Source: Halobellus rarus (GTDB taxonomy: Archaea; Halobacteriota; Halobacteria; Halobacteriales; Haloferacaceae). Taken from it: 64,000 bases of DNA. Numbering within the stretch: the stretch's first letter is position 1; each line of letters opens with the position of its first letter. The translations under genes were made by a program, and so were the position numbers. The stretch is from positions 1-64,000 of the forward strand of contig NZ_JANHDI010000012.1 of the NCBI RefSeq assembly GCF_024494595.1, written 5' to 3'. Shown here piece by piece: positions 1 through 64,000 of the stretch. The notes under the pieces are model-generated. The model was not told where the DNA came from and did not search any database. It was given only the letters and a program-made list of their open reading frames with translations.

Positions 1-1
1 C

Positions 2-1891
2 GGACAACTCGGAGACGGAGAGACTGCTACGCTGTCGTTCGCTCCGAGTTCGCTCGACTCGGGATCGAACGCTGTCAGTCTCGGGATGGCATCCGTCTCC
101 TCGGATGCTCCGGCGATGATCGCGGACTACTCGATCGAGGTCGAGGAGGTCGACGGGGCTCTCGATCCGAGTGTCGACATCGATGAGGACGGGACTTCCG
201 AAGTGTCTCACTCGGGACTGCTCACGAGCGGGCAAACGGAGTCCGCGACGATCGACCCGACCCTCTCCGACGACTCGTGGTCCGTCTCGGGATCGGGGAG
301 TCCCGTGACGGTCTCCGCGGATATCACGGAAGCGACGGTTACGAGCGATCCGGCTGTCGAACTTAACGGAGAGAGCGTCTCTCACTCGGGGACTCTCACT
401 GACGGGGAGACGACGTCGCTCTCGATCCCCTCGTCGGCGCTCCAGGATGGGGCGAACCGAGTGAACGTCTCGGTCGGCGACGGTACGCTCTCCGACGATG
501 CTCCTCCCGCGAGCGTCGGCCTCGAGCTCTCCCACGAGGCGACCGACGAGCAAACCGTTGACTACTCCGCGGAAGCGTGGAGCGAACGCTACAACATCTC
601 GCACACGTTCGGCGACGCGACGGAGAACCCGAGGCTCTCGATTCCCTTCGACGGCGAGGTCGTCGATATCGGCGCGGTGGAGGTCCGTCGGAACGGTGGC
701 TCGTGGGAGCCCGCGGGCAACTGGATTCACGACAACACGACGCTGACCGTCGAGCTCGATTCGGTCGAGAGCTCCGACACGGTGGAGGTCCGGGCAGTCG
801 GTCGGAAGGTCCGCACGCCGCACGGAGAGATCCAGGTGACGGATCCGACCGTCGCGGGCGACTCGCTCGACTCGAAGATCGAGATCGTTGATCGATCGGA
901 GGGCTTCGAGATCGACGTCTCCGGTTCGGATCGGATCCACCATACGACCGAAGAGTCCTGGTCGGGCGGATCGTTCGCCGTCGTCGAGAGCGGCGGCGGA
1001 CAAGCGCTCCAGCTCCCGGACGCGTCGGTCGGCTCAACGGCGCGCGTGCGGACGGCTCCGCTTAACGTCGTGCCGGAGTCGGGAGCCTCGGAGGTCGTGA
1101 TCGAGGACGTCGACGAGCCGCGGTTCCGGATCCGCGAGGGGAACACGAGCGGCGCGTCGACGGTCGACGTGACGTACTACGACACGCTCACCGGCGAGCG
1201 CTATGTTCTGTGGTCCGAGACTCAGGATCGAGAGATCGACGCCGATCGTGCCGAGAGCCCCGTCGAGTTCACGACTGACGGGAACAACGAGGCGTATACG
1301 ATCCGACAGATAGACGCCTCGGGGGCCGGGATCCAGGGCCGCGCTCCGATCGAGCGTGACGTCGGCGCGCCACTCGTCCTGGTCGTGCCGGTCGTCGGGA
1401 TCTCCGTCGCGGGGCTCTTCTACGTCGGTCGGCGCTTCGGTGGCGCTCGCGGGATCCGCGGGAACGCGGTCCTCCTAGTCGGCTCGACGGTCGTCGCGAT
1501 CGCGGCGGTGGAGTTGGTCGCTCCGGGAACGCTCGCGTCGATGTTCGATACGCTGGTGTTCGCGCTCGGAGACTCCGTCGCCGGGGGGCTCGGAGCGGCG
1601 ATCGCGGCGGCGGCCGTGTTCGTCGGACTGTGGCAACTCCAGGAGCGGACGCGCGCCGATATCCCGTGGTGGGTGCTCGGTCCGGCGATGGGGATCTCCG
1701 CCGTCGCCGCTCTCGAGGCGATCCGTCCGGGCTCGGTGCTCGGGGCGCTCGAGGTCGTTCTCTCGGAGTACGGCGGGCTCGTGGTTCTCTCGGGAATCGC
1801 GCTCCTCGGGTATTACCTCTACCAGCGTCGGAAAGCGGCGACGACGCCAGACACTCAGGTGACGCTGGATCTCGGAAACAGCGAGGACTGA
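2..1891 (+). CDS. Repeat-containing membrane-anchored surface protein (5' end outside the window)
   Basis: The frame is open from the first bases, so the gene starts upstream. The first ATG in view (86) is not the start: residues before it (GQLGDGETATLSF) match a unit seen again as GTLTDGETTSLSI and HSGLLTSGQTESATI. There are thus at least three related beta-rich repeats, resembling CARDB/immunoglobulin-like surface modules. A further beta-rich region follows. The last ~200 residues hold about five hydrophobic segments (around APLVLVVPVVGIS, AVLLVGSTVVAIAAV, GAAIAAAAVFVGLW, VLGPAMGISAVAAL, VVLSGIALLGYYLY) and a short hydrophilic tail. Two small membrane genes follow within 4 and 2 bases, suggesting one operon. 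The layout suggests a proviral virion-surface or adhesin-like protein. That role is inferred; I recognise no specific family. Confidence 0.75.
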   Translation, partial: GQLGDGETATLSFAPSSLDSGSNAVSLGMASVSSDAPAMIADYSIEVEEVDGALDPSVDIDEDGTSEVSHSGLLTSGQTESATIDPTLSDDSWSVSGSGSPVTVSADITEATVTSDPAVELNGESVSHSGTLTDGETTSLSIPSSALQDGANRVNVSVGDGTLSDDAPPASVGLELSHEATDEQTVDYSAEAWSERYNISHTFGDATENPRLSIPFDGEVVDIGAVEVRRNGGSWEPAGNWIHDNTTLTVELDSVESSDTVEVRAVGRKVRTPHGEIQVTDPTVAGDSLDSKIEIVDRSEGFEIDVSGSDRIHHTTEESWSGGSFAVVESGGGQALQLPDASVGSTARVRTAPLNVVPESGASEVVIEDVDEPRFRIREGNTSGASTVDVTYYDTLTGERYVLWSETQDREIDADRAESPVEFTTDGNNEAYTIRQIDASGAGIQGRAPIERDVGAPLVLVVPVVGISVAGLFYVGRRFGGARGIRGNAVLLVGSTVVAIAAVELVAPGTLASMFDTLVFALGDSVAGGLGAAIAAAAVFVGLWQLQERTRADIPWWVLGPAMGISAVAALEAIRPGSVLGALEVVLSEYGGLVVLSGIALLGYYLYQRRKAATTPDTQVTLDLGNSED

Positions 1892-1894
1892 GCT

Positions 1895-2212
1895 ATGTCC
1901 GCGATCATCGAGGTCCTTCGGATGATCGGGCTCAAGGGGAGCGCTGTCGCGGCGGCCTCGTGCATCCTGATCGCGTTCTATCTGCTCCGGGCCAAGCGGA
2001 TCGGCTCGCAAGCGGCGGCGATGAGCGCGGCCGTAGTCGCGTACGTAGTCGCGTCGTTGACCGTGCTCGCGGTCGCGATCGCGCTCGGATGGGCGGATCC
2101 AAACCCGGGCGTCGCGTTCGACCACGTACGCGAGGGCGTCTCGGTCGCGATCGAGCGCGGGACCGAACCCGCGCGGAGGGCGTTCCGGTGGGTCGTTGAG
2201 GCGGTGAGCTAA
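1895..2212 (+). CDS. Small membrane protein of the integrated element
   Basis: A 105-residue protein starting 3 bases after the stop of the large surface-type gene, so almost certainly co-transcribed. Two hydrophobic segments are visible (about residues 12-31, SAVAAASCILIAFYLLRA, and 41-65, AAVVAYVVASLTVLAVAIAL). A C-terminal amphipathic, Arg/Glu-rich tail follows (EGVSVAIERGTEPARRAFRW). No family is recognised. Small two-span membrane proteins downstream of a large surface protein are common in haloarchaeal membrane-containing viruses, so a virion or assembly role is plausible but only inferred from position. Confidence 0.7.
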   Translation: MSAIIEVLRMIGLKGSAVAAASCILIAFYLLRAKRIGSQAAAMSAAVVAYVVASLTVLAVAIALGWADPNPGVAFDHVREGVSVAIERGTEPARRAFRWVVEAVS

Positions 2213-2213
2213 G

Positions 2214-2465
2214 ATGATAGAGAAAGCAAAGACGGCGATCCTCGCGGTGTTCTTAGGCGTCCCTCTCGTCTTTCACATACTGTTCCGATCGTGCGGGCGG
2301 TGGGCGTACGGCTGTCGTCGATCGCTCCTCGGGTGGATCCTCGTCGAGATCGGCGGTCCGTGGGGCGAGCTCGTCCGGTCGACGGAGTACCTGTTTACTG
2401 GCGTCATTGTGGTCCTCTTCGTGATCGCTCTCCTCGGATCCACTCGCGATCGGCTTCCGTTCTAA
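2214..2465 (+). CDS. Small membrane protein of the integrated element
   Basis: An 83-residue protein starting 1 base after the previous stop (TAAGATG), the last gene of this + strand operon. It has an N-terminal hydrophobic segment (about 8-24, AILAVFLGVPLVFHILF) and a C-terminal one (about 60-76, YLFTGVIVVLFVIALLG). Between them lies a short Cys/Arg-containing stretch (RSCGRWAYGCRRSL) that could be a metal or disulfide site. No family is recognised. The tight spacing makes it a functional partner of the two upstream genes. Confidence 0.68.
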   Translation: MIEKAKTAILAVFLGVPLVFHILFRSCGRWAYGCRRSLLGWILVEIGGPWGELVRSTEYLFTGVIVVLFVIALLGSTRDRLPF

Positions 2466-2776
2466 CCGACGTCGTTCTCACGAAATTTTTGCGCGCGGCG
2501 AGGCGCGCCGAGTAGGCGCGCCGACCTCCGTTTCGGCTGTTTCATCTGGAGTCTGAGCGAAGCGAAGACTCCGGTAATCTGGTTGGGTGATCCCTTGATC
2601 ACACTCCTAACCGAGAAGTGGGGTACCCCCGCGAAAGCGCGACGGCCGGCGCTCGCGATCGCCGTCGACGACGTCGGTAAAAGAGTCAAGAATCAGAAAG
2701 GTACGGTCGCAGACGCGGAAAGAATCACCGGAGAATCGACCGAGAAGTAGTGTTGCCACTCACGAGTCGCCGCCGA
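2466..2776. other. Intergenic region between convergent element operons, with hairpin and palindromes
   Basis: This stretch separates the + strand surface-protein operon from the minus-strand operon. The octamer GGCGCGCC occurs twice (2502-2509 and 2515-2522). An imperfect stem (GGAGTCT at 2548, AGACTCC at 2566) spans 2548-2572 with an 11-base loop; it could act as a bidirectional transcription end, but it lacks a strong T tract. On + a frame stays open up to a TAG at 2748 and reads plausibly near its end (DDVGKRVKNQKGT), but it has no ATG or GTG start, so no gene is called. Confidence 0.5.
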
Positions 2777-4930
2777 CTACCCGTACGCAGCCGTCAGCGA
2801 GTACGTGCGTGGCAGCAGTTCCTTCAGATCGCGCCAGTCGAACTCGACGCGATCGCCCTCGACGAGTTCAATCGAGACCTCGAACTCTCTCGCGAACTCG
2901 CCCATATCCGAGCCGGTCACCTGAGCCCACTTCCCAGCGCCGGCGCGGATGAGACGCTTCGCATCGCGCCGGTCGCTGGGCTTCCAGCCGAATTCCAGGT
3001 GATCGCGATCCGCACTCCCCGCGTTCTCCTCGATCTCGTCGACGTAGTGATCCAGCCACCGACTCCATGGATTCGACTCGTCGCCGTAGGTCTCGGCGCG
3101 CACGATCTTGTCAGCAGCCTCCTCCAGTGTGTTCTCTAAAGCACTGCGAGCCGACCCGAGCCGCTTTACGACTCCCTTCGCGATATGCTTCGAGGCAAGT
3201 TCTACGTGACCGTACTCGCGGTAGACGAGCGAGCCGAGCCGCTTCAGCGACTTGTAGGCCGTCGAGATGTGACAGCCGATCCGCTCGGCTAACTCCGCAG
3301 GCGAGATCTCGCCGCCGTCGGTCAGCAGCTCGTCGACCAGGTCGACGTCGGTCTCGGTGAGGTTTCCCGCGACGGCGAACCGTCGGATTTCCTCGTCTTG
3401 CTCCTGCTCAATCCGCGGCAGTGGGTCGTCGATCACCTTCCGGAACCGACGCGAGCCCGTGACCTCGAAGTAGTCATCCGCGACGAACAGTTGATGATCT
3501 GGAGTGACCGGGAGGTCCGACCACTGGAGCAGGTTCAATAGTCCCTCGTCGAGTTCGCGATCGAGGCGATCGAGGTCGTCCCAGCGAAGCGTCTCGTCGT
3601 AGAGGCCGTGCTGGAACGACACTCCGATCTTCGGGTTCTCCAGGTTCGTACCCTCGACAGCATCGGGGTTCCGCATATGGTAGTGCTTGAATTCTTTCGG
3701 GAGCTGGTGACCGCCGACGACCTCGGCGGCGCGCATCGCCCCGATCGTCGCCGTGTGGTAGTACCCTTCGCACTCGCGATCGTCTCGAACGGTCTTCGCG
3801 TAGCCGCGGCGCTCTCGTCCGAGCAGCGTCGCGATCCGGTGGAGCGTCCCGTCGAACGCGTAGACCCGACCGCTCTCGCCCTTCTTTACCCGAACGTAGT
3901 ACTCCGCGTCGATGATGTTCGTGGACTCGTGAATCTGCTCGGAGTCACACGCTTCGACGTCGATCGACGTGTAGGAGTTCCAGTCGAACTCGCGCTGTCG
4001 ATCGCGGAGGACGTCGAGCGCGGCGGGGAACAGATCCCCGTACTCCTCGAACTCGAAGTAACTTCCCTTCACGTCGACATCGATTCCGAGGAGGTCGTAG
4101 GGATTCGAGATCGTCTCTCCGCTCTCGGATTCGATGTCCGGCCAGCGCGGTGAGATCCCGAAGTACGCCCGCTTTCGGTTCTCCTGCTTCGCGTCTTCGT
4201 AGGACTCGTAGCCGGTGGGATAGACGTAGACCGAGAACTCCAGGGGATCGTCGAGCCGCCAGTCCCACCGACCGAGGTCAGTATCCTCCTCGGGGGCGCG
4301 GATCCCACAGGGCTTGTAGCCGAACTCGACATTCCACTCAGAGCCACCGAACTCCAGACCGGCACGGAGACGGCCGTACTCCTCGAAGTCGTGCATCTTA
4401 TAGAGCGTGACGAGGCCGAAGTAGGTACTCAGCGCGTCGTCGTACTTGAGGTAGGCGCTGAACTCGTGGGGCTGTCCTTCGATAAACGGCCGGATGGACG
4501 AGCCGGTCTTCGCGCCGTCACCGCCTCGCATCGCGTGGGCGCGGTGGTTCCGAACCTCCCGCTTGTACGCCTCACACGAGTAGATGTGGCTCTCTCGGTC
4601 GTCGCGCCGCGTGAGTTCCTCCCCGCAGTACCGACAGACTGAGATGGGTTCCTTCGGACAGTCGTCGTGGGCTTTCGCGTCGGCGACGTCTTCGAAGCCG
4701 ACCCGACACCACGGACAACTCGCGTCGAAACGAGTGTAGTGTTCGTCGTGATCACGGTCGGCCTCGACCGGATCCGTCTCGATCTCGGAGCCATCGGACC
4801 GTGCTTCCGAACGGAGCTGATCGGCTTCGGACTGTTCGATCTCCGAAGAGACCGAGTCCTCGTCGTCGTCGGTGACCGGGTCGGCGTCTTCGAGAGCATC
4901 GAGGAACTCGTCGCCGAAGGGATCGCTCAC
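2777..4930 (-). CDS. Putative replication or regulatory protein with two zinc fingers and a winged helix (DUF7845-like)
   Basis: A 717-residue protein, the last and largest gene of the element's minus operon. An acidic N-terminus (1-60) is followed by two C2HC-type zinc fingers: C72-x2-C75-x12-H88-x2-C91 and C99-x2-C102-x12-H115-x3-C119. A long central region (130-520) contains many aromatic and acidic residues. A winged-helix/MarR-like segment follows (about 545-600, ISPAELAERIGCHISTAYKSL), then a helical C-terminus. From memory this arrangement fits the DUF7845 proteins frequent in haloarchaeal plasmids and proviruses; I could not check that. DNA binding is well supported by the motifs. A role in replication or copy control is inferred from size and from being the only large non-structural gene in view. 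Its ATG overlaps the upstream stop (ATGA at 4927-4930). Confidence 0.7.
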   Translation of the reverse strand: MSDPFGDEFLDALEDADPVTDDDEDSVSSEIEQSEADQLRSEARSDGSEIETDPVEADRDHDEHYTRFDASCPWCRVGFEDVADAKAHDDCPKEPISVCRYCGEELTRRDDRESHIYSCEAYKREVRNHRAHAMRGGDGAKTGSSIRPFIEGQPHEFSAYLKYDDALSTYFGLVTLYKMHDFEEYGRLRAGLEFGGSEWNVEFGYKPCGIRAPEEDTDLGRWDWRLDDPLEFSVYVYPTGYESYEDAKQENRKRAYFGISPRWPDIESESGETISNPYDLLGIDVDVKGSYFEFEEYGDLFPAALDVLRDRQREFDWNSYTSIDVEACDSEQIHESTNIIDAEYYVRVKKGESGRVYAFDGTLHRIATLLGRERRGYAKTVRDDRECEGYYHTATIGAMRAAEVVGGHQLPKEFKHYHMRNPDAVEGTNLENPKIGVSFQHGLYDETLRWDDLDRLDRELDEGLLNLLQWSDLPVTPDHQLFVADDYFEVTGSRRFRKVIDDPLPRIEQEQDEEIRRFAVAGNLTETDVDLVDELLTDGGEISPAELAERIGCHISTAYKSLKRLGSLVYREYGHVELASKHIAKGVVKRLGSARSALENTLEEAADKIVRAETYGDESNPWSRWLDHYVDEIEENAGSADRDHLEFGWKPSDRRDAKRLIRAGAGKWAQVTGSDMGEFAREFEVSIELVEGDRVEFDWRDLKELLPRTYSLTAAYG

Positions 4931-5547
4931 TCGCGATCACCTCCCGATCCGCGTGGATCGTGACCGAGTTGATCGACGAGCGTTCCCAGACCGAGACCGC
5001 AGTTCGAGCAGACGAGGGTGTGCGGAGTGGGTCCGGCGATCAGTTCGTGCTCGCCGGGCTCGCACGCGATCTCGTCGACACGGTGTCCCGGGTAGTCGCT
5101 CTCCTTCGGCGGGAGCGAGACGTCAGTCGAGAACGTCCGCTGGGCTTCCTCTTGGAGCCGCTCGCGTAGGAGGCGTCGGTGGCACCACTGTTCGGACGCT
5201 TCCCAGCAGACGAGCCACACGGCGCGCTGAGAGGCCTCCTGTTCGACCGCTTCTAGGACCTGCTGGGTCGTTCCCTTATCGAGATACTCGTGAAAGCGGT
5301 CCTCGAATCCGACGCTGTTCCAGGCGATCCGCCGAGGGTTCTCCTCGTCGGCCTCGTCGGCGGCCTCCTCGACGGTCTTGTACGGGTCGAGGAGACGCTC
5401 CGGCGGTGCGAGGGCCGGCACGTGGCGATCGATGAGGTCCTCGGTCCACTCGGGCGGATCACGACGGACGACCGCGAGGACCTTCGAATCCGGAGCGGGC
5501 TCGACGTCGCCGTTCGCGAGCGCCGAGAAGTACGTCGTCCGGATCAC
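4927..5547 (-). CDS. DUF488-like protein with C-terminal zinc-ribbon half
   Basis: A 206-residue protein. The segment WLVCWEASEQWCHRRLL (about 143-159) resembles the signature of the DUF488 family, in which a Cys-His-Arg motif follows a strand ending in Cys-x-Glu. The N-terminal part also fits: an early Arg-x-Pro (VRRDPPEW) and a later aromatic/Tyr helix. The C-terminus adds CSNCG, half of a zinc ribbon, and with the earlier CEPGEHEL could bind metal. DUF488 proteins are small and poorly characterised, so no reaction is assigned. Start and stop overlap both neighbours by 4 bases, so it is translationally coupled in the element operon. Confidence 0.62.
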   Translation of the reverse strand: MIRTTYFSALANGDVEPAPDSKVLAVVRRDPPEWTEDLIDRHVPALAPPERLLDPYKTVEEAADEADEENPRRIAWNSVGFEDRFHEYLDKGTTQQVLEAVEQEASQRAVWLVCWEASEQWCHRRLLRERLQEEAQRTFSTDVSLPPKESDYPGHRVDEIACEPGEHELIAGPTPHTLVCSNCGLGLGTLVDQLGHDPRGSGGDRE

Positions 5548-6065
5548 CGCTCCTCACCTCCGAGGCTATCGAAGATCCGGCTCCAGGAGAGCCGGGCGAG
5601 CGTTCCCTCGTCGCGGTCGATCGAGTACCACGAGCCTTCGAGGAGTTCGTCGACGATCGAGGCGGGGACCACGGCGACCGCGAGCAGTTCCCGATCTCCG
5701 TCGACGTCGTCGTAGACCGACAGCGCGTAGTAGGCGTTCGCGTCGAGCAGCGCCGCGTGCTGTCCGTCGTCGCACCCCTTGAAGAGCCACCGTCCGCGGA
5801 TCGTTTGACCGCCGCCGTTCGACGTGCGACGCTTCGCGCTCTTGGTCTCGATCTCGATCCCGGCCTCGACGAGCGGAACGCCGAACCGGATCGGGACGTC
5901 GCCGGCGACGGTGTCCGGAGCGAGGACGTCAGTCGTGACGGCATCGTAGAACGCGTGGGATTCGTCAGCGATCCGAACCGGACCGAGCGCATCGACCACG
6001 AGGAATTCGACGTCGACGCCGATCTCTTTCGCCCGAGCCCGACGGGGAGAGACGTCGGAACTCAT
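5544..6065 (-). CDS. Putative PD-(D/E)XK-like nuclease of the element
   Basis: A 173-residue protein in the overlapping operon (4-base overlaps on both sides). The central segment IEIETKSAKRR (about 70-80) followed by a glycine-rich turn and RGRWLF resembles the E-x-K strand of restriction-endonuclease-fold enzymes. The later strand ELLAVAVVPASIVDELL fits the helix-strand pattern after the core. An acidic residue upstream (DVEFLVVDALG) could be the missing ligand. The match is by eye and weak. It could be a Holliday-junction-resolvase-like or repair nuclease of the element, or an unrelated protein. Confidence 0.5.
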   Translation of the reverse strand: MSSDVSPRRARAKEIGVDVEFLVVDALGPVRIADESHAFYDAVTTDVLAPDTVAGDVPIRFGVPLVEAGIEIETKSAKRRTSNGGGQTIRGRWLFKGCDDGQHAALLDANAYYALSVYDDVDGDRELLAVAVVPASIVDELLEGSWYSIDRDEGTLARLSWSRIFDSLGGEER

Positions 6066-6256
6066 CGACGCTCACCGCCCGGGATCCGGACTTTCGGCTG
6101 TGACGGCAGGCCCTGTTTCGGGCTGTACATCCGGCGAGAGGGATGTTTCGGCCGGCACTGGAGACAGACGACGATCGCGTAGACTTCACCGAGGAGACGC
6201 ACCCGGGCCTTCCCCGGGCGGGTGATCCGCTGACCGCAGTCGTAACACTGCGTCAA
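6062..6256 (-). CDS. Small zinc-finger protein with a TTG start
   Basis: A 64-residue protein with two CxxC knuckles (CYDC at the N-terminus, CLQC about 28 residues later), a treble-clef or zinc-ribbon arrangement, then a basic tail (HPSRRMYSPKQG). No ATG or GTG is available: an in-frame TGA lies just upstream, and the only start is TTG at 6256. A strong Shine-Dalgarno-like GGGGGTGA lies a few bases before it, supporting this start. It overlaps the next gene by 4 bases. Likely a small nucleic-acid-binding protein of the provirus. Confidence 0.62.
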   Translation of the reverse strand: MTQCYDCGQRITRPGKARVRLLGEVYAIVVCLQCRPKHPSRRMYSPKQGLPSQPKVRIPGGERR

Positions 6257-6296
6257 CGTGGGTCACCCCCTTCGGGAAGGCCGATCCCGTTGGGAG

Positions 6297-6566
6297 TCAC
6301 CCGTCATCACCTCCTACGATGAGGCGCTCAGTAGCGCGCACACGAGGACCGTGGTTCCGACCCTGCTGGTCCTCGGGGTCGGGGTAGCGGACGTCCTGAC
6401 CAGCGCCGGAGCCCTTCTGGAGCCGGGCGCGGCTGTCGCAAGCGAGACAGCGGTGGATCCGACCGTCCTCGTCGCCGAAGGTCCTCGCGAAGTCCCGGCT
6501 CACGTGGGAGCCGCAGTGGCGACACTGGGAGGGGTTCTCCGAGGAGCTCCTCGAGAGATCCATCAT
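6297..6566 (-). CDS. DUF7563-like small zinc-finger protein
   Basis: An 89-residue protein with CRHCGSHVSRDFARTFGDEDGR (split here as CRHCGSHVSRDF and ARTFGDEDGR) and then HRCLACDS, two CxxC pairs about 28 residues apart. From memory this pattern is typical of the haloarchaeal DUF7563 zinc-finger proteins that occur in viruses and plasmids. It is the first gene of the minus-strand element operon and lies ~175 bases from the tRNA-Arg 3' end, where accessory or regulatory genes of integrated haloviruses often sit. Two consecutive ATG codons occur; the first is used here. DNA or RNA binding is inferred. Confidence 0.65.
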   Translation of the reverse strand: MMDLSRSSSENPSQCRHCGSHVSRDFARTFGDEDGRIHRCLACDSRARLQKGSGAGQDVRYPDPEDQQGRNHGPRVRATERLIVGGDDG

Positions 6567-6740
6567 CGGCTACCACCCCGAGTTTGCGAAACCGACCGCC
6601 CGACTGCTCGGACCCGCGTATCGTGACGGGATTGGCTCCGCTGAGAGCGCCACTCTCGAATCTCTGGAACGGGTGAAACTGCGGAAAAGAACGCCCCTAC
6701 GGACGGATTCCGATTAGGAACGATTCGGGTTGTTAAGCCA

Positions 6741-6815
6741 TGGGCGCTGCAGGATTTGAACCCGCGACAACTTGGTCCGAAGCCAAGCACTCTGTCCAAA
6801 CTGAGCTAAGCGCCC
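6741..6815 (-). tRNA. tRNA-Arg (anticodon TCG)
   Basis: The reverse complement folds as a cloverleaf: acceptor GGGCGCT pairs with AGCGCCC, the anticodon stem CTTGG/CCAAG closes the loop CTTCGGA (anticodon TCG), and the T arm is GCGGG-TTCAAAT-CCTGC. The discriminator is A and CCA is not encoded. No intron is seen. Its 3' end faces the element on the left, the usual orientation for integration into a tRNA gene by a tyrosine recombinase. Confidence 0.95.
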
Positions 6816-6837
6816 TCACTGTGGGATACCGGCGTGG

Positions 6838-6850
6838 GTTAATTTAAACC
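6838..6850 (-). promoter_or_regulatory. TATA box of tRNA-Arg
   Basis: On the minus strand GGTTTAAATTAAC lies about 28 bases before the first base of the tRNA, the normal archaeal TATA distance. Confidence 0.6.
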
Positions 6851-6937
6851 CACGGATTCGGTCTCGAACCTCTACTGGGTGTTGCTTCGATGAGACCTGC
6901 CCATCTAACTGATGGCACGGACGCGGTCGGTGACTTC

Positions 6938-6972
6938 CTATCGATTTTCATACTGTTCGACCTTGTTCAGGT
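6938..6972 (-). repeat. Degenerate copy 1 of the chorismate mutase 3' end
   Basis: 6938-6969 matches the last 32 bases of the chorismate mutase gene (8626-8657) at 26 positions without gaps. Read on the minus strand it encodes LNKVEQYENR followed by TAG, against LNKVEQRESR and TAG in the gene. Similarity ends abruptly upstream of the Leu codon. Together with copy 2 it brackets the MazEF-like module. It looks like an attachment-site duplication or a relic of insertion at the gene end. Confidence 0.65.
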
Positions 6973-7064
6973 AACTGAAATCCAGTATACGGCCGAAATT
7001 ACACTCACACAGTGTCGATAGTAGTTCTCTTATCTCACCTCTGCATCCGGCCGAAAGGGATTTG

Positions 7065-7084
7065 GATATGAATAAGATATGAAT
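7065..7084 (+). promoter_or_regulatory. Direct repeats before the antitoxin gene
   Basis: GATATGAAT occurs twice (7065-7073 and 7076-7084), 11 bases apart, ending just before the ATG at 7089. AbrB/MazE antitoxins commonly autorepress from sites at their own promoter, so this is a candidate operator. Confidence 0.4.
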
Positions 7085-7088
7085 ATGT

Positions 7089-7355
7089 ATGACTGGGGGT
7101 CAAGAGCGGAAAGTCGGCGAACGGGGGCAGGTCACCCTCCCGAAAGAACTGCGAGAAGAACTGAATATCCACGGTGGTGACGTAGTACTTGTTCACGAAG
7201 AAGACGGGAAAATTACCATCGAAAAACCCGTAGGTCGAGAGGAACTCGCCGAAGGGTACCGGCGACGCGCGGCAGAGGCCAAAGCGCTCTCAGCGGAGAT
7301 GGGTGGCGTGTCTCGCGAAGCAGACGAGCACCTCGGCGATGCCCCTGAGTGGTAG
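7089..7355 (+). CDS. AbrB/MazE-type antitoxin
   Basis: An 88-residue protein with the swapped-hairpin AbrB fold signature at its N-terminus: GERGQVTLPKELREEL followed by GGDVVLVHEEDGKITIEKP (roughly residues 11-50). The C-terminal ~35 residues are charged and Trp-terminated, as expected for the part that wraps a MazF toxin. It lies 3 bases upstream of the toxin gene, the normal antitoxin-first order. It should neutralise the toxin by direct binding and repress its own operon, probably through the direct repeats at 7065-7084. The module sits between two degraded copies of the chorismate mutase 3' end. Confidence 0.88.
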   Translation: MTGGQERKVGERGQVTLPKELREELNIHGGDVVLVHEEDGKITIEKPVGREELAEGYRRRAAEAKALSAEMGGVSREADEHLGDAPEW

Positions 7356-7358
7356 CTG

Positions 7359-7712
7359 ATGGACGTTCGCCGCGGTGACATCGTTATCGTAGAACTTGAC
7401 CCAACAGAAGGCTCCGAACAGCGAGGAACCCGACCGTGTCTGGTCGTCCAGAACGACGTCGGGAATGAGAACGCCCCCACAACTATCGTCGTTCCGTTCA
7501 CGACGTCCCGAGGAGACAAACCGTACCCGTTCGAGGTACTCGTCACGGCTGCGGAGTCTCCGCTTAGAGAGGATTCGGTTGCCCTCTGTAGTCAGATTCG
7601 CACGGTTTCAATCGAGCATCGGATTAAGGACAATATCGGCACCGTCGCGGATGCCCGTCTGGCAGAAGTTGATGCAGCGCTCGAATACAGTCTCGGTCTA
7701 AAGGAACTTTAG
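7359..7712 (+). CDS. MazF/PemK-type toxin (endoribonuclease)
   Basis: A 117-residue protein of normal MazF length. It shows the family's N-terminal RRGDIVIVELDPTEGSEQRG with the usual GSEQ-x-G-x-R-P loop (GTRPCLVVQND), then TTIVVPFTTS and the C-terminal strand with SVALCSQIRTVSIEHR. MazF toxins cut single-stranded RNA at short motifs and halt growth; the specificity here is unknown. The gene follows its antitoxin by 3 bases. The stop codon overlaps the edge of repeat copy 2, so the module ends exactly at the repeat. Confidence 0.88.
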   Translation: MDVRRGDIVIVELDPTEGSEQRGTRPCLVVQNDVGNENAPTTIVVPFTTSRGDKPYPFEVLVTAAESPLREDSVALCSQIRTVSIEHRIKDNIGTVADARLAEVDAALEYSLGLKEL

Positions 7713-7742
7713 CGAGACTCTCGTTGCTCAACTTGTTCAGGT
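7709..7742 (-). repeat. Degenerate copy 2 of the chorismate mutase 3' end
   Basis: 7709-7739 aligns with 8626-8657 at about 25 of 32 columns with one single-base gap. It shares the extended core CTTGTTCAGGT with copy 1. The one-base loss shifts the frame, so it reads LNKLSNES instead of LNKVEQRES. It lies between the MazEF-like and RHH-RelE-like modules. Confidence 0.55.
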
Positions 7743-7795
7743 CACAAACTGATGTTATAGATTCTGCGTATCTTGCCGCTATCTGACGAGAACAG

Positions 7796-8077
7796 TCAAT
7801 CGTCGTCGGCGGTGTAGGCACCACCGGGACGTTTGATTCGAGCGACTATCACCCGCTGTTCGTTCCGTCGGAACGTCACGGACAACCGGAACTCGCCGAC
7901 ACGCACCTTCTTGTGCGGACTGTTCTGTAGCGGTTCGCCGTAATCCGGTGGGTCTCGCCACGGTGAATCGACGATTTCGTCGAGTTTGTCCAGAATCCGG
8001 TCTTGTTCGTCTTGAGCGAGCGCAGCGAGGTCGTCCTGCGCCTTCGATCCGAGTTCCCACGTCCCAGTCGTCGTCAC
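7796..8077 (-). CDS. RelE/ParE-family toxin
   Basis: A 93-residue protein with the RelE/ParE layout: an N-terminal helix pair (KAQDDLAALAQDEQDRILDKLDEI), a Pro-rich link, then strands KKVRVGEFRLSVTFRRNEQRVIVARIKRPGG (given here in two parts: KKVRVGEFRLSVTF and RRNEQRVIVARIKRPGG). The strand pair with RVGEFRLSV and VARIKRPGG is the typical active core. RelE toxins cut mRNA on the ribosome and ParE toxins poison gyrase; which applies here is not decided. It starts with GTG overlapping the antitoxin stop by 4 bases. Confidence 0.83.
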   Translation of the reverse strand: MTTTGTWELGSKAQDDLAALAQDEQDRILDKLDEIVDSPWRDPPDYGEPLQNSPHKKVRVGEFRLSVTFRRNEQRVIVARIKRPGGAYTADDD

Positions 8078-8358
8078 TCATCGCCGTCCGTGCCGAATCG
8101 CTCGCGGGCGTCGTCCGCACTCATAGTTCGTCCCTCGCGGATGTCTTCCTCCGCTTTGAGGAGCGCCACGAGTTCGTCGCGGTCGAACGTCGGGAACTCG
8201 GTCGAGTCCCGAAGCGTGTATCGAATGAACTCGCTCCGACTGTTGAAACCGCGTCCCTGCCACGTGTCGTCTATCTCGTCAAGGAACGACTGCGTAACTT
8301 TGAAATTCACCGTGACGATTTCGTCGTCCCCGTCGTTTCCCGTGACCGCTTCAGACAT
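8074..8358 (-). CDS. Ribbon-helix-helix (CopG-type) antitoxin
   Basis: A 94-residue protein with a ribbon-helix-helix start: the beta strand IVTVNFKVTQSFLDEID, then GFNSRSEFIRYTLRD (helix-turn-helix of the RHH dimer, about residues 12-52). An acidic C-terminal half (ELVALLKAEEDIREGRTMS) would bind the toxin. It lies upstream of and overlaps the RelE-like gene by 4 bases, the normal antitoxin-toxin order. It should autorepress the promoter in 8359-8420. Confidence 0.83.
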   Translation of the reverse strand: MSEAVTGNDGDDEIVTVNFKVTQSFLDEIDDTWQGRGFNSRSEFIRYTLRDSTEFPTFDRDELVALLKAEEDIREGRTMSADDARERFGTDGDE

Positions 8359-8625
8359 ACGTGCGTGTTACTATCGTATTATCAAATCAGTTTCGCCGGG
8401 GTGGGGAGAACTCCTTACGAGGGGCAGCGAATGAGAGACGGATCTGCGAGTTAAGTGTGATTCCCGGATACGGGCTCGTCTGGAAACGTAGGTGCGATCA
8501 CACCCGCAGGAAAATCGGCTGGGTTCACAGGTCGGAACGAGCCGATGTTCAAAAGTAACGATTACGAGATTCACCCACTGGGAACGGTTAACGGAAGACT
8601 GGGGCAGTAGAATAGGTGCGGTATG

Positions 8626-8657
8626 CTATCGAGATTCACGCTGCTCCACCTTGTTCA
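8626..8657 (-). repeat. Intact reference copy (copy 3) of the aroQ 3' end repeat
   Basis: This is the functional 3' end of the chorismate mutase gene including its TAG stop. The two degenerate copies at 6938-6969 and 7709-7739 are in the same orientation. A weaker ten-base match (CGAGATTCAC) lies at 8565-8574. Confidence 0.6.
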
Positions 8658-8928
8658 ACTCGATAAGGAGTCGAAACACGGCTTTCACGAGGTTCGAGTC
8701 CACGTCGAACTGTTCGGCGTTTCGCCCCGCGCGCTCCATCACGCGATCTTCTTGTCCCTCGTCGGTCGTCGGCAGATCTTTTTCGGCTTTCACCTGTGCG
8801 ACCGAGTCGGCGACGTAGGTCCGTCGTGCGATCAGTTCGACGATCTCTCGATCGATATCTTCGATCTCCTCGCGTAGTTCGTCCAGCGACGGGTCTTCTT
8901 CGGATGCGGTGTATTCGTTTCGAGTCAT
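8626..8928 (-). CDS. aroQ: Chorismate mutase (AroQ type)
   Basis: A 100-residue all-helical protein matching short AroQ chorismate mutases. LDELREEIEDIDREIVELIARR is the first long helix with the active-site Arg (seen as DIDREIVELIARR). VAQVKAEKDLP follows with the second-helix Lys, then the ER/VMERAG turn and a last helix ending ELNKVEQRESR. It converts chorismate to prephenate for Phe/Tyr synthesis. The ATG at 8928 overlaps the shikimate kinase stop (TCAT at 8925-8928), so the two shikimate-pathway genes are co-translated. Its last 32 bases occur in degraded form at 6938 and 7709. Confidence 0.92.
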   Translation of the reverse strand: MTRNEYTASEEDPSLDELREEIEDIDREIVELIARRTYVADSVAQVKAEKDLPTTDEGQEDRVMERAGRNAEQFDVDSNLVKAVFRLLIELNKVEQRESR

Positions 8929-9779
8929 TGTATTCGAGCTCCGTCGTTCCGGGTGGTCGTTCGCCACGTTCGTCCGCTGCGTTCGTCCCACAGTTCCTGG
9001 ACGCGATCGAGTCCCGTCTCGTCGCCGACGGCGACGACACTCGGTCCAGTCCCTGAAAGCGACACCCCGGCCACGTGCGGCATCGCCTCGACGGCTGGCT
9101 GGGGTGAGAAGCCGAGCGCCGCCGAGAACGCCAGCCCGTTCACGGTCATCGCCACGGCGTACCGGCCCTCCAGGGCGAGATCGGCGACCAGTTCGGCCAT
9201 CGGGGCGACGTTCGCACACCGCTCGACGTCGGCATCGGCGCTGTAGGCGCGTTCGTCGGGGGTCCAGACGAGGACGTCCCAGGTCACCTCGTCGCGGGCG
9301 AGCACCTCGTCGGCGTCGTTGTCGGTGACCGTGACCCCACCGAGCATCGACGCGGAGGCGTCGTCGAACGCGCCGGTTGCGGTGACGCCGACGTCGCGGG
9401 CCGCCCGAACCCCGAGCCGACACGCTTCGAGCCGGTCCGGATCGACTCCGAGTGCGTCCGCAGTGGCGAGAACCGCCGCGTTCGCGGCGGCGCTCGAACT
9501 CTTCAACCCCGCGGCCATCGGGACGTCGCTCTCGGTTCGTACCGATCCTCCCGACGGCGCGTCGTCGCCGCCGTAGGTCTCGACCGCGAGTTCGACGCAG
9601 CGCTCGATGAGACGGGTATCGGCGTCGACTTCCTCGGCGATTTCGCCCGTTATCGTCCCGGAATCGTCGAGTTCGACGCTGGCGGTCGTCTCGGCGTCGA
9701 TAGCGAAGGCCGACCCGGTCCCCGTCGAGAGGGCGTTCAGCACCGTCCCCGCCCCCAACGCGACTGCGTGGCCGTGCAT
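8925..9779 (-). CDS. aroK: Archaeal shikimate kinase (GHMP family)
   Basis: A 284-residue GHMP-superfamily kinase rather than the P-loop bacterial enzyme. It has HGHAVALGAGTVLNAL at the N-terminus, the ATP-binding loop PMAAGLKSSSAAANA (about residues 88-102) and the C-terminal motif VSLSGTGPSVVAVG. It phosphorylates shikimate in aromatic amino acid synthesis. The ATG at 9779 is followed downstream by aroQ with a 4-base overlap, fitting a shikimate-to-prephenate operon. Length is normal for the archaeal family. Confidence 0.93.
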   Translation of the reverse strand: MHGHAVALGAGTVLNALSTGTGSAFAIDAETTASVELDDSGTITGEIAEEVDADTRLIERCVELAVETYGGDDAPSGGSVRTESDVPMAAGLKSSSAAANAAVLATADALGVDPDRLEACRLGVRAARDVGVTATGAFDDASASMLGGVTVTDNDADEVLARDEVTWDVLVWTPDERAYSADADVERCANVAPMAELVADLALEGRYAVAMTVNGLAFSAALGFSPQPAVEAMPHVAGVSLSGTGPSVVAVGDETGLDRVQELWDERSGRTWRTTTRNDGARIQ

Positions 9780-9842
9780 ATCTGTATGCTATCGACCGAC
9801 GTAAAAGGAGTAGCGATTGACACGCGATGTCTGACGGCGACG

Positions 9843-10301
9843 TCACTCCTCCGATGTCGCTGCCGAGCCTCCCCGTTGGATCATCCCCAGTACGCGCCAG
9901 GTGACGGCGGCATCGCCCTCGGGGGTCTGTCCGGTGACGTCTACATCGACGTACCCTCGACGGGGGTCGGACTCAGACGGTCGCTTGTCCACGACTTCCA
10001 CTGCAACGGTGAGCGTATCACCCGGTTTCACGGGGCGATGCCACCGCAGGTCGTCGACGCCGCGGCCGCCCAAGAAGGCGACGCGTCCGAAGAACGCCTC
10101 CGTGGCGAGGCGGTTGCAGACGCAGTAGCTGTGGAGTCCGCTCGCGACGAGGCCGTCGAACGGCGACGCGTCGTCGACGTCGTCGTCGAGGTGGAACGGT
10201 TGGGGGTCGTAGTCGGCGGCGAAGTCGACGATACCCTCGCGGGAGAACGTGACCGTCCGCTCGGCCTCGAATCGGTCGCCGACAGCGAGATCCTCGTACA
10301 T
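9843..10301 (-). CDS. MaoC-like hotdog hydratase
   Basis: A 152-residue single hotdog domain. FAADYDPQPFHLDDDVDDAS (residues ~28-47) carries the Asp-x5-His hydratase motif of R-specific enoyl-CoA hydratases. It is followed by PFDGLVASGLHS and HRPVKPGDTLTVAVEV, both typical of MaoC domains. It probably hydrates an enoyl-CoA or a related acyl group. The frame is open far upstream; the ATG at 10301 gives a family-like N-terminus (MYEDLAVGDRF). A GTG at 10343 would add 14 residues. It is divergent from the DUF5796 gene and alone on its strand. Confidence 0.82.
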   Translation of the reverse strand: MYEDLAVGDRFEAERTVTFSREGIVDFAADYDPQPFHLDDDVDDASPFDGLVASGLHSYCVCNRLATEAFFGRVAFLGGRGVDDLRWHRPVKPGDTLTVAVEVVDKRPSESDPRRGYVDVDVTGQTPEGDAAVTWRVLGMIQRGGSAATSEE

Positions 10302-10481
10302 CAGGCGGTCGGTATCGGGCGTCTCGGTGCCGTTACTTGTCACGACCAACCGATCGCGACCCGCGGACAAAACGGCTGCGCCTCGCGCGTCTGGAGCTGT
10401 CGCCGTCGAAAGCCCAGGGCTCCGCAGCCTCTCGATCCCGCCATCGCGTCCCTTTTGAGCGGGCCGTCCGAACGGAACGGT

Positions 10482-11021
10482 ATGAGCGCGCGCAACGACG
10501 TCCCACCGAGCACCGTCGGCGTCGAACTCCTCGATCACGGCGTCGAGGTGGAGTACACCGACGGCCGGACGACGCTGTACCGGGGCGTTCCGGAGCCCGT
10601 TACCGACACGCTCACCACGCCCCCGAAGAAGGAGACACACGTCCTCGTCACCGACCCCACCGAGACCGAGGGCGTGATGCTGTACGTCAACGACCTCAAG
10701 ACCCACGACGACATCCTCGAAGCGACCGGCGTCGGCCGTGTCGTCCTCGAAGACGGCGAAGCAGAGGAGATTTTCCCGGGGGTCACCGTCCGCCGCCCCG
10801 GTGGGATGCGCACCGAGGTCGAGGCCGACCCCGAGATCGCTCGCGGTCGCGTGTTCGTCTTCGTCGAAGACGACTGGAGCGAGCAGTCCTACGAGTTCGT
10901 GGTCGGAGACCGCGCGACCAGTGACGTGACCGACACAGACGACGCCGAACACGCGGTCGACACCGACGACGACCAGCGCAGCGGCGACACCGAACGCACC
11001 GAGGGCGCCCAAGAGTCCTAA
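10482..11021 (+). CDS. DUF5796-like haloarchaeal protein
   Basis: A 179-residue acidic protein. The first ~145 residues are a compact beta-rich domain (VGVELLDHGVEVEYTDGRTT, HVLVTDPTETEGVMLYVNDL and GVTVRRPGGMRTEVEADPEI are landmarks). The rest is a disordered Asp/Thr tail. I recognise it as the haloarchaea-wide DUF5796 type, with no known function. Its TAA stop overlaps the ATG of the next gene (TAATG), so the two are co-translated. The start at 10482 was chosen over longer openings because it gives the conserved MSARNDVPPSTVGVELL beginning. Confidence 0.8.
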   Translation: MSARNDVPPSTVGVELLDHGVEVEYTDGRTTLYRGVPEPVTDTLTTPPKKETHVLVTDPTETEGVMLYVNDLKTHDDILEATGVGRVVLEDGEAEEIFPGVTVRRPGGMRTEVEADPEIARGRVFVFVEDDWSEQSYEFVVGDRATSDVTDTDDAEHAVDTDDDQRSGDTERTEGAQES

Positions 11022-11251
11022 TGGCACTGAGAAAGCGCTGGAAACCGCTGACCCGCGGGACGGTCGGGTCCGCCCCCGACGCGTACGCGCTGATCGAGTT
11101 CGGCGACGGTGACGGCACCGTCCTCCGGGCGACTGCGGGCCTGTTGCCGGAGGAACTCCGCGAGGAGATCGCCTACGGCGAGGCCGAACAGGTCCGCTGG
11201 AAACGGGCGCAGTCGGCCGAACACGCCGAGCGGCTGCTCGACGAGCGGTAA
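11021..11251 (+). CDS. Conserved haloarchaeal protein, coupled to the DUF5796-like gene
   Basis: A 76-residue protein with a Lys/Arg-rich start (MALRKRWKPLTRGTVG), a strand pair (AYALIEFGDGDGTVLRATAG) and a helical end (PEELREEIAYGEAEQVRWKRA). It starts on the last base of the upstream stop codon, implying translational coupling. The family is not recognised and no function can be given. Acidic composition and codon use are like its neighbours. Confidence 0.72.
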   Translation: MALRKRWKPLTRGTVGSAPDAYALIEFGDGDGTVLRATAGLLPEELREEIAYGEAEQVRWKRAQSAEHAERLLDER

Positions 11252-11296
11252 GCGTTCAGGGCCGCCCGATTGGTGGACCGACCGCGACGTGCCGAC

Positions 11297-12469
11297 TCAG
11301 TGGTCGTCGCCGTGGTCCCCGTGGTGGCCGTCCATCCCGTCTTCGTCGGGTTTCGTCGGCGTCCCCGACAGGTTCCCGTCCTCGTCGAAGCGCTTCGCGC
11401 GGAGGAACCGCGCCCGGTAGCGGTTCGCGCCCTCGTAGACGTCGGCCTCGCGGATATCTTCGGTGCGGCCGTCGGCGACGGCGTCGACGATGGCCTCGAC
11501 CTGTTCCTTCTCCGACGGCGTGAGGTCGAACTCGTAGGTGTGCGTCTCCTCCTCCTCTAACTTCGTCCACTTGCGGGCGGCGGCGACGACGAGCGAACAG
11601 GGCTCCCTGCAGGGGAACGCACCCGCGCCCCCGTCGGCTTCGAGTCCGTGCCCGCCGTCGTACTCCCACTCCCGGCGCTTGAGGCACTGGGAGTCGACGC
11701 AGCAGGCCTCGGCGACCCACTCGACCGCGTCGGGATCGAGGTCCTCGATGACGTCGTAGATCCCCGTCTGCCGCTCGGCGGTCTCCCGCCAGTGAGTCAC
11801 GTCGAGGTCGCCCTCGCGTTCGAGGTTCCAGTTGGCGACGGAAGCCGGATAGAAGACGTCGAGCGTCTCGACGGCGTCGCGGCCGTCGAGGTCCGGAAAG
11901 ACCCACCCCGACACGAGCGACGGCGCGGTCTTCAGGGGTCGGTACCGTCCGCGATGGTCGTACGTCGCGATCTCCCGAGCGTCGAGCGGGTCGCCGTGGG
12001 CGTCCAGTTCTCCGATCTCGACTCCGGTATCGTCGGCGTGACGGATCTCGTACCGGCGGCGACCGGCCGATGCGAGCGTCGCGGTCACGACGATCTCGCC
12101 CCACTCGGTCTCCATCCCGGATTCGAGCGCGTCGTAGCGCTCCGGGACGGCGTGTTCGTGGGCGGCCTCGGCGTGGCGGAGGAACGCCCGACGGTGCCGA
12201 CCGCGGTGGCCGACGACCTCCTGCCAGTAGTACCAGTTGGTGACGTACGGCGCGACGTCGCCCTCGCTCGCGACCCCACGCAGTTCTGCTTCCGAGAGGT
12301 CTCCGGTGCGCGTCTCCGGGGTTTCGACCGCGAACGTCTCGCCGTCGTCGCTCGCGGTCGCGCGGAGGCCGTCGAACTCGATCGGTTCGGGGTTCGTTCG
12401 CAGGCGGTCACAGAAGGCGTCGAGCTGCTCGTCGCGCACGTCGAGCGGTGTGGATCCCACGTCAGTCAC
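11297..12469 (-). CDS. DR2241-family protein with 4Fe-4S-type cysteine domain
   Basis: A 390-residue protein of the DR2241 type, a family found beside CbiX-like chelatases in haloarchaea and Deinococcus. The first ~230 residues have no recognised catalytic motif. The region around 245-300 has cysteines in the pattern ACCVDSQCLKRRE ... FPCREPCSLVV, suited to a 4Fe-4S cluster. A charged tail ends in His/Asp repeats (DGHHGDHGDDH) that could bind metal. The GTG at 12469 overlaps the CbiX stop by 8 bases (GTGACTGA), supporting this start and a shared role in siroheme or cobalamin metal insertion, which is inferred. Confidence 0.8.
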   Translation of the reverse strand: MTDVGSTPLDVRDEQLDAFCDRLRTNPEPIEFDGLRATASDDGETFAVETPETRTGDLSEAELRGVASEGDVAPYVTNWYYWQEVVGHRGRHRRAFLRHAEAAHEHAVPERYDALESGMETEWGEIVVTATLASAGRRRYEIRHADDTGVEIGELDAHGDPLDAREIATYDHRGRYRPLKTAPSLVSGWVFPDLDGRDAVETLDVFYPASVANWNLEREGDLDVTHWRETAERQTGIYDVIEDLDPDAVEWVAEACCVDSQCLKRREWEYDGGHGLEADGGAGAFPCREPCSLVVAAARKWTKLEEEETHTYEFDLTPSEKEQVEAIVDAVADGRTEDIREADVYEGANRYRARFLRAKRFDEDGNLSGTPTKPDEDGMDGHHGDHGDDH

Positions 12470-13355
12470 CCGCCGCCGGCGTCTCGCCGTCAACGTCGGT
12501 CTCGCGGGTCTGTTCTCGCACGGCTGCGATGGCGGAGTCGATGTCCGCGCCGGCGTCGGCGGCGCGTTCCAGCACCACGTCGGCCATCAGCCCCTCCGTC
12601 CCGACGGCCCCGGCGTACCAGATGCGGTGGCCGTCGACCTCGGCGGGGATATCGTAGCCGGTCCGGTAGTCGTCGGTCAGGCCCATGTCCTCCGGGATGT
12701 CCTCCTGAGTGTGGAAACCGTCGGCGACGAAGAGCGGCACGACGACGACGTCCTCGCTCTCGAAGTAGTCGGTGACGTCGTCGACCTCCGGTTCCTCGTC
12801 CATGTAGAGCGCCTGTACCTCCTCGAACCGCCCCGTCTCGCGAATCCGGTCGGCGTGGTACTCGATGGCCTTCGCGGAGTTCTCGTTTCGCTCGGTGCCG
12901 TGGCCGACGACCGCGAGCCCGAATCCCTCGCCGACGTCGGGGTCGCCGGTTACCGTCTCGGCCCGGCGGACGATGACGTCGGTCATGGCCTCGTGCGTCC
13001 CCACCGGCCCGCAGTAGTGGATCGTCTGGCCGGTGTCCTCGGCGGTGAACGTCGCCGTGTCCGCGCTCAGTCCGTCGGAGCCCCAGGCGGAGACGTCCCA
13101 CCCCGAGAGCCGGAGCTCTCGCGGGATGACCTGCTCGGTGAAGTACCCCTCGCTGATGAACAGCGGGACGACGTAGACCTCGTCGGACTCGACGGTCCGG
13201 AGGACCTCTCTCAAGGATGGTTCCTCCTTCCAGAACCCCGTCTTCACCTCGTCGAACGCGCCCGTCGCGCGGATCGTGTCCGCGTGGGCGTGCGTCGGTG
13301 CCGACGAGTCGGGGTTGAGGTGCGACCCGTGTGCCACGATGACCAGCGCTTGCAT
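12462..13355 (-). CDS. cbiX: CbiX-type sirohydrochlorin cobaltochelatase (two-domain)
   Basis: A 297-residue protein with two CbiX-like halves. The first begins VIVAHGSHLNPDSS with the metal-inserting His; the second begins LAVVGHGTERNENS. Each is followed by the (V/P)VPLF(I/V) strand and a glycine/phenylalanine loop (SEGYFTEQVIP, ADGFHTQEDIP). It should insert Co2+ (or Fe2+) into sirohydrochlorin on the anaerobic-type cobalamin or siroheme route. The start at 13355 gives the family N-terminus MQALVIVAHG; the frame is open upstream but without homology. It is co-transcribed with the DR2241-family gene. Confidence 0.88.
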   Translation of the reverse strand: MQALVIVAHGSHLNPDSSAPTHAHADTIRATGAFDEVKTGFWKEEPSLREVLRTVESDEVYVVPLFISEGYFTEQVIPRELRLSGWDVSAWGSDGLSADTATFTAEDTGQTIHYCGPVGTHEAMTDVIVRRAETVTGDPDVGEGFGLAVVGHGTERNENSAKAIEYHADRIRETGRFEEVQALYMDEEPEVDDVTDYFESEDVVVVPLFVADGFHTQEDIPEDMGLTDDYRTGYDIPAEVDGHRIWYAGAVGTEGLMADVVLERAADAGADIDSAIAAVREQTRETDVDGETPAAGD

Positions 13356-13539
13356 ATGTGACTCAGAGGACGGAACGCCCTTATGGACTTCGGGTTCCGC
13401 GAACGAATTTTCGCGATTCGATAGCCAAATTTTCACGATCGGCTTCGGCTCGCGGACGCATCGGATCCGCCGGATCCGCTGCTGTGTCCGATGCATCCCG
13501 ACCCGCGGATTTTTCTCCCCGAGGTTCGTGTCGGGGCGT

Positions 13540-14061
13540 ATGTCACTCGCCGCCGAGACGCGGACCGCGGTTCGGGCCCGCCCGTGGCTCCTGCGTGCGC
13601 TCCGAGCGGGCGTCGTGAACTACACGGCCGCCGCCGAGTCGCTCGACGTAGAGGGCGACACGGACTCGATCGCGACGGCGCTCCGTCGGTTCGCCGAGGA
13701 CCTCTCGCCCACGGACTCCGTCGAACGCGACGTCACCGTGCGGATGAGAAGCGGCGTCGGTCTCGCGGGCGTCGACGTCGAAGATGATAGGTCGGAAGCG
13801 ACGTCGAACGACACCGAAACGCTGCTCTCGGTCGGCGACGCCGCGATCGTCACCACGGACGGCAGTCTGACTGCCGTCGTCGTGGCGGGCGAGGTGGACT
13901 CGGCTGCGCTCGCGGCCGTCGTCGAACGCCTGGCCGCCGAAAACGTCGTCGTTGACGCCGCCGGAGTCTCGGGCGACGAACTCGTGGTGGTGGTCCCGCG
14001 GCGCGACGGTGCGAACGCGCTCCGGCTCGTCGAGTCGGCGCTGGAGTCGGTTCCGGGCTGA
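13540..14061 (+). CDS. Conserved haloarchaeal ACT-like protein
   Basis: A 173-residue protein. The first 60 residues are helical (RPWLLRALRAGVVNYTAAAESL). The last 80 form an alternating strand/helix pattern with VTTDGSLTAVVVAGEVDSAALAAVV and GDELVVVVPRRDGANALRLVE (split: GDELVVVVPRR, DGANALRLVE), which resembles an ACT-type small-molecule binding domain. It probably belongs to a haloarchaeal DUF family (DUF7523 from memory). No function is known. It is divergent from cbiX and convergent with the lactate dehydrogenase gene. The ATG at 13540 was chosen as the start of similarity-like sequence after a low-complexity leader. Confidence 0.72.
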   Translation: MSLAAETRTAVRARPWLLRALRAGVVNYTAAAESLDVEGDTDSIATALRRFAEDLSPTDSVERDVTVRMRSGVGLAGVDVEDDRSEATSNDTETLLSVGDAAIVTTDGSLTAVVVAGEVDSAALAAVVERLAAENVVVDAAGVSGDELVVVVPRRDGANALRLVESALESVPG

Positions 14062-14129
14062 GCGGCTGCGCGGGCGGTCGACGGCGGACCCGGTCGGAGT
14101 TTCAATCGCCCGCGCCGGTGGTCGGAGTT

Positions 14130-15107
14130 TCAGTCGCCCGCGAGTGCGTCGAGATCCAGGCGATCGAGCGATTCGCGGATCACTGCCGCGGACTCCTCCA
14201 GTTCGGTCTGCTCCGCATCCGAGAGGTCGAATTCGAGGACGTCGCGCACGCCGCCGCGGTTGACAGTACAGGGAAGGCTGAGGTAGACGTCCTCGATCCC
14301 GTGTTGACCGTCAGCGAGCGTCGAGACGGTGAGGATCGAGTTGTCGTCGCCGAGGATCCGTTCGGCAGTCGCCGTCACAGAGCGGGCGACGCCGTAGTTC
14401 GTCCGTTCCTTGCGCTCGATGATCTCGTAGGCGGCGTTGCGGACGTCGTCACCGATGCGGTCTCTGAGGGCGTCGACGTCCGCGACGCCGCGGTGCGCGC
14501 AGTACTGCTCGAACGGGACGCCGCCGAGGTTCGCCGACTCCCAGACGAGCACTTCGCTGTCGCCGTGCTCGCCGATCACGTACGCGTGGACGTTCGCCGG
14601 ATCGAGGTCGAACTCCCGGCTCAGGGCGTGGCGGAAGCGTGCGGTGTCGAGGACGGTGCCCGACCCGATCACTCGATCGGCCGGGAGGTCCGACACCGCC
14701 CAGGTTACGTGCGCGAGGACGTCGACCGGATTGGTGACGACGAGAACCACGGCATCGTCGTTCAACCCCGCGGTGATCTCCGGGACCATATCGGCGAATA
14801 TCCCGGCATTGCGCTCCATCAGTTCCAGTCTGGTCTCGCCTGAGTTCTGGCTGGCTCCAGCGGTGATGACCACGAGGTCCGCGTCCCAGCAGTCCTCGTA
14901 GTCGCCCGTCCGAACGCGGACCGAGGAGGTGAAGTACGCGCCGTGGTCGAGGTCCATCGCCTCTCCCGCCGCGCGCTCGTCGTCGATGTCGACTAGGATG
15001 ATCTCGCCGACCACGCCGCTGTCCATCAGGGTGAAGGCGGTGCTCGAACCGACTGCACCCGCGCCACCGACGATCGCGACCGTCCCTTTTCCGCGTTCAG
15101 CACTCAT
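14130..15107 (-). CDS. ldh: L-lactate dehydrogenase (LDH/MDH superfamily)
   Basis: A 325-residue NAD-dependent 2-hydroxyacid dehydrogenase. GGAGAVGSSTAF is the Rossmann glycine loop and LVDIDDER ends in the acidic NAD-ribose ligand. The catalytic region is GEHGDSE with the active-site His, and LDTARFR holds the carboxylate-binding Arg. Substrate choice in this family rests on the residue equivalent to position 102: AGASQNSGETR has Gln (residue 87), as in LDH (AGANQKPGETR), not Arg as in haloarchaeal malate dehydrogenase (AGIPRQPGQTR). Lactate/pyruvate is therefore favoured. The ATG at 15107 was chosen; the frame is open upstream without similarity. Confidence 0.82.
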   Translation of the reverse strand: MSAERGKGTVAIVGGAGAVGSSTAFTLMDSGVVGEIILVDIDDERAAGEAMDLDHGAYFTSSVRVRTGDYEDCWDADLVVITAGASQNSGETRLELMERNAGIFADMVPEITAGLNDDAVVLVVTNPVDVLAHVTWAVSDLPADRVIGSGTVLDTARFRHALSREFDLDPANVHAYVIGEHGDSEVLVWESANLGGVPFEQYCAHRGVADVDALRDRIGDDVRNAAYEIIERKERTNYGVARSVTATAERILGDDNSILTVSTLADGQHGIEDVYLSLPCTVNRGGVRDVLEFDLSDAEQTELEESAAVIRESLDRLDLDALAGD

Positions 15108-15225
15108 ATCTAGATGTTGTTTCAACACCGAGTAAAGAGTTCTCCCCGTCGTCGAATCGTGGGAACCTGGACGGTCACCGATCTCGGAGTCCGACTCTAA
15201 TAGCGTTTGCAAGTCTGTGCCCCCG

Positions 15226-15249
15226 CGATCGCACGACGGCGTGCGATCG
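15226..15249. other. Perfect hairpin between ldh and cysS
   Basis: CGATCGCAC and GTGCGATCG form a perfect 9-bp stem with a 6-base loop in the divergent ldh-cysS intergenic region, 67 bases before the cysS ATG. It may be an operator-like palindrome or an RNA structure; there is no T tract. Confidence 0.4.
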
Positions 15250-15315
15250 GGTGACTCCCGGACGCCACCGGCCGTTCCGACGGGTTGAAAAACGCGACCG
15301 GAGAAGGTGACGGTG

Positions 15316-16803
15316 ATGACGCTGTCCGTGACCAACACCCTGACGGGCGAACGCGAGGAGTTCGAGCCGCGGAACGACGACGAAGTCCTGCTGTACGTCT
15401 GCGGGCTCACGGTCTCGGACGACGCTCACCTCGGTCACGCGCGCCTGTGGGCGCAGGCGGACGTGATGCACCGCTGGCTGTCTCACGAGGGGTACGACGT
15501 GCGCCACGTCGAGAACTTCACCGACGTCAACGAGAAGATCGTCGCCCGGATCGGCGAGGACGACCTCGGCGAGAGCGAAGAGGCGGTCGCCGAGCACTTC
15601 ACCTCGCAGGTGATCCGAGATATGCGCGGCCTCAACCTGAAGCGCGCCGAGGTCTATCCCCGCGTCTCCGAGCACGTCCCGGAAATCATCGACCTCGTCG
15701 AGACCCTCGTCGACCGGGGCTACGCCTACGAGTCGAACGGCTCGGTGTACTTCGACGTCACCGCCTTCGAGGACTACGGAAAGCTCTCGAACCAACGGCT
15801 CGACGAGATCGAGTCCCAGGGCGTCGACGAGGAGCGCTCGGAGAAGCACCACCCCGCGGACTTCGCGCTCTGGAAGGCCGGCGCGGTCGACCCCGACGAC
15901 ATCGCCGAACACCGCCACGCGGACCTCCCCGAAATCGACGACGCCTGCGGGCAGACCTGGGCGTCGCCGTGGGGCGAGGGACGACCCGGCTGGCACGTCG
16001 AGTGCTCGGCGATGTCGATGACGCACCTCGACGACACCATCGACATCCACGTCGGCGGCCGCGACCTCGTGTTCCCGCACCACGAGAACGAGATCGCTCA
16101 GAGCGAGGCCGCCACGGGCCAGCAGTTCGCCCGCTACTGGCTCCACGTCGGCCTCCTGCAGACCGCCGGCGACAAGATGTCTTCCAGCCTCGGGAACTTC
16201 CTCACCGTCGCGGACGCCCTGGAGGAGTACGGCGTCGACGTCGTCCGTACCTTCTACTGCTCGACCGCCTACCGCAGCGAGCAGACGTTCGGCGAGGACG
16301 AGATGCGCGAGGCCGAAGAGCGCTGGGAGCGACTCGAACGCGCCTACGAGGCCGCCGTCGAGGCCTGTGACAGCACCGACGCGTACGCGAAAGTCGAAGA
16401 CGAGGCGTTCCGGGAGTCGCTCACGGAGACGCGCGAGGCGTTCACAGCGGCGATGAACGAGGACTTCAACGTCCGCGAGGCGATGGCGGCGCTGCTCGAA
16501 CTCGCGACGGCGGTGAACCGCCACGTCGACGAGGGAGAACAATACGACTTCTGGGCGCTCCGGGAGGCCGTCGAGGCGTTCGAGGAACTCGGTGGCGACG
16601 TCTTCGGCCTGTCCTTCGGCCACGCCGGGAGCGACGGGACGGTCACGCTCGCCGAGGAGCTCGTCGAACTCGTCTTGGATATCAGAGCGGCCGAGCGCGA
16701 GGCCGGCAACTACGAGCGCGCGGACGAACTCCGCGACGACCTCGCCGCCCTCGGCGTCGAGGTCCAGGACAGCGACGACGGCCCGTCGTTCCGCTTCGAG
16801 TAG
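15316..16803 (+). CDS. cysS: Cysteinyl-tRNA synthetase
   Basis: A 495-residue class I synthetase. LYVCGLTVSDDAHLGHAR has the zinc Cys and the HIGH motif (HLGH). The zinc site is completed by the Cys of GWHVECSAM and the His of FPHHENE. The KMSKS loop is DKMSSSLGNF. The C-terminal anticodon-binding helices follow, and it ends in RFE. It charges tRNA-Cys in the cytoplasm. A GTG at 15307 in frame would add three residues (VTV); the ATG at 15316 gives the usual MTLSVTNTLT beginning. The insertion of acidic residues is normal for halophiles. Confidence 0.96.
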   Translation: MTLSVTNTLTGEREEFEPRNDDEVLLYVCGLTVSDDAHLGHARLWAQADVMHRWLSHEGYDVRHVENFTDVNEKIVARIGEDDLGESEEAVAEHFTSQVIRDMRGLNLKRAEVYPRVSEHVPEIIDLVETLVDRGYAYESNGSVYFDVTAFEDYGKLSNQRLDEIESQGVDEERSEKHHPADFALWKAGAVDPDDIAEHRHADLPEIDDACGQTWASPWGEGRPGWHVECSAMSMTHLDDTIDIHVGGRDLVFPHHENEIAQSEAATGQQFARYWLHVGLLQTAGDKMSSSLGNFLTVADALEEYGVDVVRTFYCSTAYRSEQTFGEDEMREAEERWERLERAYEAAVEACDSTDAYAKVEDEAFRESLTETREAFTAAMNEDFNVREAMAALLELATAVNRHVDEGEQYDFWALREAVEAFEELGGDVFGLSFGHAGSDGTVTLAEELVELVLDIRAAEREAGNYERADELRDDLAALGVEVQDSDDGPSFRFE

Positions 16804-16833
16804 GCCTCGCGGCTTTTTCTGTGGGGAGATCCC

Positions 16834-17121
16834 TCACTCGGTCGTGAACAGGTGCGTCTCGTCGGGGATGTCGAACAGTCCCAAGCGGACGCCGGCGTCG
16901 AGCCACCCGTAGCCGTAGGAGAAGGCCGCGAGCGCGTTCACGGGGTCGTCGCTCTCGCGGAAGTGCCGGCCGTCCTCCAGATACGACAGCGCCATCTCCC
17001 GAATTTCCTCGGCCGCCCCGCCAAGCGGCGTCGACGGCGGGACGGCGACTTCGGCCGCCGCGAGCGCGTCGGCGAACATCCCCTCGTAGCGGTCGGTCTT
17101 CTCGATCAGATCCGCGGGCAT
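16834..17121 (-). CDS. DUF357 family protein
   Basis: A 95-residue helical protein of the archaeal DUF357 family. Landmarks are KTDRYEGMFADALAAAE, the conserved GGAAEEIREMALSYLEDGRHF (as EIREMALSYLEDGRHF) and the family's AFSYGYGWLDAGVRLGLF. Function is unknown; it is widespread in archaea. It is convergent with cysS (31 bases apart) and divergent from trxB. On the minus strand an AT-rich stretch at about 17160-17190 could hold its promoter. Confidence 0.88.
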   Translation of the reverse strand: MPADLIEKTDRYEGMFADALAAAEVAVPPSTPLGGAAEEIREMALSYLEDGRHFRESDDPVNALAAFSYGYGWLDAGVRLGLFDIPDETHLFTTE

Positions 17122-17256
17122 GCGTCCGAGTCGTTGCTCCGGCGGTAAGAAGACCACCGACTGCGATACAGTATTGAATATTATGCACAATACAGTCTGA
17201 CGGGCGGCGCGCACGACAGCGGAATCTAAAAGGGCGGGTCCGACATAGGGGAAGAC

Positions 17257-18327
17257 ATGACAGCAGACGCCGACGACGTCGTCGAACACCGACCGCTCAT
17301 CGTCGCGGGCTCGGGTATCGCGGGACTCTCCGCGGCGATCTACGCCGGACGCTCGAACAACGAACCCCTCGTCTTCGAGGGCGACGAGCCGGGCGGCCAG
17401 CTCACCCTGACGACCGAAGTCGACAACTACCCCGGGTTCCCCGAGGGCATCTCCGGCCCCGAACTGGTCCAGAACATGAAGCAACAGGCCGAGCGCTTCG
17501 GCGCGGAGATAAAGAACGGCATCATCGAGTCCGTCGACTCCGAGGAGCGGCCGTTCACGGTGCGTCTCAAGAACGGCGACGTCTACACGGCCGACGCGAT
17601 CATCGCCGCGTCGGGTGCCTCGGCGCGAACGCTCGGCATCCCCGGCGAAGACGACCTGATGGGCTACGGCCTCTCGACGTGTGCGACCTGCGACGGCGCG
17701 TTCTTCCGCGACGAGAAGATCATGGTCATCGGCGGCGGCGACGCCGCGATGGAGGAGGCGAACTTCCTCACCAAGTTCGCCTCGACCGTCTACATCGTCC
17801 ACCGCCGCGAGGAATTCCGCGCAGAGGACTACTGGATCGACCGCGTGATGGAGAAAGTCGAGGCGGGCGAGATCGAGATTATGCGCAACACCGAGGTCAC
17901 GGAACTCCACGGGAGCAGAGAGGAGGGCGTCGACCACGTCACGCTCGTCGAGCACCCCGAGGGCCGCCCGACCGACAAACTCGACGACCCCGACACCGAG
18001 GAGTTCGACTTCGACGTCGGCGCGGTGTTCTACGCGATCGGTCACACGCCGAACACGGGCTACCTCGAAGGGACGGGCGTCGTACTCGACGACGACGGCT
18101 ACCTGAAGGCGAAGGGCGGCGAGGGCGGCGGCCAGACCGCGACGGACGTCCCCGGCATCTTCGGCGCGGGCGACGTCGTCGACTTCCACTACCAGCAGGC
18201 CGCCACCGCCGGCGGGATGGGCGTGAAGGCCGCCCTCGACGCCGACGACTACCTCGAAGAACTCGAACGCGGGGAGGAGGCCGCGGCGGGCGGTGAGGTC
18301 GCGGCCGCCGAGAGCGACGACGACTAA
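17257..18327 (+). CDS. trxB: Thioredoxin reductase family flavoprotein
   Basis: A 356-residue FAD/NAD(P)H enzyme. GSGIAGLSAAIYAGRSN is the FAD site, the redox-active CATCDG motif lies at about residues 144-149, and GGGDAAMEEANFL is the NAD(P) site. FGAGDVVDFHYQQAATA closes the FAD domain. It keeps thioredoxin-like proteins reduced. A hydrophilic ~30-residue tail after the family end (ELERGEEAAAGGEVA) is halophile-like. A palindromic repeat element (18330-18427) starts 3 bases after its stop. Confidence 0.93.
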   Translation: MTADADDVVEHRPLIVAGSGIAGLSAAIYAGRSNNEPLVFEGDEPGGQLTLTTEVDNYPGFPEGISGPELVQNMKQQAERFGAEIKNGIIESVDSEERPFTVRLKNGDVYTADAIIAASGASARTLGIPGEDDLMGYGLSTCATCDGAFFRDEKIMVIGGGDAAMEEANFLTKFASTVYIVHRREEFRAEDYWIDRVMEKVEAGEIEIMRNTEVTELHGSREEGVDHVTLVEHPEGRPTDKLDDPDTEEFDFDVGAVFYAIGHTPNTGYLEGTGVVLDDDGYLKAKGGEGGGQTATDVPGIFGAGDVVDFHYQQAATAGGMGVKAALDADDYLEELERGEEAAAGGEVAAAESDDD

Positions 18328-18329
18328 AC

Positions 18330-18427
18330 ACCTACCTTTTTCCAGCGGTGGGTTTCCTCGCGGCGCTACGCGCCGCTGCGGGAACCCACCGTGCAAAAAC
18401 CTAGAGGGAAAAAGGCCGCTCGCGGTG
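18330..18427 (+). repeat. Palindromic intergenic repeat, copy A
   Basis: Starts just after the trxB stop. It has a T5 run (18337-18341), then a long hairpin made of GGTGGGTTTCC ... GGAACCCACC around a GCGGCGCTACGCGCCGC core, then CAAAAACCTAGAGGG and GCCGCTCGC. The same elements occur in copy B (32575-32743, + orientation) and copy C (33342-33432, minus orientation). Copies A and C even share the chance translation NPPxKNLEGKRPLA. In A and C it follows a stop codon immediately and could end transcription. Confidence 0.7.
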
Positions 18428-18534
18428 AACACCGCGCTCCGCGCGGCGATGCTTGTGACACAGATTCGTTCTTCACTCCGGCCGCTCCATCCGCGAACGG
18501 AATCTCTTAGCCCCGGCGGCGACTTCTTTCGACT

Positions 18535-19959
18535 GTGTCACGGCTCCGCCGAATCGGATCGAAACTCGCCCGAGCCCTGGCCCGCGCGGGCGTCATCGAC
18601 GAGCGGCGACTCGACGCGACCGTCGAGTTGGCGTGGCCGCGGGTCGTCACCGGCTTCGCGATTATGTCGAAGCGGACAGTGGACCTCGCGCTCGTCGGTC
18701 TCGTCATCGGGCCGACGGCGGTCGCGGGGCTGACGCTCGCGAACGCCTTCTGGATGGTCGCGAAGTTCCTCGCGATCGGCCTCGCCGGGGGGACCGTCTC
18801 GCTCGTCTCCCAGAACTACGGCGGCGGCGACGTCGAACGCGCGGCGTCGGTCGTTCGACTGAGCGTCGTCCTCTCGATCCTGCTCGGAATTCCGATCGTC
18901 GCGTTCTTCGGTCTCGCGGCCGAGCCACTGGTCGGCCTCGTCGGCGACGACCCGACGAGCATCGGCCACGGCGCGACGTACCTCGCGGTCGTCGCGCCCG
19001 GCCTCGTCTTCGAGTTCCTGAACCTGATCGCCAGCCGAACGTACGCGGGCGTCGGCGACACGGTCACGCCGATGGCGGCCCGCGCGGGCGGTGCCGTGGC
19101 CAACATCGCGCTCTCGGCCACGTTCGTCCTCGGACTCGATATGGGCGTCGCCGGGGCGGCGCTGGGAACCGCGCTCGCGACGGCGCTCGTGACGGTCGCC
19201 TTCTCGTGGGGGATGACCGGTCGGAACTACGTTCGGGGGCGCGGCGCGAGTCCGGTCCCCCTCACGCTCGAACGACCGATATTCGACGCCGAACTGCTCC
19301 GGCAGATCGCGCGCGTCTCGACGCCGCTCGTGGCCCGGCGGGCCGCGCAGGGGCTGGTCGTCTTCCCCCTCCTGGCCATCGCGGCGACGTTCGGTCCGGT
19401 GGCCGTCGCGGCCATCGGGATCGGCCGACAGGTCCGCGCGCTGCTCGCGAGCTTCTCCTGGGGGTTCTCCATCGCGGCGTCGACGCTCGTGGGCCAGGAA
19501 CTCGGTGCGGGCGAGGAGACGGAGGCCGAAGCGTACGGCTGGGGCATCGTCCGACTCTCGGCGGTGGTGTACGTATTCGCTGCCGCCATTGTGGTCGTCT
19601 TCGCCGACCCCATCGCCGGCGTCTTCGTGACCGAGGCCGAGAACCGAGCCCTCTCGGCGCAGTTCGTTCGCGTCGCGGCCGTGAGCGTCGTGGCAATGGG
19701 GATCGACGGCTCGATCACGGGCGCGCTGCGGGGTGCGGGCGACACGCGGATTCCGTTCGTTTCGGCGCTCGCGGGGCTGTATCTCGTGGCCGTCCCCGTC
19801 GCGTGGCTCGGAACCGTCGTCCCGGTGCTCGGAATCACTGGCCTCCTGCTCGCGCTCCTCGCGGAGACGGCCGTCCCGATGGTGGTGAACTTCTGGCGGT
19901 TCCGCTCGAACCGCTGGAAGGCGATCAGCCGAGAGTACCGACCGACGGTGGGCGATTGA
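18535..19959 (+). CDS. MATE-family efflux transporter
   Basis: A 474-residue membrane protein with about 12 hydrophobic segments in two related halves, the MATE (NorM/DinF) layout. PTAVAGLTLANAFWMVAKFL, GGTVSLVSQNYGGGD and the second-half counterpart SIAASTLVGQELGAGEETEA are family landmarks (all in two 6-helix bundles). It should export cationic or metabolic compounds using a Na+ or H+ gradient; the substrate is unknown. It starts with GTG at 18535. It follows trxB and repeat A but probably has its own promoter. Confidence 0.88.
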   Translation: MSRLRRIGSKLARALARAGVIDERRLDATVELAWPRVVTGFAIMSKRTVDLALVGLVIGPTAVAGLTLANAFWMVAKFLAIGLAGGTVSLVSQNYGGGDVERAASVVRLSVVLSILLGIPIVAFFGLAAEPLVGLVGDDPTSIGHGATYLAVVAPGLVFEFLNLIASRTYAGVGDTVTPMAARAGGAVANIALSATFVLGLDMGVAGAALGTALATALVTVAFSWGMTGRNYVRGRGASPVPLTLERPIFDAELLRQIARVSTPLVARRAAQGLVVFPLLAIAATFGPVAVAAIGIGRQVRALLASFSWGFSIAASTLVGQELGAGEETEAEAYGWGIVRLSAVVYVFAAAIVVVFADPIAGVFVTEAENRALSAQFVRVAAVSVVAMGIDGSITGALRGAGDTRIPFVSALAGLYLVAVPVAWLGTVVPVLGITGLLLALLAETAVPMVVNFWRFRSNRWKAISREYRPTVGD

Positions 19960-20102
19960 CGGCGATCGCGTGAGTGACGTCGTGCGAACCGACGGTAGCG
20001 ACCGATACGGTCCCCCGGAGGAGGCGCCGCGTACCGGTGCACTTCAACGGGTTGAATATGTCGTCGCATCTTTGACAACGTATCACGCGGAGACGGAACT
20101 GT

Positions 20103-21710
20103 ATGCGCACCGTGCGTGCGAGTCTGAGACAGTTCGTGGACGAACTCGACTCCGTGGTGTTCGGCGTCGGGTTCTCGGTATCGCTGGTCGCCATCCTGGT
20201 CTTCTTCTCGAGCCCGGAGGCCTCGGCAAACAGGATGGGACAGATAAACGAGTACCTCTGGACCGAGTTTATGTGGGTCTACGTCGGGACGATGTTCCTG
20301 ATGGTGACGTTCAGCCTCTGGCTGATGTTCGGTCGCTGGGGCGACATCAAACTCGGCAAGCCCGACGACGATCCGGAGTTCAGCCTGCTGGCGTTCTTCT
20401 CGATGATGTTCTCGGCGGGCATCGCGGCCGGCATCGTGTTCTGGGGGCCGGCGGAGGCACTGGCGCACTACGAGACCGTCCCGCCGCTGATCGGCGCCGA
20501 GGCGGGGACGCCCGCGGCGGCGGTCGGTGCCATCCAGTACACGCTCTTTCACTGGGGTATCTCCTACTGGGTGCCGTACCTGATCGTCGCGCTGCCGATC
20601 GCCTACTACGCGTTCCGGAAAGACGCGCCGATGCGCGTCTCGACGCTCATCGCGCCGTTCGTCGGCGTCGACAATCTCGACGGCTTCTGGGCGAAGACCA
20701 TCGACGTGCTGGCGGTGTTCGCGACCATCGGCGGCATCGCGACGACGCTGGGCTTCGTCGGCAGGCAGTTCCTCACCGGCCTGGAGTACACCGCCGGCGT
20801 CTCACTCGGCGACGCCGGAACGGTGCTCGTGATCACCGGCCTGACGGTCGCCTTTACGGTCTCGGTGACGCTCGGGGTGAAGAAGGGTATCGCGCGCGTC
20901 TCGCTCTTCAATATGGCCGTCTTCGCCGGCCTGGCGGTCGCGACGTTCCTCCTCGGGCCGACGAACTACATTATGAACACCGGCCTCCAGGCTGTCGGGG
21001 GCTACTTCGGCGAGTTCCTCTCGATGAGCCTCTACACCAACGCCACCGGGACCGGTGAGTGGGTCGGTAACTGGACGGTCTTCTACTGGGCGTGGGTGTT
21101 CTCGTGGGCTCCCTTCGGCGGGCTGTTCGTCGCTCGCATCTCGAAAGGGCGGACGATCCGGCAGGTCGTCGCGACCGCCCTCATCGGCGCGACGGCCTCG
21201 ACGATCCCGTGGTTCCTCACGATGGGCGGCAGCGCCATCTTCTTCGAGCGCAACGACATCGCACCGATGCTGCAGATGGTCGACCAGTACGGCGTCTCCG
21301 TCTCCGGGTTCCCGCTGTTCGGAGCGCTTCCCTTCGGCGACGGCCTCGCGGCGGTGTTTATGCTTCTCGTGGTGACGTTCTTCGTCACGTCGGCGGACTC
21401 CTCGACGCTGGCGCTCGGGATGCTCACCACCGGCGGCAAGCAGCACCCCTCGACGATCAACCGGATCATCTGGGGCGGACTGATGGGCGGCCTCGCGTCG
21501 CTGCTCATCGTCGGCGGCGGCATCGACGCGCTCCGCTCCTCGGCCATCATCACCGGGTTCCCCTTCGCGCTCATCTCGGTCGTCGCCATCGCGGGGATGG
21601 TCTGGGAGTACCAGTCGGTCTCGCCGCTGCTCTCGTCGGACCCGGACGGGGCAGTCGGGGGGTCGAACGACTCGGTGGGAATGTCCTCACCGAGCACTGA
21701 CGACGACTGA
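20103..21710 (+). CDS. BCCT-family transporter (betaine/choline/carnitine type)
   Basis: A 535-residue protein with about 12 membrane spans. FSAGIAAGIVFWGPAEAL and HYETVPP match the BCCT core. The signature WTVFYWAWVFSWAPF and GLFVARISKGRTIRQ (about residues 325-355) carries the Trp box that binds the quaternary amine. TSADSSTLALGMLT is the conserved eighth-helix region. It most likely takes up glycine betaine or a similar compatible solute with Na+, useful for osmotic balance. The ATG at 20103 is preceded by an AT-rich region; no neighbour is clearly linked. Confidence 0.92.
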   Translation: MRTVRASLRQFVDELDSVVFGVGFSVSLVAILVFFSSPEASANRMGQINEYLWTEFMWVYVGTMFLMVTFSLWLMFGRWGDIKLGKPDDDPEFSLLAFFSMMFSAGIAAGIVFWGPAEALAHYETVPPLIGAEAGTPAAAVGAIQYTLFHWGISYWVPYLIVALPIAYYAFRKDAPMRVSTLIAPFVGVDNLDGFWAKTIDVLAVFATIGGIATTLGFVGRQFLTGLEYTAGVSLGDAGTVLVITGLTVAFTVSVTLGVKKGIARVSLFNMAVFAGLAVATFLLGPTNYIMNTGLQAVGGYFGEFLSMSLYTNATGTGEWVGNWTVFYWAWVFSWAPFGGLFVARISKGRTIRQVVATALIGATASTIPWFLTMGGSAIFFERNDIAPMLQMVDQYGVSVSGFPLFGALPFGDGLAAVFMLLVVTFFVTSADSSTLALGMLTTGGKQHPSTINRIIWGGLMGGLASLLIVGGGIDALRSSAIITGFPFALISVVAIAGMVWEYQSVSPLLSSDPDGAVGGSNDSVGMSSPSTDDD

Positions 21711-21803
21711 TTCGGCCCGTCGTAACCGTTAACCGACGATCGCGACGCCCCCGTCTCCGACCGCTTCCCACAGACCCTTATGTCGAGGCGCCCGAGAGGC
21801 GGT

Positions 21804-22088
21804 ATGGTCGAAACCGAGACCTACACGATCGAAGCGCCGAACGGAGACGTCGAGGAGATCGAACTACCCGAGGGCCTCGCCGACGTCTTCACCGACCAGG
21901 GCGAATCGCCGACGGCGGTCGTCGGCGACCTCCTCATCCAGTCGTTCGCCCAGCAGGCCCACGGCGTCGTCCACCACGGCCAGGGCGAGACGCCCGCGGA
22001 CCTGGAAGCGCTCAACGAGAAGATGGAGGAGCTCTTCGAGGATCGATTCGGCGTCTCGCTCTCGGAAGCGATGGGCCACAGTCACTGA
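21804..22088 (+). CDS. Small conserved haloarchaeal protein
   Basis: A 94-residue acidic protein. Its start ETYTIEAPNGDVEEIELPEG is a predicted strand pair. The middle (SPTAVVGDLLIQSFAQQAHGV) is helical, and the end contains a His cluster (GVVHHGQGE, MGHSH) that could bind a metal. It belongs to a type of small haloarchaeal protein I have seen annotated only as a DUF. It is convergent with the ZIP transporter gene (41 bases apart). No function is assigned. Confidence 0.7.
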   Translation: MVETETYTIEAPNGDVEEIELPEGLADVFTDQGESPTAVVGDLLIQSFAQQAHGVVHHGQGETPADLEALNEKMEELFEDRFGVSLSEAMGHSH

Positions 22089-22129
22089 GCGAGTCCCTCT
22101 CCTTACTTTCGGATTTCCGTCTCGACCGG

Positions 22130-22975
22130 TCAGAGGAACGCGAGCGGGATCATCGCGAACACGCCGGCGGCGATGCCGCCGAACAGTTCCCGACGACCGT
22201 TGCCGGGGAGTCCCCGGCCGATCTCTCTGGCCTCCGGAATGAACTCCGTGAGCACCAGATAGATCATCGCGCCGGCGGCGAAGCCGAACCCCGCCGGGAG
22301 GAACTCCCGTGCGATGCGGACGAAGTAGAACGCGATCACGGCACCGATGGGTTGCGGGAGGCTCGAGAACACCGACCACCAGACGAGCTTCCAGTTCGCG
22401 ACGCCCATCGACCGCAGCGGAATCGAGATGGCGACGCCCTCGGGGACGTTGTGGATCGAGATGGCGATCGTCATAAAGATCGCCAGCACGGGTACGACGA
22501 ACCCGAAGATCTGGGTGCCGCCTTCGATCCCCAGATCGGCGAACGAGACGCCGACGGCGACGCCCTCGGGGAACGAGTGGACGGTCAACACGCCGAGAAT
22601 CAACACTAGCTTCTTGAAATCCGCCTCGGCGTACTGCTTCGGGTCGACGTCGGCCCCCTCGATGAGGCCGTGGGCGACGAACACGAGGATGACGCCCGCG
22701 AGGAGCCCGGCCCCCAGCAGGAGCAGCTGCCGCTGAGGGATCGGGTCGACCGCGATCCCGTTCAGCGAGACCTGTACGTACGCGCCGAGCGCTTCCAACA
22801 CCAGTCCGAACACCGACGCCGAGAGCATAATGCCCGAGGCGATCCCCCACAGCGCGACGTTCCAACGGTCGCTCACGTCTGAGACGAAAAAGAAGGGGAC
22901 TGCACCCAGGCCGGTCGCCAGCGCGGTGATGAACCCCGCGACGAAGACGAACCCGAGAGACCAGAACTCGACCAT
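22130..22975 (-). CDS. ZIP-family metal transporter
   Basis: A 281-residue membrane protein with about 8 spans. The metal-site helices are intact: HSFPEGVAVGVSFADLG in helix IV and HNVPEGVAISIPL in helix V, the canonical HxxPEG pair of ZIP carriers. A third segment, GFAAGAMIYLVLTEFIPEA, is also typical. It imports a divalent metal such as Zn2+, Fe2+ or Mn2+. A TATA box lies at the right distance for a leaderless transcript, with a palindrome just behind it (23023-23039). Confidence 0.92.
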   Translation of the reverse strand: MVEFWSLGFVFVAGFITALATGLGAVPFFFVSDVSDRWNVALWGIASGIMLSASVFGLVLEALGAYVQVSLNGIAVDPIPQRQLLLLGAGLLAGVILVFVAHGLIEGADVDPKQYAEADFKKLVLILGVLTVHSFPEGVAVGVSFADLGIEGGTQIFGFVVPVLAIFMTIAISIHNVPEGVAISIPLRSMGVANWKLVWWSVFSSLPQPIGAVIAFYFVRIAREFLPAGFGFAAGAMIYLVLTEFIPEAREIGRGLPGNGRRELFGGIAAGVFAMIPLAFL

Positions 22976-23000
22976 ACCCTATCTAGACCGCGTACGACCA

Positions 23001-23039
23001 TAAATATTTCATATATCTTAACTTTTGGCAGGCCTAAAA
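23001..23039 (-). promoter_or_regulatory. Promoter and candidate metal-regulator site of the ZIP gene
   Basis: On the minus strand an AT-rich TATA-like element (reading AAATATTTA, 23002-23010) lies ~28 bases before the ATG at 22975. Right upstream, 23023-23039 is an imperfect inverted repeat (TTTTGGC..GCCTAAAA). DtxR/SirR-family metal regulators bind TTAGGC-type palindromes, so metal-responsive repression is plausible but inferred. Confidence 0.4.
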
Positions 23040-23256
23040 ATATGGCACCCAGCGGTTTGGTGGGACGACATAACGTGAAATAACCTAAGGTATATTACCA
23101 TTCCGCACACTGGCTGGATACGCCACGATCGGTGATGCACCGCTTCGCGGCCAGTACGCCGCCGCCACCGGTCCCGTTGGCACCTCGGTATGCGGAGAAA
23201 TGGGCTCTACAGTCGCCGGCGAAGCGTTCTTCGGGGTCGCGCTCGCAGACGTTCGT

Positions 23257-23721
23257 ATGCATCGGAGAGCCGCGGAGTTCGCGGACCAAGTAGCGGAGCG
23301 CTACGGCCTCGACCTGGCTGTCGAAGAGTTCCCGGAGGGGACGAAGACGGCGGCGGACGCCGCGGAGGCGGTCGGTTGCGAGGTCGGACAGATCGCCAGC
23401 AGCCTCGTCTTCGAGGCCGACGGCGACCTCGTCGTCGTCGTGACCAGCGGCGCGAACCGGGTAGATGAATCGCTGCTGGCCGACCACCTCGACGTCGAGG
23501 ACGTTTCGATGGCGAACCCCGAGCGGATCAGCGAGGTCGTCGGATGGAGCATCGGCGGCGTGCCACCCCTGTGTCACGAGACCGACGTTCCGGTGTGCAT
23601 CGACGAGTCGCTCCTCGACTACGAGCGGGTGTGGGCCGCCGCCGGGACGCCGACCGCCGTGTTTCCGATCGATCCGGACGAACTGCGGGGAATCGCGGGC
23701 GCGACGCCGATCGACGTGTGA
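23257..23721 (+). CDS. YbaK/ProX-family aminoacyl-tRNA deacylase-like protein
   Basis: A 154-residue single-domain protein of the YbaK/EbsC/ProX fold. GTKTAADAAEAVGCEVGQIASSLVF is the family's first motif (seen as TAADAAEAVGC and QIASSLVF), then GDLVVVVTSGANRVD, GWSIGGVPPLCH and PVCIDESLLDY. Such proteins hydrolyse mischarged tRNA. Here the usually invariant Lys of the (I/V)xKTLVF strand is Ser, so activity may be changed. The ATG at 23257 gives the family start MHRRAAEFAD; an earlier in-frame ATG at 23200 gives a non-homologous leader. Confidence 0.85.
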   Translation: MHRRAAEFADQVAERYGLDLAVEEFPEGTKTAADAAEAVGCEVGQIASSLVFEADGDLVVVVTSGANRVDESLLADHLDVEDVSMANPERISEVVGWSIGGVPPLCHETDVPVCIDESLLDYERVWAAAGTPTAVFPIDPDELRGIAGATPIDV

Positions 23722-23750
23722 GCGAGTAGCCGCGCCCCGTCGGCGATTCG

Positions 23751-24839
23751 CTATCCCACGATGTCGACGCCGGTGAACTCGAACCGCGCACCGCCGTCGT
23801 CGCCCTCGGTCACGGTAACGTCCCAGCCGTGTGCTTCCGCGATCCACTTGACGATCGCCAGCCCGTAGCCCGTTCCCGCCTCGGCCGTCGTGTAGCCGAG
23901 ATCGAACACCCGATCGCGTTCCTCCGGTGGAATCCCGGGGCCGTCGTCCGCGACGTAAAATCCGGTTTCGCTCCCGTCGATAGCGCCCACACGGACCGTT
24001 ACTCCGCCGCCGCTCGCGGAGCCGTGTTCCGCGGCGTCGTCGGACGCCCGACGGCTCGCGGAGCCGTGTTCCGCGGCGTTGCGGATCAGGTTCTCGAAGA
24101 GGTTTCGGAGCCGATCGGGATCGGCCTCGATCGTGAGGTCCGACTCGACCGCTAGGGACGCGTCGTCCGTCTCGACTGTCGCCCAGCACCGTTCGAGAAG
24201 CGTCGACAGCGTCACGTGCTCTTTCGTTCCGACGTCCTGCCCGTGTTTCGCCAGTGTCAGCGTGTCGTCGATGATCGTCCACATCCGTCCGAGCGCGTCT
24301 TCGGCCTCCGCGAGGTGGGCCGAGTCGCACTCCGCCGCAGCGAGTTGCACGTGTCCTTCGGCGACGTTCAGCGGGTTCCGGAGATCGTGGGCGACGACGC
24401 TCGCGAACTCCTCGAGCCGTTCGTTCTGCCGTTCGAGTTGCCGCTCGTAGGCTTTTCGCGTGCCGATCCGCCGGAGGGAAACGATCGCACCTTCCGTCTC
24501 ACCGTCGGTCCGGATGGGCGTAACCCGTGCCTCCGCAGGCAGACGTCGCGGGACGGGCGCAGTCTCAGGGTGAGACATCGACAGTTCGACTCGTTCTTCC
24601 GTCGATTCGCCAGACGACACCGTCTCGACGGCCGCCTCTAGCGCCTCGAACCCGTCCTCGACGACCCGGCCGAACACCGCGAAGTCGGATCCGATCACCG
24701 GCTCACTGGTGAGTTGTGAAATCTCGTAGAACCGCTCGTTCGCGAAGGCGACGGACCCGTCGGTGTTGACTGCCACCACCGGCTCCATCTGGTTTCTGGA
24801 GACGGTTTCGACGTCGATCCCTCCGTCACCGCGTGTCAT
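23751..24839 (-). CDS. PAS-domain sensor histidine kinase
   Basis: A 362-residue soluble kinase. A PAS domain (about 10-125) starts at QMEPVVAVNTDGSVAFANER and a short linker follows. The dimerisation/phospho-acceptor helix FASVVAHDLRNPLNVAEGH holds the His. The ATPase domain has the N box NLIRNAAEHG, G1 DDGPGIPPEE, F box and G2 GTGYGLAIVKWIAEAHG. No membrane segment is seen, so it senses a cytoplasmic signal. No response regulator gene is adjacent. A 42-base in-frame duplication lengthens the loop after the N box (AAEHGSASRRASDD/AAEHGSASGGG). The ATG at 24839 was chosen; the frame is open upstream. Confidence 0.9.
   Translation of the reverse strand: MTRGDGGIDVETVSRNQMEPVVAVNTDGSVAFANERFYEISQLTSEPVIGSDFAVFGRVVEDGFEALEAAVETVSSGESTEERVELSMSHPETAPVPRRLPAEARVTPIRTDGETEGAIVSLRRIGTRKAYERQLERQNERLEEFASVVAHDLRNPLNVAEGHVQLAAAECDSAHLAEAEDALGRMWTIIDDTLTLAKHGQDVGTKEHVTLSTLLERCWATVETDDASLAVESDLTIEADPDRLRNLFENLIRNAAEHGSASRRASDDAAEHGSASGGGVTVRVGAIDGSETGFYVADDGPGIPPEERDRVFDLGYTTAEAGTGYGLAIVKWIAEAHGWDVTVTEGDDGGARFEFTGVDIVG
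24012..24079. repeat. In-frame partial tandem duplication inside the histidine kinase gene
   Basis: A perfect 26-base unit occurs at 24012-24037 and 24054-24079, a 42-base period. It encodes AAEHGSAS twice, adding 14 residues right after the ATP-binding N box. Confidence 0.85.
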
Positions 24840-24940
24840 AGGTCGAGTACAGCAGAGACGATGTAAAATGTACCTACTCGCTCGGGATGTCCTGGCTTCC
24901 GTGATCGGATTTTTGCCTCTCGAACGCGTATGTCCAATCA

Positions 24941-25258
24941 ATGCAAGACTCCTCCGATGCAGCCGACGACGACGTCGGCCGTTCCGAAGACGGACGCGAC
25001 CGCGTCTGGCTCGTCGAGCGGACGTACTCCGACGACGAGCAGAACATCGTGATCTTGGTGTACGCGACGCTCGATGGCACACGGTACCTCCGGAAGGAGC
25101 GGGCGCTCACGAGTTTCGACGACGTGCGCGACACCACGGCCGCGATCCGAGCGCGCGAATCGAGTTTGGGCCGAGTCGCCGATCCGGACGAAAGGGAACG
25201 GTACGCCAGCGAGGCGAAGCGAACGAAACAGCAGTACGGTCCCGACGAAGTGATCTGA
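24941..25258 (+). CDS. Small conserved haloarchaeal protein
   Basis: A 105-residue acidic protein. The core is RVWLVERTYSDDEQNIVILVYATLDG (RVWLVERTYSD and NIVILVYATLDG are predicted strands), then TRYLRKERALTSF and a helical Glu/Arg tail. It is divergent from the histidine kinase gene with 101 bases between, which hold both promoters (TTTTTGCC-rich stretch near 24910). No family is recognised with confidence. A link to the kinase is possible from position only. Confidence 0.7.
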   Translation: MQDSSDAADDDVGRSEDGRDRVWLVERTYSDDEQNIVILVYATLDGTRYLRKERALTSFDDVRDTTAAIRARESSLGRVADPDERERYASEAKRTKQQYGPDEVI

Positions 25259-25298
25259 CGGGCCCTCTTCGAAGCGACCCCGAGGACGACCCGACGAC

Positions 25299-25336
25299 GT
25301 ACTCGAAACCGAGTACCGAATACTCGAATTTAAGAA
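25299..25336 (+). promoter_or_regulatory. TrmB-type operator and TATA box of the acetyl-CoA synthetase gene
   Basis: GTACTCG-AAAC-CGAGTAC (25299-25316) is a perfect inverted repeat and contains TACT-N7-GAGTA exactly (25300-25315), the motif reported for the sugar-responsive regulator TrmB in Halobacterium. TACTCGAA recurs at 25321-25328. A TATA element (AATTTAAGA, from 25327) lies ~30 bases before the ATG at 25360. The site is just upstream of the TATA, the position linked to activation by TrmB. Confidence 0.6.
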
Positions 25337-25359
25337 TCAGCACGGAGTAGGTCCGAACG

Positions 25360-27468
25360 ATGGGAGAGCTATCTCCGTTGTTCGCGCCCGAACGCATCGC
25401 CGTCGTGGGCGCTACGGACCGCGAGGGGTCGGTCGGCAGAGCGATTATGGAGAACCTCCTCGACGCGTTCGTGGGCGAGGTCGTCCCCGTGAACCCGGGG
25501 CGAGAGGAGGTCTTCGGACTGCCGGCGCTCGACAGCGTCGCCGACTCGGAGGCCGACCTCGCGGTGGTGGTCGTCCCCCCGGCGGTCGCCGTCGACGTCG
25601 TTCGCGAGGCCGGCGAGGCCGGCATCACGAACGTGGTGGTCATCACCGCCGGGTTCGGCGAGACGGGCACCGAGGGTGCCACCCGGGAACAGGAGCTGAC
25701 GGCGGTCGCCGAGGCGTACGACATCGACCTGGTCGGCCCGAACAGCCTGGGTATCATGTCCACCCCCGTCGGAATGAACGCCTCGTTCGGACCCGAGAAC
25801 GCCACCTCGGGGCGGATGTCGTTCATGAGCCAGTCGGGCGCGTTCATCACGGCCGTGCTGGACTGGGCGAACGACCAGGGTATCGGATTCAAGGACATCG
25901 TCTCGCTCGGGAACAAGGCCGTCCTCGACGAGTCCGACTTCGTTCGGGAGTGGGGTGACGACGACGAGACGGACGTCGTGATCGGATACCTCGAAGGCAT
26001 CGACGACGGCCAGACGTTCATCCAGACCGCCAGGGAAGTCACTCGGGAGACGCCGATCGTCCTCGTCAAGTCCGGCCGCACCGACGCCGGGGCGCAGGCC
26101 GCCTCCAGTCACACGGGGACGATCGCCGGCTCGGATCAAGCCTACGAGGCGGGTCTCGAACAGGCCGGGGTCATCCGCGCCGACTCCGTTCAGGAACTGT
26201 TCGACGCCGCGCGCGTCCTGGAGCGTCAACCCCTCCCCGAGACAGACGCCGTCGCGGTCATCACCAACGCCGGCGGACCGGGCGTGATGAGTACCGACTC
26301 CATCGGCGACTCGCGGCTCTCGATGGCCTCCTTCACCGACGAGACCCTCGAAGCGTTCTCCGAGACGTTGCCCGCGGAGGGGAACATCTATAACCCGGTC
26401 GACGTCGTCGGCGACGCGGACAACGAGCGGTTCCGCGACGCCCTGGACGTCGCCCTCGGCGACGAGAACGTCGGCAGCGCGATGGTGCTTGCCTGTCCCA
26501 CCGCCGTCCTCGATTACGGGGAGTTAGCCGAAGACACGGTGGCGATGCAGGCGAAGCACGGCAAGCCGGTCGCCGCCTGCTTTATGGGCGGGGCGCGGGT
26601 CGAGCCCGCCGCGGAGACGCTCTCGGAGGCCGGCATCCCGAACTACTTCGACCCCGCGCGGGCGGTCGCGGGCCTCGACGCGCTCTCGCGGTTCCGCGAC
26701 ATCAGCGAGCGCGAGTATCAGGAACCGACGACGTTCGACGTCGACCGCGAGCGCGCCCGGGAGATCCTCTCCTCGGTCGAAGGGCGGACGGACACGCGCC
26801 TCGGCGTCGAGGCGATGGGCCTCCTGGACGCCTACGGGATCCCGACGCCCGACGGCGACATCGTCGACGCGCCGGCCGACGCCCTGGCGGTCGCAGAGCG
26901 GATCGACGGCGACGTCGTGATGAAGATCGTCAGCCCAGACATCCTCCACAAGTCCGACATCGGCGGCGTCAAGGTCGGCGTCGCCGACGAAGACGTCGAA
27001 GACGCCTACGAGGACCTCGTTTCCCGCGCCCGCAACTACCAGCCCGACGCGACGATCATCGGCGTTCAGGTGCAGGAGATGGTCGACCTCGACAGCGGCG
27101 TCGAAACCATCGTCGGGATGAACCGCGACCCGCAGTTCGGGCCGCTCCTGCTCTTCGGTCTCGGCGGCATCTTCGTCGAGACGCTCGAAGACACGACGTT
27201 CCGCGTCGCGCCCGTCTCCGAGGCCGAGGCCGAGGCGATGACCCGCGAGATCGACGCCGCGCCCCTCCTGCGGGGCGCTCGCGGGCGCGAACCCGCCGAC
27301 GTCGAGGGCGTCGTCGAGACGATCCAGCGCCTCTCACAGCTCGTGACCGACTTCCCGGCCATCCTGGAACTGGACATCAACCCGCTCGTCGCCACGCCGG
27401 ACGGCGTCGAAGCCGTCGACGTACGGCTCACCGTCGACCCCGACGAACTATCGAGAGTCCACCAATGA
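25360..27468 (+). CDS. acd: ADP-forming acetate-CoA ligase (fused alpha-beta)
   Basis: A 702-residue single-chain acyl-CoA synthetase (ADP-forming), as in haloarchaea. The alpha part (1-460) has a CoA-binding Rossmann domain (IAVVGATDREGSVGRAIM) and ligase domains with the phosphorylated His in SSHTGTIAGSDQAYE (His251). The beta part (about 480-702) is an ATP-grasp domain with GLLDAYGIPTPDGD, MKIVSPDILHKSDIGGV and LLLFGLGGIFVE. It converts acetyl-CoA, ADP and phosphate to acetate, CoA and ATP, making ATP during growth on sugars or amino acids. The next gene overlaps by 4 bases. A TrmB-type site precedes it. Confidence 0.94.
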   Translation: MGELSPLFAPERIAVVGATDREGSVGRAIMENLLDAFVGEVVPVNPGREEVFGLPALDSVADSEADLAVVVVPPAVAVDVVREAGEAGITNVVVITAGFGETGTEGATREQELTAVAEAYDIDLVGPNSLGIMSTPVGMNASFGPENATSGRMSFMSQSGAFITAVLDWANDQGIGFKDIVSLGNKAVLDESDFVREWGDDDETDVVIGYLEGIDDGQTFIQTAREVTRETPIVLVKSGRTDAGAQAASSHTGTIAGSDQAYEAGLEQAGVIRADSVQELFDAARVLERQPLPETDAVAVITNAGGPGVMSTDSIGDSRLSMASFTDETLEAFSETLPAEGNIYNPVDVVGDADNERFRDALDVALGDENVGSAMVLACPTAVLDYGELAEDTVAMQAKHGKPVAACFMGGARVEPAAETLSEAGIPNYFDPARAVAGLDALSRFRDISEREYQEPTTFDVDRERAREILSSVEGRTDTRLGVEAMGLLDAYGIPTPDGDIVDAPADALAVAERIDGDVVMKIVSPDILHKSDIGGVKVGVADEDVEDAYEDLVSRARNYQPDATIIGVQVQEMVDLDSGVETIVGMNRDPQFGPLLLFGLGGIFVETLEDTTFRVAPVSEAEAEAMTREIDAAPLLRGARGREPADVEGVVETIQRLSQLVTDFPAILELDINPLVATPDGVEAVDVRLTVDPDELSRVHQ

Positions 27469-28646
27469 ACACGAACACCCTACTCGTCACCTCGATCACG
27501 GAAAGCACCGGCAAAACCGCAGTCACGCTCGCGCTCGGCGGCCTCGCGCAGGAGCGCGGCCTCACCGTTGGCTACATGAAGCCCAAGGGGACGCGGCTCC
27601 AGTCGAACGTCGGCAAGACGCTCGACGAGGATCCGATGCTCGCGCGCGAACTCCTGGGGCTGGACAGCGAGATGCACCAGATGGAACCGATCGTCTACTC
27701 GCCGACGTTCGTCGACGGCGCGATCCGCGGCCAGGAGGACCCCGAAGAACTCGGCGGGATCGTCGAGGAGCACTTCGCGGACCTCGCGGCCGAGACGGAC
27801 CTGATGCTCGTCGAGGGCGGCGGCTCTTGGACGGTCGGCGGTATCGTCGACCTGACGGACGTCGACGTCGCCGACCGTCTCGACGCGAACGTCCTGCTCG
27901 TGGCCGGCTACGAACAGTCGAGCGACCTCGACGACGTCGTCGCGGCCGCCGAGGCGTTCGGCGACCGGCTCGCGGGCGTGTTGTTCAACGGCGTGACCGA
28001 CGCCGCCTTCGACGACCTCGAACAGGAGGCGGTGCCGTTCCTCGAAAGCCGCGGCGTACCCGTCCTCGGCGTCGTCCCCCGCGAACGGGAACTCGCCGGC
28101 GTCCGCGTCAACGACCTCGCCGAGGAACTGGGTGCCAAGGTCGTCACCGAGGGCGACTCCGACGCCTACGTCGAACGGTTCCTCGTGGGCGCAATGGGCG
28201 GCGACGCGGCGTTGCGGTACTTCCGCCGGACGAAGAACGCCGCGGTAATCACCGGTGGGGACCGTTCCGAGATCATCGCGGCCGCGCTCGAAGCGCCGGG
28301 CGTCAACGCCATCATCCTGACCGGCGGTCACCGCCCGACGTCGGCGGTGCTCGGCAAGGCCGAACAACGGGGCGTGCCCGTGCTCTCGGTCACCGGCGAC
28401 ACGCTCTCGGTCGTCGACCGCGCGGAGGCCGTCGTCAACACCGGGCGGGCCCGCGACGAGGAGACCATCGCGCGGATGCGCGAACTGCTCCACGACCACG
28501 CGGACGTCGACGCGATTCTCGGTGTTGAGACGGCCGCACCGGGTGACGATGTGTCCGATACGGAGGTCGGGTCCGCCACGGGAGACGACGCCGGTGCGGA
28601 CCCTGACGCGGATTCAGACCCCGGCGCCGATGGCGACGCGGAGTGA
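27465..28646 (+). CDS. Phosphotransacetylase-family protein (BioD-like P-loop plus DRTGG domain)
   Basis: A 393-residue protein overlapping the acd gene by ATGA. The N-terminal ~200 residues are a BioD-like P-loop domain (TSITESTGKTAVTLALGG; ExGGSW at VEGGGSWTVGG). The DRTGG domain follows (about 230-345) with MGGDAALRYFRRTKNAAVITG, GGHRPTSAVLGKAEQRGVPVL (as ILTGGHRPTSAVL). This matches the N-terminal half of bacterial Pta but lacks the catalytic PTA_PTB domain, so it cannot itself make acetyl phosphate. Coupling to the acetyl-CoA synthetase suggests a regulatory or accessory role. The C-terminal ~40 residues are a disordered Asp/Gly tail. Confidence 0.88.
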   Translation: MNTNTLLVTSITESTGKTAVTLALGGLAQERGLTVGYMKPKGTRLQSNVGKTLDEDPMLARELLGLDSEMHQMEPIVYSPTFVDGAIRGQEDPEELGGIVEEHFADLAAETDLMLVEGGGSWTVGGIVDLTDVDVADRLDANVLLVAGYEQSSDLDDVVAAAEAFGDRLAGVLFNGVTDAAFDDLEQEAVPFLESRGVPVLGVVPRERELAGVRVNDLAEELGAKVVTEGDSDAYVERFLVGAMGGDAALRYFRRTKNAAVITGGDRSEIIAAALEAPGVNAIILTGGHRPTSAVLGKAEQRGVPVLSVTGDTLSVVDRAEAVVNTGRARDEETIARMRELLHDHADVDAILGVETAAPGDDVSDTEVGSATGDDAGADPDADSDPGADGDAE

Positions 28647-28883
28647 TAGTCACCGCCGGGGCGAGCCATCGTCGAATCGTAGCCGATTCCGATCCCGGTT
28701 CCGAGTCTCCACCGGTTCGATCCACGTGGACGTACAGTCAGATGAGCGGTGGTGGCAGCCACTACTGCACGGTCCACGCACCCGCGCGATTGGACATATC
28801 TGACCTATAGACACCGACATAAGTGGTCCCTTCTCGGGCCGTAATCAGCGATTAATTATTACTACGCCCTCCCGTGGGGACGT

Positions 28884-29060
28884 ATGGACTTCGACTGGCC
28901 GACATACTTCGAGTGCGCGGCGTGCGGGGCCGAATTCCCGGCGAACAAGGTCCAATACGACGACTTGGGCTATCCGGAATGCCCCGACTGCGAGGCGCGA
29001 ACCGGTCCGCTCGCCAGTCTGGAGGCCGTCGACGCGGTCGAGCACGGAATCGCCGAATAA
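28884..29060 (+). CDS. Small double-CxxC zinc-ribbon protein
   Basis: A 58-residue protein beginning MDFDWPTYFECAACGAEF. Two zinc knuckles (CAAC and CPDC about 22 residues apart) make a rubredoxin/zinc-ribbon-like site. It ends in a short acidic helix. A TATA-like GATTAATTATT (28850-28860) lies ~29 bases before the ATG, so a leaderless transcript is likely. Such single zinc-ribbon proteins are abundant in haloarchaea and mostly uncharacterised. It is convergent with the halocyanin-like gene (6 bases apart). Confidence 0.78.
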   Translation: MDFDWPTYFECAACGAEFPANKVQYDDLGYPECPDCEARTGPLASLEAVDAVEHGIAE

Positions 29061-29066
29061 CGGTCA

Positions 29067-29675
29067 TCACTCGTCGTCGTCCATCATCTCGTAATCGCCA
29101 CCGTATTTCAAGAAGAAGTACGCGAGCGAGACGACGGCGACGAACGCACCCGTCACCGTCACGAGGAGGGTCTTTGCGGCGTCGGGGACGGTTGGAGCCG
29201 GCTGTCCGCCCGGGTCCGTCTCCGCTCCGCCCGGCGTGACGTCGACGCTCCCGAGCATCCCCACGCTCTCGTGCGGGATACAGAAGTACTCGTACGTCCC
29301 TTCGACCTCGAAGGTGTGCTGGTACGTTTCGCCCTCTGGGACGTCGCCGCTGTCGGGGTCGCCGGCCGAGTAGGCACCGCGTGCGTCCGCCTCGTTGTCG
29401 AACCCGCCCGACGCGAAGTACGCGGCCTCGTCTGGGATCTCATCTTCGTAGGCAGTGACTGAGTGACCGACGGTCCCCACGGTCTCCCAGACGACGGTGT
29501 CGCCGGGCGCGATCGTTATCGAATCCGGGTCGAAGACCAAGTCGTCGGTCATATCGATCCTGTGGGTCGTTCCCTCCTGCGCAGTTGCCGTTCCGGCCGC
29601 ACCTCCGGCCGCGCCGACCCCGACTGCGGCCTGAAGGAGTCTGCGCCGCGAGAGTCGCATCGACGGTCGAGCCAT
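29067..29675 (-). CDS. Halocyanin/plastocyanin-like copper protein
   Basis: A 202-residue secreted blue-copper protein. The twin-arginine signal SRRRLLQAAVGVG (residues ~9-21) predicts Tat export. The cupredoxin fold has the copper ligands His (GTVGHSVTAYE) and the Cys-x2-His-x4-Met cluster (YFCIPHESVGM). A C-terminal span (LLVTVTGAFVAVVSLAYFF) with a short acidic cytoplasmic tail anchors it in the membrane, unlike the lipobox-anchored halocyanins. It probably carries electrons on the outer membrane face. The ATG at 29675 was chosen so that the twin-arginine motif sits near the N-terminus. Confidence 0.9.
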   Translation of the reverse strand: MARPSMRLSRRRLLQAAVGVGAAGGAAGTATAQEGTTHRIDMTDDLVFDPDSITIAPGDTVVWETVGTVGHSVTAYEDEIPDEAAYFASGGFDNEADARGAYSAGDPDSGDVPEGETYQHTFEVEGTYEYFCIPHESVGMLGSVDVTPGGAETDPGGQPAPTVPDAAKTLLVTVTGAFVAVVSLAYFFLKYGGDYEMMDDDE

Positions 29676-29841
29676 AGGGTAGAGACGCGGTGTCACGAAT
29701 TAGTAAGTCGGATATTTCTCGCTTCTCGGGATCTAATTGGTCAATACCTGTCATATTCTCGGACTCCGCCCAGCAGACACGTACCAGAAGCCCGAGGCGT
29801 GTAGTCGGAAGATACAGGCCGACTCCGCGCGAGCGATCGGT

Positions 29842-30090
29842 ATGGAGTGGACGCGGAACCGGAGAGACGACGAGGACCTCGTCGAGTGGACGCGCGCGGA
29901 CGGGTACGTGACCATCCGGCGACGACGCCGGGCCGACGGCGGGTGGGTCGTCAGACTCGACCGACTGTATCAGGCACCGGAGGGAAGCGGCTACCGACGA
30001 GAACGCGCCGACGACGTCGAGTCCGCCGGGGGCTTGGTCGAAGCCTGGAAGAGCGAGAACGGGGGGGCCGAAGAACAGTCGTCTACCTGA
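29842..30090 (+). CDS. Small conserved haloarchaeal protein
   Basis: An 82-residue protein, unusually rich in Arg and Trp. MEWTRNRRDDEDLVEWTRADG then YVTIRRRRRADGGWVVRLDR suggests a three-stranded sheet, with LVEAWKSENGG as a terminal helix. It is probably one of the small haloarchaeal DUF families (DUF7543 from memory). No function is known. It is convergent with the CBS-ParB gene. Confidence 0.65.
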   Translation: MEWTRNRRDDEDLVEWTRADGYVTIRRRRRADGGWVVRLDRLYQAPEGSGYRRERADDVESAGGLVEAWKSENGGAEEQSST

Positions 30091-30149
30091 CTACGTTGCT
30101 CCCGAGGCGGGACGTCCGAGGCAGCGACAGTGGCGCGTCGTCGCCGTCG

Positions 30150-30935
30150 TCACTCCTGAAGCCGGTGCGTCGTCTCGATGAGCGGGTGCCGGCCGTAGTC
30201 GGCGATCTCGATGTCTTCGAGCGAGGAGAGCCCCTCCTTGTCGGCCGTCCGCTGCATCCCCAACTCGATCGGCTCGTCGAGGACGATCACGGAGGCGTCC
30301 ATCTCCTCGATCCCGAGTTGGTGGGCGGCCATCACGCGGTGGTGGCCGTCGGCCAGAAGCAAGTCGCCGCCGTTGTCGATGACGACGAGCGGTTCGGCGA
30401 GTCCGCGCTCGAGTTCGTACTGCCGTCCTTCGAGTTCGTCGGCGTACACGCGGCCCTGCGTCGGGGTGAGGTCATCGAGTTCGACGACTCTCGGCTCCTG
30501 GCGCAGCGTGATGCCGTGGATCTGTTCGAGCGTGCGCATCAGTTTCCCCACTTTTTCGGGCGTCGCGCGCTCGATCTGCGAGCGGACGACGTCCGTGTTC
30601 GAGATGATACCGACGAGGTTGTCCGCGTCGTCGACGACCGGGAGCTTCTGGATCCCCGAACGGAGGATCACGCGCGCGGCGTCGATCACGTCCATCTCGG
30701 GGTGTGCGACGATGATGTCTTCGGTCATCACGGTGAAGATCGGGACCTCGTCGTCGACCAAGAGCAGATCGCTAGCAGTGACGAACCCCTCGACCTTCCG
30801 ACTCTCCGCCACCGGGAATCCGTTGTGGCCCTCGCTCTCTTTGATCCGCCGCGCGACGTCTGCGACGGTATCGGTCGGCGCGACGGTTTGCACCTCGCGC
30901 GTCATGTACTCCTTGACCTTCGGTCGCCCACTCAT
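30150..30935 (-). CDS. CBS-domain protein with C-terminal ParB/Srx-like domain
   Basis: A 261-residue protein. Two CBS motifs form one Bateman module (about 8-130): VKEYMTREVQTVAPTDTVADV and IFTVMTEDIIVAHPEMDVIDA with VVDDADNLVGIISNTDV. The C-terminal half (150-245) has a ParB/sulfiredoxin-like fold: ELDDLTPTQGRV, PLVVIDNGGDLLLADGHHRVMAAHQLG, where DGHHR is the family motif. CBS modules sense adenylates; the ParB-like part may bind nucleotide or DNA. The combination suggests an energy-sensing regulator. The ATG at 30935 was chosen because it begins the first CBS unit. Confidence 0.85.
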   Translation of the reverse strand: MSGRPKVKEYMTREVQTVAPTDTVADVARRIKESEGHNGFPVAESRKVEGFVTASDLLLVDDEVPIFTVMTEDIIVAHPEMDVIDAARVILRSGIQKLPVVDDADNLVGIISNTDVVRSQIERATPEKVGKLMRTLEQIHGITLRQEPRVVELDDLTPTQGRVYADELEGRQYELERGLAEPLVVIDNGGDLLLADGHHRVMAAHQLGIEEMDASVIVLDEPIELGMQRTADKEGLSSLEDIEIADYGRHPLIETTHRLQE

Positions 30936-31049
30936 TGTCGTGGGTACGCGGGCGGGCCGCAAAAACGTGCGCCCTCGTCGTCGAGCACGTGCGCCTCAAT
31001 TGCCGATGACGTGCTCATCGGCACCCGGACGATCCCCCGCCACCGACAG

Positions 31050-32525
31050 TCACTCCTCGAAGGAGTCGAAGGGCGACTCGAACACCCAATCGGGCCCTTC
31101 CGATCCGACGTCGAGAAGCGTCGTCGCATCTTCGAGCGTCTCGAAGATCCGCCCGGCGATGACGTCGGTGACGATCGCGGACAGTTCCGCCGCGGATTCC
31201 TCTCCGGTGTCTCCCAAGATTCCCAGCGGGACCTGCGCGCCGGCCATATCGGCGTGGCCGCCCGCGCTGCCGATCGCTCCGAGTGCGTCCCGGAGAGATT
31301 CGCCGAGGTCGACGTCCGTCCCGCGAGCCCGTCCGGAGACGTAGACCGTGCCGTCTTTGAACCCGTAGACGATCGCGATGCGGATGCCCTCCATATTCAG
31401 TAGCCGGTCGGCGGCCTGCGCGAGCGAGTCGCGGTCGGAGATGGGTCCGACGTTCGACGCGAGCGCGTCGCCGCGGACGTCGCGGTCGCGTATCGCCCGC
31501 GCCAGCGTCTCCAGCACCGCCGAGGTCATACTCGGCGATTCGACTCGGTCGAGGGCCGAGAGGTCGGCGTGCGTGAGCAGCCACGCCGCGGCCTCGAAGT
31601 CCGTCGCCGAAACCTCCCTGGTGAAGTCGTTCGTGTCGATCCGGATCCCGAAGAGCAGCGCCGTCGCCAGCGACTCCTCGGGCTCGATGCTAGCCCGACG
31701 GAGGTACTCCGCCAGGAGCGTACTGGTCGCGCCGACGTCGCGTCTGAGGTCGACGAAGTGCGCCTCCACGGGTGCCCGGGGCGGGTGGTGATCGACGACG
31801 ATGTCGATCTGGGTGTCCTCTGGAAGGCCGTCGTTGACACCGGGGCGCGAGTGGTCGACGAGTGCGATGCCGTCGTAGGCGTCGAGGTCCGTCTCGGCGT
31901 CGAGTTCGATCAGATCCAGATCCAACAGGTTCACCAGCGCCCGGTTCTCCTGATGGGAGATGTCCCCGAAGTAGCAGGGATCGGCCGAGACGCCGACGGC
32001 GGCGGCCAACTGCGAGAGCGCGAGCGCGCTCGCGATCGCGTCGGGGTCCGGATTGTCGTGCATCACTACGGCCAACCGACCGTCGATGCGGCGGAGCGCG
32101 GTGAACAGTCGTTGCAGACGGTTCGCACCGAGCCCGATCGTCAGATCGCGGATCCGACCCCCGAGCACGCGTTCGGCGTCGACCACGCGATTCGCGAGGC
32201 GTTCGACCGTCGCCCGCGTCTCCTCGGTCGCACCGACGCCGAGGTACACGATCAGGTTCGCGTCGGGGTACTGCGCCCGGGCCCGGGCAGCGGCGTCGAC
32301 GTTCGTCTCGGCGTCGTCGGCCGCGACGAACACCAGATCCGCGCTCGGTGGATACGCGGTCGGGTCGTCGGGAGGCCCCCGTTCGATCGTGACGCCGCCG
32401 ACTCCGGTCCGGAAGTCGTCGTCGTCGCACTCTCCGATGACCGTCAGTTCTCCGGGCCACTCGGAGATACGCTCTACGGTCTCGCGTGCGACCGACCCGC
32501 ACCCGAGGACCAGCCGCCGTTGCAT
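31050..32525 (-). CDS. RCK-N domain plus DHH/DHHA1 phosphoesterase
   Basis: A 491-residue fusion. Residues 1-115 are a TrkA-N/RCK-type Rossmann domain (LVLGCGSVARETVERI). Residues ~145-300 are a DHH phosphoesterase: VVMHDNPDPDAIASALAL, the DHS of ALVDHSRPGVND, and the DHH of IDIVVDHHPPRAP. A DHHA1 domain follows with GSAGGHADMAGAQVP. DHH-DHHA1 enzymes cleave cyclic dinucleotides or short RNA. RCK fusion suggests a nucleotide-sensing c-di-AMP phosphodiesterase or nanoRNase; that is inference. The ATG at 32525 is taken because it begins the Rossmann motif. Confidence 0.88.
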   Translation of the reverse strand: MQRRLVLGCGSVARETVERISEWPGELTVIGECDDDDFRTGVGGVTIERGPPDDPTAYPPSADLVFVAADDAETNVDAAARARAQYPDANLIVYLGVGATEETRATVERLANRVVDAERVLGGRIRDLTIGLGANRLQRLFTALRRIDGRLAVVMHDNPDPDAIASALALSQLAAAVGVSADPCYFGDISHQENRALVNLLDLDLIELDAETDLDAYDGIALVDHSRPGVNDGLPEDTQIDIVVDHHPPRAPVEAHFVDLRRDVGATSTLLAEYLRRASIEPEESLATALLFGIRIDTNDFTREVSATDFEAAAWLLTHADLSALDRVESPSMTSAVLETLARAIRDRDVRGDALASNVGPISDRDSLAQAADRLLNMEGIRIAIVYGFKDGTVYVSGRARGTDVDLGESLRDALGAIGSAGGHADMAGAQVPLGILGDTGEESAAELSAIVTDVIAGRIFETLEDATTLLDVGSEGPDWVFESPFDSFEE

Positions 32526-32951
32526 ACCATCCTCTCGGCTCGCCGGTGGCAAAAACATCCACCTTTTCGCCGTCCACCTTTTTGACGCGGTGAGTTTCCT
32601 CGCTCGCTGCACTCGCTGCGGGAACCCACCGCGCAAAAACCGGTCTTGCTGAGCGTAGCAAAGCAAGGCTCGTGAGACGCGACGCGTCTCACGGCGGAGG
32701 GGAAAATACCGCTCGCCCGGCCTTCGGCCTCGCTCGCGGTGGGATACAAAAGAGTACAAGAGTTGGAGGACCGTCCAGCGGCGTTGGTTTCACTGTCGTC
32801 TACGGCGAATTAACCAGGGAGTAGACCGTGCAAACTGATATCCACTACTCTTGGAGTCGTTACAGGCCTCCTGCCAGTAGACTGAGCGGCTTTCAGTCTT
32901 GCTTGCAGTGGCAACGCGATGATCTATTGCAATGGAACGAACATTAACTGT
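32526..32951. other. Intergenic region with repeat copy B and promoter-like DNA
   Basis: No convincing gene. 32575-32743 is repeat copy B. After it the DNA is AT-richer and less like its neighbours, holding the presumed promoter of the small membrane gene at 32952. A short CACCTTTT-type doublet (32570 and 32575) abuts the repeat. Confidence 0.5.
32575..32743 (+). repeat. Palindromic intergenic repeat, copy B (expanded)
   Basis: It has the same parts as copy A: CACCTTTTTGACGCGGTG, GTTTCCTCGC...GCTGCGGGAACCCACCG, CAAAAACC, then GGGGAAAATACCGCTCGC. Between CAAAAACC and the last part about 57 extra bases form two further palindromes, one of them a 10-bp stem with a single-base loop (GTGAGACGCG/CGCGTCTCAC, 32672-32692). 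It lies upstream of a minus-strand gene and not after a stop codon. Confidence 0.65.
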
Positions 32952-33128
32952 ATGGCGTATCAAACAACCCTTGGCTGGTCACTTCTCACCTCAGGAATTG
33001 TCACCCTGCTTCTCTACGTGCTTCCCGGTGATTCACTCTGGTGGGGAATCGGCCTGTTGATCGCGGGACTTGTCGTCCTCTACATTCGGCGTGATGACGT
33101 TTCCGGCGCATTAGATGTGCTATCCTGA
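32952..33128 (+). CDS. Small membrane protein
   Basis: A 58-residue protein with two hydrophobic segments (about 8-25, GWSLLTSGIVTLLLYVLP, and 30-47, LWWGIGLLIAGLVVLYI) and a short charged tail (RRDDVSGALDVLS). An in-frame ATG at 32919 would add 11 residues (MIYCNGTNINC) that do not look native. No family is recognised. The surrounding DNA is lower in GC than the window average, so it may be a recent arrival or a dispensable gene. Confidence 0.55.
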   Translation: MAYQTTLGWSLLTSGIVTLLLYVLPGDSLWWGIGLLIAGLVVLYIRRDDVSGALDVLS

Positions 33129-33432
33129 CGTACGTGGAAACGAGGTCCGTTCATAGCTCAGTAGTCGGATCTGTTGCGTCGGACTGAGTTGCTGAAAGGC
33201 ATTCTCTATATTCAGCAAGTCCTTTCTGACGTCTCGTCGAGAGGTGGGTGGTCGCACCGGTAACGCTTTCATCTGTCTGCGTTCCGCGATCCGGGCGAGA
33301 CCGCCGATTTCACTGGAAGCCGGCGGCTCCGCGCCGGCGACGGAGCGAGCGGTCTTTTTCCCTCTAGGTTTTTGTACGGGGGTTCCCGCAGCGAACGCAG
33401 TGAGCGAGGAAACCACCGCGTCAAAAAGGTGA
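33129..33432. other. Intergenic region after the nuo operon with repeat copy C
   Basis: No gene is supported. 33129-33341 shows no clear signal. 33342-33432 is repeat copy C, ending directly at the nuoN stop. A minus-strand open frame across this stretch consists partly of repeat sequence and is not credible. Confidence 0.5.
33342..33432 (-). repeat. Palindromic intergenic repeat, copy C
   Basis: Read on the minus strand it begins right after the nuoN TAA: CACCTTTTTGACGCGGTGG, TTTCCTCGCTCACTGCG with its complement, GGGAACCCCCG, CAAAAACCTAGAGGGAAAAA, ACCGCTCGC. It matches copy A in order and orientation relative to the upstream gene, so it may terminate the nuo transcript. Confidence 0.68.
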
Positions 33433-34947
33433 TTAGAAGAGCGCGGCGGCGACGGCCTGAGCGGTCTCGATGACCGGGCCGAAGGCCGGCAGCAGCAGCA
33501 GCGTGGCGAGGCCCGCGAACAGCACCGCGGCGTACAGGCCGACCGGCCGACTCGTGATCTCGAAGTCCTCCGCGGGCGACTCGATCCACATCGCCTTGAC
33601 GACGCGGCTGTAGTAGAACAGCGACAGCGCGCTGTTGATCGCGCCGACGGCGGCGAGCCACCAGAACCCGGCCTCGATGGCCGAGAAGAACAGGGCGTAC
33701 TTCGAGAGGAAGCCGCCGAACGGCGGCAGCCCCGCGAGACTGAACATGAACACCGTCATCGCGACCGCGGCGATGGGGGCCGTCGACGCGAGGCCGTTGT
33801 AGTCCTCGAACGTCCGGCCGACGCCCCAGTGTTCGACCAGGGCGATGAACAGGAACGCGCCGGTGTTCATGAAGCCGTAGACGAGCAGGTGCGCCATCGA
33901 CGCCCCGAGGACGGAGGCGTTCGGACCGCCCGCGGTCAGCGCCGCGAGCCCGATGAGCGCGTAGCCCGCGTGTCCGATCGAGGAGTACGCGAGCATCCGC
34001 TTGACGTTCTCCTGGGTCGCGGCGGCGAAGTTACCGAGCGTCATCGTGACGACGGCGAGCACCTGGAACGCCAGCACCCAGTCGACGCCCGCAGGGATCG
34101 CCCCGAGCGGGAACGCCTCGACGAAGACGCGGAAGGCGACGGCGAAGCCGGCCGCCTTCGACGCCGACGAGAGGAACGCCGAGATCGGCGCGGGCGCGCC
34201 CTCGTAGGCCTCCGGCGCCCAGAAGTGGAACGGCACGGAGGCGGTCTTGTAGGCGACGCCGCCGACGATCATCAGCACGCCCATCCCGAGGACGCCGGCC
34301 ATCTCGGTGTCGCCGATGGCGGCGGCCACGTCGCCGAGCACGAGCGATCCCGTGACGGCGTAGACGAGGCTGATCCCGAAGACCATCACGCCCGAGGAGA
34401 CCGAGCCGATGAGGAAGTACTTCAGCCCCGCCTCGACGCTGCCGCGGTTCTTCTTGAGGAACGCGACGAGCGCGTAGGAGGGCAGCGACGCGAGTTCGAG
34501 GCTGATGAAGACGGTCGCCAGCGAGTTCGCCATCGACATCATCGTCATCCCGGTCGCGGCGAACAGCACCAGCGAGTAGAACTCCGCGCGGTGAGACTGC
34601 TCGCGCAGGTAGTCGTAGGAGGCGACGGCCACCATCGCGGTGACGATGGTGAAGATGAGCGTGAAGAAGAGGCTCATCCCGTCGACGACGAGCGTGTCGC
34701 CGTACAGCGAGATCGCGCCGCCCGTCCGCACCTGTCCGGTGCCGGCGACGAGGAACCACGCCGCGACGCCGAAGGCGAGCAGCGATCCGGCGGCCGAAAC
34801 GCCGGCCAGGAGCGTGTTGCTCGTCTCCTTCGGGGAGACGGTGTCGATGCCGAGCAGCACCAGCCCGGTCAGTCCGAGCAGCAGCGCCGGGGCGAGTGCG
34901 GTCCAGGCAGCGACGGGTTCGGTCTGCAGCGCGATCGCGTCGAACAT
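33433..34947 (-). CDS. nuoN: NADH dehydrogenase-like complex subunit N
   Basis: About 504 residues with ~14 membrane spans, an antiporter-like proton-pumping subunit. FFTLIFTIVTAMVAVASYDY and SLELASLPSYALVAFLKKNRGS (as SLELASLPSYALVAF) carry the conserved Glu and Lys of the first channel half. HFWAPEAYEGAPAPISAFLS holds the second. Last gene of the 11-gene operon. The ATG at 34947 overlaps the nuoM TGA by one base (TGATG); a GTG three bases earlier is an alternative. Confidence 0.93.
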   Translation of the reverse strand: MFDAIALQTEPVAAWTALAPALLLGLTGLVLLGIDTVSPKETSNTLLAGVSAAGSLLAFGVAAWFLVAGTGQVRTGGAISLYGDTLVVDGMSLFFTLIFTIVTAMVAVASYDYLREQSHRAEFYSLVLFAATGMTMMSMANSLATVFISLELASLPSYALVAFLKKNRGSVEAGLKYFLIGSVSSGVMVFGISLVYAVTGSLVLGDVAAAIGDTEMAGVLGMGVLMIVGGVAYKTASVPFHFWAPEAYEGAPAPISAFLSSASKAAGFAVAFRVFVEAFPLGAIPAGVDWVLAFQVLAVVTMTLGNFAAATQENVKRMLAYSSIGHAGYALIGLAALTAGGPNASVLGASMAHLLVYGFMNTGAFLFIALVEHWGVGRTFEDYNGLASTAPIAAVAMTVFMFSLAGLPPFGGFLSKYALFFSAIEAGFWWLAAVGAINSALSLFYYSRVVKAMWIESPAEDFEITSRPVGLYAAVLFAGLATLLLLPAFGPVIETAQAVAAALF

Positions 34948-36473
34948 CACAGCCCACCCCCAGTGAGGATCGGGTTAACGGCGTCTTGAATCATCCCGAA
35001 GAAGAGGTCGGGCGCGACGCCGAGCACGATCGTGAGAAGCAAAAGCACCGCGAGCGGTGCCACGTCGTGGAAGGGAGCGTTCGTGATCTCGTACTCGCCG
35101 TCGAAGCTGAAGGGTCCGAACAGCGTCCGCTGCATCGCGAAGAGCAGGTAGCCCGCGACGATCACGATGCCGAACATCGCGGCCGCCGTGAACAGCGGCA
35201 TTCCGGCGTGGACGGTCGACTCGAAGGAGCCCTTGAAGATGAAGAACTCGCCCGCGAAGCCGGCCATCAGCGGCAGGCCCATGTAGCCGAACGCGCCGGC
35301 GACGAAGATGCCCGCAGTGAGGGGCATCCGATCCGCGATTCCGGACATATCGCCGACCATCCGGGTGTGCGTCGTGTTGTAGATGACGCCGACCGCCATG
35401 AACATCAGCCCCGAGATGAGGCCGTGGGCGATCATCTGGAACGTCGCGCCGCCGACCCCGTAGGTCGTGTACGCGACGAGTCCGAGGATGACGTACCCCA
35501 TAGACGACACGGACGAGTACGCGACGATCCGCTTGAGATCCTGTTGAGCCAGCGCCAGCATCGCGCCGTAGATGACGCTGATGACGGCGACGCCCGCGAT
35601 CGGGACGACGAGCGCCGTCGCGACGTCGGGCATCATCGTGAAGTTGAACCGAAGCAGCGCGTACGTCCCCATCTTCAGGAGGACGCCCGCCAGCATCACC
35701 GACACCGGTGTCGGCGCTTCGACGTGGGCGTCCGGCAGCCACGTGTGTAGCGGCGCGACCGGCACCTTCACCGCGAAGCCGAGGAACATCGCCACGAAGG
35801 CGACGGTCTTCAGCGTCGCGGCGTCGAGGCCGGCGAACGCGCCGAGTTCACCGGCGCGGAGCGCCTGTGCGATCTCGGGGAGGCGCATCGACGACACCGA
35901 GTCGCCGAGGCCGAACACCAATGCGATGAAGCCGATGAACATCACGAGCGAGGCGACGTTCGTGTACACGAAGAACTTGATCGCGGCGTAGCGGCGGTTC
36001 GGGCCGCCCCAGACGCCGATGAGGAAGTACATCGGGACGAGGACGGCCTCCCAGAAGACGAACCACGCGAAGAAGTCGAGCGCGGTGAAGACGCCGAGCA
36101 GGTTCGCCTCCATGAAGAGCATCAGCCCGTAGAACTGCGACTCACGGTCGGTGATCGGCGTCCACGCGCTGACGATCGCCAGCGTCGAGAGGATCGTCGT
36201 GAGGACGATCAGCGGAAGACTGATGCCGTCGACCCCGACGAACCAGTGGAGGTCGAGGCCGCCCAGCGTCAGCCAGACGACGTCTGTCTCGAACGCGATG
36301 GATCCGCCCAGCAGGGCGTTCCCGCTCGCGTCGTACTGTGCCCACATCCAGAGGCTCCCGAGGATCGGGAGCGCGCTGAGTGCCGCCGCGAGTCGGCCGG
36401 CGTACTCGTCGGGGGCGACGAACACGACCAGCGCGGCGAGGAACGTGACTGCGATGAGCGCTTCGATTATCAT
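34947..36473 (-). CDS. nuoM: NADH dehydrogenase-like complex subunit M
   Basis: 508 residues, ~14 spans, the second antiporter-like subunit. FVGVDGISLPLIVLTTILS, FWEAVLVPMYFLIGVWGG (conserved Glu) and PVAPLHTWLPDAHVEAPTPV are the NuoM landmarks with the conserved Lys/His/Glu of the proton path. The ATG at 36473 overlaps the nuoL stop (ATGA), so an in-frame GTG nine bases earlier (36482) is not needed. Confidence 0.94.
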   Translation of the reverse strand: MIIEALIAVTFLAALVVFVAPDEYAGRLAAALSALPILGSLWMWAQYDASGNALLGGSIAFETDVVWLTLGGLDLHWFVGVDGISLPLIVLTTILSTLAIVSAWTPITDRESQFYGLMLFMEANLLGVFTALDFFAWFVFWEAVLVPMYFLIGVWGGPNRRYAAIKFFVYTNVASLVMFIGFIALVFGLGDSVSSMRLPEIAQALRAGELGAFAGLDAATLKTVAFVAMFLGFAVKVPVAPLHTWLPDAHVEAPTPVSVMLAGVLLKMGTYALLRFNFTMMPDVATALVVPIAGVAVISVIYGAMLALAQQDLKRIVAYSSVSSMGYVILGLVAYTTYGVGGATFQMIAHGLISGLMFMAVGVIYNTTHTRMVGDMSGIADRMPLTAGIFVAGAFGYMGLPLMAGFAGEFFIFKGSFESTVHAGMPLFTAAAMFGIVIVAGYLLFAMQRTLFGPFSFDGEYEITNAPFHDVAPLAVLLLLTIVLGVAPDLFFGMIQDAVNPILTGGGL

Positions 36474-38488
36474 ACGAACCACCCTCCGAGAATCCCGAAG
36501 GCGAGAAGTAACGCGGTCAGGCCGAGCGTGAGGAGCACCGCGTAGTTACTCACGACGCCGGTCTGGATCCGGCGGACGCGACCGCCGGCGAACAGGCTGA
36601 CGCCGGAGACGCCGTTGACGACGCCGTCGACGACGCCGCCGTCGAACTTGTTGGCGGCGCGGGCGACCGGTCGCGTGACGCCGTTGGCCAGCCAGACCTG
36701 GTACTCGTCCTGGTAGTAGTTGTTGTACAGCACTTTCTTGATGCCGCCGAGCCGATCGGTGTGTCGGACTGGCTCGGGGACGTTGTACAGCAGGTACGCG
36801 AGGCCGGAGCCGGCGAGCGCGAGCCCCAGCGAGACCGCGCCTGGAAGCAGCGGACTCAGGTGGAGTCCGGCCGCACCGTACCCGGCGAAGTCCTGCAGCA
36901 GCGTGCTGTAGTGCTCGGTCGTCAGCCCGGCGTACCCGTGTTCGAGCCACGTGTGCAGGAACTCGATGTGGAGTCCCGTCAGCTCCGCGACGGGGACCAT
37001 ATTCACGAGACCGGCGACCGCGGCCAGCACTCCGAGAACGGCGAGCGGGAACTTGACGTTCCACCGCACGCCGTGTGGGTCCTCCGCCGTCTGCGTCCGG
37101 GGCTTCCCGTGGAACGTCAGGAAGACCATCCGGAAGGTGTAGAAGCCGGTAAAGAAGACGGCCAGCAGCCCCATCGCGTAGGCACCGAGGAGGATGGGGT
37201 TGCCGTCGAGGCCGTGCAGCAGCGTCTCGTACAGCACCTCGTCTTTCGACCAGAAGCCGGCGAACGGGAAGATGCCCGCGAGCGCGAGCGATCCCGAGAG
37301 GAACGTGTAGTAGGTCACGGGCATCTTGTCCTTCAGGCCGCCCATGTCCCACATGTTCTCGTTGTGGTGCATCGCGATGATGACCGACCCGGCCCCGAGG
37401 AACAGGAGCGCCTTGAAGAACGCGTGGGTCATCAGGTGGAAGGTCGCGGCGACGTACCCGCCGCCGCCGAGTGCCAGCATCATATACCCGTACTGCGAGA
37501 TCGTCGAGTACGCCAGCACCTGCTTGATCTCGCGCTTGACGAGTCCCATCGTCGCGGCGAACAGCGCCGTGAAGCCGCCGACGAAGGCGATGATCGCGAG
37601 CGCGGTCGGCGAGACGGCGTAGAAGCCGTACATCCGCGCGACGAGGTAGACGCCCGCGGCGACCATCGTCGCGGCGTGGATGAGCGCCGAGACCGGCGTC
37701 GGGCCCTCCATCGCGTCCGGCAGCCACGTGTGTAGCGGGAACTGCGCGGATTTGCCGATCACGCCGCCCAGCACGAGCAGGCCGACGATCGTGAACCACG
37801 TCTGCGGCGCGAAGCCGAACGTGGTGACCGAGGCCTCACCGCGGAGCGCCGCCTCGGCGAGCGCGGGGAACGATTCGGAGCCGACGAACGACGCCGTGCC
37901 GAACGTCGCGAAGACGGCGACGACGCCGACGAGGAAGAAGTAGTCCCCGAAACGAGTGACGAGGAACGCCTTCTTGGCGGCGCTCGGCGGGCCCGGCTCC
38001 CGGAAGTGGAAGCCGATGAGCAGGTACGAGCAGAGCCCGACCAGCTCGAAGAACATGAACGCCATGAGCAGGTTGTCCGCGACGACGAAGCCGAGCATCG
38101 ACGCCGTGAACAGCCCGAGGCCGGCGTAGTAGCGCGGCAGTCCGGTCTCGCCCTCGTCGTTCATATAGCCGAGACTGAAGACGTGGACGAGGAAGGCGAC
38201 GAGCGTCACGATGAGAAGCATCATCGCCGACAGCGGGTCGATCAGGACGCCGAACGTCAGATCGACCGCCTCGAGGCCCTCCGCCCAGGTGTAGATAGTC
38301 GCGTCGTACGTCTGTCCCCCGGCGACGGTCAGAACCGTCGCGATCGAGAGGACGAGCGATCCCGCCGTCGCGGCGATGCCGGCGTACGCGCCGCCCTTCG
38401 GAAGGCGGTCGCCGACCGCGAGCGCGACGAGGAACGAGACGAACGGCAACAACACGATCGCGGGTGCGAAGTCGAGTATTCCTGCCAT
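36470..38488 (-). CDS. nuoL: NADH dehydrogenase-like complex subunit L
   Basis: 672 residues, the largest antiporter-like subunit with ~16 spans and a C-terminal lateral helix. FGVLIDPLSAMMLLIVTLVAF, FFELVGLCSYLLIGF (Glu), SAQFPLHTWLPDAMEGPTPVS and LIHAATMVAAGVYLVARM are canonical. The last ~100 residues (VPEPVRHTDRLGGIKKVLYN onward) correspond to the long amphipathic arm. It starts 1 base after the nuoK stop. Confidence 0.95.
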   Translation of the reverse strand: MAGILDFAPAIVLLPFVSFLVALAVGDRLPKGGAYAGIAATAGSLVLSIATVLTVAGGQTYDATIYTWAEGLEAVDLTFGVLIDPLSAMMLLIVTLVAFLVHVFSLGYMNDEGETGLPRYYAGLGLFTASMLGFVVADNLLMAFMFFELVGLCSYLLIGFHFREPGPPSAAKKAFLVTRFGDYFFLVGVVAVFATFGTASFVGSESFPALAEAALRGEASVTTFGFAPQTWFTIVGLLVLGGVIGKSAQFPLHTWLPDAMEGPTPVSALIHAATMVAAGVYLVARMYGFYAVSPTALAIIAFVGGFTALFAATMGLVKREIKQVLAYSTISQYGYMMLALGGGGYVAATFHLMTHAFFKALLFLGAGSVIIAMHHNENMWDMGGLKDKMPVTYYTFLSGSLALAGIFPFAGFWSKDEVLYETLLHGLDGNPILLGAYAMGLLAVFFTGFYTFRMVFLTFHGKPRTQTAEDPHGVRWNVKFPLAVLGVLAAVAGLVNMVPVAELTGLHIEFLHTWLEHGYAGLTTEHYSTLLQDFAGYGAAGLHLSPLLPGAVSLGLALAGSGLAYLLYNVPEPVRHTDRLGGIKKVLYNNYYQDEYQVWLANGVTRPVARAANKFDGGVVDGVVNGVSGVSLFAGGRVRRIQTGVVSNYAVLLTLGLTALLLAFGILGGWFV

Positions 38489-38489
38489 C

Positions 38490-38792
38490 TTACCACCTCA
38501 TCGTCGTCGCCTCGGTGACGTCGACGCTGTCGAAGTTGCGGTACAGCACCAGGATGATCCCGATACCGATCGCGACTTCGGCGGCGGCGAGCGCCATCAC
38601 GAACAGCCCGAACGTCTGCCCCGTGACGTTCCCCCAGACGAAGGAGAACGCGACGAGGTTGATGTTCGCGGCGTTCAAGAGCAGTTCGACCGACATCAGG
38701 AACAGCAGCGCGTTGCGCCGCGTCAGGATGCCGAACAGTCCGATACAGAAGACGGCGGCGGAGAGGAGCAGGTAGTACTCCGGCGGGACCAT
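38490..38792 (-). CDS. nuoK: NADH dehydrogenase-like complex subunit K
   Basis: About 100 residues, three spans. Helix two contains LLFLMSVELLLNAANINLVAF with the conserved Glu of the E-channel, and helix three has ALAAAEVAIGIGIILVLY with the second. The ATG at 38792 overlaps the nuoJ2 stop by one base; a GTG at 38795 is the alternative start. Confidence 0.94.
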   Translation of the reverse strand: MVPPEYYLLLSAAVFCIGLFGILTRRNALLFLMSVELLLNAANINLVAFSFVWGNVTGQTFGLFVMALAAAEVAIGIGIILVLYRNFDSVDVTEATTMRW

Positions 38793-39151
38793 CACTCCTC
38801 ACCTCCGCCGAACAGCGTGCGTTTGAGTTCTCGACCGCCGTCGGCCAGGAGCGTCCGTCCGTCGTCCTCGCCCTCGCGCGTCGCGAGGTGGACGGCCCCG
38901 TCGAGTGCGACGTCCAGCGTCACCGCGATCAGGAGGAAGGCGACGAGGAAGCTCTCGCCGGCGACGTCGCCTAGCTCCAGGTTGAACATCGCGAAGCCGA
39001 TACTGGCCGTGATGTTCGCGCCCTCGGCGAACCCCTGCGGTTCGGGGAACGACGCCGAGAGGATCGTCGCGGCCATCACGACGAACAGGGCCGCGGCGGC
39101 GAGACCGGGAACCAGGTGCGAACCCAGGTTCAGCTCCGGTTTCGTGGTCAT
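38792..39151 (-). CDS. nuoJ2: NuoJ C-terminal part (separate subunit J2)
   Basis: 119 residues. LGSHLVPGLAAAALFVVMAAT and GDVAGESFLVAFLLIAVTLDVALDGAV (as FLVAFLLIAVTLDVALDG) match the last two helices of NuoJ. The ATG overlaps the stop of the first part by 4 bases. In most organisms NuoJ is one chain; here it is two, as in other haloarchaea. The C-terminal hydrophilic tail (REGEDDGRTLLADGG) faces the cytoplasm. Confidence 0.86.
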   Translation of the reverse strand: MTTKPELNLGSHLVPGLAAAALFVVMAATILSASFPEPQGFAEGANITASIGFAMFNLELGDVAGESFLVAFLLIAVTLDVALDGAVHLATREGEDDGRTLLADGGRELKRTLFGGGEE

Positions 39152-39408
39152 GTGCTACTCACCTCCGGTTGTGTACGCGTCAGCATCACGGCGAACGTGA
39201 TGAGGATGAGAACCCCGCCGACGTAGACGAGGATCTGCATTGCGGCGAGAAACTCCGCCTGCAACATCACGTAGTGCACCGCGACGCTCAAGAGCGCGCC
39301 CCCCAGCAGGAGTGCGGAGTGCCAGATGTCCCGCACGAGGACGACGCCCAGGCTGCAGCCCACGGTCACGAGGGCGAACAGCGCGAACGCGATGGTTTCA
39401 TAAACCAT
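39148..39408 (-). CDS. nuoJ1: NuoJ N-terminal part (separate subunit J1)
   Basis: 86 residues with three spans: ETIAFALFALVTVGCSLGVVL, HSALLLGGALLSVAVHYVMLQ and AAMQILVYVGGVLILITFAVM, the last being the conserved third NuoJ helix with its pi-bulge Tyr-Val-Gly-Gly. It ends right after this helix and is followed by J2 with a 4-base overlap. It lies 113 bases after nuoI, the largest gap in the operon. Confidence 0.88.
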   Translation of the reverse strand: MVYETIAFALFALVTVGCSLGVVLVRDIWHSALLLGGALLSVAVHYVMLQAEFLAAMQILVYVGGVLILITFAVMLTRTQPEVSST

Positions 39409-39449
39409 TGTGTGTGTCTCCTTGAGGTATCCCTTTGAAGATTTCGAGA

Positions 39450-39484
39450 AGTCCGCGCCCCGGTCCGTTCGGGACGTGCGGACT
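39450..39484 (-). other. Hairpin between nuoI and nuoJ1
   Basis: AGTCCGC (39450-39456) pairs with GCGGACT (39478-39484), with an inner GTCC/GGAC stem. This is the only sizeable gap inside the operon and may be an RNA processing or attenuation site. Confidence 0.45.
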
Positions 39485-39521
39485 TTGATCGGCTGTCTGT
39501 TCCGCTCCGGGGGGAATCACC

Positions 39522-39983
39522 TCACTGGTAGTCCACCTCGCCCTCTCCCTCGCCGATCCACGCGTCGCGGTCGGGCTCTCTGGAGTTGAGCGGGTCGATG
39601 TCCTTGTACCACGGAACGTTCTTCAGTTGCTCTTTGTTGTACACGAAGTCGTCCTTCGTGTCGGCGGTGAACTCGAAGTTCTGCGTGAGCAGGATGGCGT
39701 CGACGGGGCAGACCTCCTCGCAGAGCCGACAGTAGATGCACTGTCCGATGTGGAGGTTGTACTGCTCGCCGTTGCGCTGGTCGTCCTGGACGATCTGGAT
39801 CGTGTCGTTCGGACAGACGTTCTCGCACTGTCGACACCAGATGCAGCGCTCCTGGCTGAACTTGTGGACCCCGCGGAACCGCGGGCTCACCTCGGGTGCG
39901 ACGTCCGGATACTCGACCGTGAACGTCTCCCCGTCCAGTGCGTGTTTCATCGTCGTCGCCATCGATTTGAGTACGCCGATCAT
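39522..39983 (-). CDS. nuoI: NADH dehydrogenase-like complex subunit I (2x 4Fe-4S)
   Basis: 153 residues with two ferredoxin-type clusters: CIWCRQCENVCP and CIYCRLCEEVCP (residues ~48-90), clusters N6a and N6b. The N-terminal amphipathic stretch lies along the membrane arm. The C-terminal NFEFTADTKDDFVYNKEQL is the conserved NuoI end. The ATG at 39983 overlaps the nuoH stop (CATGCTATCA region), giving the short family start MIGVLKSMATTMKHAL. Confidence 0.94.
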   Translation of the reverse strand: MIGVLKSMATTMKHALDGETFTVEYPDVAPEVSPRFRGVHKFSQERCIWCRQCENVCPNDTIQIVQDDQRNGEQYNLHIGQCIYCRLCEEVCPVDAILLTQNFEFTADTKDDFVYNKEQLKNVPWYKDIDPLNSREPDRDAWIGEGEGEVDYQ

Positions 39984-41038
39984 GCTATCACTCCCACGAT
40001 TACGGCCGTGAGCACCAGGTTCGCGAAGGAGAGCACGAGCATCCCCTTCCAGCCGACGTCGAGGAACTGATCGACGCGGAGGCGGGGGATCGCGGAACGC
40101 GCCCACTGGGTGAACAGGTAGAACCCCCAGATCTTGATCAGGAACCACACGAAGCCCGGTAGGAACGGTCCGGCCGGGCCGCCGAGGAACAGCGTCGCCG
40201 CCAGCGCGCCGCCGAGGAAGATGTGGATGAACTCACCGAGATAGATGAGGACGAAATACACCGAGGAGTACTCCGTCTGATAGCCGGCGACGATCTCCGT
40301 CGGTGCCTCGGGGACGTCGAAGGGGTTCCGCCCGACCTCCGCGAGGTTCGCGATCACGAACAGCACGAACGCGAACGGGTTGACGAACGCGAACCACTGC
40401 GGGATCGTGACGCCCGCGATCGAGAGCAGCGGCTCGGTCTGCTGGGCGACGATCTCGCTCATCTGCAGCGTCCCGGTGAAGATGATCACCGACGCCGCGG
40501 TGACGATCAGCGGGATCTCGTAGGCGATGTTCGAGGCGATCGCCCGGAGGCCACCGAGCAGCGAGTACTTGTTGTTCGACGCGTAGCCCATCATCACGAG
40601 CCCGAGCGAGGCGATCGAGGACGCCGCGAAGGCGAACACCGCGCCCGTCTCGGGATCGGCCAGGTGAATCCCGTTGCCCATCGGGATCACCGCGAAGCCG
40701 AGCAGCGCCGAGAAGGGAACGAGAAGCGGGCCGAGGTCGTAGGCCGGGCGGTCGACGCCCTCCGGGATCACGAGCTCCTTCGAGAGCAGCCGGACGGCGT
40801 CGGTGACGATGGTGAGCAGTCCGAACGGCCCGATCCGGTTCACTGCGATGCGGTCGGTGAAGGCCGCGGTGATCTTCCGCTTGGCCCACGGGCCGGCGAT
40901 GGCCGTCTGGACGAGCAGCAGGTTCGCGATCAGGAACGCGCCGAGCAGGCCGCCGACGATCTGCCCGACCGTTCCGGAGAGACCGAGCAGGCCGGCGATC
41001 CGCTCGGGCAGGAGCACCTGTGACTGCAGCGGCACCAT
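39980..41038 (-). CDS. nuoH: NADH dehydrogenase-like complex subunit H
   Basis: 352 residues, ~8 spans. It forms the quinone-access chamber. RIGPFGLLTIVTDAVRLLSKE is the conserved first loop, and ANLAEVGRNPFDVPEAPTEIV (AEVGRNPFDVPEAPTE) the quinone-site loop. YQTEYSSVYFVLIYLGEFIHI follows. The ATG at 41038 overlaps the nuoCD TGA by one base. Confidence 0.95.
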   Translation of the reverse strand: MVPLQSQVLLPERIAGLLGLSGTVGQIVGGLLGAFLIANLLLVQTAIAGPWAKRKITAAFTDRIAVNRIGPFGLLTIVTDAVRLLSKELVIPEGVDRPAYDLGPLLVPFSALLGFAVIPMGNGIHLADPETGAVFAFAASSIASLGLVMMGYASNNKYSLLGGLRAIASNIAYEIPLIVTAASVIIFTGTLQMSEIVAQQTEPLLSIAGVTIPQWFAFVNPFAFVLFVIANLAEVGRNPFDVPEAPTEIVAGYQTEYSSVYFVLIYLGEFIHIFLGGALAATLFLGGPAGPFLPGFVWFLIKIWGFYLFTQWARSAIPRLRVDQFLDVGWKGMLVLSFANLVLTAVIVGVIA

Positions 41039-42708
41039 CACCGATCCACCTCTCCGAGCACGATGTCGAGGCTACCGAGCGAGGCGACCATGTCCGGGAT
41101 GTACTCGCCGGTGGACATCTCCGGCAGCGTCTGGAGGTTCGAGAAGCACGGGCTCCGGATCTTGAAGCGGCCGGGCTTTTCGGTCCCGTCCGCGCGGATG
41201 TAGATGCCGAGCTCGCCCTTCGCGGCCTCGACGGCGCGGTAGATCTCCGTGTCGTCGTCCGGGCGGAGCGTCCGCGGCACGTTCGCCTGGATGTTCCGCT
41301 CGTCCTCGGGCCAGTCTTCGAGCAGGTCGAGACACTGCTCGATGATCTTCGCGGACTCCTCGACCTCGCGGAGGCGGACGAGCAGGCGACTGAAGTTGTC
41401 GCAGCCGTCCTCCGTGATGACGTCCCACTCGAGTTCGTCGTAGTAGCCGTAGGGGTCGTCCCGGCGGAGGTCGTAGTCGATGCCGGACCCGCGCGCGACG
41501 GGCCCCGTCGCGCCGTAGGACTTCGCGACCTCCGGCGGGAGCACGCCCGTGTCGATCGTCCGCGCCTGCAGGATCTCGTTGGAGGTGATGAGGTCGTGGT
41601 ACTCCTCGACGGCCTGCGGAAGCTCGTCGAGGTAGTCCCGGATCATCTCGAAGAAGTCCTCGCGCGGTTCGGGGAGGTCCCAGACCACGCCGCCCAGGCG
41701 GAAGTAGTTGAACATCATCCGCTGGCCGGTGAGCTCTTCGAGGACGCTCTGGACCTTCTCTCGGTCCCGCATCGCGTACATGAAGATCGCGGTGAAGTCG
41801 CCGTAGACGTCCAGTGCGAACGTCCCGACCGCGAGCATGTGCGAGGCGATGCGACAGAACTCCGCGCCCATCGTCCTGATTATCTGCGCGTACTCGGGGA
41901 CCTCGATGTCGTTGAGGTCCTCCGCCGCGCGCGCGTACGCCCACTCGTTCAGCAGTCCGGAGGAGGCGTAGTCCCAGCGGTCGGGGTACGGCATAATCTG
42001 GTGGCGGTACGTCTTCGTCTGACACATCTGCTCCTCGCAGCGGTGGAGGTAGCCGATGTCGGGATCGACGTCCGCGACCTGCTCGCCGTCGAGCACCGTC
42101 TTGACGTGGAGGACCCCGTGTGTCGCGGGGTGGTGCGGCCCGATGTTGACGTACATCGTGTCGCCCTCCTCCTCGCGGTGGTCGTCGGCGAGGGGGTTCT
42201 CCCACTCTTTGAGCGTGACGATCTGCGGCCGGTCCTGATCGTAGTTCTGCGAGAGCGGGTGCCCCTGCCACGTGTCGGGCAGGAGGATCCGTCGCAGGTC
42301 CGGGTGATCGTCGTAGTCGATGCCGATCAGGTCGTAGGCCTCCCGCTCGTGCCAATCGGCCGTCCGGAACACCGGTTCGGCCGACTCGCTGACGGGGTCG
42401 TCCTTCGTCGTCGGGACGATGACGCTCGCCTCTCGCTGTCGGTCGTCGAAGCTCGTGAGGTGGTAGATCGACTCGTAGCGGTCCTCACGCTCCTCGGCGG
42501 TGACACACGAGAGGTGGTCGAAGCCGGCCTCGTCGCGGAGGCGACGCAGCGTCTCCTGAACCGTGTCCGGTCGGATGACGAATCCGGGCGCGTTGACGTG
42601 TTCTTCGCGGTCGACGACGAGGTCACCGAGCAGTTCGGCGATCTCGTCGCCCGTCGTCGGCAGGACCTCGACAGCGCCGTCTTCGGGGGTCGGTTCTTCG
42701 AGGCTCAT
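41038..42708 (-). CDS. nuoCD: NADH dehydrogenase-like complex subunit CD (fused)
   Basis: 556 residues. NuoC-like region 1-155 (ERYESIYHLTSFDDRQREA is split as YESIYHLTSF; WHEREAYDLIGIDYDDHPDL is the conserved NuoC signature). The NuoD part (160-556) has NIGPHHPATHGVLH with the quinone-site His pair, DPDIGYLHRCEEQM, and KGELGIYIRADGTEKPGRFKI (as KGELGIYIRADG). It carries quinone binding near cluster N2. Coupled to nuoB by ATGA. The fusion of C and D is common in archaea and many bacteria. Confidence 0.95.
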   Translation of the reverse strand: MSLEEPTPEDGAVEVLPTTGDEIAELLGDLVVDREEHVNAPGFVIRPDTVQETLRRLRDEAGFDHLSCVTAEEREDRYESIYHLTSFDDRQREASVIVPTTKDDPVSESAEPVFRTADWHEREAYDLIGIDYDDHPDLRRILLPDTWQGHPLSQNYDQDRPQIVTLKEWENPLADDHREEEGDTMYVNIGPHHPATHGVLHVKTVLDGEQVADVDPDIGYLHRCEEQMCQTKTYRHQIMPYPDRWDYASSGLLNEWAYARAAEDLNDIEVPEYAQIIRTMGAEFCRIASHMLAVGTFALDVYGDFTAIFMYAMRDREKVQSVLEELTGQRMMFNYFRLGGVVWDLPEPREDFFEMIRDYLDELPQAVEEYHDLITSNEILQARTIDTGVLPPEVAKSYGATGPVARGSGIDYDLRRDDPYGYYDELEWDVITEDGCDNFSRLLVRLREVEESAKIIEQCLDLLEDWPEDERNIQANVPRTLRPDDDTEIYRAVEAAKGELGIYIRADGTEKPGRFKIRSPCFSNLQTLPEMSTGEYIPDMVASLGSLDIVLGEVDR

Positions 42709-43415
42709 GGCGAATCAGCCCAGTTGTACCGCATCACCAGATCGTCCTCGTCGATCTGGTCGGCCAGTTTCTCGACGATCTCGTCGCGTTCGAGGTCGTT
42801 GAACTGTTCGAGTTCGTACGGCTTGACCGTCACCGGACTCGACTCGCCCTCGGCGATCCGCTGTTGCAACTTCGCGACGCCGTAGATGAGCGCCTCGGGG
42901 CGCGGGGGACAGCCGGGGACGTGGATGTCCACGGGGATGACCTCCTCCGCGCCCTTGATGACGTTGTAGCCCTCCTGGAACGGCCCCCCTGATATCGTAC
43001 AGGAGCCCATCCCGACGACGAACTTCGGCTCGGGCATCTGGTCGTAGACGCGCTTCATCCGCGGGGCGAACTTCGAGACGATCGTTCCCGGGACGATGAT
43101 GACGTCGGCCTGCCGCGGCGACGCGCGGGGGACCCCGGCCGCGAACCGGTCGAGGTCGTGCTTCACCGAGTACGTGTGCATCATCTCGATGCTGCAGCAG
43201 GCGATCCCGAACTGCAGCATGAACATGGAGGAGCCGCGGACCCAGTTCATGAACTGGTCGAACTTGGTGAGGATGAACGGCGAGGAGCCGAACGCCTCCC
43301 GGAGTTTCGAGTTGAATCGGTTGTCCGCGCCGCCGCCCGTCATCCGGGCGTCTCGCGTGTCGGTCTGTACCTGCGTGTCGTCCGTGACGAATGGTGTGTC
43401 TCGTTCGCTGCTCAT
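42705..43415 (-). CDS. nuoB: NADH dehydrogenase-like complex subunit B (cluster N2)
   Basis: 236 residues. The N2 4Fe-4S ligands are visible: tandem Cys in IACCSIEMMHT, Cys in GMGSCTISGGPF and Cys in VHVPGCPPRPEAL-type sequence (HVPGCPPRPEALIYG). The first ~45 residues are a hydrophilic extension. The start ATG at 43415 overlaps the nuoA stop (ATGA); the frame is open upstream inside nuoA but that is antiparallel coding noise. Confidence 0.95.
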   Translation of the reverse strand: MSSERDTPFVTDDTQVQTDTRDARMTGGGADNRFNSKLREAFGSSPFILTKFDQFMNWVRGSSMFMLQFGIACCSIEMMHTYSVKHDLDRFAAGVPRASPRQADVIIVPGTIVSKFAPRMKRVYDQMPEPKFVVGMGSCTISGGPFQEGYNVIKGAEEVIPVDIHVPGCPPRPEALIYGVAKLQQRIAEGESSPVTVKPYELEQFNDLERDEIVEKLADQIDEDDLVMRYNWADSP

Positions 43416-43825
43416 GCGTTTCTCTCCGTCTTCCGGCGGTTCGCCAGCGGGCTTTTGACCCATCTGACTGCGCCGTTGCGCCACGCCCAGACCAGTCCGA
43501 CGACGAGGATGCCGACGAATGCGAGCATCGGCAGCAACACCGTCGAGAGGGCGACACCCTGGTCCAGTGCGGACCGGTAGATGACGGCCCACGGGAAGAT
43601 GAGAACGGTTTCGACGTCGAACACGACGAACAGCAGCGCGACCATGTAGTACTGTATGTTGAACTGGACGCGCGCCGTGCCGGTCGGTACCTCACCGCTC
43701 TCGTAGGTGGCGCGTTTGCCTTGTTCGGGTACCGACGGGCGTAGCATCGCCGAGACCGCCATCATCCCCAGTGGGATTCCGACGGCGACGAGCCCGAGGG
43801 CCCCGATTGCGATCCATTCACTCAT
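43412..43825 (-). CDS. nuoA: NADH dehydrogenase-like complex subunit A
   Basis: 137 residues, three spans. KRATYESGEVPTGTARVQFNI (YESGEVPTGTARVQF) is the conserved first loop with the quinone-near Cys position replaced by Glu-Val context. VVFDVETVLIFPWAVIY is the canonical second helix with its Asp and Glu. First gene of the operon. No nuoE, nuoF or nuoG is present, so the complex lacks the NADH-oxidising module. Confidence 0.94.
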   Translation of the reverse strand: MSEWIAIGALGLVAVGIPLGMMAVSAMLRPSVPEQGKRATYESGEVPTGTARVQFNIQYYMVALLFVVFDVETVLIFPWAVIYRSALDQGVALSTVLLPMLAFVGILVVGLVWAWRNGAVRWVKSPLANRRKTERNA

Positions 43826-43878
43826 TCCGTAGTCTCCCTGACGTTCGATGGGTTAGAAGCGCCCCCCCATAAGCGTTG

Positions 43879-43889
43879 ATTTATACCGC
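43879..43889 (-). promoter_or_regulatory. TATA box of the nuo operon
   Basis: GGTATAAATCA on the minus strand lies ~60 bases before the nuoA start, so transcription would begin about 30 bases upstream of the ATG. It is the only TATA-like element in the 93-base gap between purE and nuoA. Confidence 0.5.
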
Positions 43890-43918
43890 GGCTGCGCCCG
43901 CGGCGTGCGAGGCCGCTG

Positions 43919-44569
43919 TCAGTCGTCGTTTCGGCTCTCGACGTACCTATCGACCCCGAGATCGTGGAGGTCGCGGGAGTCGCGGGCGACCCCGCCGACG
44001 AGCCCCTCGTGGTACTCGACCAGGCGCTCGCGCAGTTCGTCGTGTTCGCGCGAGAGAATCTGTGCGGCCGAGAGCGCGGCGTTGAACGACTTGCCGGCGT
44101 CGACGGCGACGATCGGCGCGCCGGTCGGCATCCCGATCACCGAGTCGACGGACTTCTCCTGAACGGGGACGCCCACGACCGGGATCGGGTACGCGATGGA
44201 GGCGGTCATGTTCGGCAGGTCGGCTGACTTCCCGCCCGCGCCCGCGATCACGACGTCGAGGCCGCGGGCCGCGGCGGTCTCGCCGTAGGCGTACATCAGC
44301 TCGGGCGTCCGATGCGCGGAGACGACGTACGTCTCGTAGGTGAAGCGCGCGTCGGGCGCGTCGTGGAAGTCGGTCTGCTCGGCGAACCCGAGTTCCGCGA
44401 GCGCGTCGTGCGCGCCGGACATCACCTCGAGGTCCGAGTCCGACCCCATAATGATCCCGACGTCGGGCGTCGACTCGGGGTCGACGCCGGCGTCGGCCTC
44501 GGCGCGGAGTCGATCGATCAGGTCCTGTACGGTCACGTCGGCGTCGTCGTCTGGCGTGTAGTCTGTCAT
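43919..44569 (-). CDS. purE: 5-(carboxyamino)imidazole ribonucleotide mutase
   Basis: 216 residues, class I PurE. GIIMGSDSDLEVMSGA (about 38-53) is the nucleotide loop, YVVSAHRTPELMYAY the catalytic His region and VIAGAGGKSADLPNMTAS the third motif. It rearranges N5-CAIR to CAIR in purine synthesis, using the product of PurK. Both ends have extra halophilic acidic residues. It lies downstream of purK (40 bases) in the same direction, giving a purK-purE operon. Confidence 0.95.
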   Translation of the reverse strand: MTDYTPDDDADVTVQDLIDRLRAEADAGVDPESTPDVGIIMGSDSDLEVMSGAHDALAELGFAEQTDFHDAPDARFTYETYVVSAHRTPELMYAYGETAAARGLDVVIAGAGGKSADLPNMTASIAYPIPVVGVPVQEKSVDSVIGMPTGAPIVAVDAGKSFNAALSAAQILSREHDELRERLVEYHEGLVGGVARDSRDLHDLGVDRYVESRNDD

Positions 44570-44609
44570 CGTCGGTAATCCGGTGTCGATCGTTGGTGCG
44601 TCCCGTCTC

Positions 44610-45770
44610 TCACTCGAACGTCAGCGCGTCCCGCACGTCCCTCGCGTGCGCGAGGAGGTCTCTCGGGACGTGGTCGTCCCCCGCGCCGTTTCCGGTCACC
44701 GTGAGGTGACCCATCTTCCGGAGCGGGCGGACCTCCTCTTTGCCGTACCAGTGCAGGGAGGCGTCCTCGTCGCCGAGGACGGCCTCGGCGTTTCCGAGTC
44801 GGGCGGGTCGAGGCTCGTCGACGGTACCGAGGACGTTCGCCATCACGGTCGGACAGCGCAGGCGGGTCGATCCCAGCGGCCACCCGAGGACGGCGCGGAC
44901 GTGCTGTTCGAACTGGGAGGTGCGCGCGCCCTCGATCGTCCAGTGCCCGGAGTTGTGCGGGCGCGGCGCGATCTCGTTGACCGAGATGGATCCATCAGCG
45001 GTCTCGAACAGTTCGATCCCGAACACGCCGCGTCCCGACAGCGTGTCGAGGACGTCGCGGGCGACTCCTTCGGCGCGTGAAAGCACCTCGTCGGTCGTCC
45101 GCGCGGGCAGGATCGTCTCCCGAAGGATCTCTTCCTCGTGGACGTTCTCGCCGGCGGGGAACGTGCGGATCTCTCCCTCGCCTTGGACGGCGATCACGGA
45201 GAGTTCGCGTTCGAAATCGACGAACGTCTCGGCCATCGCGGGGCCGCCGACGGCCGCCATCGCCTCTTCGGCGTCGTCGGGGTCCGTCACCGGAACGTTG
45301 CCGCGGCCGTCGTAGCCGCCGGTGCGGGCCTTCAGCATCACGGAACCGAACTCGTCGAGCGCCGCCCGGAGGTCGTCGGCGTCGTCGACCCGGCGGAACG
45401 GCGGAACCGGAACGCCCGCCTCGTCGAGCGCGCGCTTCTGGACGAGTTTGTCCTCGATCATCGAGAGCGTCTCCGGCGCGGGGTTCACCGAGAGGTCGAA
45501 CGCCGCGGCGACGTCGTCCAGCAGTTCGGCGTCTGCGAGTTCGATCTCGAACGTCAGCGCGTCGACGCGGGCGGCGAGTTCGCGGAACGCATCGGGATCG
45601 TCGAAGTCGCCGACGATCTGGTCGCGGGCGACCGGCGAGGCGGGACACTCGGGCGTGGGATCGAGGACGACCACTTCGACGCCGAGGGGAGCGGCCGCCT
45701 CGGCGAGCATCCGGCCGAGTTGGCCGCCGCCGACGACGCCGAGCGTGGGTCCGGGTACGGTGACGGTCAC
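44610..45770 (-). CDS. purK: 5-(carboxyamino)imidazole ribonucleotide synthase
   Basis: 386 residues, ATP-grasp enzyme. LGVVGGGQLGRMLAEAA (9-25) is the N-terminal signature, KARTGGYDGRGN the ATP loop, and GVFGIELFETADGSISVNEIAPRPHNSGH (as VNEIAPRPHNSGHWT) the metal and substrate site. It uses ATP and bicarbonate to make N5-CAIR for PurE. It starts with GTG at 45770 giving VTVTVPGPTLGVVGGG. The DNA after its start (45771-45890) is relatively AT-rich and holds the promoter. Confidence 0.95.
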   Translation of the reverse strand: MTVTVPGPTLGVVGGGQLGRMLAEAAAPLGVEVVVLDPTPECPASPVARDQIVGDFDDPDAFRELAARVDALTFEIELADAELLDDVAAAFDLSVNPAPETLSMIEDKLVQKRALDEAGVPVPPFRRVDDADDLRAALDEFGSVMLKARTGGYDGRGNVPVTDPDDAEEAMAAVGGPAMAETFVDFERELSVIAVQGEGEIRTFPAGENVHEEEILRETILPARTTDEVLSRAEGVARDVLDTLSGRGVFGIELFETADGSISVNEIAPRPHNSGHWTIEGARTSQFEQHVRAVLGWPLGSTRLRCPTVMANVLGTVDEPRPARLGNAEAVLGDEDASLHWYGKEEVRPLRKMGHLTVTGNGAGDDHVPRDLLAHARDVRDALTFE

Positions 45771-45890
45771 GGGCGACGGTACTGGAGGATAGTGAATAAA
45801 GTTTGCCGAACGGAACGGGAAGTGTACACGGACGTGGTTATTCTCCGGAACGGTTCGGACCGATTCACGTCGTCCGTGCTTGCCACCGGC

Positions 45891-45930
45891 AATGCCTCAC
45901 GCCGACTGCGAATGCCTCACGCCGACTGCG
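45891..45930. repeat. Perfect 20-base tandem duplication at a gene end
   Basis: AATGCCTCACGCCGACTGCG occurs twice in direct succession (45891-45910 and 45911-45930). The first stop codon of the Agl23-type gene (45917-45919) lies in the upstream-in-gene copy, so the duplication repeats its last codons beyond the stop. Confidence 0.9.
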
Positions 45931-47896
45931 GCTGCTCGTTCTCAGCGGACGTCTCGGACACCTCCCCCGGAGCGACGCGCTCCAGTTGCTCGTTCTCGAC
46001 GAAGACCACGACCCCGTCGTTCCAGAGGCGGAACTTGTGCTCGAAGGCGGTGTAGCCCGTCAGCTGCCGGGAGACCGCGTTGCGGTCGTAGTCCTTCGCG
46101 ATCACGACCGGCGGCGCGTCCGCGAGCGCCTCGTCGAGGTCGGCGTCGGGGGCCGAACTGGTCACGTTCGCGTCGTATCGTTCGAGGTACCACGGCAGCG
46201 GCAGTCGGTCGTGCCACGCGGGGCCGCCCGGCGGCGCGGTCGACAGCGACGACTCGTTTCTGACGTAGAACACCTCGCCGTCGCTGCCGGGGGGTCGCGT
46301 GCCGACGAAGAGGACGTCCGCGCCGTCCTCGTTCGCGGCCGACACCTCGCCGACGACCTCGATCGTCGGCTTCAGGGAGTTCTCGGGCTGGGCCCACTGG
46401 AGCACCTGTTTGTCGGCCTCGTCGGTCGAGTTGAAGTACGCCGCGTTCGCGGCGAGCGCGCCGCTCAGGGCCGCGAGCACGACGAGCGCCGCGAGACCGA
46501 CGCTCACGGCGTCGCGGGCGGCGAGCGCCTCGCGCGCGGAGTCGACGACGAATCCGACGCCGACCGCGGCCGGAACGGCCAGCGGGACGACGACGTGGAT
46601 CGCGGCCCAGGGGGCCTGGATGTCGGTCGCGATCGGGTAGCCGAACAGCGACGCGATCGCCCAGTAGGTCGCGAACGTGACGATCTCGCGCGGCCCGTCG
46701 CCGGCGAACCCGTAGCGGTCGACCGCGACGCCGACGAGCCCGAAGGCGATGACCGCCGGCGCGCCGTAGACGAGCGTCTCCGCGAGGTCCAGGAGGTAGG
46801 GCAGGTACGGGTGGTCCTGGTGGCTCCCGCCGCCCCAGGTTTCGAACAGTTTCTCGGCCGCGCCGACGGTCCCGGCGTCCACGACGCCCGGGAGTTGCGC
46901 GGGGTTCGCGAGCGCGCCCCAGAGTTCCGGCCGCGGCGCGTAGAAGAACACGGTGACGACGAGAAAGAGCGCGGCGCTCCCGAGTGCGGTTCCGAAGAGG
47001 CGAGCCAGCGACGCCTGCGCCGACGAGCCGTGGCCGAGCAACCGGTTCCGGATCGACGCCCACCACCCGCCGAATACCGCGCGGGCGGACTCGCCGCGGG
47101 CCCGCGCCCCGAGCAGCCGGTGGTCCGCGAGCAGCGCGCCCGCTCCCAGGAAGCAGAGGACGTAGAGCAGCGCGTTCGCCTTCGTCGTGAACGCGAGCGC
47201 CAGGGACGCGGTCGCGGGGAACGCGTAGCGGAGTCGCCCGGCGTCGAAGCCGCGGACGACGAACCCGAGGGCGACCACCGAGAAGGCGGCGACGAGGACG
47301 TCGTTGCGCATAAACCGCGAGTAGTAGACGACGAGCGGGTTCAGCGCGAGCACCGCGGCGAGCGCTATCAGTTCGGTGTCGCGGAGTCGCTCCCGGAAGA
47401 GCCACGCCGCCAGCGGGAACAGGCCGCCGACGAGCGCGACGGGAAACCGCGCCGCGAAGTCCGAAACGGGCACCAGGGCGAACAGCCAGTCGTTGACGAT
47501 GGGGAGGAAGGGCCCGTGGACGATCGGTCGATACGTGTGCACGCCGGTCTCGTGGTACCGGAGGATCCAGTAGCCCACGCGCCCCTCGTCCCAGTGGAAG
47601 ATCCGACCGCCGAGGGCGACGAGGCGGAGGGCGAGTGCGACGACGGTGAACGCGACGATGCCGACGAGGGCACGGCGGTCCGAGAGCCATCCGGCGACGC
47701 GCCCGTCCGACGCCGTCCCGGCCGCGCGGCCGTTCGGAACTCCCTCGGGGGCGTCGTCGCGAGCGGTGCGCTCGCTCGGCTCTTCGGGACTGTTCCGATC
47801 GTCTGTGCCGCTGGATGGCGGGTCCGTGGGAGGGTCGGACGCACCGTCGGGGTCGGGGGCCCCGTCCGTCTCGTACGGGCCCTCGTCAGGGCTCAT
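45917..47896 (-). CDS. Agl23/TIGR03663-type polytopic membrane protein (GT-C-like)
   Basis: 659 residues. An acidic, Pro-rich cytoplasmic N-terminus (1-75) precedes ~11 spans. Between spans 1 and 2, GGRIFHWDEGRVGYWILRY carries the D-E acidic pair typical of GT-C glycosyltransferases acting on lipid-linked sugars. SRFMRNDVLVAAFSVVALGF follows. This pattern fits the TIGR03663 / flippase-associated Agl23 family linked to surface glycosylation. A soluble C-terminal domain (from ~500) ends VFVENEQLERVAPGEVS. No other glycosylation genes adjoin it. Confidence 0.82.
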   Translation of the reverse strand: MSPDEGPYETDGAPDPDGASDPPTDPPSSGTDDRNSPEEPSERTARDDAPEGVPNGRAAGTASDGRVAGWLSDRRALVGIVAFTVVALALRLVALGGRIFHWDEGRVGYWILRYHETGVHTYRPIVHGPFLPIVNDWLFALVPVSDFAARFPVALVGGLFPLAAWLFRERLRDTELIALAAVLALNPLVVYYSRFMRNDVLVAAFSVVALGFVVRGFDAGRLRYAFPATASLALAFTTKANALLYVLCFLGAGALLADHRLLGARARGESARAVFGGWWASIRNRLLGHGSSAQASLARLFGTALGSAALFLVVTVFFYAPRPELWGALANPAQLPGVVDAGTVGAAEKLFETWGGGSHQDHPYLPYLLDLAETLVYGAPAVIAFGLVGVAVDRYGFAGDGPREIVTFATYWAIASLFGYPIATDIQAPWAAIHVVVPLAVPAAVGVGFVVDSAREALAARDAVSVGLAALVVLAALSGALAANAAYFNSTDEADKQVLQWAQPENSLKPTIEVVGEVSAANEDGADVLFVGTRPPGSDGEVFYVRNESSLSTAPPGGPAWHDRLPLPWYLERYDANVTSSAPDADLDEALADAPPVVIAKDYDRNAVSRQLTGYTAFEHKFRLWNDGVVVFVENEQLERVAPGEVSETSAENEQPQSA

Positions 47897-48083
47897 TGCT
47901 CGTGTGTGTCCACCAGGCGGTTACAACTCTTGTGTTTGCCGACGCGTGCGCTCGGTCGCGGTCGATCACCAGTCGGTTCCCACGTCCGGTAACCTGACAG
48001 ACACGTTGTGGTCGGGGGTCGGACCGACCGCCCCCCGGCGGCGTGCCGATACCTCTTTGACGTCGCCGGCGGACCGCTTCGGT

Positions 48084-48488
48084 ATGGTAACGCTCGGACT
48101 AGTGGTGGCCGAGTTCAACGCGTCGGTCACCGAAGGGATGGCGTCGGCCGCGCGGGAGGCCGCCGCCGAACGGGACGTCGAGATCACAGCTGAACTGCCG
48201 GTCCCCGGCGCGTACGACTCGCCGCTGGCGGCGGATCGGCTCGCGCGACGGGACGACGTCGACGCCGTCGCCGTCGTCGGCGCGATCGTCACCGGCGACA
48301 CGGACCACGACCGCGTCATCGCCGACGCGACGGCGAAGTCGCTCACCGAGGTGAGCCTCGACCGCGACGTCCCGGTGACGTTCGGCGTCTCCGGCCCGGG
48401 CCAGAGCGGGGCCGAGGCGAGAGAGCGCATCGACAAAGGTGCGGAAGCGGTAAACGCCGCGGTCGATATGGTGGAGACGTTGGCATGA
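48084..48488 (+). CDS. ribH: 6,7-dimethyl-8-ribityllumazine synthase
   Basis: 134 residues, the usual size. LGLVVAEFNASVTEGM (3-18) holds the aromatic substrate-binding Phe, LPVPGAYDSPLAADRLA the ligand loop (in place of PGAxE), and VAVVGAIVTGDTDHDRV the phosphate site with the catalytic His. It makes the riboflavin precursor. The next gene overlaps by 4 bases. The ATG at 48084 fits the family start. Confidence 0.93.
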   Translation: MVTLGLVVAEFNASVTEGMASAAREAAAERDVEITAELPVPGAYDSPLAADRLARRDDVDAVAVVGAIVTGDTDHDRVIADATAKSLTEVSLDRDVPVTFGVSGPGQSGAEARERIDKGAEAVNAAVDMVETLA

Positions 48489-49633
48489 GTTTCGACTTCG
48501 CAGCCCGCGTCGAACGGGTGGAACCGAGCGCGACGCTGGCAATCAGCAACAAGGCGAGCGAACTGGAGGCGGAGGGCGTCGACGTCGTCGACCTCTCGGT
48601 CGGCGAACCCGACTTCCCGACGCCGGAGAACATCGTCGCGGCCGGGCAGGACGCGATGGACGCCGGACACACCGGCTACACGTCCTCGAACGGTATCAAA
48701 GAACTTCGGGAGGCCATCGCCGCGAAGCTCCGCGACGACGGCATCGACGCCGCGAGCGACGAGGTGATCGTCACGCCCGGCGGCAAGCAGGCGCTCTACG
48801 AGACGTTCCAGACGCTCATCGACGACGGAGATGAAGTCGTCCTCCTCGACCCCGCGTGGGTCTCCTACGAGGCGATGGCGAAGCTCTCGGGCGGTTCGCT
48901 GAACCGCGTCGACCTCGCCCCGTACGACTTCCAGCTCGAACCCGCCCTCGACGACCTCTCAAATACCATCTCCGACGACACGGAACTGCTCGTCGTCAAC
49001 TCGCCGTCGAACCCGACGGGCGCGGTGTACTCCGACGAAGCATTGGAAGGCGTCCGCGACCTAGCCGTCGAGCACGACGTCACCGTCATCTCCGACGAGA
49101 TCTACCAGCAGATCACCTACGGCGTCGACCCGACCAGCCTCGCGACGCTCGATGGGATGAGCGAGAGAACAGTCACGATCAACGGCTTCTCGAAGGCGTA
49201 CTCGATGACGGGCTGGCGGCTCGGCTACCTCCACGCGCCCGAGTCGCTGATCTCCCAGGCCGCGAAGCTGCACTCCCACTCGGTCTCCTGCGCCGTGAAC
49301 TTCGTCCAGCACGCCGGCCTCGAAGCGATCGAGAACACCGACGACGCAGTGGTGGAGATGCGCGACGCGTTCCGCGAGCGCCGCGATATGCTCGCGGACC
49401 TCTTCGCCGAGCACGGCGTCGACGTCCCCGTCGGCGACGGCGCGTTCTATATGATGCTGCCCGTCGACGACGACGACCAGGAGTGGTGCGCCGGCGCGAT
49501 CGAGGACGCCCACGTCGCGACCGTCCCCGGATCGGCGTTCGGTTCGCCCGGCTACGCGCGGATCTCCTACGCGGCCAGCGAGGAGCGACTCCGCGAGGCG
49601 GTCGATCGGCTCGCCGAGCACGGCTACATCTGA
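48485..49633 (+). CDS. Class I/II pyridoxal-phosphate aminotransferase
   Basis: 382 residues, fold type I. LSVGEPDFPTPENIVAAGQDA (28-48 region), NSPSNPTGAVYSDE with the PLP-site Asn, DEIYQQITYG (Asp) and the Schiff-base Lys in NGFSKAYSMTGWRLGYLH. FxxxPGSAFG near the end (VATVPGSAFGSPGYARIS) carries the substrate-carboxylate Arg. It is probably an aspartate or aromatic aminotransferase; the true substrate is unclear. Overlaps ribH by ATGA, so the two are co-translated although pathways differ. Confidence 0.9.
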   Translation: MSFDFAARVERVEPSATLAISNKASELEAEGVDVVDLSVGEPDFPTPENIVAAGQDAMDAGHTGYTSSNGIKELREAIAAKLRDDGIDAASDEVIVTPGGKQALYETFQTLIDDGDEVVLLDPAWVSYEAMAKLSGGSLNRVDLAPYDFQLEPALDDLSNTISDDTELLVVNSPSNPTGAVYSDEALEGVRDLAVEHDVTVISDEIYQQITYGVDPTSLATLDGMSERTVTINGFSKAYSMTGWRLGYLHAPESLISQAAKLHSHSVSCAVNFVQHAGLEAIENTDDAVVEMRDAFRERRDMLADLFAEHGVDVPVGDGAFYMMLPVDDDDQEWCAGAIEDAHVATVPGSAFGSPGYARISYAASEERLREAVDRLAEHGYI

Positions 49634-49753
49634 TCGGTGTCCGCGATCGGACCCGGTCCTCCGTCATCGACGACCCGGTGCGGACGGTGAACCGCTCCCG
49701 TAGGGCCTCACGGGAGGATTCGGGTGGTATCGCCGACGTCGGAGGACCGCGGC

Positions 49754-51100
49754 TCAGACCGCGTCGTCCAGTTCCAAGAGACGGTCCCGCAGTTCCGCCG
49801 GCGAATCGGCGAACAGTCGACACATCGCTTCCTTCCCCACCGCACCGCGGTCGTAGATCGCGTCGGGGACCGTCTCGCGGCCGGCCATCGCCCGCTCGAC
49901 CGTCCAGGCCATCGTCCCGCCCGCCCGCGCTTCGGTCGGGTCGGCGTCGGGTTCGGCCGCGCGGTCCACCTCGACGGCGTCCAGTTGTCCATCGGCGGCC
50001 GCGGCGACGGCGTCGTCGAGTCGGACGTTGGCCGCGGCGATAACGGACGGATCGTGGTCCCGGGCGGCGAGCAAGAGCCGGGCGACGTGGCTGGACGCGC
50101 CCAACCGGGGGCAGCCTGCGGGGGTGACGCCGTCGCCGGTCCGGTGGAGCCGCCCCTCGACGGCGGCCACCTCGTCGGTATCCGTCGCGTACGGTGTCGC
50201 GACGGCGACGTTCAAGCCCACCTCGGGAACGAGCGCGGAGACGTCGCGGTGCCGGAGCGCGTTGACCACGTTCCGTACCGCTTCCAGCGCGTCGTAGCGG
50301 GCGGCGTCGTTTCGGATCCCCGCCGCGTGGTGGACAGGCCCGGCTCCCTCGCCGACGTCGAGGCCGTACCGGACCCCCCGGTCGACGAGCGCCTCGGCGC
50401 GGTCGACGGCGGCGTGCAAGTCCTCGCCCGAGGCGAGGCCCGCGGCGACGGCCGAAGAGAGCGTACACCCGCTCCCGTGGGTGTTGTCGGTGTCGAACCG
50501 GCGTTTCCGGAACGTCCGCGTCTCACCGTCGGCGTACAGGACGTCGACGAGTCCGTCGTCGTTCAGGTGCCCGCCCGTCACGAGGACGGCGTCGGGTCCG
50601 TCCGCGGCGATCCGCTCGGCGACCGATCGCATCTCCCTTTCGTTTCCGACGTCCGCTCCGACCAGGACTTCCGCCTCCGGGAGGTTCGGCGTGACGAGCG
50701 TCGCTCGCGGAAGCAGTTCGGTCTGGAGCGTTTCCTCGGCCTCCGGTGCGAGCAGTCGGTCCCCGCTCTGGGCGACCATCACGGGATCGACGACGAGCGG
50801 CAAGTCGTAGTCGGCGAGGCAGTCGGCGACCGTCTCGATGATGGGAGCAGAGCTGAGCATCCCCGTCTTCGCCGCACCGACGTCGAAGTCCTCGGCGACG
50901 GCGCGGATCTGCGCTTCGATCACGTCCGTTTCGACGTCGTCGATGGCCTCGACGCCCCGCGTGTTCTGCGCGGTGACGCTGGTCACGGCGCTGGTGCCGA
51001 AGACGCCCATCGCCGCCATCGTCTTCAGATCGGCCTGGACGCCGGCACCGCCGCCGCTGTCCGAGCCGGCGATCGTGAGCGCGACGTCGCGCTCGGTCAT
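49754..51100 (-). CDS. thiD: Bifunctional HMP(-P) kinase / thiamine-phosphate synthase (ThiDN)
   Basis: 448 residues in two parts. ThiD (1-265): [19 protein letters not shown] (HMP-binding), [15 protein letters not shown], and [19 protein letters not shown] with the kinase anion hole. ThiN (about 270-448): the archaeal thiamine-phosphate synthase, with [18 protein letters not shown] and [19 protein letters not shown]. Haloarchaea use this fusion instead of ThiE. It makes thiamine phosphate. It follows tenA by 3 bases on the same strand. Confidence 0.94.
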
Positions 51101-51103
51101 CCC

Positions 51104-51787
51104 TCAGACCACCTCCGCGCTCGCACGCTCGTGCGGCCACCGCTCCTCCGTGTAGGCCATCTCCCAGAAGGCGTATTCGAGTTCGGCGCTCCGACGGAAA
51201 GCGGTCTCCATCTCGTCGCGTAACGATGGATGCTCGGCCGCGCAGTGATCGACCAACCCCCGCATCCAGGCGACGGAGTCGCGGAACGACTCGCTCGTGT
51301 ACTCCTCGACGAACGGGGTATAGCGGTGCTCGCCGTCGCCGAGTTCGGCCATATGCTCGGCCACGTCGAGATAGCCCTGACCGCAGGGGTAGACGGCCGC
51401 CGCACCCACCGGGAGGGGTCTTTCCCGGGCCGACCGGAGCAGATAATCCGTGTACGCCTCGCAGGTCGGGGCCTTCCGGACGGTTTTCAAATCGCCCGGA
51501 GTGAGCCCGTAGTCGCCGGCGAACGACCGGTGGAGGTCCATCTCCTCGTCGACGATGGCGTTGGCCACCTCGAAACAGTGACCCATCGTCGTCTCGGCGG
51601 TCGCCTTCGTTCCGAGGAGCGCGAACGTCCGCGCGTAGTCCAGCAGGTAGCGGTAGTCCTGTTCGAGCCAGGTGCGGAACGCCGCCTCGTCGAGGTTCCC
51701 GTCGGCCAGTTCGCGGACGAACGGGTGGCGCTTCTGTGCGTCCCAGAGGTCTTCGCCGACGTCGAGGAGGTGGTCGCTGAAACCCAT
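51104..51787 (-). CDS. tenA: TenA-family thiaminase/aminopyrimidine aminohydrolase
   Basis: 227 residues, all-helical. [31 protein letters not shown] (as [17 protein letters not shown]) is the N-terminal signature; [18 protein letters not shown] has the conserved Cys; [14 protein letters not shown] the late acidic residue. TenA releases HMP from salvaged thiamine parts, feeding ThiD in the same operon. The ATG at 51787 was chosen because a TATA-like GTTATATC (51812-51819 on the minus strand) lies ~28 bases before it; an upstream ATG would be too near. Confidence 0.92.
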
Positions 51788-52002
51788 ATTCGTCCGAAAC
51801 ACACGAGCCAGACCAGATATAACTAACGAATACCACTAAGTTGTTTCCGCGGTGATCGCCTATACGGCTCTGGGACTGGGTGACCCTCCAGGCGCTCGTC
51901 GCGAACGGGACGATGTACCCCGAGACCGTTGGTCTACAGCGACGACCCTCGATCGAGCGAAAATGAGAGAGCGAGTCCCGGCTCTCAGGAGTCTCGACGT
52001 CG

Positions 52003-53685
52003 TCAGTCCGCGGCAGTGGACGCTGCCCCTCCTCCGACGTCCGGGACGACGCCGTTTTCCGTCCACCCGCGGGTCTCGTAGTAGTCGTCGAGCGCCGCCG
52101 CGAAGCCTTCTATCTCGTAGGGGAGCCGGTCGTCCGCCCGATCGAACCCACGCTGGTTGTTGAAGTGCCGCTCCAGTTCGACGGTCCGAGAGCCGACGTC
52201 CAGGAGCGCGTCGTAGTCCGCGTCGAACAGCGCCTCGAACCGATCCGGCGTCATAAAGTCGCGCGAGAACCGGCAGACGACCCCGCAGTCCTCCAGCGCC
52301 CGGGTGTTCTCCAGTTCCACGAGTTTCTCGGCCTTCGCCGTGTCGAGGCCGTCGGGATCGAACGCGTCCTGACGCGGGACGAGCGGGTACTCGTAGGCGT
52401 AAAAGGTGGCGTACATGTGATCCGCACCGCGGTTGGCCGTCGCGAAGGAGAGGCCCTGACCGTTGAGTCCACGGCCGTCGTGGGCGGGGAACTCCAGTCC
52501 CTTGACGGTCCAGTTTTCGATCCCGAGTTCCTCGTGGGCGCGATCGATCCCCTCCGCGAGCGTGTCGCCGACGCCCTCCCGATGGGCGATCCTCTCGACG
52601 GTCTCGCGGACGAGGTCGGCGTCCCCGAAGGCGTCCTGGCTGGCCAGGTAGCCGGCGACGGTGTCGCCGCAGGAGATCACGTCCATCCCGAGGCGGTCGC
52701 ACAGTTCGTTCGAGCGCATCACGTCGACGATGTCGTCGATGCCGCAGTTGCTGCCGAAGGACATCACCGTCTCGAACTCCGGCCCCTCCGTCTCGACGCC
52801 CGAGGCCTCGTCGCGGGTCGGGAGTTTGCAGGCGAAGGCGCACTGCGAACAGGTCCCCTTCTTGTACTTCTTCTCCTCGACGCGGTCGCCGTTGATGCCC
52901 TCGACACCCTCGAAGGACTGCTCGGCGAAGTAATAGGAGGGCAGCGCGTCGGCTTCGTTCGCGAGGTCGGTGACCGACGTCGTTCCCTGCCGCTTCATAA
53001 TGTGGTCGTCGGTGGCGGCCTCTCGATGGACATCCATCTGGACCGACGGGATCTCGACGCCCGAGTCGGCGCCGCCCTCGAAGGTGAGGAGTTTGACGTT
53101 CTTCGCCCCCAGCACCGCGCCGAGGCCGCCGCGACCGAAGGCGCGCGACTCGCTGGTCATAATCGACGCGAACCGGACCCGGTTCTCCCCGGCGGGACCG
53201 ATACAGGCCGTGTGTTCCGCTTCGAGTCCGTGCTCGTCGGCGGCGTACGCGACGACCTCGGGGACTTCCGCCCCCTCCAGTTCCGGAACCGCCTCGAACT
53301 CGACGCCGTCCTCGCGGACGTGGACGGCCAGGAGTTCGTCGCTCTCGCCGGTCACCTCCACGGCGGCGTGACCCGTCCCGACGAAGTTCCGCGAGAGGAA
53401 CCCGCCGGCGTTCGACGAGAAGAGCCCGTCGGTCAACGGGGAGACGCCCGTGCAGTTCATCCGACCGGTGAACGACATCCGCGACGCCTGCATCGGCCCG
53501 GTCGTGAAGAACAGGCTGTTCTCCGGACCGAACGGGTCGGCGTCGAACGGGATTCGGTCGTGCGCGAGCGCCGTCGCGACCCCGCGACCCCCGATGTACT
53601 CGGAGAGCGTCTCCTCGATCGGTTCGGTCGCGGTCTCCCGTGCACCCACGTCGATCGTTCGCAGCGGTCCCTGCGTGTGCAGCAT
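52003..53685 (-). CDS. Aldehyde:ferredoxin oxidoreductase family protein
   Basis: 560 residues, a tungstopterin enzyme. YIGGRGVATALAHDRI is the start of the AOR cofactor domain. The 4Fe-4S cluster ligands are CSQCAFACKLP (Cys-x2-Cys-x3-Cys) and a late Cys in EDCGVVCRFSRD. FGRGGLGAVLGAKNVK and DGRGLNGQGLSFATANRGADH (as GQGLSFATANRGADH) bind the pterin. It oxidises aldehydes to acids with ferredoxin. The ATG at 53685 is supported by a TATA box (TTTTATTA on the minus strand, 53709-53716). A start at 53697 would add MELR. Confidence 0.93.
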   Translation of the reverse strand: MLHTQGPLRTIDVGARETATEPIEETLSEYIGGRGVATALAHDRIPFDADPFGPENSLFFTTGPMQASRMSFTGRMNCTGVSPLTDGLFSSNAGGFLSRNFVGTGHAAVEVTGESDELLAVHVREDGVEFEAVPELEGAEVPEVVAYAADEHGLEAEHTACIGPAGENRVRFASIMTSESRAFGRGGLGAVLGAKNVKLLTFEGGADSGVEIPSVQMDVHREAATDDHIMKRQGTTSVTDLANEADALPSYYFAEQSFEGVEGINGDRVEEKKYKKGTCSQCAFACKLPTRDEASGVETEGPEFETVMSFGSNCGIDDIVDVMRSNELCDRLGMDVISCGDTVAGYLASQDAFGDADLVRETVERIAHREGVGDTLAEGIDRAHEELGIENWTVKGLEFPAHDGRGLNGQGLSFATANRGADHMYATFYAYEYPLVPRQDAFDPDGLDTAKAEKLVELENTRALEDCGVVCRFSRDFMTPDRFEALFDADYDALLDVGSRTVELERHFNNQRGFDRADDRLPYEIEGFAAALDDYYETRGWTENGVVPDVGGGAASTAAD

Positions 53686-53739
53686 ACGAAGTTCCACTCG
53701 GGGCTCGGTAATAAAATGGTGGCATAGATATGCCGGTGT

Positions 53740-54408
53740 TCAGACGGCACCGACGGCCCTGACGGGAGCGCCGTCACCACGGAGCGCCAGGGGATAGGCT
53801 CGGAGTTCGAACCGGTCCTCGACCGCGTCGAGCCCGGTGAGATTCTCTAGGACGAGACAGTCGGCTTCGAGTAGCGCGTGGTGGGCGGCGAACCCGTCCG
53901 GTTCGTCGCTGTCGGCCGCCGGCGTCGGCGTCGGATCGGGGTTCAGCGTGTCGGAGGCGACGGCCAGCCCTTGGTCGGCACATCGCCGCGCGGCCGCCGG
54001 TGAGAGGTACGGATGGTCGAGATATCGGTCGGACCCCCAGTGGGCGTCCCAGTCGGTCCAGAAGACCAGACACTCCGCATCCGCTGTGGGAACGCGCTCT
54101 GCGGGGACCGGTTCACGCGCGCCGAGATCACGGCAGTCGACGCGGACCGCGTCGAAGACGAACCGGTCGAGCGGGTACTCATCGAGCGTCTTTCCGTCCG
54201 GAATGACGTGTGATGGCGCATCGATATGTGTGCCCGTGTGACTGCCCAGTTCGACCGCTGAGACGCGGTATCCGTCGTCTTCGTGCGACGCGTGGTCGTG
54301 TACTGCCACGTCCGGATCGCCGGGATACGTCTGCATCCCCGTCGTGATCGGATGAGTCAAATCGACGTGCATTCCAGTGGTCGTTCGTCTCACGGGTACG
54401 TAAGCCAT
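53740..54408 (-). CDS. Cyclase / kynurenine formamidase-family hydrolase
   Basis: 222 residues. DLTHPITTGMQTYPGDPDVA is the family start and the metal motif is GSHTGTHIDAPSHVIPDG (His-x3-His-x-Asp). A later His and Glu complete a Zn or Mn site (AAHHALLEADCLVLENLTGLD). These enzymes open amides or N-formyl groups, e.g. N-formylkynurenine. It is divergent from the symporter, and the 118 bases between hold an NrpR-type site. The ATG at 54408 is used because a TATA-like AATAAAAATT sits ~20 bases upstream; an ATG at 54372 (MHVDLTHP) is the alternative. Confidence 0.86.
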   Translation of the reverse strand: MAYVPVRRTTTGMHVDLTHPITTGMQTYPGDPDVAVHDHASHEDDGYRVSAVELGSHTGTHIDAPSHVIPDGKTLDEYPLDRFVFDAVRVDCRDLGAREPVPAERVPTADAECLVFWTDWDAHWGSDRYLDHPYLSPAAARRCADQGLAVASDTLNPDPTPTPAADSDEPDGFAAHHALLEADCLVLENLTGLDAVEDRFELRAYPLALRGDGAPVRAVGAV

Positions 54409-54463
54409 GCTACTTTCCACCACAATTTTTATTAGGTTCGTCTCACTCTGCTTCTCTTGATAT

Positions 54464-54477
54464 GGTAATTCATTACC
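54464..54477. promoter_or_regulatory. Candidate NrpR operator (GGTA-N6-TACC)
   Basis: GGTAATTCATTACC is an inverted repeat with GGTA-N6-TACC spacing, the form of NrpR operators in methanogens. It lies ~30 bases after the TATA-like TTTTATTA (54427-54434) of the symporter promoter, i.e. at the likely transcription start. Confidence 0.55.
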
Positions 54478-54526
54478 ACCATCGACGACGAACGAGCAAT
54501 CGGCTCGCGGATCGAGGTGATCGGAC

Positions 54527-56035
54527 GTGGTAACGCAACTTACGGGGGCGGGCCTGCTCGTCGCCTGGGGGGGTGCAATGATCGCTCTGAGCTACTACAT
54601 TTACCGGCGACAGTCGGTGAACGACACTGAGGAGTTCATCACCGCGGGCGGCCGGGCTCAGGTCGGCCTGACCACCGCCTCGTTCGCAGTGACGTGGATG
54701 TGGGCGGGCGATATTCTCGGCGTGCCGCAATACGTCGGAATCACCGGCGTTGCAGGCACTTGGATGTACGCCGCCCCCGCCGTGCTCTCCTCGTTCGTGG
54801 TCATCCCCTTCGCGCTTCGGATGCGCAAACTGTTCCCGCAGGGACTGACGTACAGCGAATACTTCATCGAGCGATTCGGGAATTTGGCGCATCTCGTCGT
54901 GATCTTCGTGATCCTGTACACGATGGTTCTCGGCGGGGTGATCCAGCTGTTCGTCGGTGGGACGGTCATCGGTGGATTGACCGGAATCGATCCCAACATC
55001 GTGATGGCAGTTCTGATGGGCGTCATCGGAGTGTACATCCTGCTCGGCGGCCTCTGGGGGTCGATGACGACCGACTTCGTCCAGTTCGTCAGCGCGCTCG
55101 TGTTGACCTTGGTCTTCGTCCCGCTGTTGCTGCTTGAGACGGGTGGACCGGGGCAGGTGTACGAACAGATGGTCGCGAACCTCGGGTCGCAGGCCTCGTC
55201 GTTCCTCTCGATGGCGAATTTTAACGCCATCGAAGACCTGTTCCTCCCCTACGCGCTCGGGCTGGGCGTGTGGGGTGTCGTCTCGCTCGCGACCTGGCAG
55301 CGCGTGTTCGCGGTCCGCCGCGACAAGACGTCGCGGTTCCTCACGATCGGCGGAATCGGCGTATTCACCACCATCGCGATGTACTCCGTCATCGGATTCG
55401 TCGGCCTCGCGGCGTTCACTGACGTCGCACCGGGCAACCTCTCGATCGAAGCGCTCGGCCTGATGCCCGACTGGGCGGCGATCCTGTTCCTCCTAGTGGC
55501 GCTTATGGTCCTGGGGTCGTCCGTCGACTCGTATCTGACGGCTATCGCCAGTCTCACCTCGCGCGACATCTACTACCGCCACCTCAATACTGGGGCATCG
55601 GACGATCAGCAACTCCGGGTCGCTCGCGGCGCTTCGATCGGATTCGCGATCGTCATCTTCGTCGCGACGGTGTTCGCACTGGGATCGATCAGCTTCGTTC
55701 AACTCCTACTCATCGGTGGGATCGGCGCGTCGGCGCTGGTCGGACCGTTCGCGCTCTCGCTGTTCTGGAAGAAGGCTTCTCAGGCCGGGTTCGTCACCGG
55801 CGTGGTCGTCTCACAAATCGTCACGGCCTACCTGCTCGCGGCGAGCTACGGTATTGTCGTCAGCACGCCGGCGCTCAAACTATGGGAAATTATGGCCGTC
55901 GGACACTTAGTGTCGACGGGACTCACCGCGATCCTCAGTGCGGCGTCACCGGACGACTTCCACTTCGAGTCGATCGCTCAAGAGGGGTCAGAGGTCGTTG
56001 CCGACGGCGGCGTCAAGGGAGGTGACAACAAATGA
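54527..56035 (+). CDS. Sodium:solute symporter (SSS) family transporter
   Basis: 502 residues, ~13 spans. FAVTWMWAGDILGVPQYVGI, GLTYSEYFIERFG and LGSSVDSYLTAIASLTSRDIY match the SSS core, with the conserved Ser-Ser/Thr Na+ site in the last (VLGSSVDSYLTA). It should take up an organic solute with Na+. The GTG at 54527 has a strong Shine-Dalgarno (GAGGTGATC, 5 bases before), so this mRNA is leadered unlike most neighbours. The next gene overlaps by ATGA. Position between a cyclase-type hydrolase and aminotransferase/ureohydrolase genes suggests a nitrogenous substrate. Confidence 0.93.
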   Translation: MVTQLTGAGLLVAWGGAMIALSYYIYRRQSVNDTEEFITAGGRAQVGLTTASFAVTWMWAGDILGVPQYVGITGVAGTWMYAAPAVLSSFVVIPFALRMRKLFPQGLTYSEYFIERFGNLAHLVVIFVILYTMVLGGVIQLFVGGTVIGGLTGIDPNIVMAVLMGVIGVYILLGGLWGSMTTDFVQFVSALVLTLVFVPLLLLETGGPGQVYEQMVANLGSQASSFLSMANFNAIEDLFLPYALGLGVWGVVSLATWQRVFAVRRDKTSRFLTIGGIGVFTTIAMYSVIGFVGLAAFTDVAPGNLSIEALGLMPDWAAILFLLVALMVLGSSVDSYLTAIASLTSRDIYYRHLNTGASDDQQLRVARGASIGFAIVIFVATVFALGSISFVQLLLIGGIGASALVGPFALSLFWKKASQAGFVTGVVVSQIVTAYLLAASYGIVVSTPALKLWEIMAVGHLVSTGLTAILSAASPDDFHFESIAQEGSEVVADGGVKGGDNK

Positions 56036-56262
56036 TGAGTCAAGGCCTCTTTACGGGAATGATCGTGCTGTTCTGGCTGGCGGAAGCGCTCTTCGGAGCG
56101 CTCGTCGTATACTGGTTCCTCACCCAGGGGTTCGACAGCGACGCCGACACGGCCAGGGACGGACCGGTCGAACTGGAGGACAGATCGGAAACGTTGCGAT
56201 CGCTGGGGATGTGGGCCGTCTTCTTCGCTGTGATCATCCTCGGGATCATCGTCGGAGCGTAG
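56032..56262 (+). CDS. Small membrane partner of the SSS symporter
   Basis: 76 residues. One span near the N-terminus (FTGMIVLFWLAEALFGALVVYW, read as TGMIVLFWLAEALFGALVVY) and one at the C-terminus (WAVFFAVIILGIIVGA), with an acidic loop between (DSDADTARDGPVELED). It overlaps the symporter by 4 bases, so it is probably an obligatory small subunit, as found for several bacterial and archaeal SSS and TRAP systems. No family name is assigned. Confidence 0.78.
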   Translation: MMSQGLFTGMIVLFWLAEALFGALVVYWFLTQGFDSDADTARDGPVELEDRSETLRSLGMWAVFFAVIILGIIVGA

Positions 56263-56324
56263 TCGCGCTCCCCACCCTGGCCCACCACAGTTAGACGTCC
56301 TCGCCGCGCGCCGGCCTTCCCAAG

Positions 56325-57287
56325 CTACAGTCGTTCGCGAAGCGTATGGGCCGATTCGAACGCGCTCCGTGGTCGCAGTCCGTCCAGGGAGTTCCACTCC
56401 ACGAGCAGGTCGTGCTCGTGTAACAACGCGAAGGCCATCTCACCGACCCCGCCGTAGGTGAGTGAGGCGAACTCCCACCCGGTCGATCCTGCGGGAACCT
56501 GACCGCCCTCACGGGGGCGGTGGAAGTCCAAGACGCCCCCGAGTTGGCCCTGTGTCGCCGCCGAGAGGTCCCGCGCCTCGTCGAAACGAGTTAGCGGGAA
56601 CTCCCGATTGTCGACGATCAGGACACCTTCCCGACCGTTCAGGATCGCGTCGACGTCTGTCCGTCCGGCCTCAACGAGCAGGCGAACGACATCCATCGTC
56701 GACCCCTCCCCGCTTATCGCGTCGATGTATCGATTGACCGCTCCGTCGTACTCGACGAGTCCGGCCGTGACGAGTCGAGCGTTGATGCCGCGCGAGAGGA
56801 GAACACCGTCGAGCGTGATGCTCGATGGAACCGCGAGTTCGATCTCTGCGCCGTCCTCGACCACTGAAACAGGGACTGGTCCGACTGTCGACTCGTGGAG
56901 CCCAGTCAGCAGGTCGAACGTTTCCGCTGTCCGATCTTTCGGAACTCGCCCGGTCGCGGCGACCACCTCGCCGCTGTCTTCCACAGGGTCGTAGGTCACC
57001 TCGCTGGTTAGGGTGGCGATCCGTTCCCGGATCTGTTCGAGTCGTCCGTTGACGTCCCCGCGTTCGAGTTCCTCGCGACCCTCGGGCGTCAGTCGACGTC
57101 CCTTTCCCGTCACTTTCTCGGTCAGATTCTCCTCGTCGAGCTCGGCGAGCATCAGCCGAATCGTCCGGTCCTTGATGGTGTATCCCCGCTGCTGCATCAG
57201 ATCGACCAGCCGGATGCTCCCGATCGGTTCGTTATCGTCGATCAGGCGGAGCAGATCATGCCGCCGCCTCTCTCCCCCGGTGGCCAT
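56325..57287 (-). CDS. NrpR-type transcriptional regulator (single DUF128 domain)
   Basis: 320 residues. Residues ~8-75 are a winged helix of the HTH_12 type (LLRLIDDNEPIGSIRLVDLM, DRTIRLMLAELDEENLTEKV, KGRRLTPEGREELE). A single NrpR (DUF128) effector domain follows (about 95-310) with GLHESTVGPVPVSVV and GVLLSRGINARLVTAGL-type landmarks. In methanogens NrpR represses nitrogen-assimilation genes and is released by 2-oxoglutarate. This copy lies between the symporter and aminotransferase operons, and GGWA-N6-TWCC sites lie in both promoters. It likely represses both and possibly itself. Confidence 0.88.
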   Translation of the reverse strand: MATGGERRRHDLLRLIDDNEPIGSIRLVDLMQQRGYTIKDRTIRLMLAELDEENLTEKVTGKGRRLTPEGREELERGDVNGRLEQIRERIATLTSEVTYDPVEDSGEVVAATGRVPKDRTAETFDLLTGLHESTVGPVPVSVVEDGAEIELAVPSSITLDGVLLSRGINARLVTAGLVEYDGAVNRYIDAISGEGSTMDVVRLLVEAGRTDVDAILNGREGVLIVDNREFPLTRFDEARDLSAATQGQLGGVLDFHRPREGGQVPAGSTGWEFASLTYGGVGEMAFALLHEHDLLVEWNSLDGLRPRSAFESAHTLRERL

Positions 57288-57347
57288 TGCTTACCCGGAA
57301 CCACGACAGGGACAAATAAAAAGCCTCCACAACGGGAGCCGGTAAGT

Positions 57348-57361
57348 GGAAATATATTACC
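57348..57361. promoter_or_regulatory. Candidate NrpR operator (GGAA-N6-TACC)
   Basis: GGAAATATATTACC fits GGWA-N6-TWCC with mixed half-sites. It lies 61 bases upstream of the NrpR-like gene's start, between the divergent regulator and aminotransferase genes, so it may serve autoregulation. Confidence 0.45.
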
Positions 57362-57493
57362 GGGTACTTTTCCCATCGAGTTCTCCAAGTTGAACGGAGC
57401 CAGACTCCGATATAGTTCGACTAGCTGTCCCGTCGGTGTCGTTATTCCGACCTCAAGATTTTTCATTACATCGTTCGAAAACCCAGTAACGGT

Positions 57494-57507
57494 GGAATAA
57501 TAGTTCC
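57494..57507. promoter_or_regulatory. Candidate NrpR operator (GGAA-N6-TTCC)
   Basis: GGAATAATAGTTCC is exactly GGAA-N6-TTCC, the operator described for Methanococcus NrpR. It ends 8 bases before the ATG of the class III aminotransferase, where bound protein would block transcription. Confidence 0.55.
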
Positions 57508-57515
57508 GCATAAAT

Positions 57516-58847
57516 ATGTCAGGGAAAATAGACCACGAGTTGACGAACGAAGACATCGAAGCACAGTACGACGAGTATCTGATGCCCATCTGGAAGAACC
57601 TCAACGTCCCAGTCAAGCGTGCGTCCGGGAGTACGGTCGAGGACTTCGAGGGCAACGAATACCTCGACGTGTTCTCGGGGATCTCAGTGACCAACGCGGG
57701 CCACAACAACGAGGCCGTCGTCGAGGCGGCCAAAGAGCAACTCGACGAGTTCGTCCACGGGTGTACGTACGTCCATCCGAATCAGCCGGCCGCGGCGCTC
57801 GCCGAGCGACTCGCCGAGGTCACGCCCGGTGATCTCCAGAAGACCTTCTTCTGTAACTCCGGTACCGAGGCGGTCGAGGGTGCGATCAAACTCGCACGGA
57901 AGTACACCGGCTCGAAGGAAGTCCTGGCGCTGGAGATGTCGTTCCACGGTCGGACTCTCGGATCACTGTCGCTGACGGGCAACAAATCCTACAAGGCGGA
58001 TATGGCCCCGACGATCAACGACGTCGCACACGTCGCCCCGCCGTACGCCTACCGCTGTCAGCTGTGCGACGGTGGGCCGTGCTCGTGCGCTTGCGCCGAG
58101 GACGTCGAGCGCGTGATCAACACGCACACTTCCGACGACCTGGCGGCCGTCGTCGTCGAACCCGTGATGGGCGAGGGCGGGATCATCGTTCCGCCGGAGG
58201 GGTGGCTCTCTCGCGTGAAGGAGATCGCCCACGACCACGGCGCACTCCTCGTCGTCGACGAGGTACAGGCCGGATACGGCCGGACCGGCGAGATGTGGGC
58301 CTCGGACCACTTCGACGTTGTCCCCGACATTATGCCGCAAGCGAAGGGCATCGCAAACGGCCTCCCGCTCGGCGCGTTCACGGCCAGCGCGGAGGTCGCA
58401 GACGCCTTCGAAGCCGGCGACCACCTGTCGACGTTCGGCGGCAACCCCGTCGCGTGCGCCGCCGCGTTGGCGACGATCGACGAACTCGAGGGCGGCCTGA
58501 TCGAGAACGCGAGCGAGCAGGGTGCGTGGTTGAGTGAACGGCTCACGGAACTGGAAACGGAGTACGACGTGGTCGGCGACGCGCGGGGGCTGGGGCTGAT
58601 GCAGGGGATCGAACTGGTCGATCCCGACGAAACGGGGCCGATGGACGTCGCGCCCGCGCCCGACGCGAAGTTCGCGAAGGCCGTCGGAAAACACCTCCGA
58701 GAGCAGGGAATCATCATCGGTGTCGGCGGCTTCCACAAGAACGTGATGCGGTTCCAACCGCCGCTGTCTATCTCGCGCGAGCAGCTCGAACGCGCCGTCG
58801 AGGGACTCCAAACGGCCATCGAAGCGACTCGTGACGGGGGCGCGTGA
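57516..58847 (+). CDS. Class III aminotransferase (GABA/ornithine type)
   Basis: 443 residues. FCNSGTEAVEGAIKLARKYTG (113-133 region) binds PLP phosphate, VVDEVQAGYGRTGEMWASDH holds the ring Asp, and the Schiff-base Lys is Lys277 in PQAKGIANGLPLGAF. HLSTFGGNPVACAAALA closes the site. Residues 181-193 (CQLCDGGPCSCAC) hold five cysteines, a possible metal loop. It should transfer the terminal amino group of an omega-amino acid to 2-oxoglutarate or pyruvate. Only one base separates it from the ureohydrolase, so the amine is likely the ureohydrolase product. An exact GGAA-N6-TTCC site precedes the start. Confidence 0.9.
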   Translation: MSGKIDHELTNEDIEAQYDEYLMPIWKNLNVPVKRASGSTVEDFEGNEYLDVFSGISVTNAGHNNEAVVEAAKEQLDEFVHGCTYVHPNQPAAALAERLAEVTPGDLQKTFFCNSGTEAVEGAIKLARKYTGSKEVLALEMSFHGRTLGSLSLTGNKSYKADMAPTINDVAHVAPPYAYRCQLCDGGPCSCACAEDVERVINTHTSDDLAAVVVEPVMGEGGIIVPPEGWLSRVKEIAHDHGALLVVDEVQAGYGRTGEMWASDHFDVVPDIMPQAKGIANGLPLGAFTASAEVADAFEAGDHLSTFGGNPVACAAALATIDELEGGLIENASEQGAWLSERLTELETEYDVVGDARGLGLMQGIELVDPDETGPMDVAPAPDAKFAKAVGKHLREQGIIIGVGGFHKNVMRFQPPLSISREQLERAVEGLQTAIEATRDGGA

Positions 58848-58848
58848 G

Positions 58849-59862
58849 ATGGACGAGATGCCAGGAAACGGCCGCGTCGCAGCGTTCCGCGAATCGAACC
58901 CCGGAAGCGCGGTCGAACTCCCCTACGCGGGATTCGATACGTTCCTGAAGCGGGAAATCGCCGACGTCGAGGACGTCGCAGGTTCCGATGCCGCCGTGCT
59001 CGGCGTCCCGTACGACGGCGCAGTGAGCAACCGACCGGGGACGCGCTACGGGCCCAGAGCCCTCCGCCGGGCCAGCGGCTGGCTGGCGTACCTCTCGGGC
59101 TACAAGGGCGGGTTGACGAACGTCCGGACCGGCCGCGAGGTCGACTTCGGCGCGCTCGACCTGGTCGATTGCGGCGACGTCCCCGTCTTCCCGATGGACC
59201 GCGAGACGACCGCCGAATCCATCTCCGCACACGTCGCGACCGTCGCCGAGCAGAGCGTGATGCCGGTCCTCCTCGGCGGCGACCACTACTGCACGTTTCC
59301 GTCGTTCAGGGGGTTCGCCGAGGGGAGCGACCACGACACCGTCGGGCTCGTCCAGATCGACGCCCACACCGATACGGTCGCCGAGAGCGCCGTTCTCGGC
59401 GAGCACTTCCACGGGTCTTCGACCCACCACATCTCGGAATCTCCGCACACCGACTACGAACACGTCTCCCAGGTGGGAATCCGCGGTTACGAGTCGCCCG
59501 GCTTCTTCGAGTTCGTCGAGGAGAGCGGGCTGTCGGTCTTCACCGTCCGCGACGTCGAGAGGGACGGAATCGGGGCGGTCGTCGAAGCGGCGATCGACGA
59601 CGCCGCGGCCGACACCGACGCCGTCTACGTCACTTTCGACATCGACTCCGTTGACCCGTCGGTCGCACCCGGGACCGGGACTCCCGAACCCGGCGGACTG
59701 AGCGCGTCGCAGGCGCTGACCGTGATGGAGACGCTCGGACGACACGACTCGATCGGGGCCGTCGACCTGATGGAAGTCGCCCCGACGCTCGACCCGAGCG
59801 ACAACACCGCTCGACTGGGCGCGTACCTCTTGACGACGCTGCTCGAACAGCAGTTCGCGTAG
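58849..59862 (+). CDS. Agmatinase-family ureohydrolase
   Basis: 337 residues. The binuclear Mn (or Ni) site is complete: LGGDHYCTFP (GGDHx), QIDAHTDTV (DAHTD) and TFDIDSVDPSVAPGTGTPEPGG (as FDIDSVDPSVAPGTGTPEP). The loop HFHGSSTHHISES replaces the usual HGTxFRRA and GGDHY the usual GGDHS, so the substrate may not be agmatine. Guanidinobutyrate, guanidinopropionate or guanidine are alternatives in this family; each would give urea. The ATG at 58849, one base after the aminotransferase stop, is used; it encodes MDEMPGNGRVAAF. Confidence 0.88.
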   Translation: MDEMPGNGRVAAFRESNPGSAVELPYAGFDTFLKREIADVEDVAGSDAAVLGVPYDGAVSNRPGTRYGPRALRRASGWLAYLSGYKGGLTNVRTGREVDFGALDLVDCGDVPVFPMDRETTAESISAHVATVAEQSVMPVLLGGDHYCTFPSFRGFAEGSDHDTVGLVQIDAHTDTVAESAVLGEHFHGSSTHHISESPHTDYEHVSQVGIRGYESPGFFEFVEESGLSVFTVRDVERDGIGAVVEAAIDDAAADTDAVYVTFDIDSVDPSVAPGTGTPEPGGLSASQALTVMETLGRHDSIGAVDLMEVAPTLDPSDNTARLGAYLLTTLLEQQFA

Positions 59863-59924
59863 TCGGACGCATCCGCGGGGGCCCACGCGCGGGTTTTTAT
59901 GTGATGACGGGCCCACTCGCAGGT

Positions 59925-61961
59925 GTGCACGTCAGCGACCTCCCCGTCTCCGCGGCCGTCCGCGAGCACTACCGCGCGTCGGGGATCGAAGAGTTGTACC
60001 CGCCGCAGGCCGCCGCCGTCGAGGCCGGGATCACCGAGGGGGAGAACGTCGTCGCCGCGATCCCGACGGCGTCCGGAAAGACGCTGATCGCCGAGTTGGC
60101 GATGCTGACCGCCGACGGGCCGGCGCTGTACGCCGTTCCGCTCCGCGCGCTCGCCCGCGAGAAGTACGAGTCCTTCGCCGACCTCCCGGGGGTGAGCGTC
60201 GGCATCTCGACGGGGGACTTCGACTCGCCCGACGAGGAGCTCGGCGCGGAGGACGTCGTCGTCGCGACGGCCGAGAAGGTCGACTCCGCGATCAGGAACG
60301 GGGCCTCGTGGGTCGAAGACCTCGCCTGCGTCGTCGTCGACGAGGTCCACCTGCTCGGGCGGGAGCGCCGCGGCCCGACGCTCGAAGTCACGCTCGCGAC
60401 GCTGCAGCGGCGCGCGCCGGGCGTCCAGATCGTGGCGCTGTCGGCGACTGTCGACAACCCCGAGGACGTCGCGTCGTGGCTCGACGCCGAACTCGTCGAG
60501 TCGACGTGGCGGCCGGTGTCGCTGCGGACGGGGGTCTACGACGGCGACGACGTGACCTTCGACGACGGGTCGACGCTGGATGTGGACGTGAGCGACGCCG
60601 ACGAGGGAGACACCGACGGAGAGCGGGATACCGAGGCGACGGCCGCGCTGGTCGAGGGGTCGATCGACTCGGGCGGGCAGTGTCTCGCGTTCGTCCGCTC
60701 GCGCCGAGAGGCGGAGTCGCTGGCGATGCGACTCGCCGAGGACGACCTCGCTCCCGACGGCGACGCGGCGGCCGACCTCGCCGCCGAAATCCGCGACGTC
60801 GACGGGACCTCGACCGGTCATCGACTGGCCGAGGCCGCCGAATCGGGGGTCGGCTTTCACCACGCCGGCCTGGTCAACGAGCACCGCGCCCTCGTCGAGT
60901 CCGCGTTCCGCGAGCGGAACCTCGGCGTCATCTGTGCGACGCCGACGCTGGCGGCGGGGGTGAACGTCCCGGCGCGGCGCGTCGTCGTCCGCGACCTCGA
61001 ACGCTACACCGGCGAGGAGATGTCGAAGCTCCCGGTCCTGGAGGTGCACCAGATGTGCGGCCGCGCGGGGCGGCCGCACCTGGACCCCTACGGCGAGGCC
61101 GTCCTCGTCGGCGACGAACGCACGGCCGAGGACCTCTGGGACCGATACGTCGACGCCGGCCCCGAGGCCGTCGAGTCCCAGTTGGCCGCGCGGGAGGCCC
61201 TCCGTACCCACGTCCTCTCGGTCGTCGCCTCCGGATTCGCCGATTCGACGGCGAGTGTGCTCGACCTCCTCGACGCGACCTTCTTCGCCCACCAGTCGCC
61301 CGACGTCGACCTCTCGGGGCTGCTCGACACCGTCACGGGCGAACTCTCGGGGATGGAACTGCTCGACGTGGGCGAGGCCACCGCCGAGACCACCGACGCC
61401 GATACGGCGGCGACCGGAGACGGCTCGGACGCCCTCGCGGCGACGTCTCTCGGCGAGACAGTCTCCCGACAGTACGTCCGTCCCGAGACCGGCGCGCGTC
61501 TGATCGAGGGGATCCGAACGATCGAGGGGATGGCGGACGACGACGTCACGGCGCTGACAGCGCTGGGCGTCGTCTGCGCGACGCCGGACATGCGCGGGAC
61601 GTACCTGGGGAACCGCGAGCGAGCCGACGTCTACCGGTACGCCTCGCGACACGCCGCGGCGTTCACGACTGCGCCGGAGGAGGCCGACGACTTCGAGGCG
61701 TGGCTCTGTGCGGTCAAACTGGCGCGTCTCGTCTTCGAGTGGAGCGAGGGCGCGTCGATCGAGGCGCTCGTCGACCGGTACCGCGTCGGACCCGGAGACG
61801 TCGAATCGCACGTCGAGCGGACGGTCTGGCTCCTCGGAGCCGGCGACGCCCTCGCGGCGACGCTCGACGCCGACGTCGATGTCTTCGATCGGGTTCGGCG
61901 GCGACTCGTCGACTCGGCAGACGACACTCCCGGAGACGGCGTCGACCGGCAGCCGCGGTAG
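59925..61961 (+). CDS. Hel308-like superfamily 2 helicase
   Basis: 678 residues. Motifs are YPPQ (Q motif), PTASGKT (I), VVVDEVHLLG (II, DEVH), LSATVDN (III), CLAFVRSRREAE (IV), ATPTLAAGVN (V) and QMCGRAGRP (VI), a Ski2/Hel308 set. The C-terminal wedge and ratchet helices follow (from ~400). It is about 100 residues shorter than usual haloarchaeal Hel308, so it is probably a paralogue. Start: a TATA box (GTTTTTAT at 59892-59899) lies ~27 bases before GTG 59925, which gives the family start MHVSDLP. An ATG at 59904 lies too close to the TATA. Confidence 0.9.
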   Translation: MHVSDLPVSAAVREHYRASGIEELYPPQAAAVEAGITEGENVVAAIPTASGKTLIAELAMLTADGPALYAVPLRALAREKYESFADLPGVSVGISTGDFDSPDEELGAEDVVVATAEKVDSAIRNGASWVEDLACVVVDEVHLLGRERRGPTLEVTLATLQRRAPGVQIVALSATVDNPEDVASWLDAELVESTWRPVSLRTGVYDGDDVTFDDGSTLDVDVSDADEGDTDGERDTEATAALVEGSIDSGGQCLAFVRSRREAESLAMRLAEDDLAPDGDAAADLAAEIRDVDGTSTGHRLAEAAESGVGFHHAGLVNEHRALVESAFRERNLGVICATPTLAAGVNVPARRVVVRDLERYTGEEMSKLPVLEVHQMCGRAGRPHLDPYGEAVLVGDERTAEDLWDRYVDAGPEAVESQLAAREALRTHVLSVVASGFADSTASVLDLLDATFFAHQSPDVDLSGLLDTVTGELSGMELLDVGEATAETTDADTAATGDGSDALAATSLGETVSRQYVRPETGARLIEGIRTIEGMADDDVTALTALGVVCATPDMRGTYLGNRERADVYRYASRHAAAFTTAPEEADDFEAWLCAVKLARLVFEWSEGASIEALVDRYRVGPGDVESHVERTVWLLGAGDALAATLDADVDVFDRVRRRLVDSADDTPGDGVDRQPR

Positions 61962-62042
61962 CGTCCCCGGATGCGGCTCAGCGCTCGCCGGACGACCTCG
62001 GCCGCCGAACTTTATCAGCCTCGGGCGTGAATCGCGACGGGT

Positions 62043-63329
62043 ATGGCTGGAATCACCTACGAGGACTTCCTCGACCTGTCGTTCGACCCGGCCGACTCCG
62101 ATCTGGTCTGCACGTTCCGGATCGTCCCCGCCGACGGAATGGACGTCGAATCCGCGGCCTCCCGCGTCGCCTCCGAGTCGTCCAACGGGACCTGGGCGGC
62201 GCTCCCGACGGGCGAGGGGTTCACCGATATGCGGGCGATGGCGTTCGACATCGAAGCACTCGGCGGCGGTGCGGACGCAGACGGCGGCACCGACGCCGCC
62301 GAAATCAAAGTGGCCTACCCCGAGGGGCTGTTCGAGCCCGGGAGTATGCCCCAGATCCTCTCCTGTATCGCGGGAAACATTATGGGGATGAAGGCCGTCG
62401 ACACGATCCGACTGGTCGACTGCGAGTGGCCCGAGGGGGTCGCGACGTCGTTCGCGGGTCCGCAGTTCGGTTCGTCGGTGCGACAGGAGGTATTCGGGGC
62501 CGACGACCGGCCGATCCTCGCGACGGTCCCGAAGCCGAAAGTGGGTCTCTCGACCGAGCGGCACGCCGAGGTCGGCTACGAGGCCTGGACCGGCGGCGTC
62601 GACCTCCTGAAGGACGACGAGAACCTCACCGACCAGGAGTTCAACCCGTTCCACGACCGCCTCGTCGAGAGCCTCGCCGAGCGCGATGCGGCCGAAGACG
62701 AGACCGGCGAGCCGAAGTCGTACCTGATCAACGTCACCGCGGGGACCAACGAGATGCTCGAACGCGTCGACCAGGTCGCCGCCGAGGGCTGCGAGTACGT
62801 GATGGTCGACGTCATCACGACCGGCTGGGCCGCGGTCCAGACGGTTCGGGAGCGCTGCGAGGAACTGGGGCTGGCGATCCACGCCCACCGCGCGATGCAC
62901 GCCGCCTTCGACCGCCTGCCCCAACACGGCGTCTCGATGCGCGTGCTCGCGCAGATCTCCCGCCTCGTCGGCGTCGATCAGCTCCACACCGGGACGGCCG
63001 GGCTGGGAAAACTCGCGAACGAGGACACCGTCGGCATCAACGCGTGGCTCCGCGAGGATCTCTATGGACTCAACGACGTGCTCCCGGTCGCCTCCGGCGG
63101 TCTGCACCCCGGCCTCGTCCCGGATCTGCTGGACGCGACCGGCACGAACGTCTGCGTGCAGGCCGGCGGCGGCATCCACGGCCATCCCGACGGCACTCAC
63201 GAAGGCGCGAAGGCGCTGCGCGCGGCCGTCGACGCCTACGCCGAGGACCGATCGCTGGCGTCGAAGGCCGAGGAGAGCCCCGCGCTCCGAACGGCCATCG
63301 ACGAGTGGGGGACGGAGACGCCGCGGTAG
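62043..63329 (+). CDS. rbcL: Type III ribulose-bisphosphate carboxylase (RuBisCO)
   Basis: 428 residues. VPKPKVGLS (162-170) holds the catalytic Lys, and GGVDLLKDDENLTDQ the carbamylated Lys190 with Asp192 and Glu193. HAHRAMHAAF, TAGLGKLANED and SGGLHPGLVPDLL continue the active site. The loop after residue 70 is short and acidic. Type III enzymes act in archaeal AMP/nucleoside salvage, making 3-phosphoglycerate from RuBP. A TATA-like CTTTATCA lies ~27 bases before the ATG (leaderless). No ribose-1,5-bisphosphate isomerase or AMP phosphorylase gene adjoins. Confidence 0.95.
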   Translation: MAGITYEDFLDLSFDPADSDLVCTFRIVPADGMDVESAASRVASESSNGTWAALPTGEGFTDMRAMAFDIEALGGGADADGGTDAAEIKVAYPEGLFEPGSMPQILSCIAGNIMGMKAVDTIRLVDCEWPEGVATSFAGPQFGSSVRQEVFGADDRPILATVPKPKVGLSTERHAEVGYEAWTGGVDLLKDDENLTDQEFNPFHDRLVESLAERDAAEDETGEPKSYLINVTAGTNEMLERVDQVAAEGCEYVMVDVITTGWAAVQTVRERCEELGLAIHAHRAMHAAFDRLPQHGVSMRVLAQISRLVGVDQLHTGTAGLGKLANEDTVGINAWLREDLYGLNDVLPVASGGLHPGLVPDLLDATGTNVCVQAGGGIHGHPDGTHEGAKALRAAVDAYAEDRSLASKAEESPALRTAIDEWGTETPR

Positions 63330-63406
63330 GTCGGGGCGACTCGCGGCTCGCAGAGCGGTAACGCAGTGCGTCCCCGGACGCCCGCACACGGGATCTTGGG
63401 CCCGTA

Positions 63407-64000
63407 TCAGTCGGTGTCGGCTCCAACCGGCTCGTCCTCATGCCCGGTAGCCGCCGAGCCGGACCGGACGCGACTCCGATACGCCGCCGTCGCGGTCGCG
63501 AACGCGGCCGCGCCGGTCGTGTTGAGGACGAGGTCGACGATCGTGTCTTCCACGTAAAACTCCAGGGACCAGTTGTACCAGAACGTCTTGAAGAGGAACT
63601 CGTAGATCTCGAACCCCGCGCCGATGGCGAGGACGGCCGGGACGAGCCAGAGGGGCGATCGGAGCGTCGGCCCGCGGAACGTGAAGGCCAGCAACGCCGC
63701 CACCCCGAGACCGCCCATCGCGTGGGTCATCAGGTCCCACCAGGGCATCGTGGTGTAGACGTTGTAGTAGACGCCGCCGAAGTGCAGCCCGGAGACGACG
63801 GCCGACCAGACTGCGACCGCGACCCACGCGACAGTGAGGTGATCGCCGCGGGGGAGTTCGCTGCGGAGCCGCGACCCGAGGAACTTCGGCCACGACGGAA
63901 GCGACGCTTCGGGATAGCCCGACGTGCGCATCGTCGCCCACGTCGCGACGACCGTCAGGAGGAGGGAACCGACCCCGACGACGAGTTTCGGGGAGAGGTG
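63407..64000 (-). CDS. Polytopic membrane protein (5' end outside the window)
   Basis: The frame is open from the right edge of the window: before the ATG at 63931 it continues as LSPKLVVGVGSLLLTVVATWAT, a clear membrane span, so the gene starts beyond 64000. Visible spans include AVAVWSAVVSGLHFGG, MTHAMGGLGVAALLAFTF, WLVPAVLAIGAGFEIYEFL and VDLVLNTTGAAAFATA. The motif HAMGGLG-x(n)-FEIYEF with EDTIVDL resembles the DUF2238/YjdF-type membrane proteins. Function is unknown. It is convergent with rbcL (77 bases apart). Confidence 0.7.
   Translation of the reverse strand, partial: HLSPKLVVGVGSLLLTVVATWATMRTSGYPEASLPSWPKFLGSRLRSELPRGDHLTVAWVAVAVWSAVVSGLHFGGVYYNVYTTMPWWDLMTHAMGGLGVAALLAFTFRGPTLRSPLWLVPAVLAIGAGFEIYEFLFKTFWYNWSLEFYVEDTIVDLVLNTTGAAAFATATAAYRSRVRSGSAATGHEDEPVGADTD

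What the first reader, a model, noticed from the sequence alone, without database searches (positions are those of the whole stretch)
6938..8657. Two toxin-antitoxin modules, each bounded by degraded copies of the chorismate mutase 3' end
The last 32 bases of aroQ (8626-8657) recur at 6938-6969 (26/32 identical, no gap) and 7709-7739 (about 25/32, one gap), all in the same orientation. Copy 1 even encodes LNKVEQ....R plus the same TAG stop. Similarity ends abruptly. The MazEF-like module lies between copies 1 and 2, the RHH-RelE-like module between copies 2 and 3. This looks like serial insertion at the 3' end of a protein-coding gene with target-site duplication, next to a tRNA gene that is itself an integration site. 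No integrase is present in the islet.
Basis: partly seen in the sequence, partly recalled or inferred. Interest (0 to 1): 0.7.

Follow-up and report, generated by a model that had tools for sequence, protein, structure and literature searches.

The report
Toxin–antitoxin cassette array behind aroQ
In salt-loving archaea, small gene cassettes, mostly toxin–antitoxin pairs, insert one behind another at the end of the chorismate mutase gene, each bringing a fresh copy of the gene's last bases; the recombinase that probably moves them sits at the same spot in a few relatives, so this looks like a widespread cassette-capture site in archaea for which I found no published description.

Summary
Observation confirmed; interpretation largely right and extended. 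Both copies of the aroQ 3' end are real. On the cassette side each is preceded by a conserved motif that is not aroQ sequence: class 1 (..ATGGATTTCAGCTACC) at copy 1, class 2 (GAATCTGTAACATCAGTC..GACC) at copy 2. Among 87 haloarchaeal aroQ loci, 48 carry extra copies downstream (60 same-strand hits against 1 reverse and 1 upstream). They delimit cassettes of median 1.06 kb, tandem up to three (four on a plasmid); 45 of 63 contain a toxin gene (MazF, PIN types, RelE). Five Halobellus genomes are empty: one aroQ end beside tRNA-Arg. Homologous cassettes sit at different array positions in different genera, with DNA similarity starting and stopping at the repeats; the window's MazEF cassette matches one in Halorubrum this way. 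A tyrosine integrase subfamily was found in four genomes, downstream of aroQ in all four; three lie in 32–38-kb elements whose far end has the class-1 motif and whose aroQ tail is the same foreign sequence. Best reading: site-specific recombination at TGAACAA, cassettes mobilised in trans. It works like CIMEs and dif modules but fails their full definitions. Not shown: recombination activity, trans mobilisation, the class-2 recombinase.

The parts
8626..8928 (-). aroQ, chorismate mutase type II; its 3' end is the attachment site (attB-like)
   Evidence: PF01817; conserved in 167/170 family genomes
8626..8657 (-). aroQ 3' tail = proximal att copy (copy 3); inferred crossover in TGAACAA (8651-8657)
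7740..8625 (.). Cassette 1 (RHH-RelE), about 0.9 kb, proximal, hence inferred to be the most recent insertion
   Evidence: homologous to Haloferax marinum and denitrificans cassettes L096/L099 at 82-84%
8074..8358 (-). RHH antitoxin-like, 94 aa
   Evidence: weak matches to the NikR N-terminal ribbon-helix-helix; 4-bp overlap with the toxin gene
7796..8077 (-). RelE/ParE-like toxin, 93 aa
   Evidence: PF05016 E 3e-4, just under the cut-off; PDB 2khe toxin-like protein E 0.003
7740..7764 (-). class-2 att arm (GAATCTATAACATCAGTTTGTGACC) at the distal end of cassette 1
   Evidence: score 27.1 versus shuffle maximum 18.3
7709..7739 (-). displaced aroQ 3'-end copy 2 (1-base deletion); the mazF stop codon overlaps it
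6970..7708 (.). Cassette 2 (MazEF), about 0.77 kb
   Evidence: 79% identical to the position-1 cassette of Halorubrum salinum L059, ends -4/+1 bp from the att boundaries
7089..7355 (+). MazE/AbrB-type antitoxin, 88 aa
   Evidence: PF04014 1e-14; TIGR01439
7359..7712 (+). MazF/PemK-type toxin, 117 aa
   Evidence: PF02452 1e-33; 28 MazF-like PDB sequences
6970..6994 (-). class-1 att arm (GGCCGTATACTGGATTTCAGTTACC) at the distal end of cassette 2
6938..6969 (-). displaced aroQ 3'-end copy 1; encodes LNKVEQYENR*
   Evidence: 26/32; profile score 48.7
6816..6937 (.). 122-bp flank between tRNA-Arg and copy 1, comparable with the tRNA-aroQ spacing in empty genomes (64-254 bp)
6741..6815 (-). tRNA-Arg (TCG), the conserved neighbour of aroQ in Halobellus

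Best explanation
The islet is a two-cassette array built by serial site-specific integration at the 3' end of aroQ. Each cassette is a small circle-forming unit: a TA pair plus a composite attachment site, made of a cassette-specific arm (class 1 or 2), a 7-bp overlap TGAACAA and its own version of the aroQ tail. A tyrosine recombinase exchanges strands at TGAACAA. The newcomer's tail completes aroQ and the old tail is pushed downstream behind the newcomer's arm. The cassettes lack an integrase; the most likely source is the aroQ-specific integrase of 32-38-kb elements that use the same site and the same class-1 arm, acting in trans when both share a cell. Shown by sequence: att anatomy, empty sites, cassette boundaries and position switching, integrase association, tail replacement by the large elements. 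Inferred: circular intermediate, exact crossover, trans mobilisation, and that the same enzyme serves class-2 arms.
For: 60 same-strand copies downstream of aroQ against 1 reverse and 1 upstream; 48/87 loci occupied. A conserved non-aroQ arm precedes displaced copies. The arm+core pattern occurs in 49/170 genomes, mostly just downstream of aroQ, against 6 control hits. Five same-genus empty sites. 56 cross-locus pairs of homologous cassettes at different array positions; in pairs such as Halorubrum L067/L084 (92%, 1269 bp) and L062/L063 the similarity runs att to att within 0-2 bp. Integrase subfamily (PF00589) in four genomes, downstream of aroQ in all four. Elements of 38.0, 37.6 and 32.5 kb end at class-1 sites. 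Their aroQ tail is the same foreign CAAAGA(C/G)ATAATAGG(A/G)AAA in three genera. In close aroQ pairs identity falls from 0.90-0.95 to 0.76 just after TGAACAAGGT. The aroQ att shows dyad symmetry, 5.9/10 against 2.6 background.
Against: No circular form or recombination was observed. The integrase is rare (3 of 391 sampled class genomes plus G068) although cassettes are common, and the window's genome has only a distant Xer-like homolog (E 1e-19). No integrase was linked to class-2 arms. In G342 the integrase is 10.6 kb from aroQ and no distal att was found. Part of the tail drop may be relaxed constraint, since empty pairs also show 0.80. Some transfers moved aroK-aroQ too (L114; Halobacterium DL1 plasmid), so homologous recombination contributes.
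Confidence: 0.77

Rival explanations
1. Each cassette is a decayed large element (a CIME): an integrase-bearing island entered, then deleted down to a TA pair between intact att sites. Tandem accretion follows, with no mobility of the small units themselves.
For: Ca. Halobonum tyrrellensis (L128) has a broken integrase of the same subfamily beside a VapBC-like pair inside a 3.7-kb att-bounded interval. CIME accretion is described in bacteria (PMC5704250).
Against: The same compact units recur att to att in different genera and array slots with no integrase remnant. Independent decay to the same minimal unit is unlikely; decay followed by spread as a unit amounts to the main model.
Confidence: 0.15
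2. Cassettes spread by homologous recombination between species, anchored in aroK-aroQ and in the repeats, without a site-specific recombinase.
For: Haloparvum L114 holds a second complete aroK-aroQ inside the array. Plasmids carry aroK-aroQ with TA arrays. A Halobacterium plasmid and Halorubrum G120 share aroKQ plus cargo at 96-99.95%.
Against: It does not explain the conserved arm, the one-orientation rule, similarity ending inside the att, the foreign tail in integrase elements, or an integrase subfamily found only there. A 32-bp repeat at 75-80% identity is a poor substrate.
Confidence: 0.1
3. The host's own chromosomal Xer recombinase moves the cassettes, as XerCD moves dif modules.
For: Distant Xer-like homologs are in nearly every genome, which would explain mobility without a resident element integrase. 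dif modules also carry TA pairs (PMC6449649).
Against: The site is confined to aroQ. Sites are all direct, not inverted as in dif modules. A dedicated integrase subfamily sits at this site.
Confidence: 0.1
4. Copies 1 and 2 are chance similarities or remnants of duplicated full aroQ genes.
For: Copy 2 alone is weak (23/32); aroK-aroQ duplications do occur (L114; Halorubrum salinum).
Against: Similarity stops at TGAACAA and is replaced by a shared non-aroQ arm in dozens of genomes; 60 same-strand versus 1 reverse and 1 upstream.
Confidence: 0.01

Closest known systems
CIMEs and tandem accretion of ICE/IME/CIME in bacteria (PMC5704250)
   Same: att-bounded units without integrase, stacked at a gene's 3' end, sharing the site with integrase-bearing elements.
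   Different: CIMEs are defined as decayed ICE/IMEs; here the units are mostly about 1 kb, often one TA pair, and recur as units in many genera and in different array slots. Archaeal host.
dif (pdif) modules of Acinetobacter plasmids (PMC6449649)
   Same: Short recombination sites around small cargo modules without a recombinase; TA pairs are among the cargo; modules shuffle between contexts.
   Different: dif modules use 28-bp XerC/XerD sites in inverted orientation on plasmids; here all sites are direct, contain a coding-gene tail and lie at one gene.
Integron gene cassettes, including archaeal integrons (PMC9668308)
   Same: One capture point, tandem small cassettes, mostly one function each, insertion next to the capture point.
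   Different: No IntI and no integrase beside the array in most genomes; the site is a double-strand core inside a housekeeping gene. A text search of the archaeal-integron paper found no mention of haloarchaea or Halobacteria.
Archaeal integrases with attB inside protein-coding genes (reviewed in PMC8371274)
   Same: Tyrosine integrase with a coding gene as target, e.g. BJ1 virus in an HMG-CoA reductase gene.
   Different: Those are single elements; an aroQ site, a class-wide cassette array and TA cargo are not described in the section read.

Membership tests
Tyrosine-integrase island at a gene 3' end | target gene's 3' end kept complete by the element, displaced fragment at the far end | tested here: met
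Tyrosine-integrase island at a gene 3' end | integrase gene inside the element | tested here: met
   met for the 32-38-kb elements; not met for the small cassettes or the window
CIME | attL/attR kept, no integration or transfer genes | tested here: met
CIME | origin by decay of an ICE or IME | tested here: inconclusive
   integrase remnant only in L128; the other units look primary
CIME | cis-mobilisation with an accreted element | not testable with these tools
   needs an experiment
dif module | sites are inverted relative to each other | tested here: not met
   all array copies on one strand
dif module | XerC/XerD 11-6-11 dif-like core | tested here: not met
   the core is aroQ coding sequence with TGAACAA at the centre
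Integron | IntI-type integrase next to the array | tested here: not met
   no integrase within 10 kb of aroQ except one subfamily in 4 species; best NCBIfam match XerA, 38 bits against a cut-off of 220
Integron | attC that folds as a single-strand hairpin | not tested
   not computed
MazEF type II TA | AbrB-fold antitoxin gene followed by a MazF/PemK toxin gene | tested here: met
RelBE/ParDE type II TA | RHH antitoxin gene overlapping a RelE/ParE-fold toxin gene | tested here: inconclusive
   below curated cut-offs

The most novel reading that the evidence does not exclude
A class-wide archaeal gene-cassette capture system: the aroQ 3' end acts as a universal capture point, small cassettes of mostly TA modules circulate among haloarchaeal genera on chromosomes and plasmids, and a rarely resident integrase of larger, defence-carrying elements moves them in trans.
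Probability: 0.5. Interest if true: 0.88.

Novelty: new variant of a known kind. Interest (0 to 1): 0.76.

Why it matters
Integron-like cassette capture is best known from bacteria. This would be a counterpart in haloarchaea, built on a tyrosine integrase and a housekeeping gene's last bases. It gives a concrete mechanism for how TA modules without their own mobility genes spread across genera, predicts which sequences are cassettes (arm + core + tail) and supplies a candidate recombinase that can be tested in Haloferax volcanii. It also bears on the question, raised in the archaeal recombinase review (PMC8371274), whether coding-gene attB sites have dyad symmetry.

Tried and rejected
Chance and full-gene duplication: rejected. 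Viral carriers: no viral contig in IMG/VR matches the att pattern or encodes the integrase; no phage record shares the site. The integrase is absent from plasmids at E 1e-60. The structure model of the 179-aa PIN-like cargo protein was too poor to use (pLDDT 55), so no fold search was made; a PDB profile search gave only noise. A second tRNA-Arg 3' end in the window, to test the tRNA as an integration site: none. Subscription papers and preprints are not held.

Full report
WHAT IS THERE. The window is the start of a contig of a Halobellus-genus haloarchaeon (family of 170 held genomes; same-genus records are named Halobellus). Downstream of aroQ (8626-8928, minus strand) lie an RHH-RelE-like pair and a MazEF pair, then tRNA-Arg. 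The 26/32 direct repeat at 6938-6969 is real. The 7709-7740 copy has a 1-base deletion and is weak by itself (23/32 ungapped).

CHANCE. I collected 87 distinct aroQ loci (80 from named genomes before removing duplicates, the rest from the genus) and scanned 10 kb on both sides for 32-mers resembling any aroQ end. At 23/32 or better there were 60 same-strand downstream hits, 1 reverse-strand hit, and 1 hit upstream. At 24/32 or better, 48 of 87 loci hold at least one extra copy, 62 in all. Cassette lengths have a median of 1058 bp (10-90%: 681-1927); 36 loci have one extra copy, 9 two, 3 three with the window counted for both of its copies. A Haloterrigena alkaliphila plasmid has four TA cassettes in a row behind its own aroQ.

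THE ATTACHMENT SITE. Aligning displaced copies with 25 bp on each side shows that aroQ similarity is confined to TGAACAAGG...TAG. Upstream of the core, where aroQ reads ..CTGCTCATCGAG, the displaced copies share a different sequence, consensus G(A)AT.TAT.ATGGATTTCAGCTACC. A minority share a second arm, GAATCTGTAACATCAGTC.GAGACC. Window copy 1 has the first, copy 2 the second (27.1 against a shuffle maximum of 18.3). A pattern of the class-1 arm and core, up to 3 mismatches, hits 49 of 170 genomes; nearly all hits with at most one mismatch on aroQ-bearing contigs are on the aroQ strand within about 6 kb downstream, one is 38 kb away. The aroQ site has imperfect dyad symmetry around TGAACAA (5.9 of 10 arm positions, background 2.6).

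EMPTY AND OCCUPIED SITES. In five Halobellus genomes (L019, L020, L028, L055, L056) a single aroQ end lies 64, 115, 124, 187 or 254 bp from the same tRNA-Arg. In the window, copy 1 lies 122 bp from it. Other Halobellus genomes hold other cargo there: VapBC-like pairs (L025 two cassettes, L053 one), a Na/Ca exchanger (L022), a 478-aa protein (L074).

CARGO. 45 of 63 cassettes contain a toxin homolog: MazF 19, a 179-aa PIN-like family 8 (matches PADLOC candidate PDC-S70; PIN assignment by motif only), other PIN types 16, RelE 2. Others carry an SBF-type transporter, alpha/beta hydrolase, methyltransferases, HTH_10 regulators or a glutamine amidotransferase. TA genes lie in either orientation.

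MOVING AS UNITS. 56 pairs of homologous cassettes sit at different array positions in different loci. Several align att to att: L067_c1/L084_c2 1269 bp, 92%, ends -1/0; L062_c1/L063_c3 92%, ends 0/+1; Halogranum L069_c3/Haloferax L089_c1 86%, ends +1/-42; Halorubrum salinum L059_c1/window cassette 2, 812 bp, 79%, ends -4/+1. Over all 56 pairs the longest aligned piece starts within 35 bp of an att boundary in 25 and ends within 35 bp in 24, so exact boundaries are frequent but not universal. Window cassette 1 has homologs in Haloferax (L096, L099), also bounded by aroQ-end copies. A 4-kb stretch 99.95% identical between a Halobacterium plasmid and Halorubrum G120 ends 23 bp inside the distal att.

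THE RECOMBINASE. The hit 38 kb away led to an integrative element in Halorubrum californiense (G109). A 379-aa tyrosine integrase (PF00589; invariant R, HxxRH and Tyr) lies 1.2 kb behind aroQ. Homologs with 48% identity or more were found in three more genomes, and in every case aroQ is next to it: 0.7 kb (G068), 1.9 kb (G383), 10.6 kb (G342). The next-best homologs (up to 41%) are elsewhere as far as checked. Scanning up to 10 kb behind aroQ in about 109 held regions with an integrase profile found only this subfamily, plus a broken copy in Ca. Halobonum tyrrellensis. Three elements (37.95, 37.6 and 32.5 kb) end at a class-1 site. Their aroQ genes share a foreign tail, CAAAGA(C/G)ATAATAGG(A/G)AAA.., in three genera, which shows tail replacement by the incoming element. 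For ordinary aroQ pairs, identity falls from 0.90-0.95 to 0.76 directly after the core; this agrees but is weaker evidence, since a free C-terminus would also diverge.

MECHANISM. Site-specific recombination between an attP (arm + TGAACAA + own aroQ tail) and the aroQ end. Each event keeps aroQ readable and displaces the old tail. Insertion at the gene end puts the youngest cassette next to aroQ, so in the window RHH-RelE would be younger than MazEF (inference). The shared class-1 arm ties TA cassettes to the integrase elements; action in trans is inferred. The window genome itself has no close homolog (best E 1e-19), so its array is probably inactive now.

COMPARISON. It works like CIME accretion, dif modules and integron cassettes. 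It is not an integron (no IntI) and not a dif module (direct sites, no dif core). It meets the descriptive part of CIME but origin by decay is unproven. Eight literature searches found no account of it in the open-access library.

Noticed in passing
L114:13429-14606 (Haloparvum sedimenti): A second complete shikimate kinase + chorismate mutase pair inside the cassette array, itself followed by a MazEF cassette. Halorubrum salinum also has two aroQ loci with the same cassette (L057/L059).
   Followed up: partly
L133 (NZ_CP084320), L134, L135, L136: Haloarchaeal plasmids carry aroK-aroQ with cassette arrays behind them; possible vehicles for the cassettes.
   Followed up: partly
L135 / L169: Nearly identical (99.95% over 3972 bp) cargo behind aroQ in a Halobacterium sp. 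DL1 plasmid and a Halorubrum genome: recent transfer between families.
   Followed up: partly
L167:6281-17932 and L168:9060-10808: The 38-kb Halorubrum californiense element carries HmaA/HmaB-like helicase and methylase genes, a UvrD-type helicase and a GmrSD-type restriction protein: a defence island.
   Followed up: partly
L167:3050-3574: A 174-aa ORF directly upstream of and overlapping the integrase gene; a similar ORF lies next to the integrase in G068 and G383. A possible accessory recombination factor.
   Followed up: no
window:1-6740: Virus-like genes (DUF7845/phrog_3288, phrog_7550, phrog_2095 homologs) on the 3' side of tRNA-Arg, cut by the contig start; a relative of one is next to tRNA-Arg in Halobellus captivus (L029).
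   Followed up: partly
L081:11062-11973, L071 cassette 1: TnpB-like (OrfB_IS605/Cas12f-like) genes inserted inside cassettes, enlarging them to 2-3 kb.
   Followed up: no
first 12 bp after the aroQ stop in many loci: Recurring CCGAATTCGGGC-like sequence directly after the stop codon, perhaps a second arm or a terminator.
   Followed up: no
L063, L068, L069, L115, L116, L130, L134: The two arm classes occur in related and sometimes the same arrays; whether two recombinases are involved is open.
   Followed up: no
L022, ORF about 2.0-2.8 kb downstream of aroQ: A possible integrase-like gene (judged by eye) beside tRNA-Arg in Halobellus G009, hinting that the tRNA may be a separate integration site.
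   Followed up: no

Follow-up and report, generated by a model that had tools for sequence, protein, structure and literature searches.

The 64,000-nucleotide stretch of the Halobellus rarus genome analysed here (the window; haloarchaeal, 66% GC) carries three copies, A, B and C, of a small intergenic element that is probably a mobile, exchangeable and non-autonomous cassette whose role at transcription-unit borders is that of a bidirectional terminator or insulator. This reading is built on direct observations of the element's anatomy and placement, of covariation between its hairpin arms, of repeats of host gene ends beside it, and of filled and empty sites.

Copy A follows a plus-strand thioredoxin reductase gene (17257–18327; TIGR01292, 331 bits, just under the cut-off of 343) whose TAA stop lies at 18325–18327. 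It opens with ACCTACC and a T5 tract (18330–18341, the T5 itself at 18337–18341), a motif found class-wide, and continues with hairpin 1 (GCGGTGGGTTTCC...GGGAACCCACCGTGC; 18345–18393), an A5-CCTAGAGGG-A5 tail (18395–18413) that the minus strand reads as T5-N8/9-T5, and the region of hairpin 2 (GGCCGCTCGCGG...; 18414–18450). Copy C lies on the minus strand directly after the stop codon (33433–33435) of nuoN (33433–34947, minus strand; TIGR01770), with its CACCT5 end at 33423–33430, hairpin 1 at 33374–33422, the A5-CCTAGAGGG-A5 tail at 33355–33373 and hairpin 2 at 33316–33354. An earlier note on this DNA had remarked that both copies begin close behind a stop codon in the orientation of the gene, which holds. 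It had also described copy B as not following a gene end; this copy is not unplaced, since its CCACC end with the T5 tract (32574–32583, plus strand) stands 49 nt from the start codon (32525) of a minus-strand DHH-type phosphoesterase-like gene (31050–32525; best NCBIfam match NF003877, 56 bits, below cut-off), whose promoter side it faces. Hairpin 1 (32586–32634), an A5 tail interrupted by a ~60-nt palindrome (32635–32706) and hairpin 2 (32709–32739) follow.

The ordered blocks said to be common to A, B and C were found again in part: the places, the T5 tract, an imperfect hairpin (GG-GGG-TTTCC...GGGAACCC) and CAAAAACC recur in the same order, but copy B has no contiguous CCTAGAGGG, the palindrome of ~60 nt standing between CAAAAACC and GGAGGGGAAAA, and in copy C one arm is shortened (GGTGGTTTCC) and GACCGCTCGC stands in place of GCCGCTCGC, the first half of the second hairpin. 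The similarity among the three is far beyond chance. B and C match at 89.6% over 67 nt, and copy A, used as a 106-nt query, recovered 13 sites of its own genome with E<1e-5, 2 of them the halves of one long copy. The palindromic module of copy B (CTTGCTGAGCG...GCGTCTCACGGCGGA) was also seen, as a nested insertion of a palindrome, within the A5 tail at L008, L067, L071 and L078; L242, from a different haloarchaeal lineage, has a related module. Copy B is missing from the corresponding place in the genomes G010 and G008. The gap between nuoN and the DHH-type gene (32526–33432), with copies C and B at its two ends and turned towards each other, measures ~900 nt here versus 105–124 nt in G014 and G015, and a possible small plus-strand membrane ORF lies inside it near 32930–33128. 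At gathering score, Rfam recognised only a minus-strand tRNA gene in the window (6741–6815) and nothing in 20 of the loci, and the region of B and C gave no match at E<=1. A strict GGGAACCC pattern matched 0 stretches over the genome contigs.

The element is not confined to three copies, as first counted, since its own genome holds at least 19, gathered by the BLAST query together with the tail motif AAAAAYCTRGASSRAAAA (14 matches; 0 for the reversed control). Fifteen of the 19 start 0–9 nt after the stop of a gene and in its orientation, in keeping with the proposed transcription-end module; one lies 3 nt after a tRNA-Gly gene, and the other three, which include copy B, precede a start codon by 33, 41 and 49 nt and turn their T5 end towards it. 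For the copy at C11:420914 the gene caller missed the host; since KDEPY-stop is read there as in the orthologues, this copy was counted among the stop-adjacent ones. Thioredoxin reductase, NuoN, transcription factor S (TFS), RadA, DnaJ, the large subunit of DNA polymerase II, acetate-CoA ligase, aspartate-semialdehyde dehydrogenase, threonine-tRNA ligase and a branched-chain transaminase are among the host genes, and the genes with an upstream copy include those for pelota and adenosylhomocysteinase.

Counts of orientation and distance in relatives likewise showed that copies are not randomly placed. All 58 copies of the genus set fell into three contexts, 48 after stops, 4 after tRNA 3' ends and 6 upstream of starts, while random non-genic 60-mers fell into the same contexts at 6.2%, 0.1% and 6.7% (~13% together). 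Class-wide (n=142), copies behind a stop were antisense in 52 cases and sense in 24, 5 copies followed tRNAs, those upstream of a start turned the T5 to it in 26 cases and the A5 in 2, and 33 lay elsewhere, the last category taking up 69% of the random 60-mers. Of the 28 class-wide copies before a start, 26 thus have the T5 end on the start side, mostly at a distance of 34–53 nt, and in all but one of 69 stop-adjacent copies the distance from the stop to ACCT is 2–16 nt. Genes in these counts were called by an uncurated codon-usage script, and the element sets come from strict regular expressions applied to the listed loci, so that the numbers are lower bounds. Adjoining stop codons strongly avoid TGA (sense 4/69, antisense 10/48, baseline 770/1,390 or 55%), and the same tRNA-Gly gene has an element behind it in the own genome, in G010 and in G003 (L097, L070, L099), with a different hairpin in G003.

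In general form, the element consists of CCACCTTTTT, a hairpin whose sequence is free, AAAAA-YCTRGASS-RAAAA and a second hairpin. Read from the T5 end, this becomes CCACCTTTTT, hairpin 1, either AAAAA-CCTRGAGGG-AAAAA or AAAAA-TCTGGACC-AAAAA, usually GCCGC, and hairpin 2, and the opposite strand reads hairpin 2, T5-N8-T5, hairpin 1 and A5GGTGG, so that T5 tracts are present on both strands. Two positions outside the main pattern are also conserved, the two bases before ACCTTTTT being C in 194/200 and 159/200 copies, and GCCGC stands directly after the A-run in 72/189 copies versus 2/196 at a control offset. An initial view of a single family with a GGTGGG hairpin was dropped, because orthologues of DnaJ, TFS and NuoN keep the T5/A5-N8-A5 frame with the hairpin replaced; it is this frame that the class shares, and the family is therefore wider than the GGTGGG hairpin.

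Within the GGTGGG family, the suggestion that the arms stay complementary under selection on structure was borne out, with 5 of 17 pairs changing on both sides and still pairing. In a set of 33 sequences, all chosen by a regular expression that requires the blocks of the family, we counted 28 covariation cells, where shuffling gave 6.6 on average and none of 500 shuffles reached the observed value; the signal was lost when the pairings were slid. Interiors are otherwise highly diverse, with 189 distinct sequences among 198 copies and 84 clusters at 75% identity; compared with shuffles they fold with a median z-score of -3.0, only 129/198 copies lying below -2. RNA folding energy was better for the T5-N8-T5 (antisense) strand in 167/198 copies, whatever the orientation of the host, a comparison to which loop composition contributes and for which the Vienna energies are rough. 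Plain termination does not predict such a preference irrespective of host orientation, and the idea that the transcribed strand sets the hairpin strand was rejected, the antisense strand folding better in every context.

The exact frame pattern was present in 149 of 391 Halobacteria genomes and in 50 of 86 genera (reversed pattern, 0), with Haloferax, Halorubrum, Halococcus, Natrinema and Haloarcula among the listed matches and with class-wide loci numbering at least those listed. The GGTGGG family gave a significant match in 22 of 60 relatives, in a patchy manner, and no match to copy A was found in phages and plasmids. Presence behind DnaJ, NuoN and TFS is patchy even within the genus (30 loci per gene, read by eye), and where the element is present the hairpin can differ wholly while the T5 and the A5-N8-A5 tail are kept. 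In 46 copies, assigned manually to their genomes, median hairpin identity was 0.74 at orthologous sites, 0.75 between unrelated copies and 0.716 between paralogous copies within a genome. Concerted evolution within genomes is not supported by these values (p=0.47 for within-genome versus orthologous copies and 0.80 for within-genome versus unrelated copies). The pattern fits a wholesale exchange of hairpins between orthologous sites, and would also fit independent origins.

Many copies behind minus-strand genes, at named and class-wide loci, are flanked by direct repeats of the 3' end of the host gene, which often include the stop codon and the bases between it and the element. Among the 194 of 200 copies that entered the count (those too near the end of a locus were dropped), such repeats accompany 34/50 antisense copies, 10/31 copies in other positions, 2/2 upstream copies on the A5 side and 1/31 upstream copies on the T5 side; no gene-end repeat was found for 71 sense copies or 9 tRNA copies. 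The 34 antisense repeats are 37–162 nt long, start 1–11 nt from the CCACCT5 end and are often near identical, repeat identity having a median of 95.7%. Against a threshold defined as the maximum among mismatched left/right pairings from other loci, 43 of 157 copies scored above the best control. Where an element lay within 500 nt, 18/88 gene ends had a repeat, against 1/563 control gene ends without an element, this single case being itself an element missed by the pattern. As sense copies, including A and C, have no gene-end repeat, their origin may differ.

Direct comparison of filled and empty sites was possible in other genera. Among 30 GatB loci read in genus g38, L343 has a gene that ends EELN-TGA, followed by a cassette and then by a second gene end, EELES-TGA, which runs into the native downstream sequence of element-free relatives (178/213 versus L346, 182/213 versus L345). 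The 97-nt insert is without counterpart in these relatives (best local score 14). The same pattern with other cassettes was seen in L351 versus L350 (189/215) and in L352 versus L364 (167/189), the GatB inserts measuring 97–133 nt with local scores of <=14 against natives. GatB in L340 is followed by two stacked cassettes, and in L347 an L343-type end without a cassette is joined at a short GAACG match, a probable scar of cassette loss. In Haloferax, to which G147 was assigned (its G238 matches the Haloferax elongans query at 100% identity), a gene read from its sequence as malic enzyme-type gave the same picture against the empty site L392 (L389 189/201, L391 193/203, L387 180/200), as did a paralogue (L402 versus the empty L403, 178/195); here the inserts are 84 nt long and ~43 nt of the gene end are repeated. 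L381 and L382 versus L386 are less clean (54/67 and 36/49), and the native L386 has T5-GTCC-like remnants. For a gene of genus g71 (L332) the repeat occurs in L406 only, and the downstream sequences of the relatives are too diverged for comparison. The case for mobility is made by five filled/empty comparisons of sequence (three for GatB, two for the malic enzyme-type genes) in two genera. Together with the patchy occurrence in relatives, these sites uphold the description of the element as mobile or amplified, and the Halobellus copies presumably arose by the same insertion route. Tandem arrays of gene end and cassette, with a spacing of ~100–150 nt, were noticed at L388, L242, L278 and G169 (three copies).

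The case for termination combines sequence and position with one published motif test, in which a reporter carrying T5C showed 95% termination in Haloferax volcanii (PMC7237163). The structure search of that study covered the 100 nt upstream of 3' ends and would have missed a hairpin lying behind the T tract. In gene-sense orientation, the T5 precedes hairpin 1, which is thus not a stem of the bacterial type, and the form of a bacterial intrinsic terminator, with a hairpin right before the T tract, is absent; it occurs only in antisense orientation, where many copies have hairpin 2 before T5-N8-T5. The cassette probably terminates transcription from both sides. As to the notion of a transcription-end module, the stop-adjacent copies agree with it, while B is no exception to it but belongs to a second, promoter-edge class.

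We propose that a cassette of ~80–130 nt, made of CCACC-T5, hairpin 1, A5-N8-A5 and hairpin 2, would end a gene in sense orientation on the T5 tract a few nucleotides after the stop; for a gene in the opposite orientation, the end would fall on T5-N8-T5, with hairpin 2 before it. A cassette located just before a core promoter would halt transcription that reads through towards it. The cassette would spread by insertion, through an insertion enzyme or a repair route that we infer, and in several haloarchaeal genera this insertion would repeat the last ~40–160 nt of the host gene, so that the host gene still ends intact, with the cassette behind it, and its original end persists further downstream as a fossil. 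A broader reading, to which we give somewhat less than an even chance, is that mobile terminators of this kind operate throughout the class, that the long and variable 3'-end duplications re-encode the C-terminus and replace the terminator, and that the better-folding antisense strand and the A5-tract core mark a recognised single-stranded intermediate of RNA or DNA.

Ordinary terminators might instead expand in place by tandem duplication, through replication slippage at their hairpins and with no mobile element involved, and arrays of gene end and element do exist (three matches 146–147 nt apart in G169, further cases in G167, G083 and G218, two units in L388, and L242). However, the relatives in the filled/empty pairs have no such terminator, the inserted 84–133 nt are without counterpart, and the same frame stands behind many unrelated genes; already weakened by the filled/empty pairs, this explanation is distinctly unlikely. 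Horizontal import of a foreign gene end with its terminator, by homologous recombination on one side and an illegitimate join on the other with the native end left behind, would explain both the variable length of the repeats and the altered C-terminus of GatB in L343 (EELN versus the native EELES). It remains an unlikely account, as the junction always falls at the same end of the element, in 34 of 34 antisense repeats, and the repeats are often near identical. A derivative of REP or MITE type, moved by an IS200/IS605-like or other transposase, would be in keeping with the imperfect hairpins, the patchy copies and the two Y1_Tnp genes of the genome, but neither Y1_Tnp locus has a T5 or A5-N8-A5 frame motif, which leaves an IS200 origin unsupported. 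Moreover, terminal inverted repeats are missing, and the direct repeats of 37–162 nt do not resemble short duplications of a target site, so that we regard such a derivative as very unlikely.

Two further explanations concern function. The conserved 8–9 nt between the A5 tracts and the tight spacing of 34–53 nt before starts suggest sequence-specific recognition, as would be expected if the element were a boundary at the level of DNA (a protein-bound insulator, a roadblock or a chromatin mark) with merely incidental T5 tracts. The T5 placed directly after stop codons and tRNA ends speaks against this, as does the T5C motif being a proven haloarchaeal terminator (PMC7237163), and we give such a boundary only a minor chance. 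An mRNA 3'-UTR hairpin that stabilises transcripts would suit the strong, covarying hairpin, but sense copies carry it after the T5, hence outside an mRNA terminated there, and copies also lie before promoters; this is the explanation we find hardest to credit. The mobile terminator cassette is the reading that we retain.

If the broader, class-wide reading holds, a mobile element in the role of a regulatory part would drive the turnover of gene ends in haloarchaea. Little is known about the origin and evolution of archaeal terminators, which here have the appearance of movable parts. Their frame can be recognised, their hairpins are freely exchanged and fossils of gene ends mark insertion, which would make the origin of a terminator datable by comparative genomics. 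The element also yields ready predictions for existing 3'-end maps of H. volcanii; its hairpins, all set in one frame, form a natural library, and it suggests a recombination activity that duplicates 40–160 nt beside a stop. A literature search, which included the letters of the core, found no description of the element; an earlier one is possible, subscription papers and preprints being outside its scope.

Among known systems, the T5C terminators of H. volcanii (PMC7237163) are alike in having T5 after genes, with C as the next base in many copies. As far as the accessible part of PMC7237163 describes them, they differ in being a short motif, without a downstream hairpin frame, an N8 core, mobility or gene-end repeats. 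With REP, BIME and REPIN sequences and their RAYTs the element has in common that it is a short, intergenic, non-autonomous palindrome, often near gene ends. REPs are short palindromes of high copy number with GTAG/CGTC tags. The present element instead has a T5/A5-N8-A5 frame, ~19 copies, a placement fixed to stops and, in other genera, long gene-end repeats; no copies were found beside a RAYT/Y1 gene, the two Y1_Tnp loci being without the frame motif, and inspection of the alignment showed no evident GTAG/CGTC tag at the foot of the palindrome. MITEs resemble it as small non-autonomous insertions with flanking direct repeats, but by base counts its ends (CCACCT5 versus GCCGC/hairpin 2) are not inverted repeats, and the repeats of the antisense set are variable instead of a short target duplication of fixed length. 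The double-hairpin elements of fungal mitochondria are mobile and consist of double GC-rich hairpins, and in this they are alike, although the organisms differ; we know of no terminator frame in them. The element belongs to a known kind, the small non-autonomous intergenic elements, and differs from REPs and MITEs in the features compared; what is new with respect to these two is a likely terminator function and the long repeats of gene ends.
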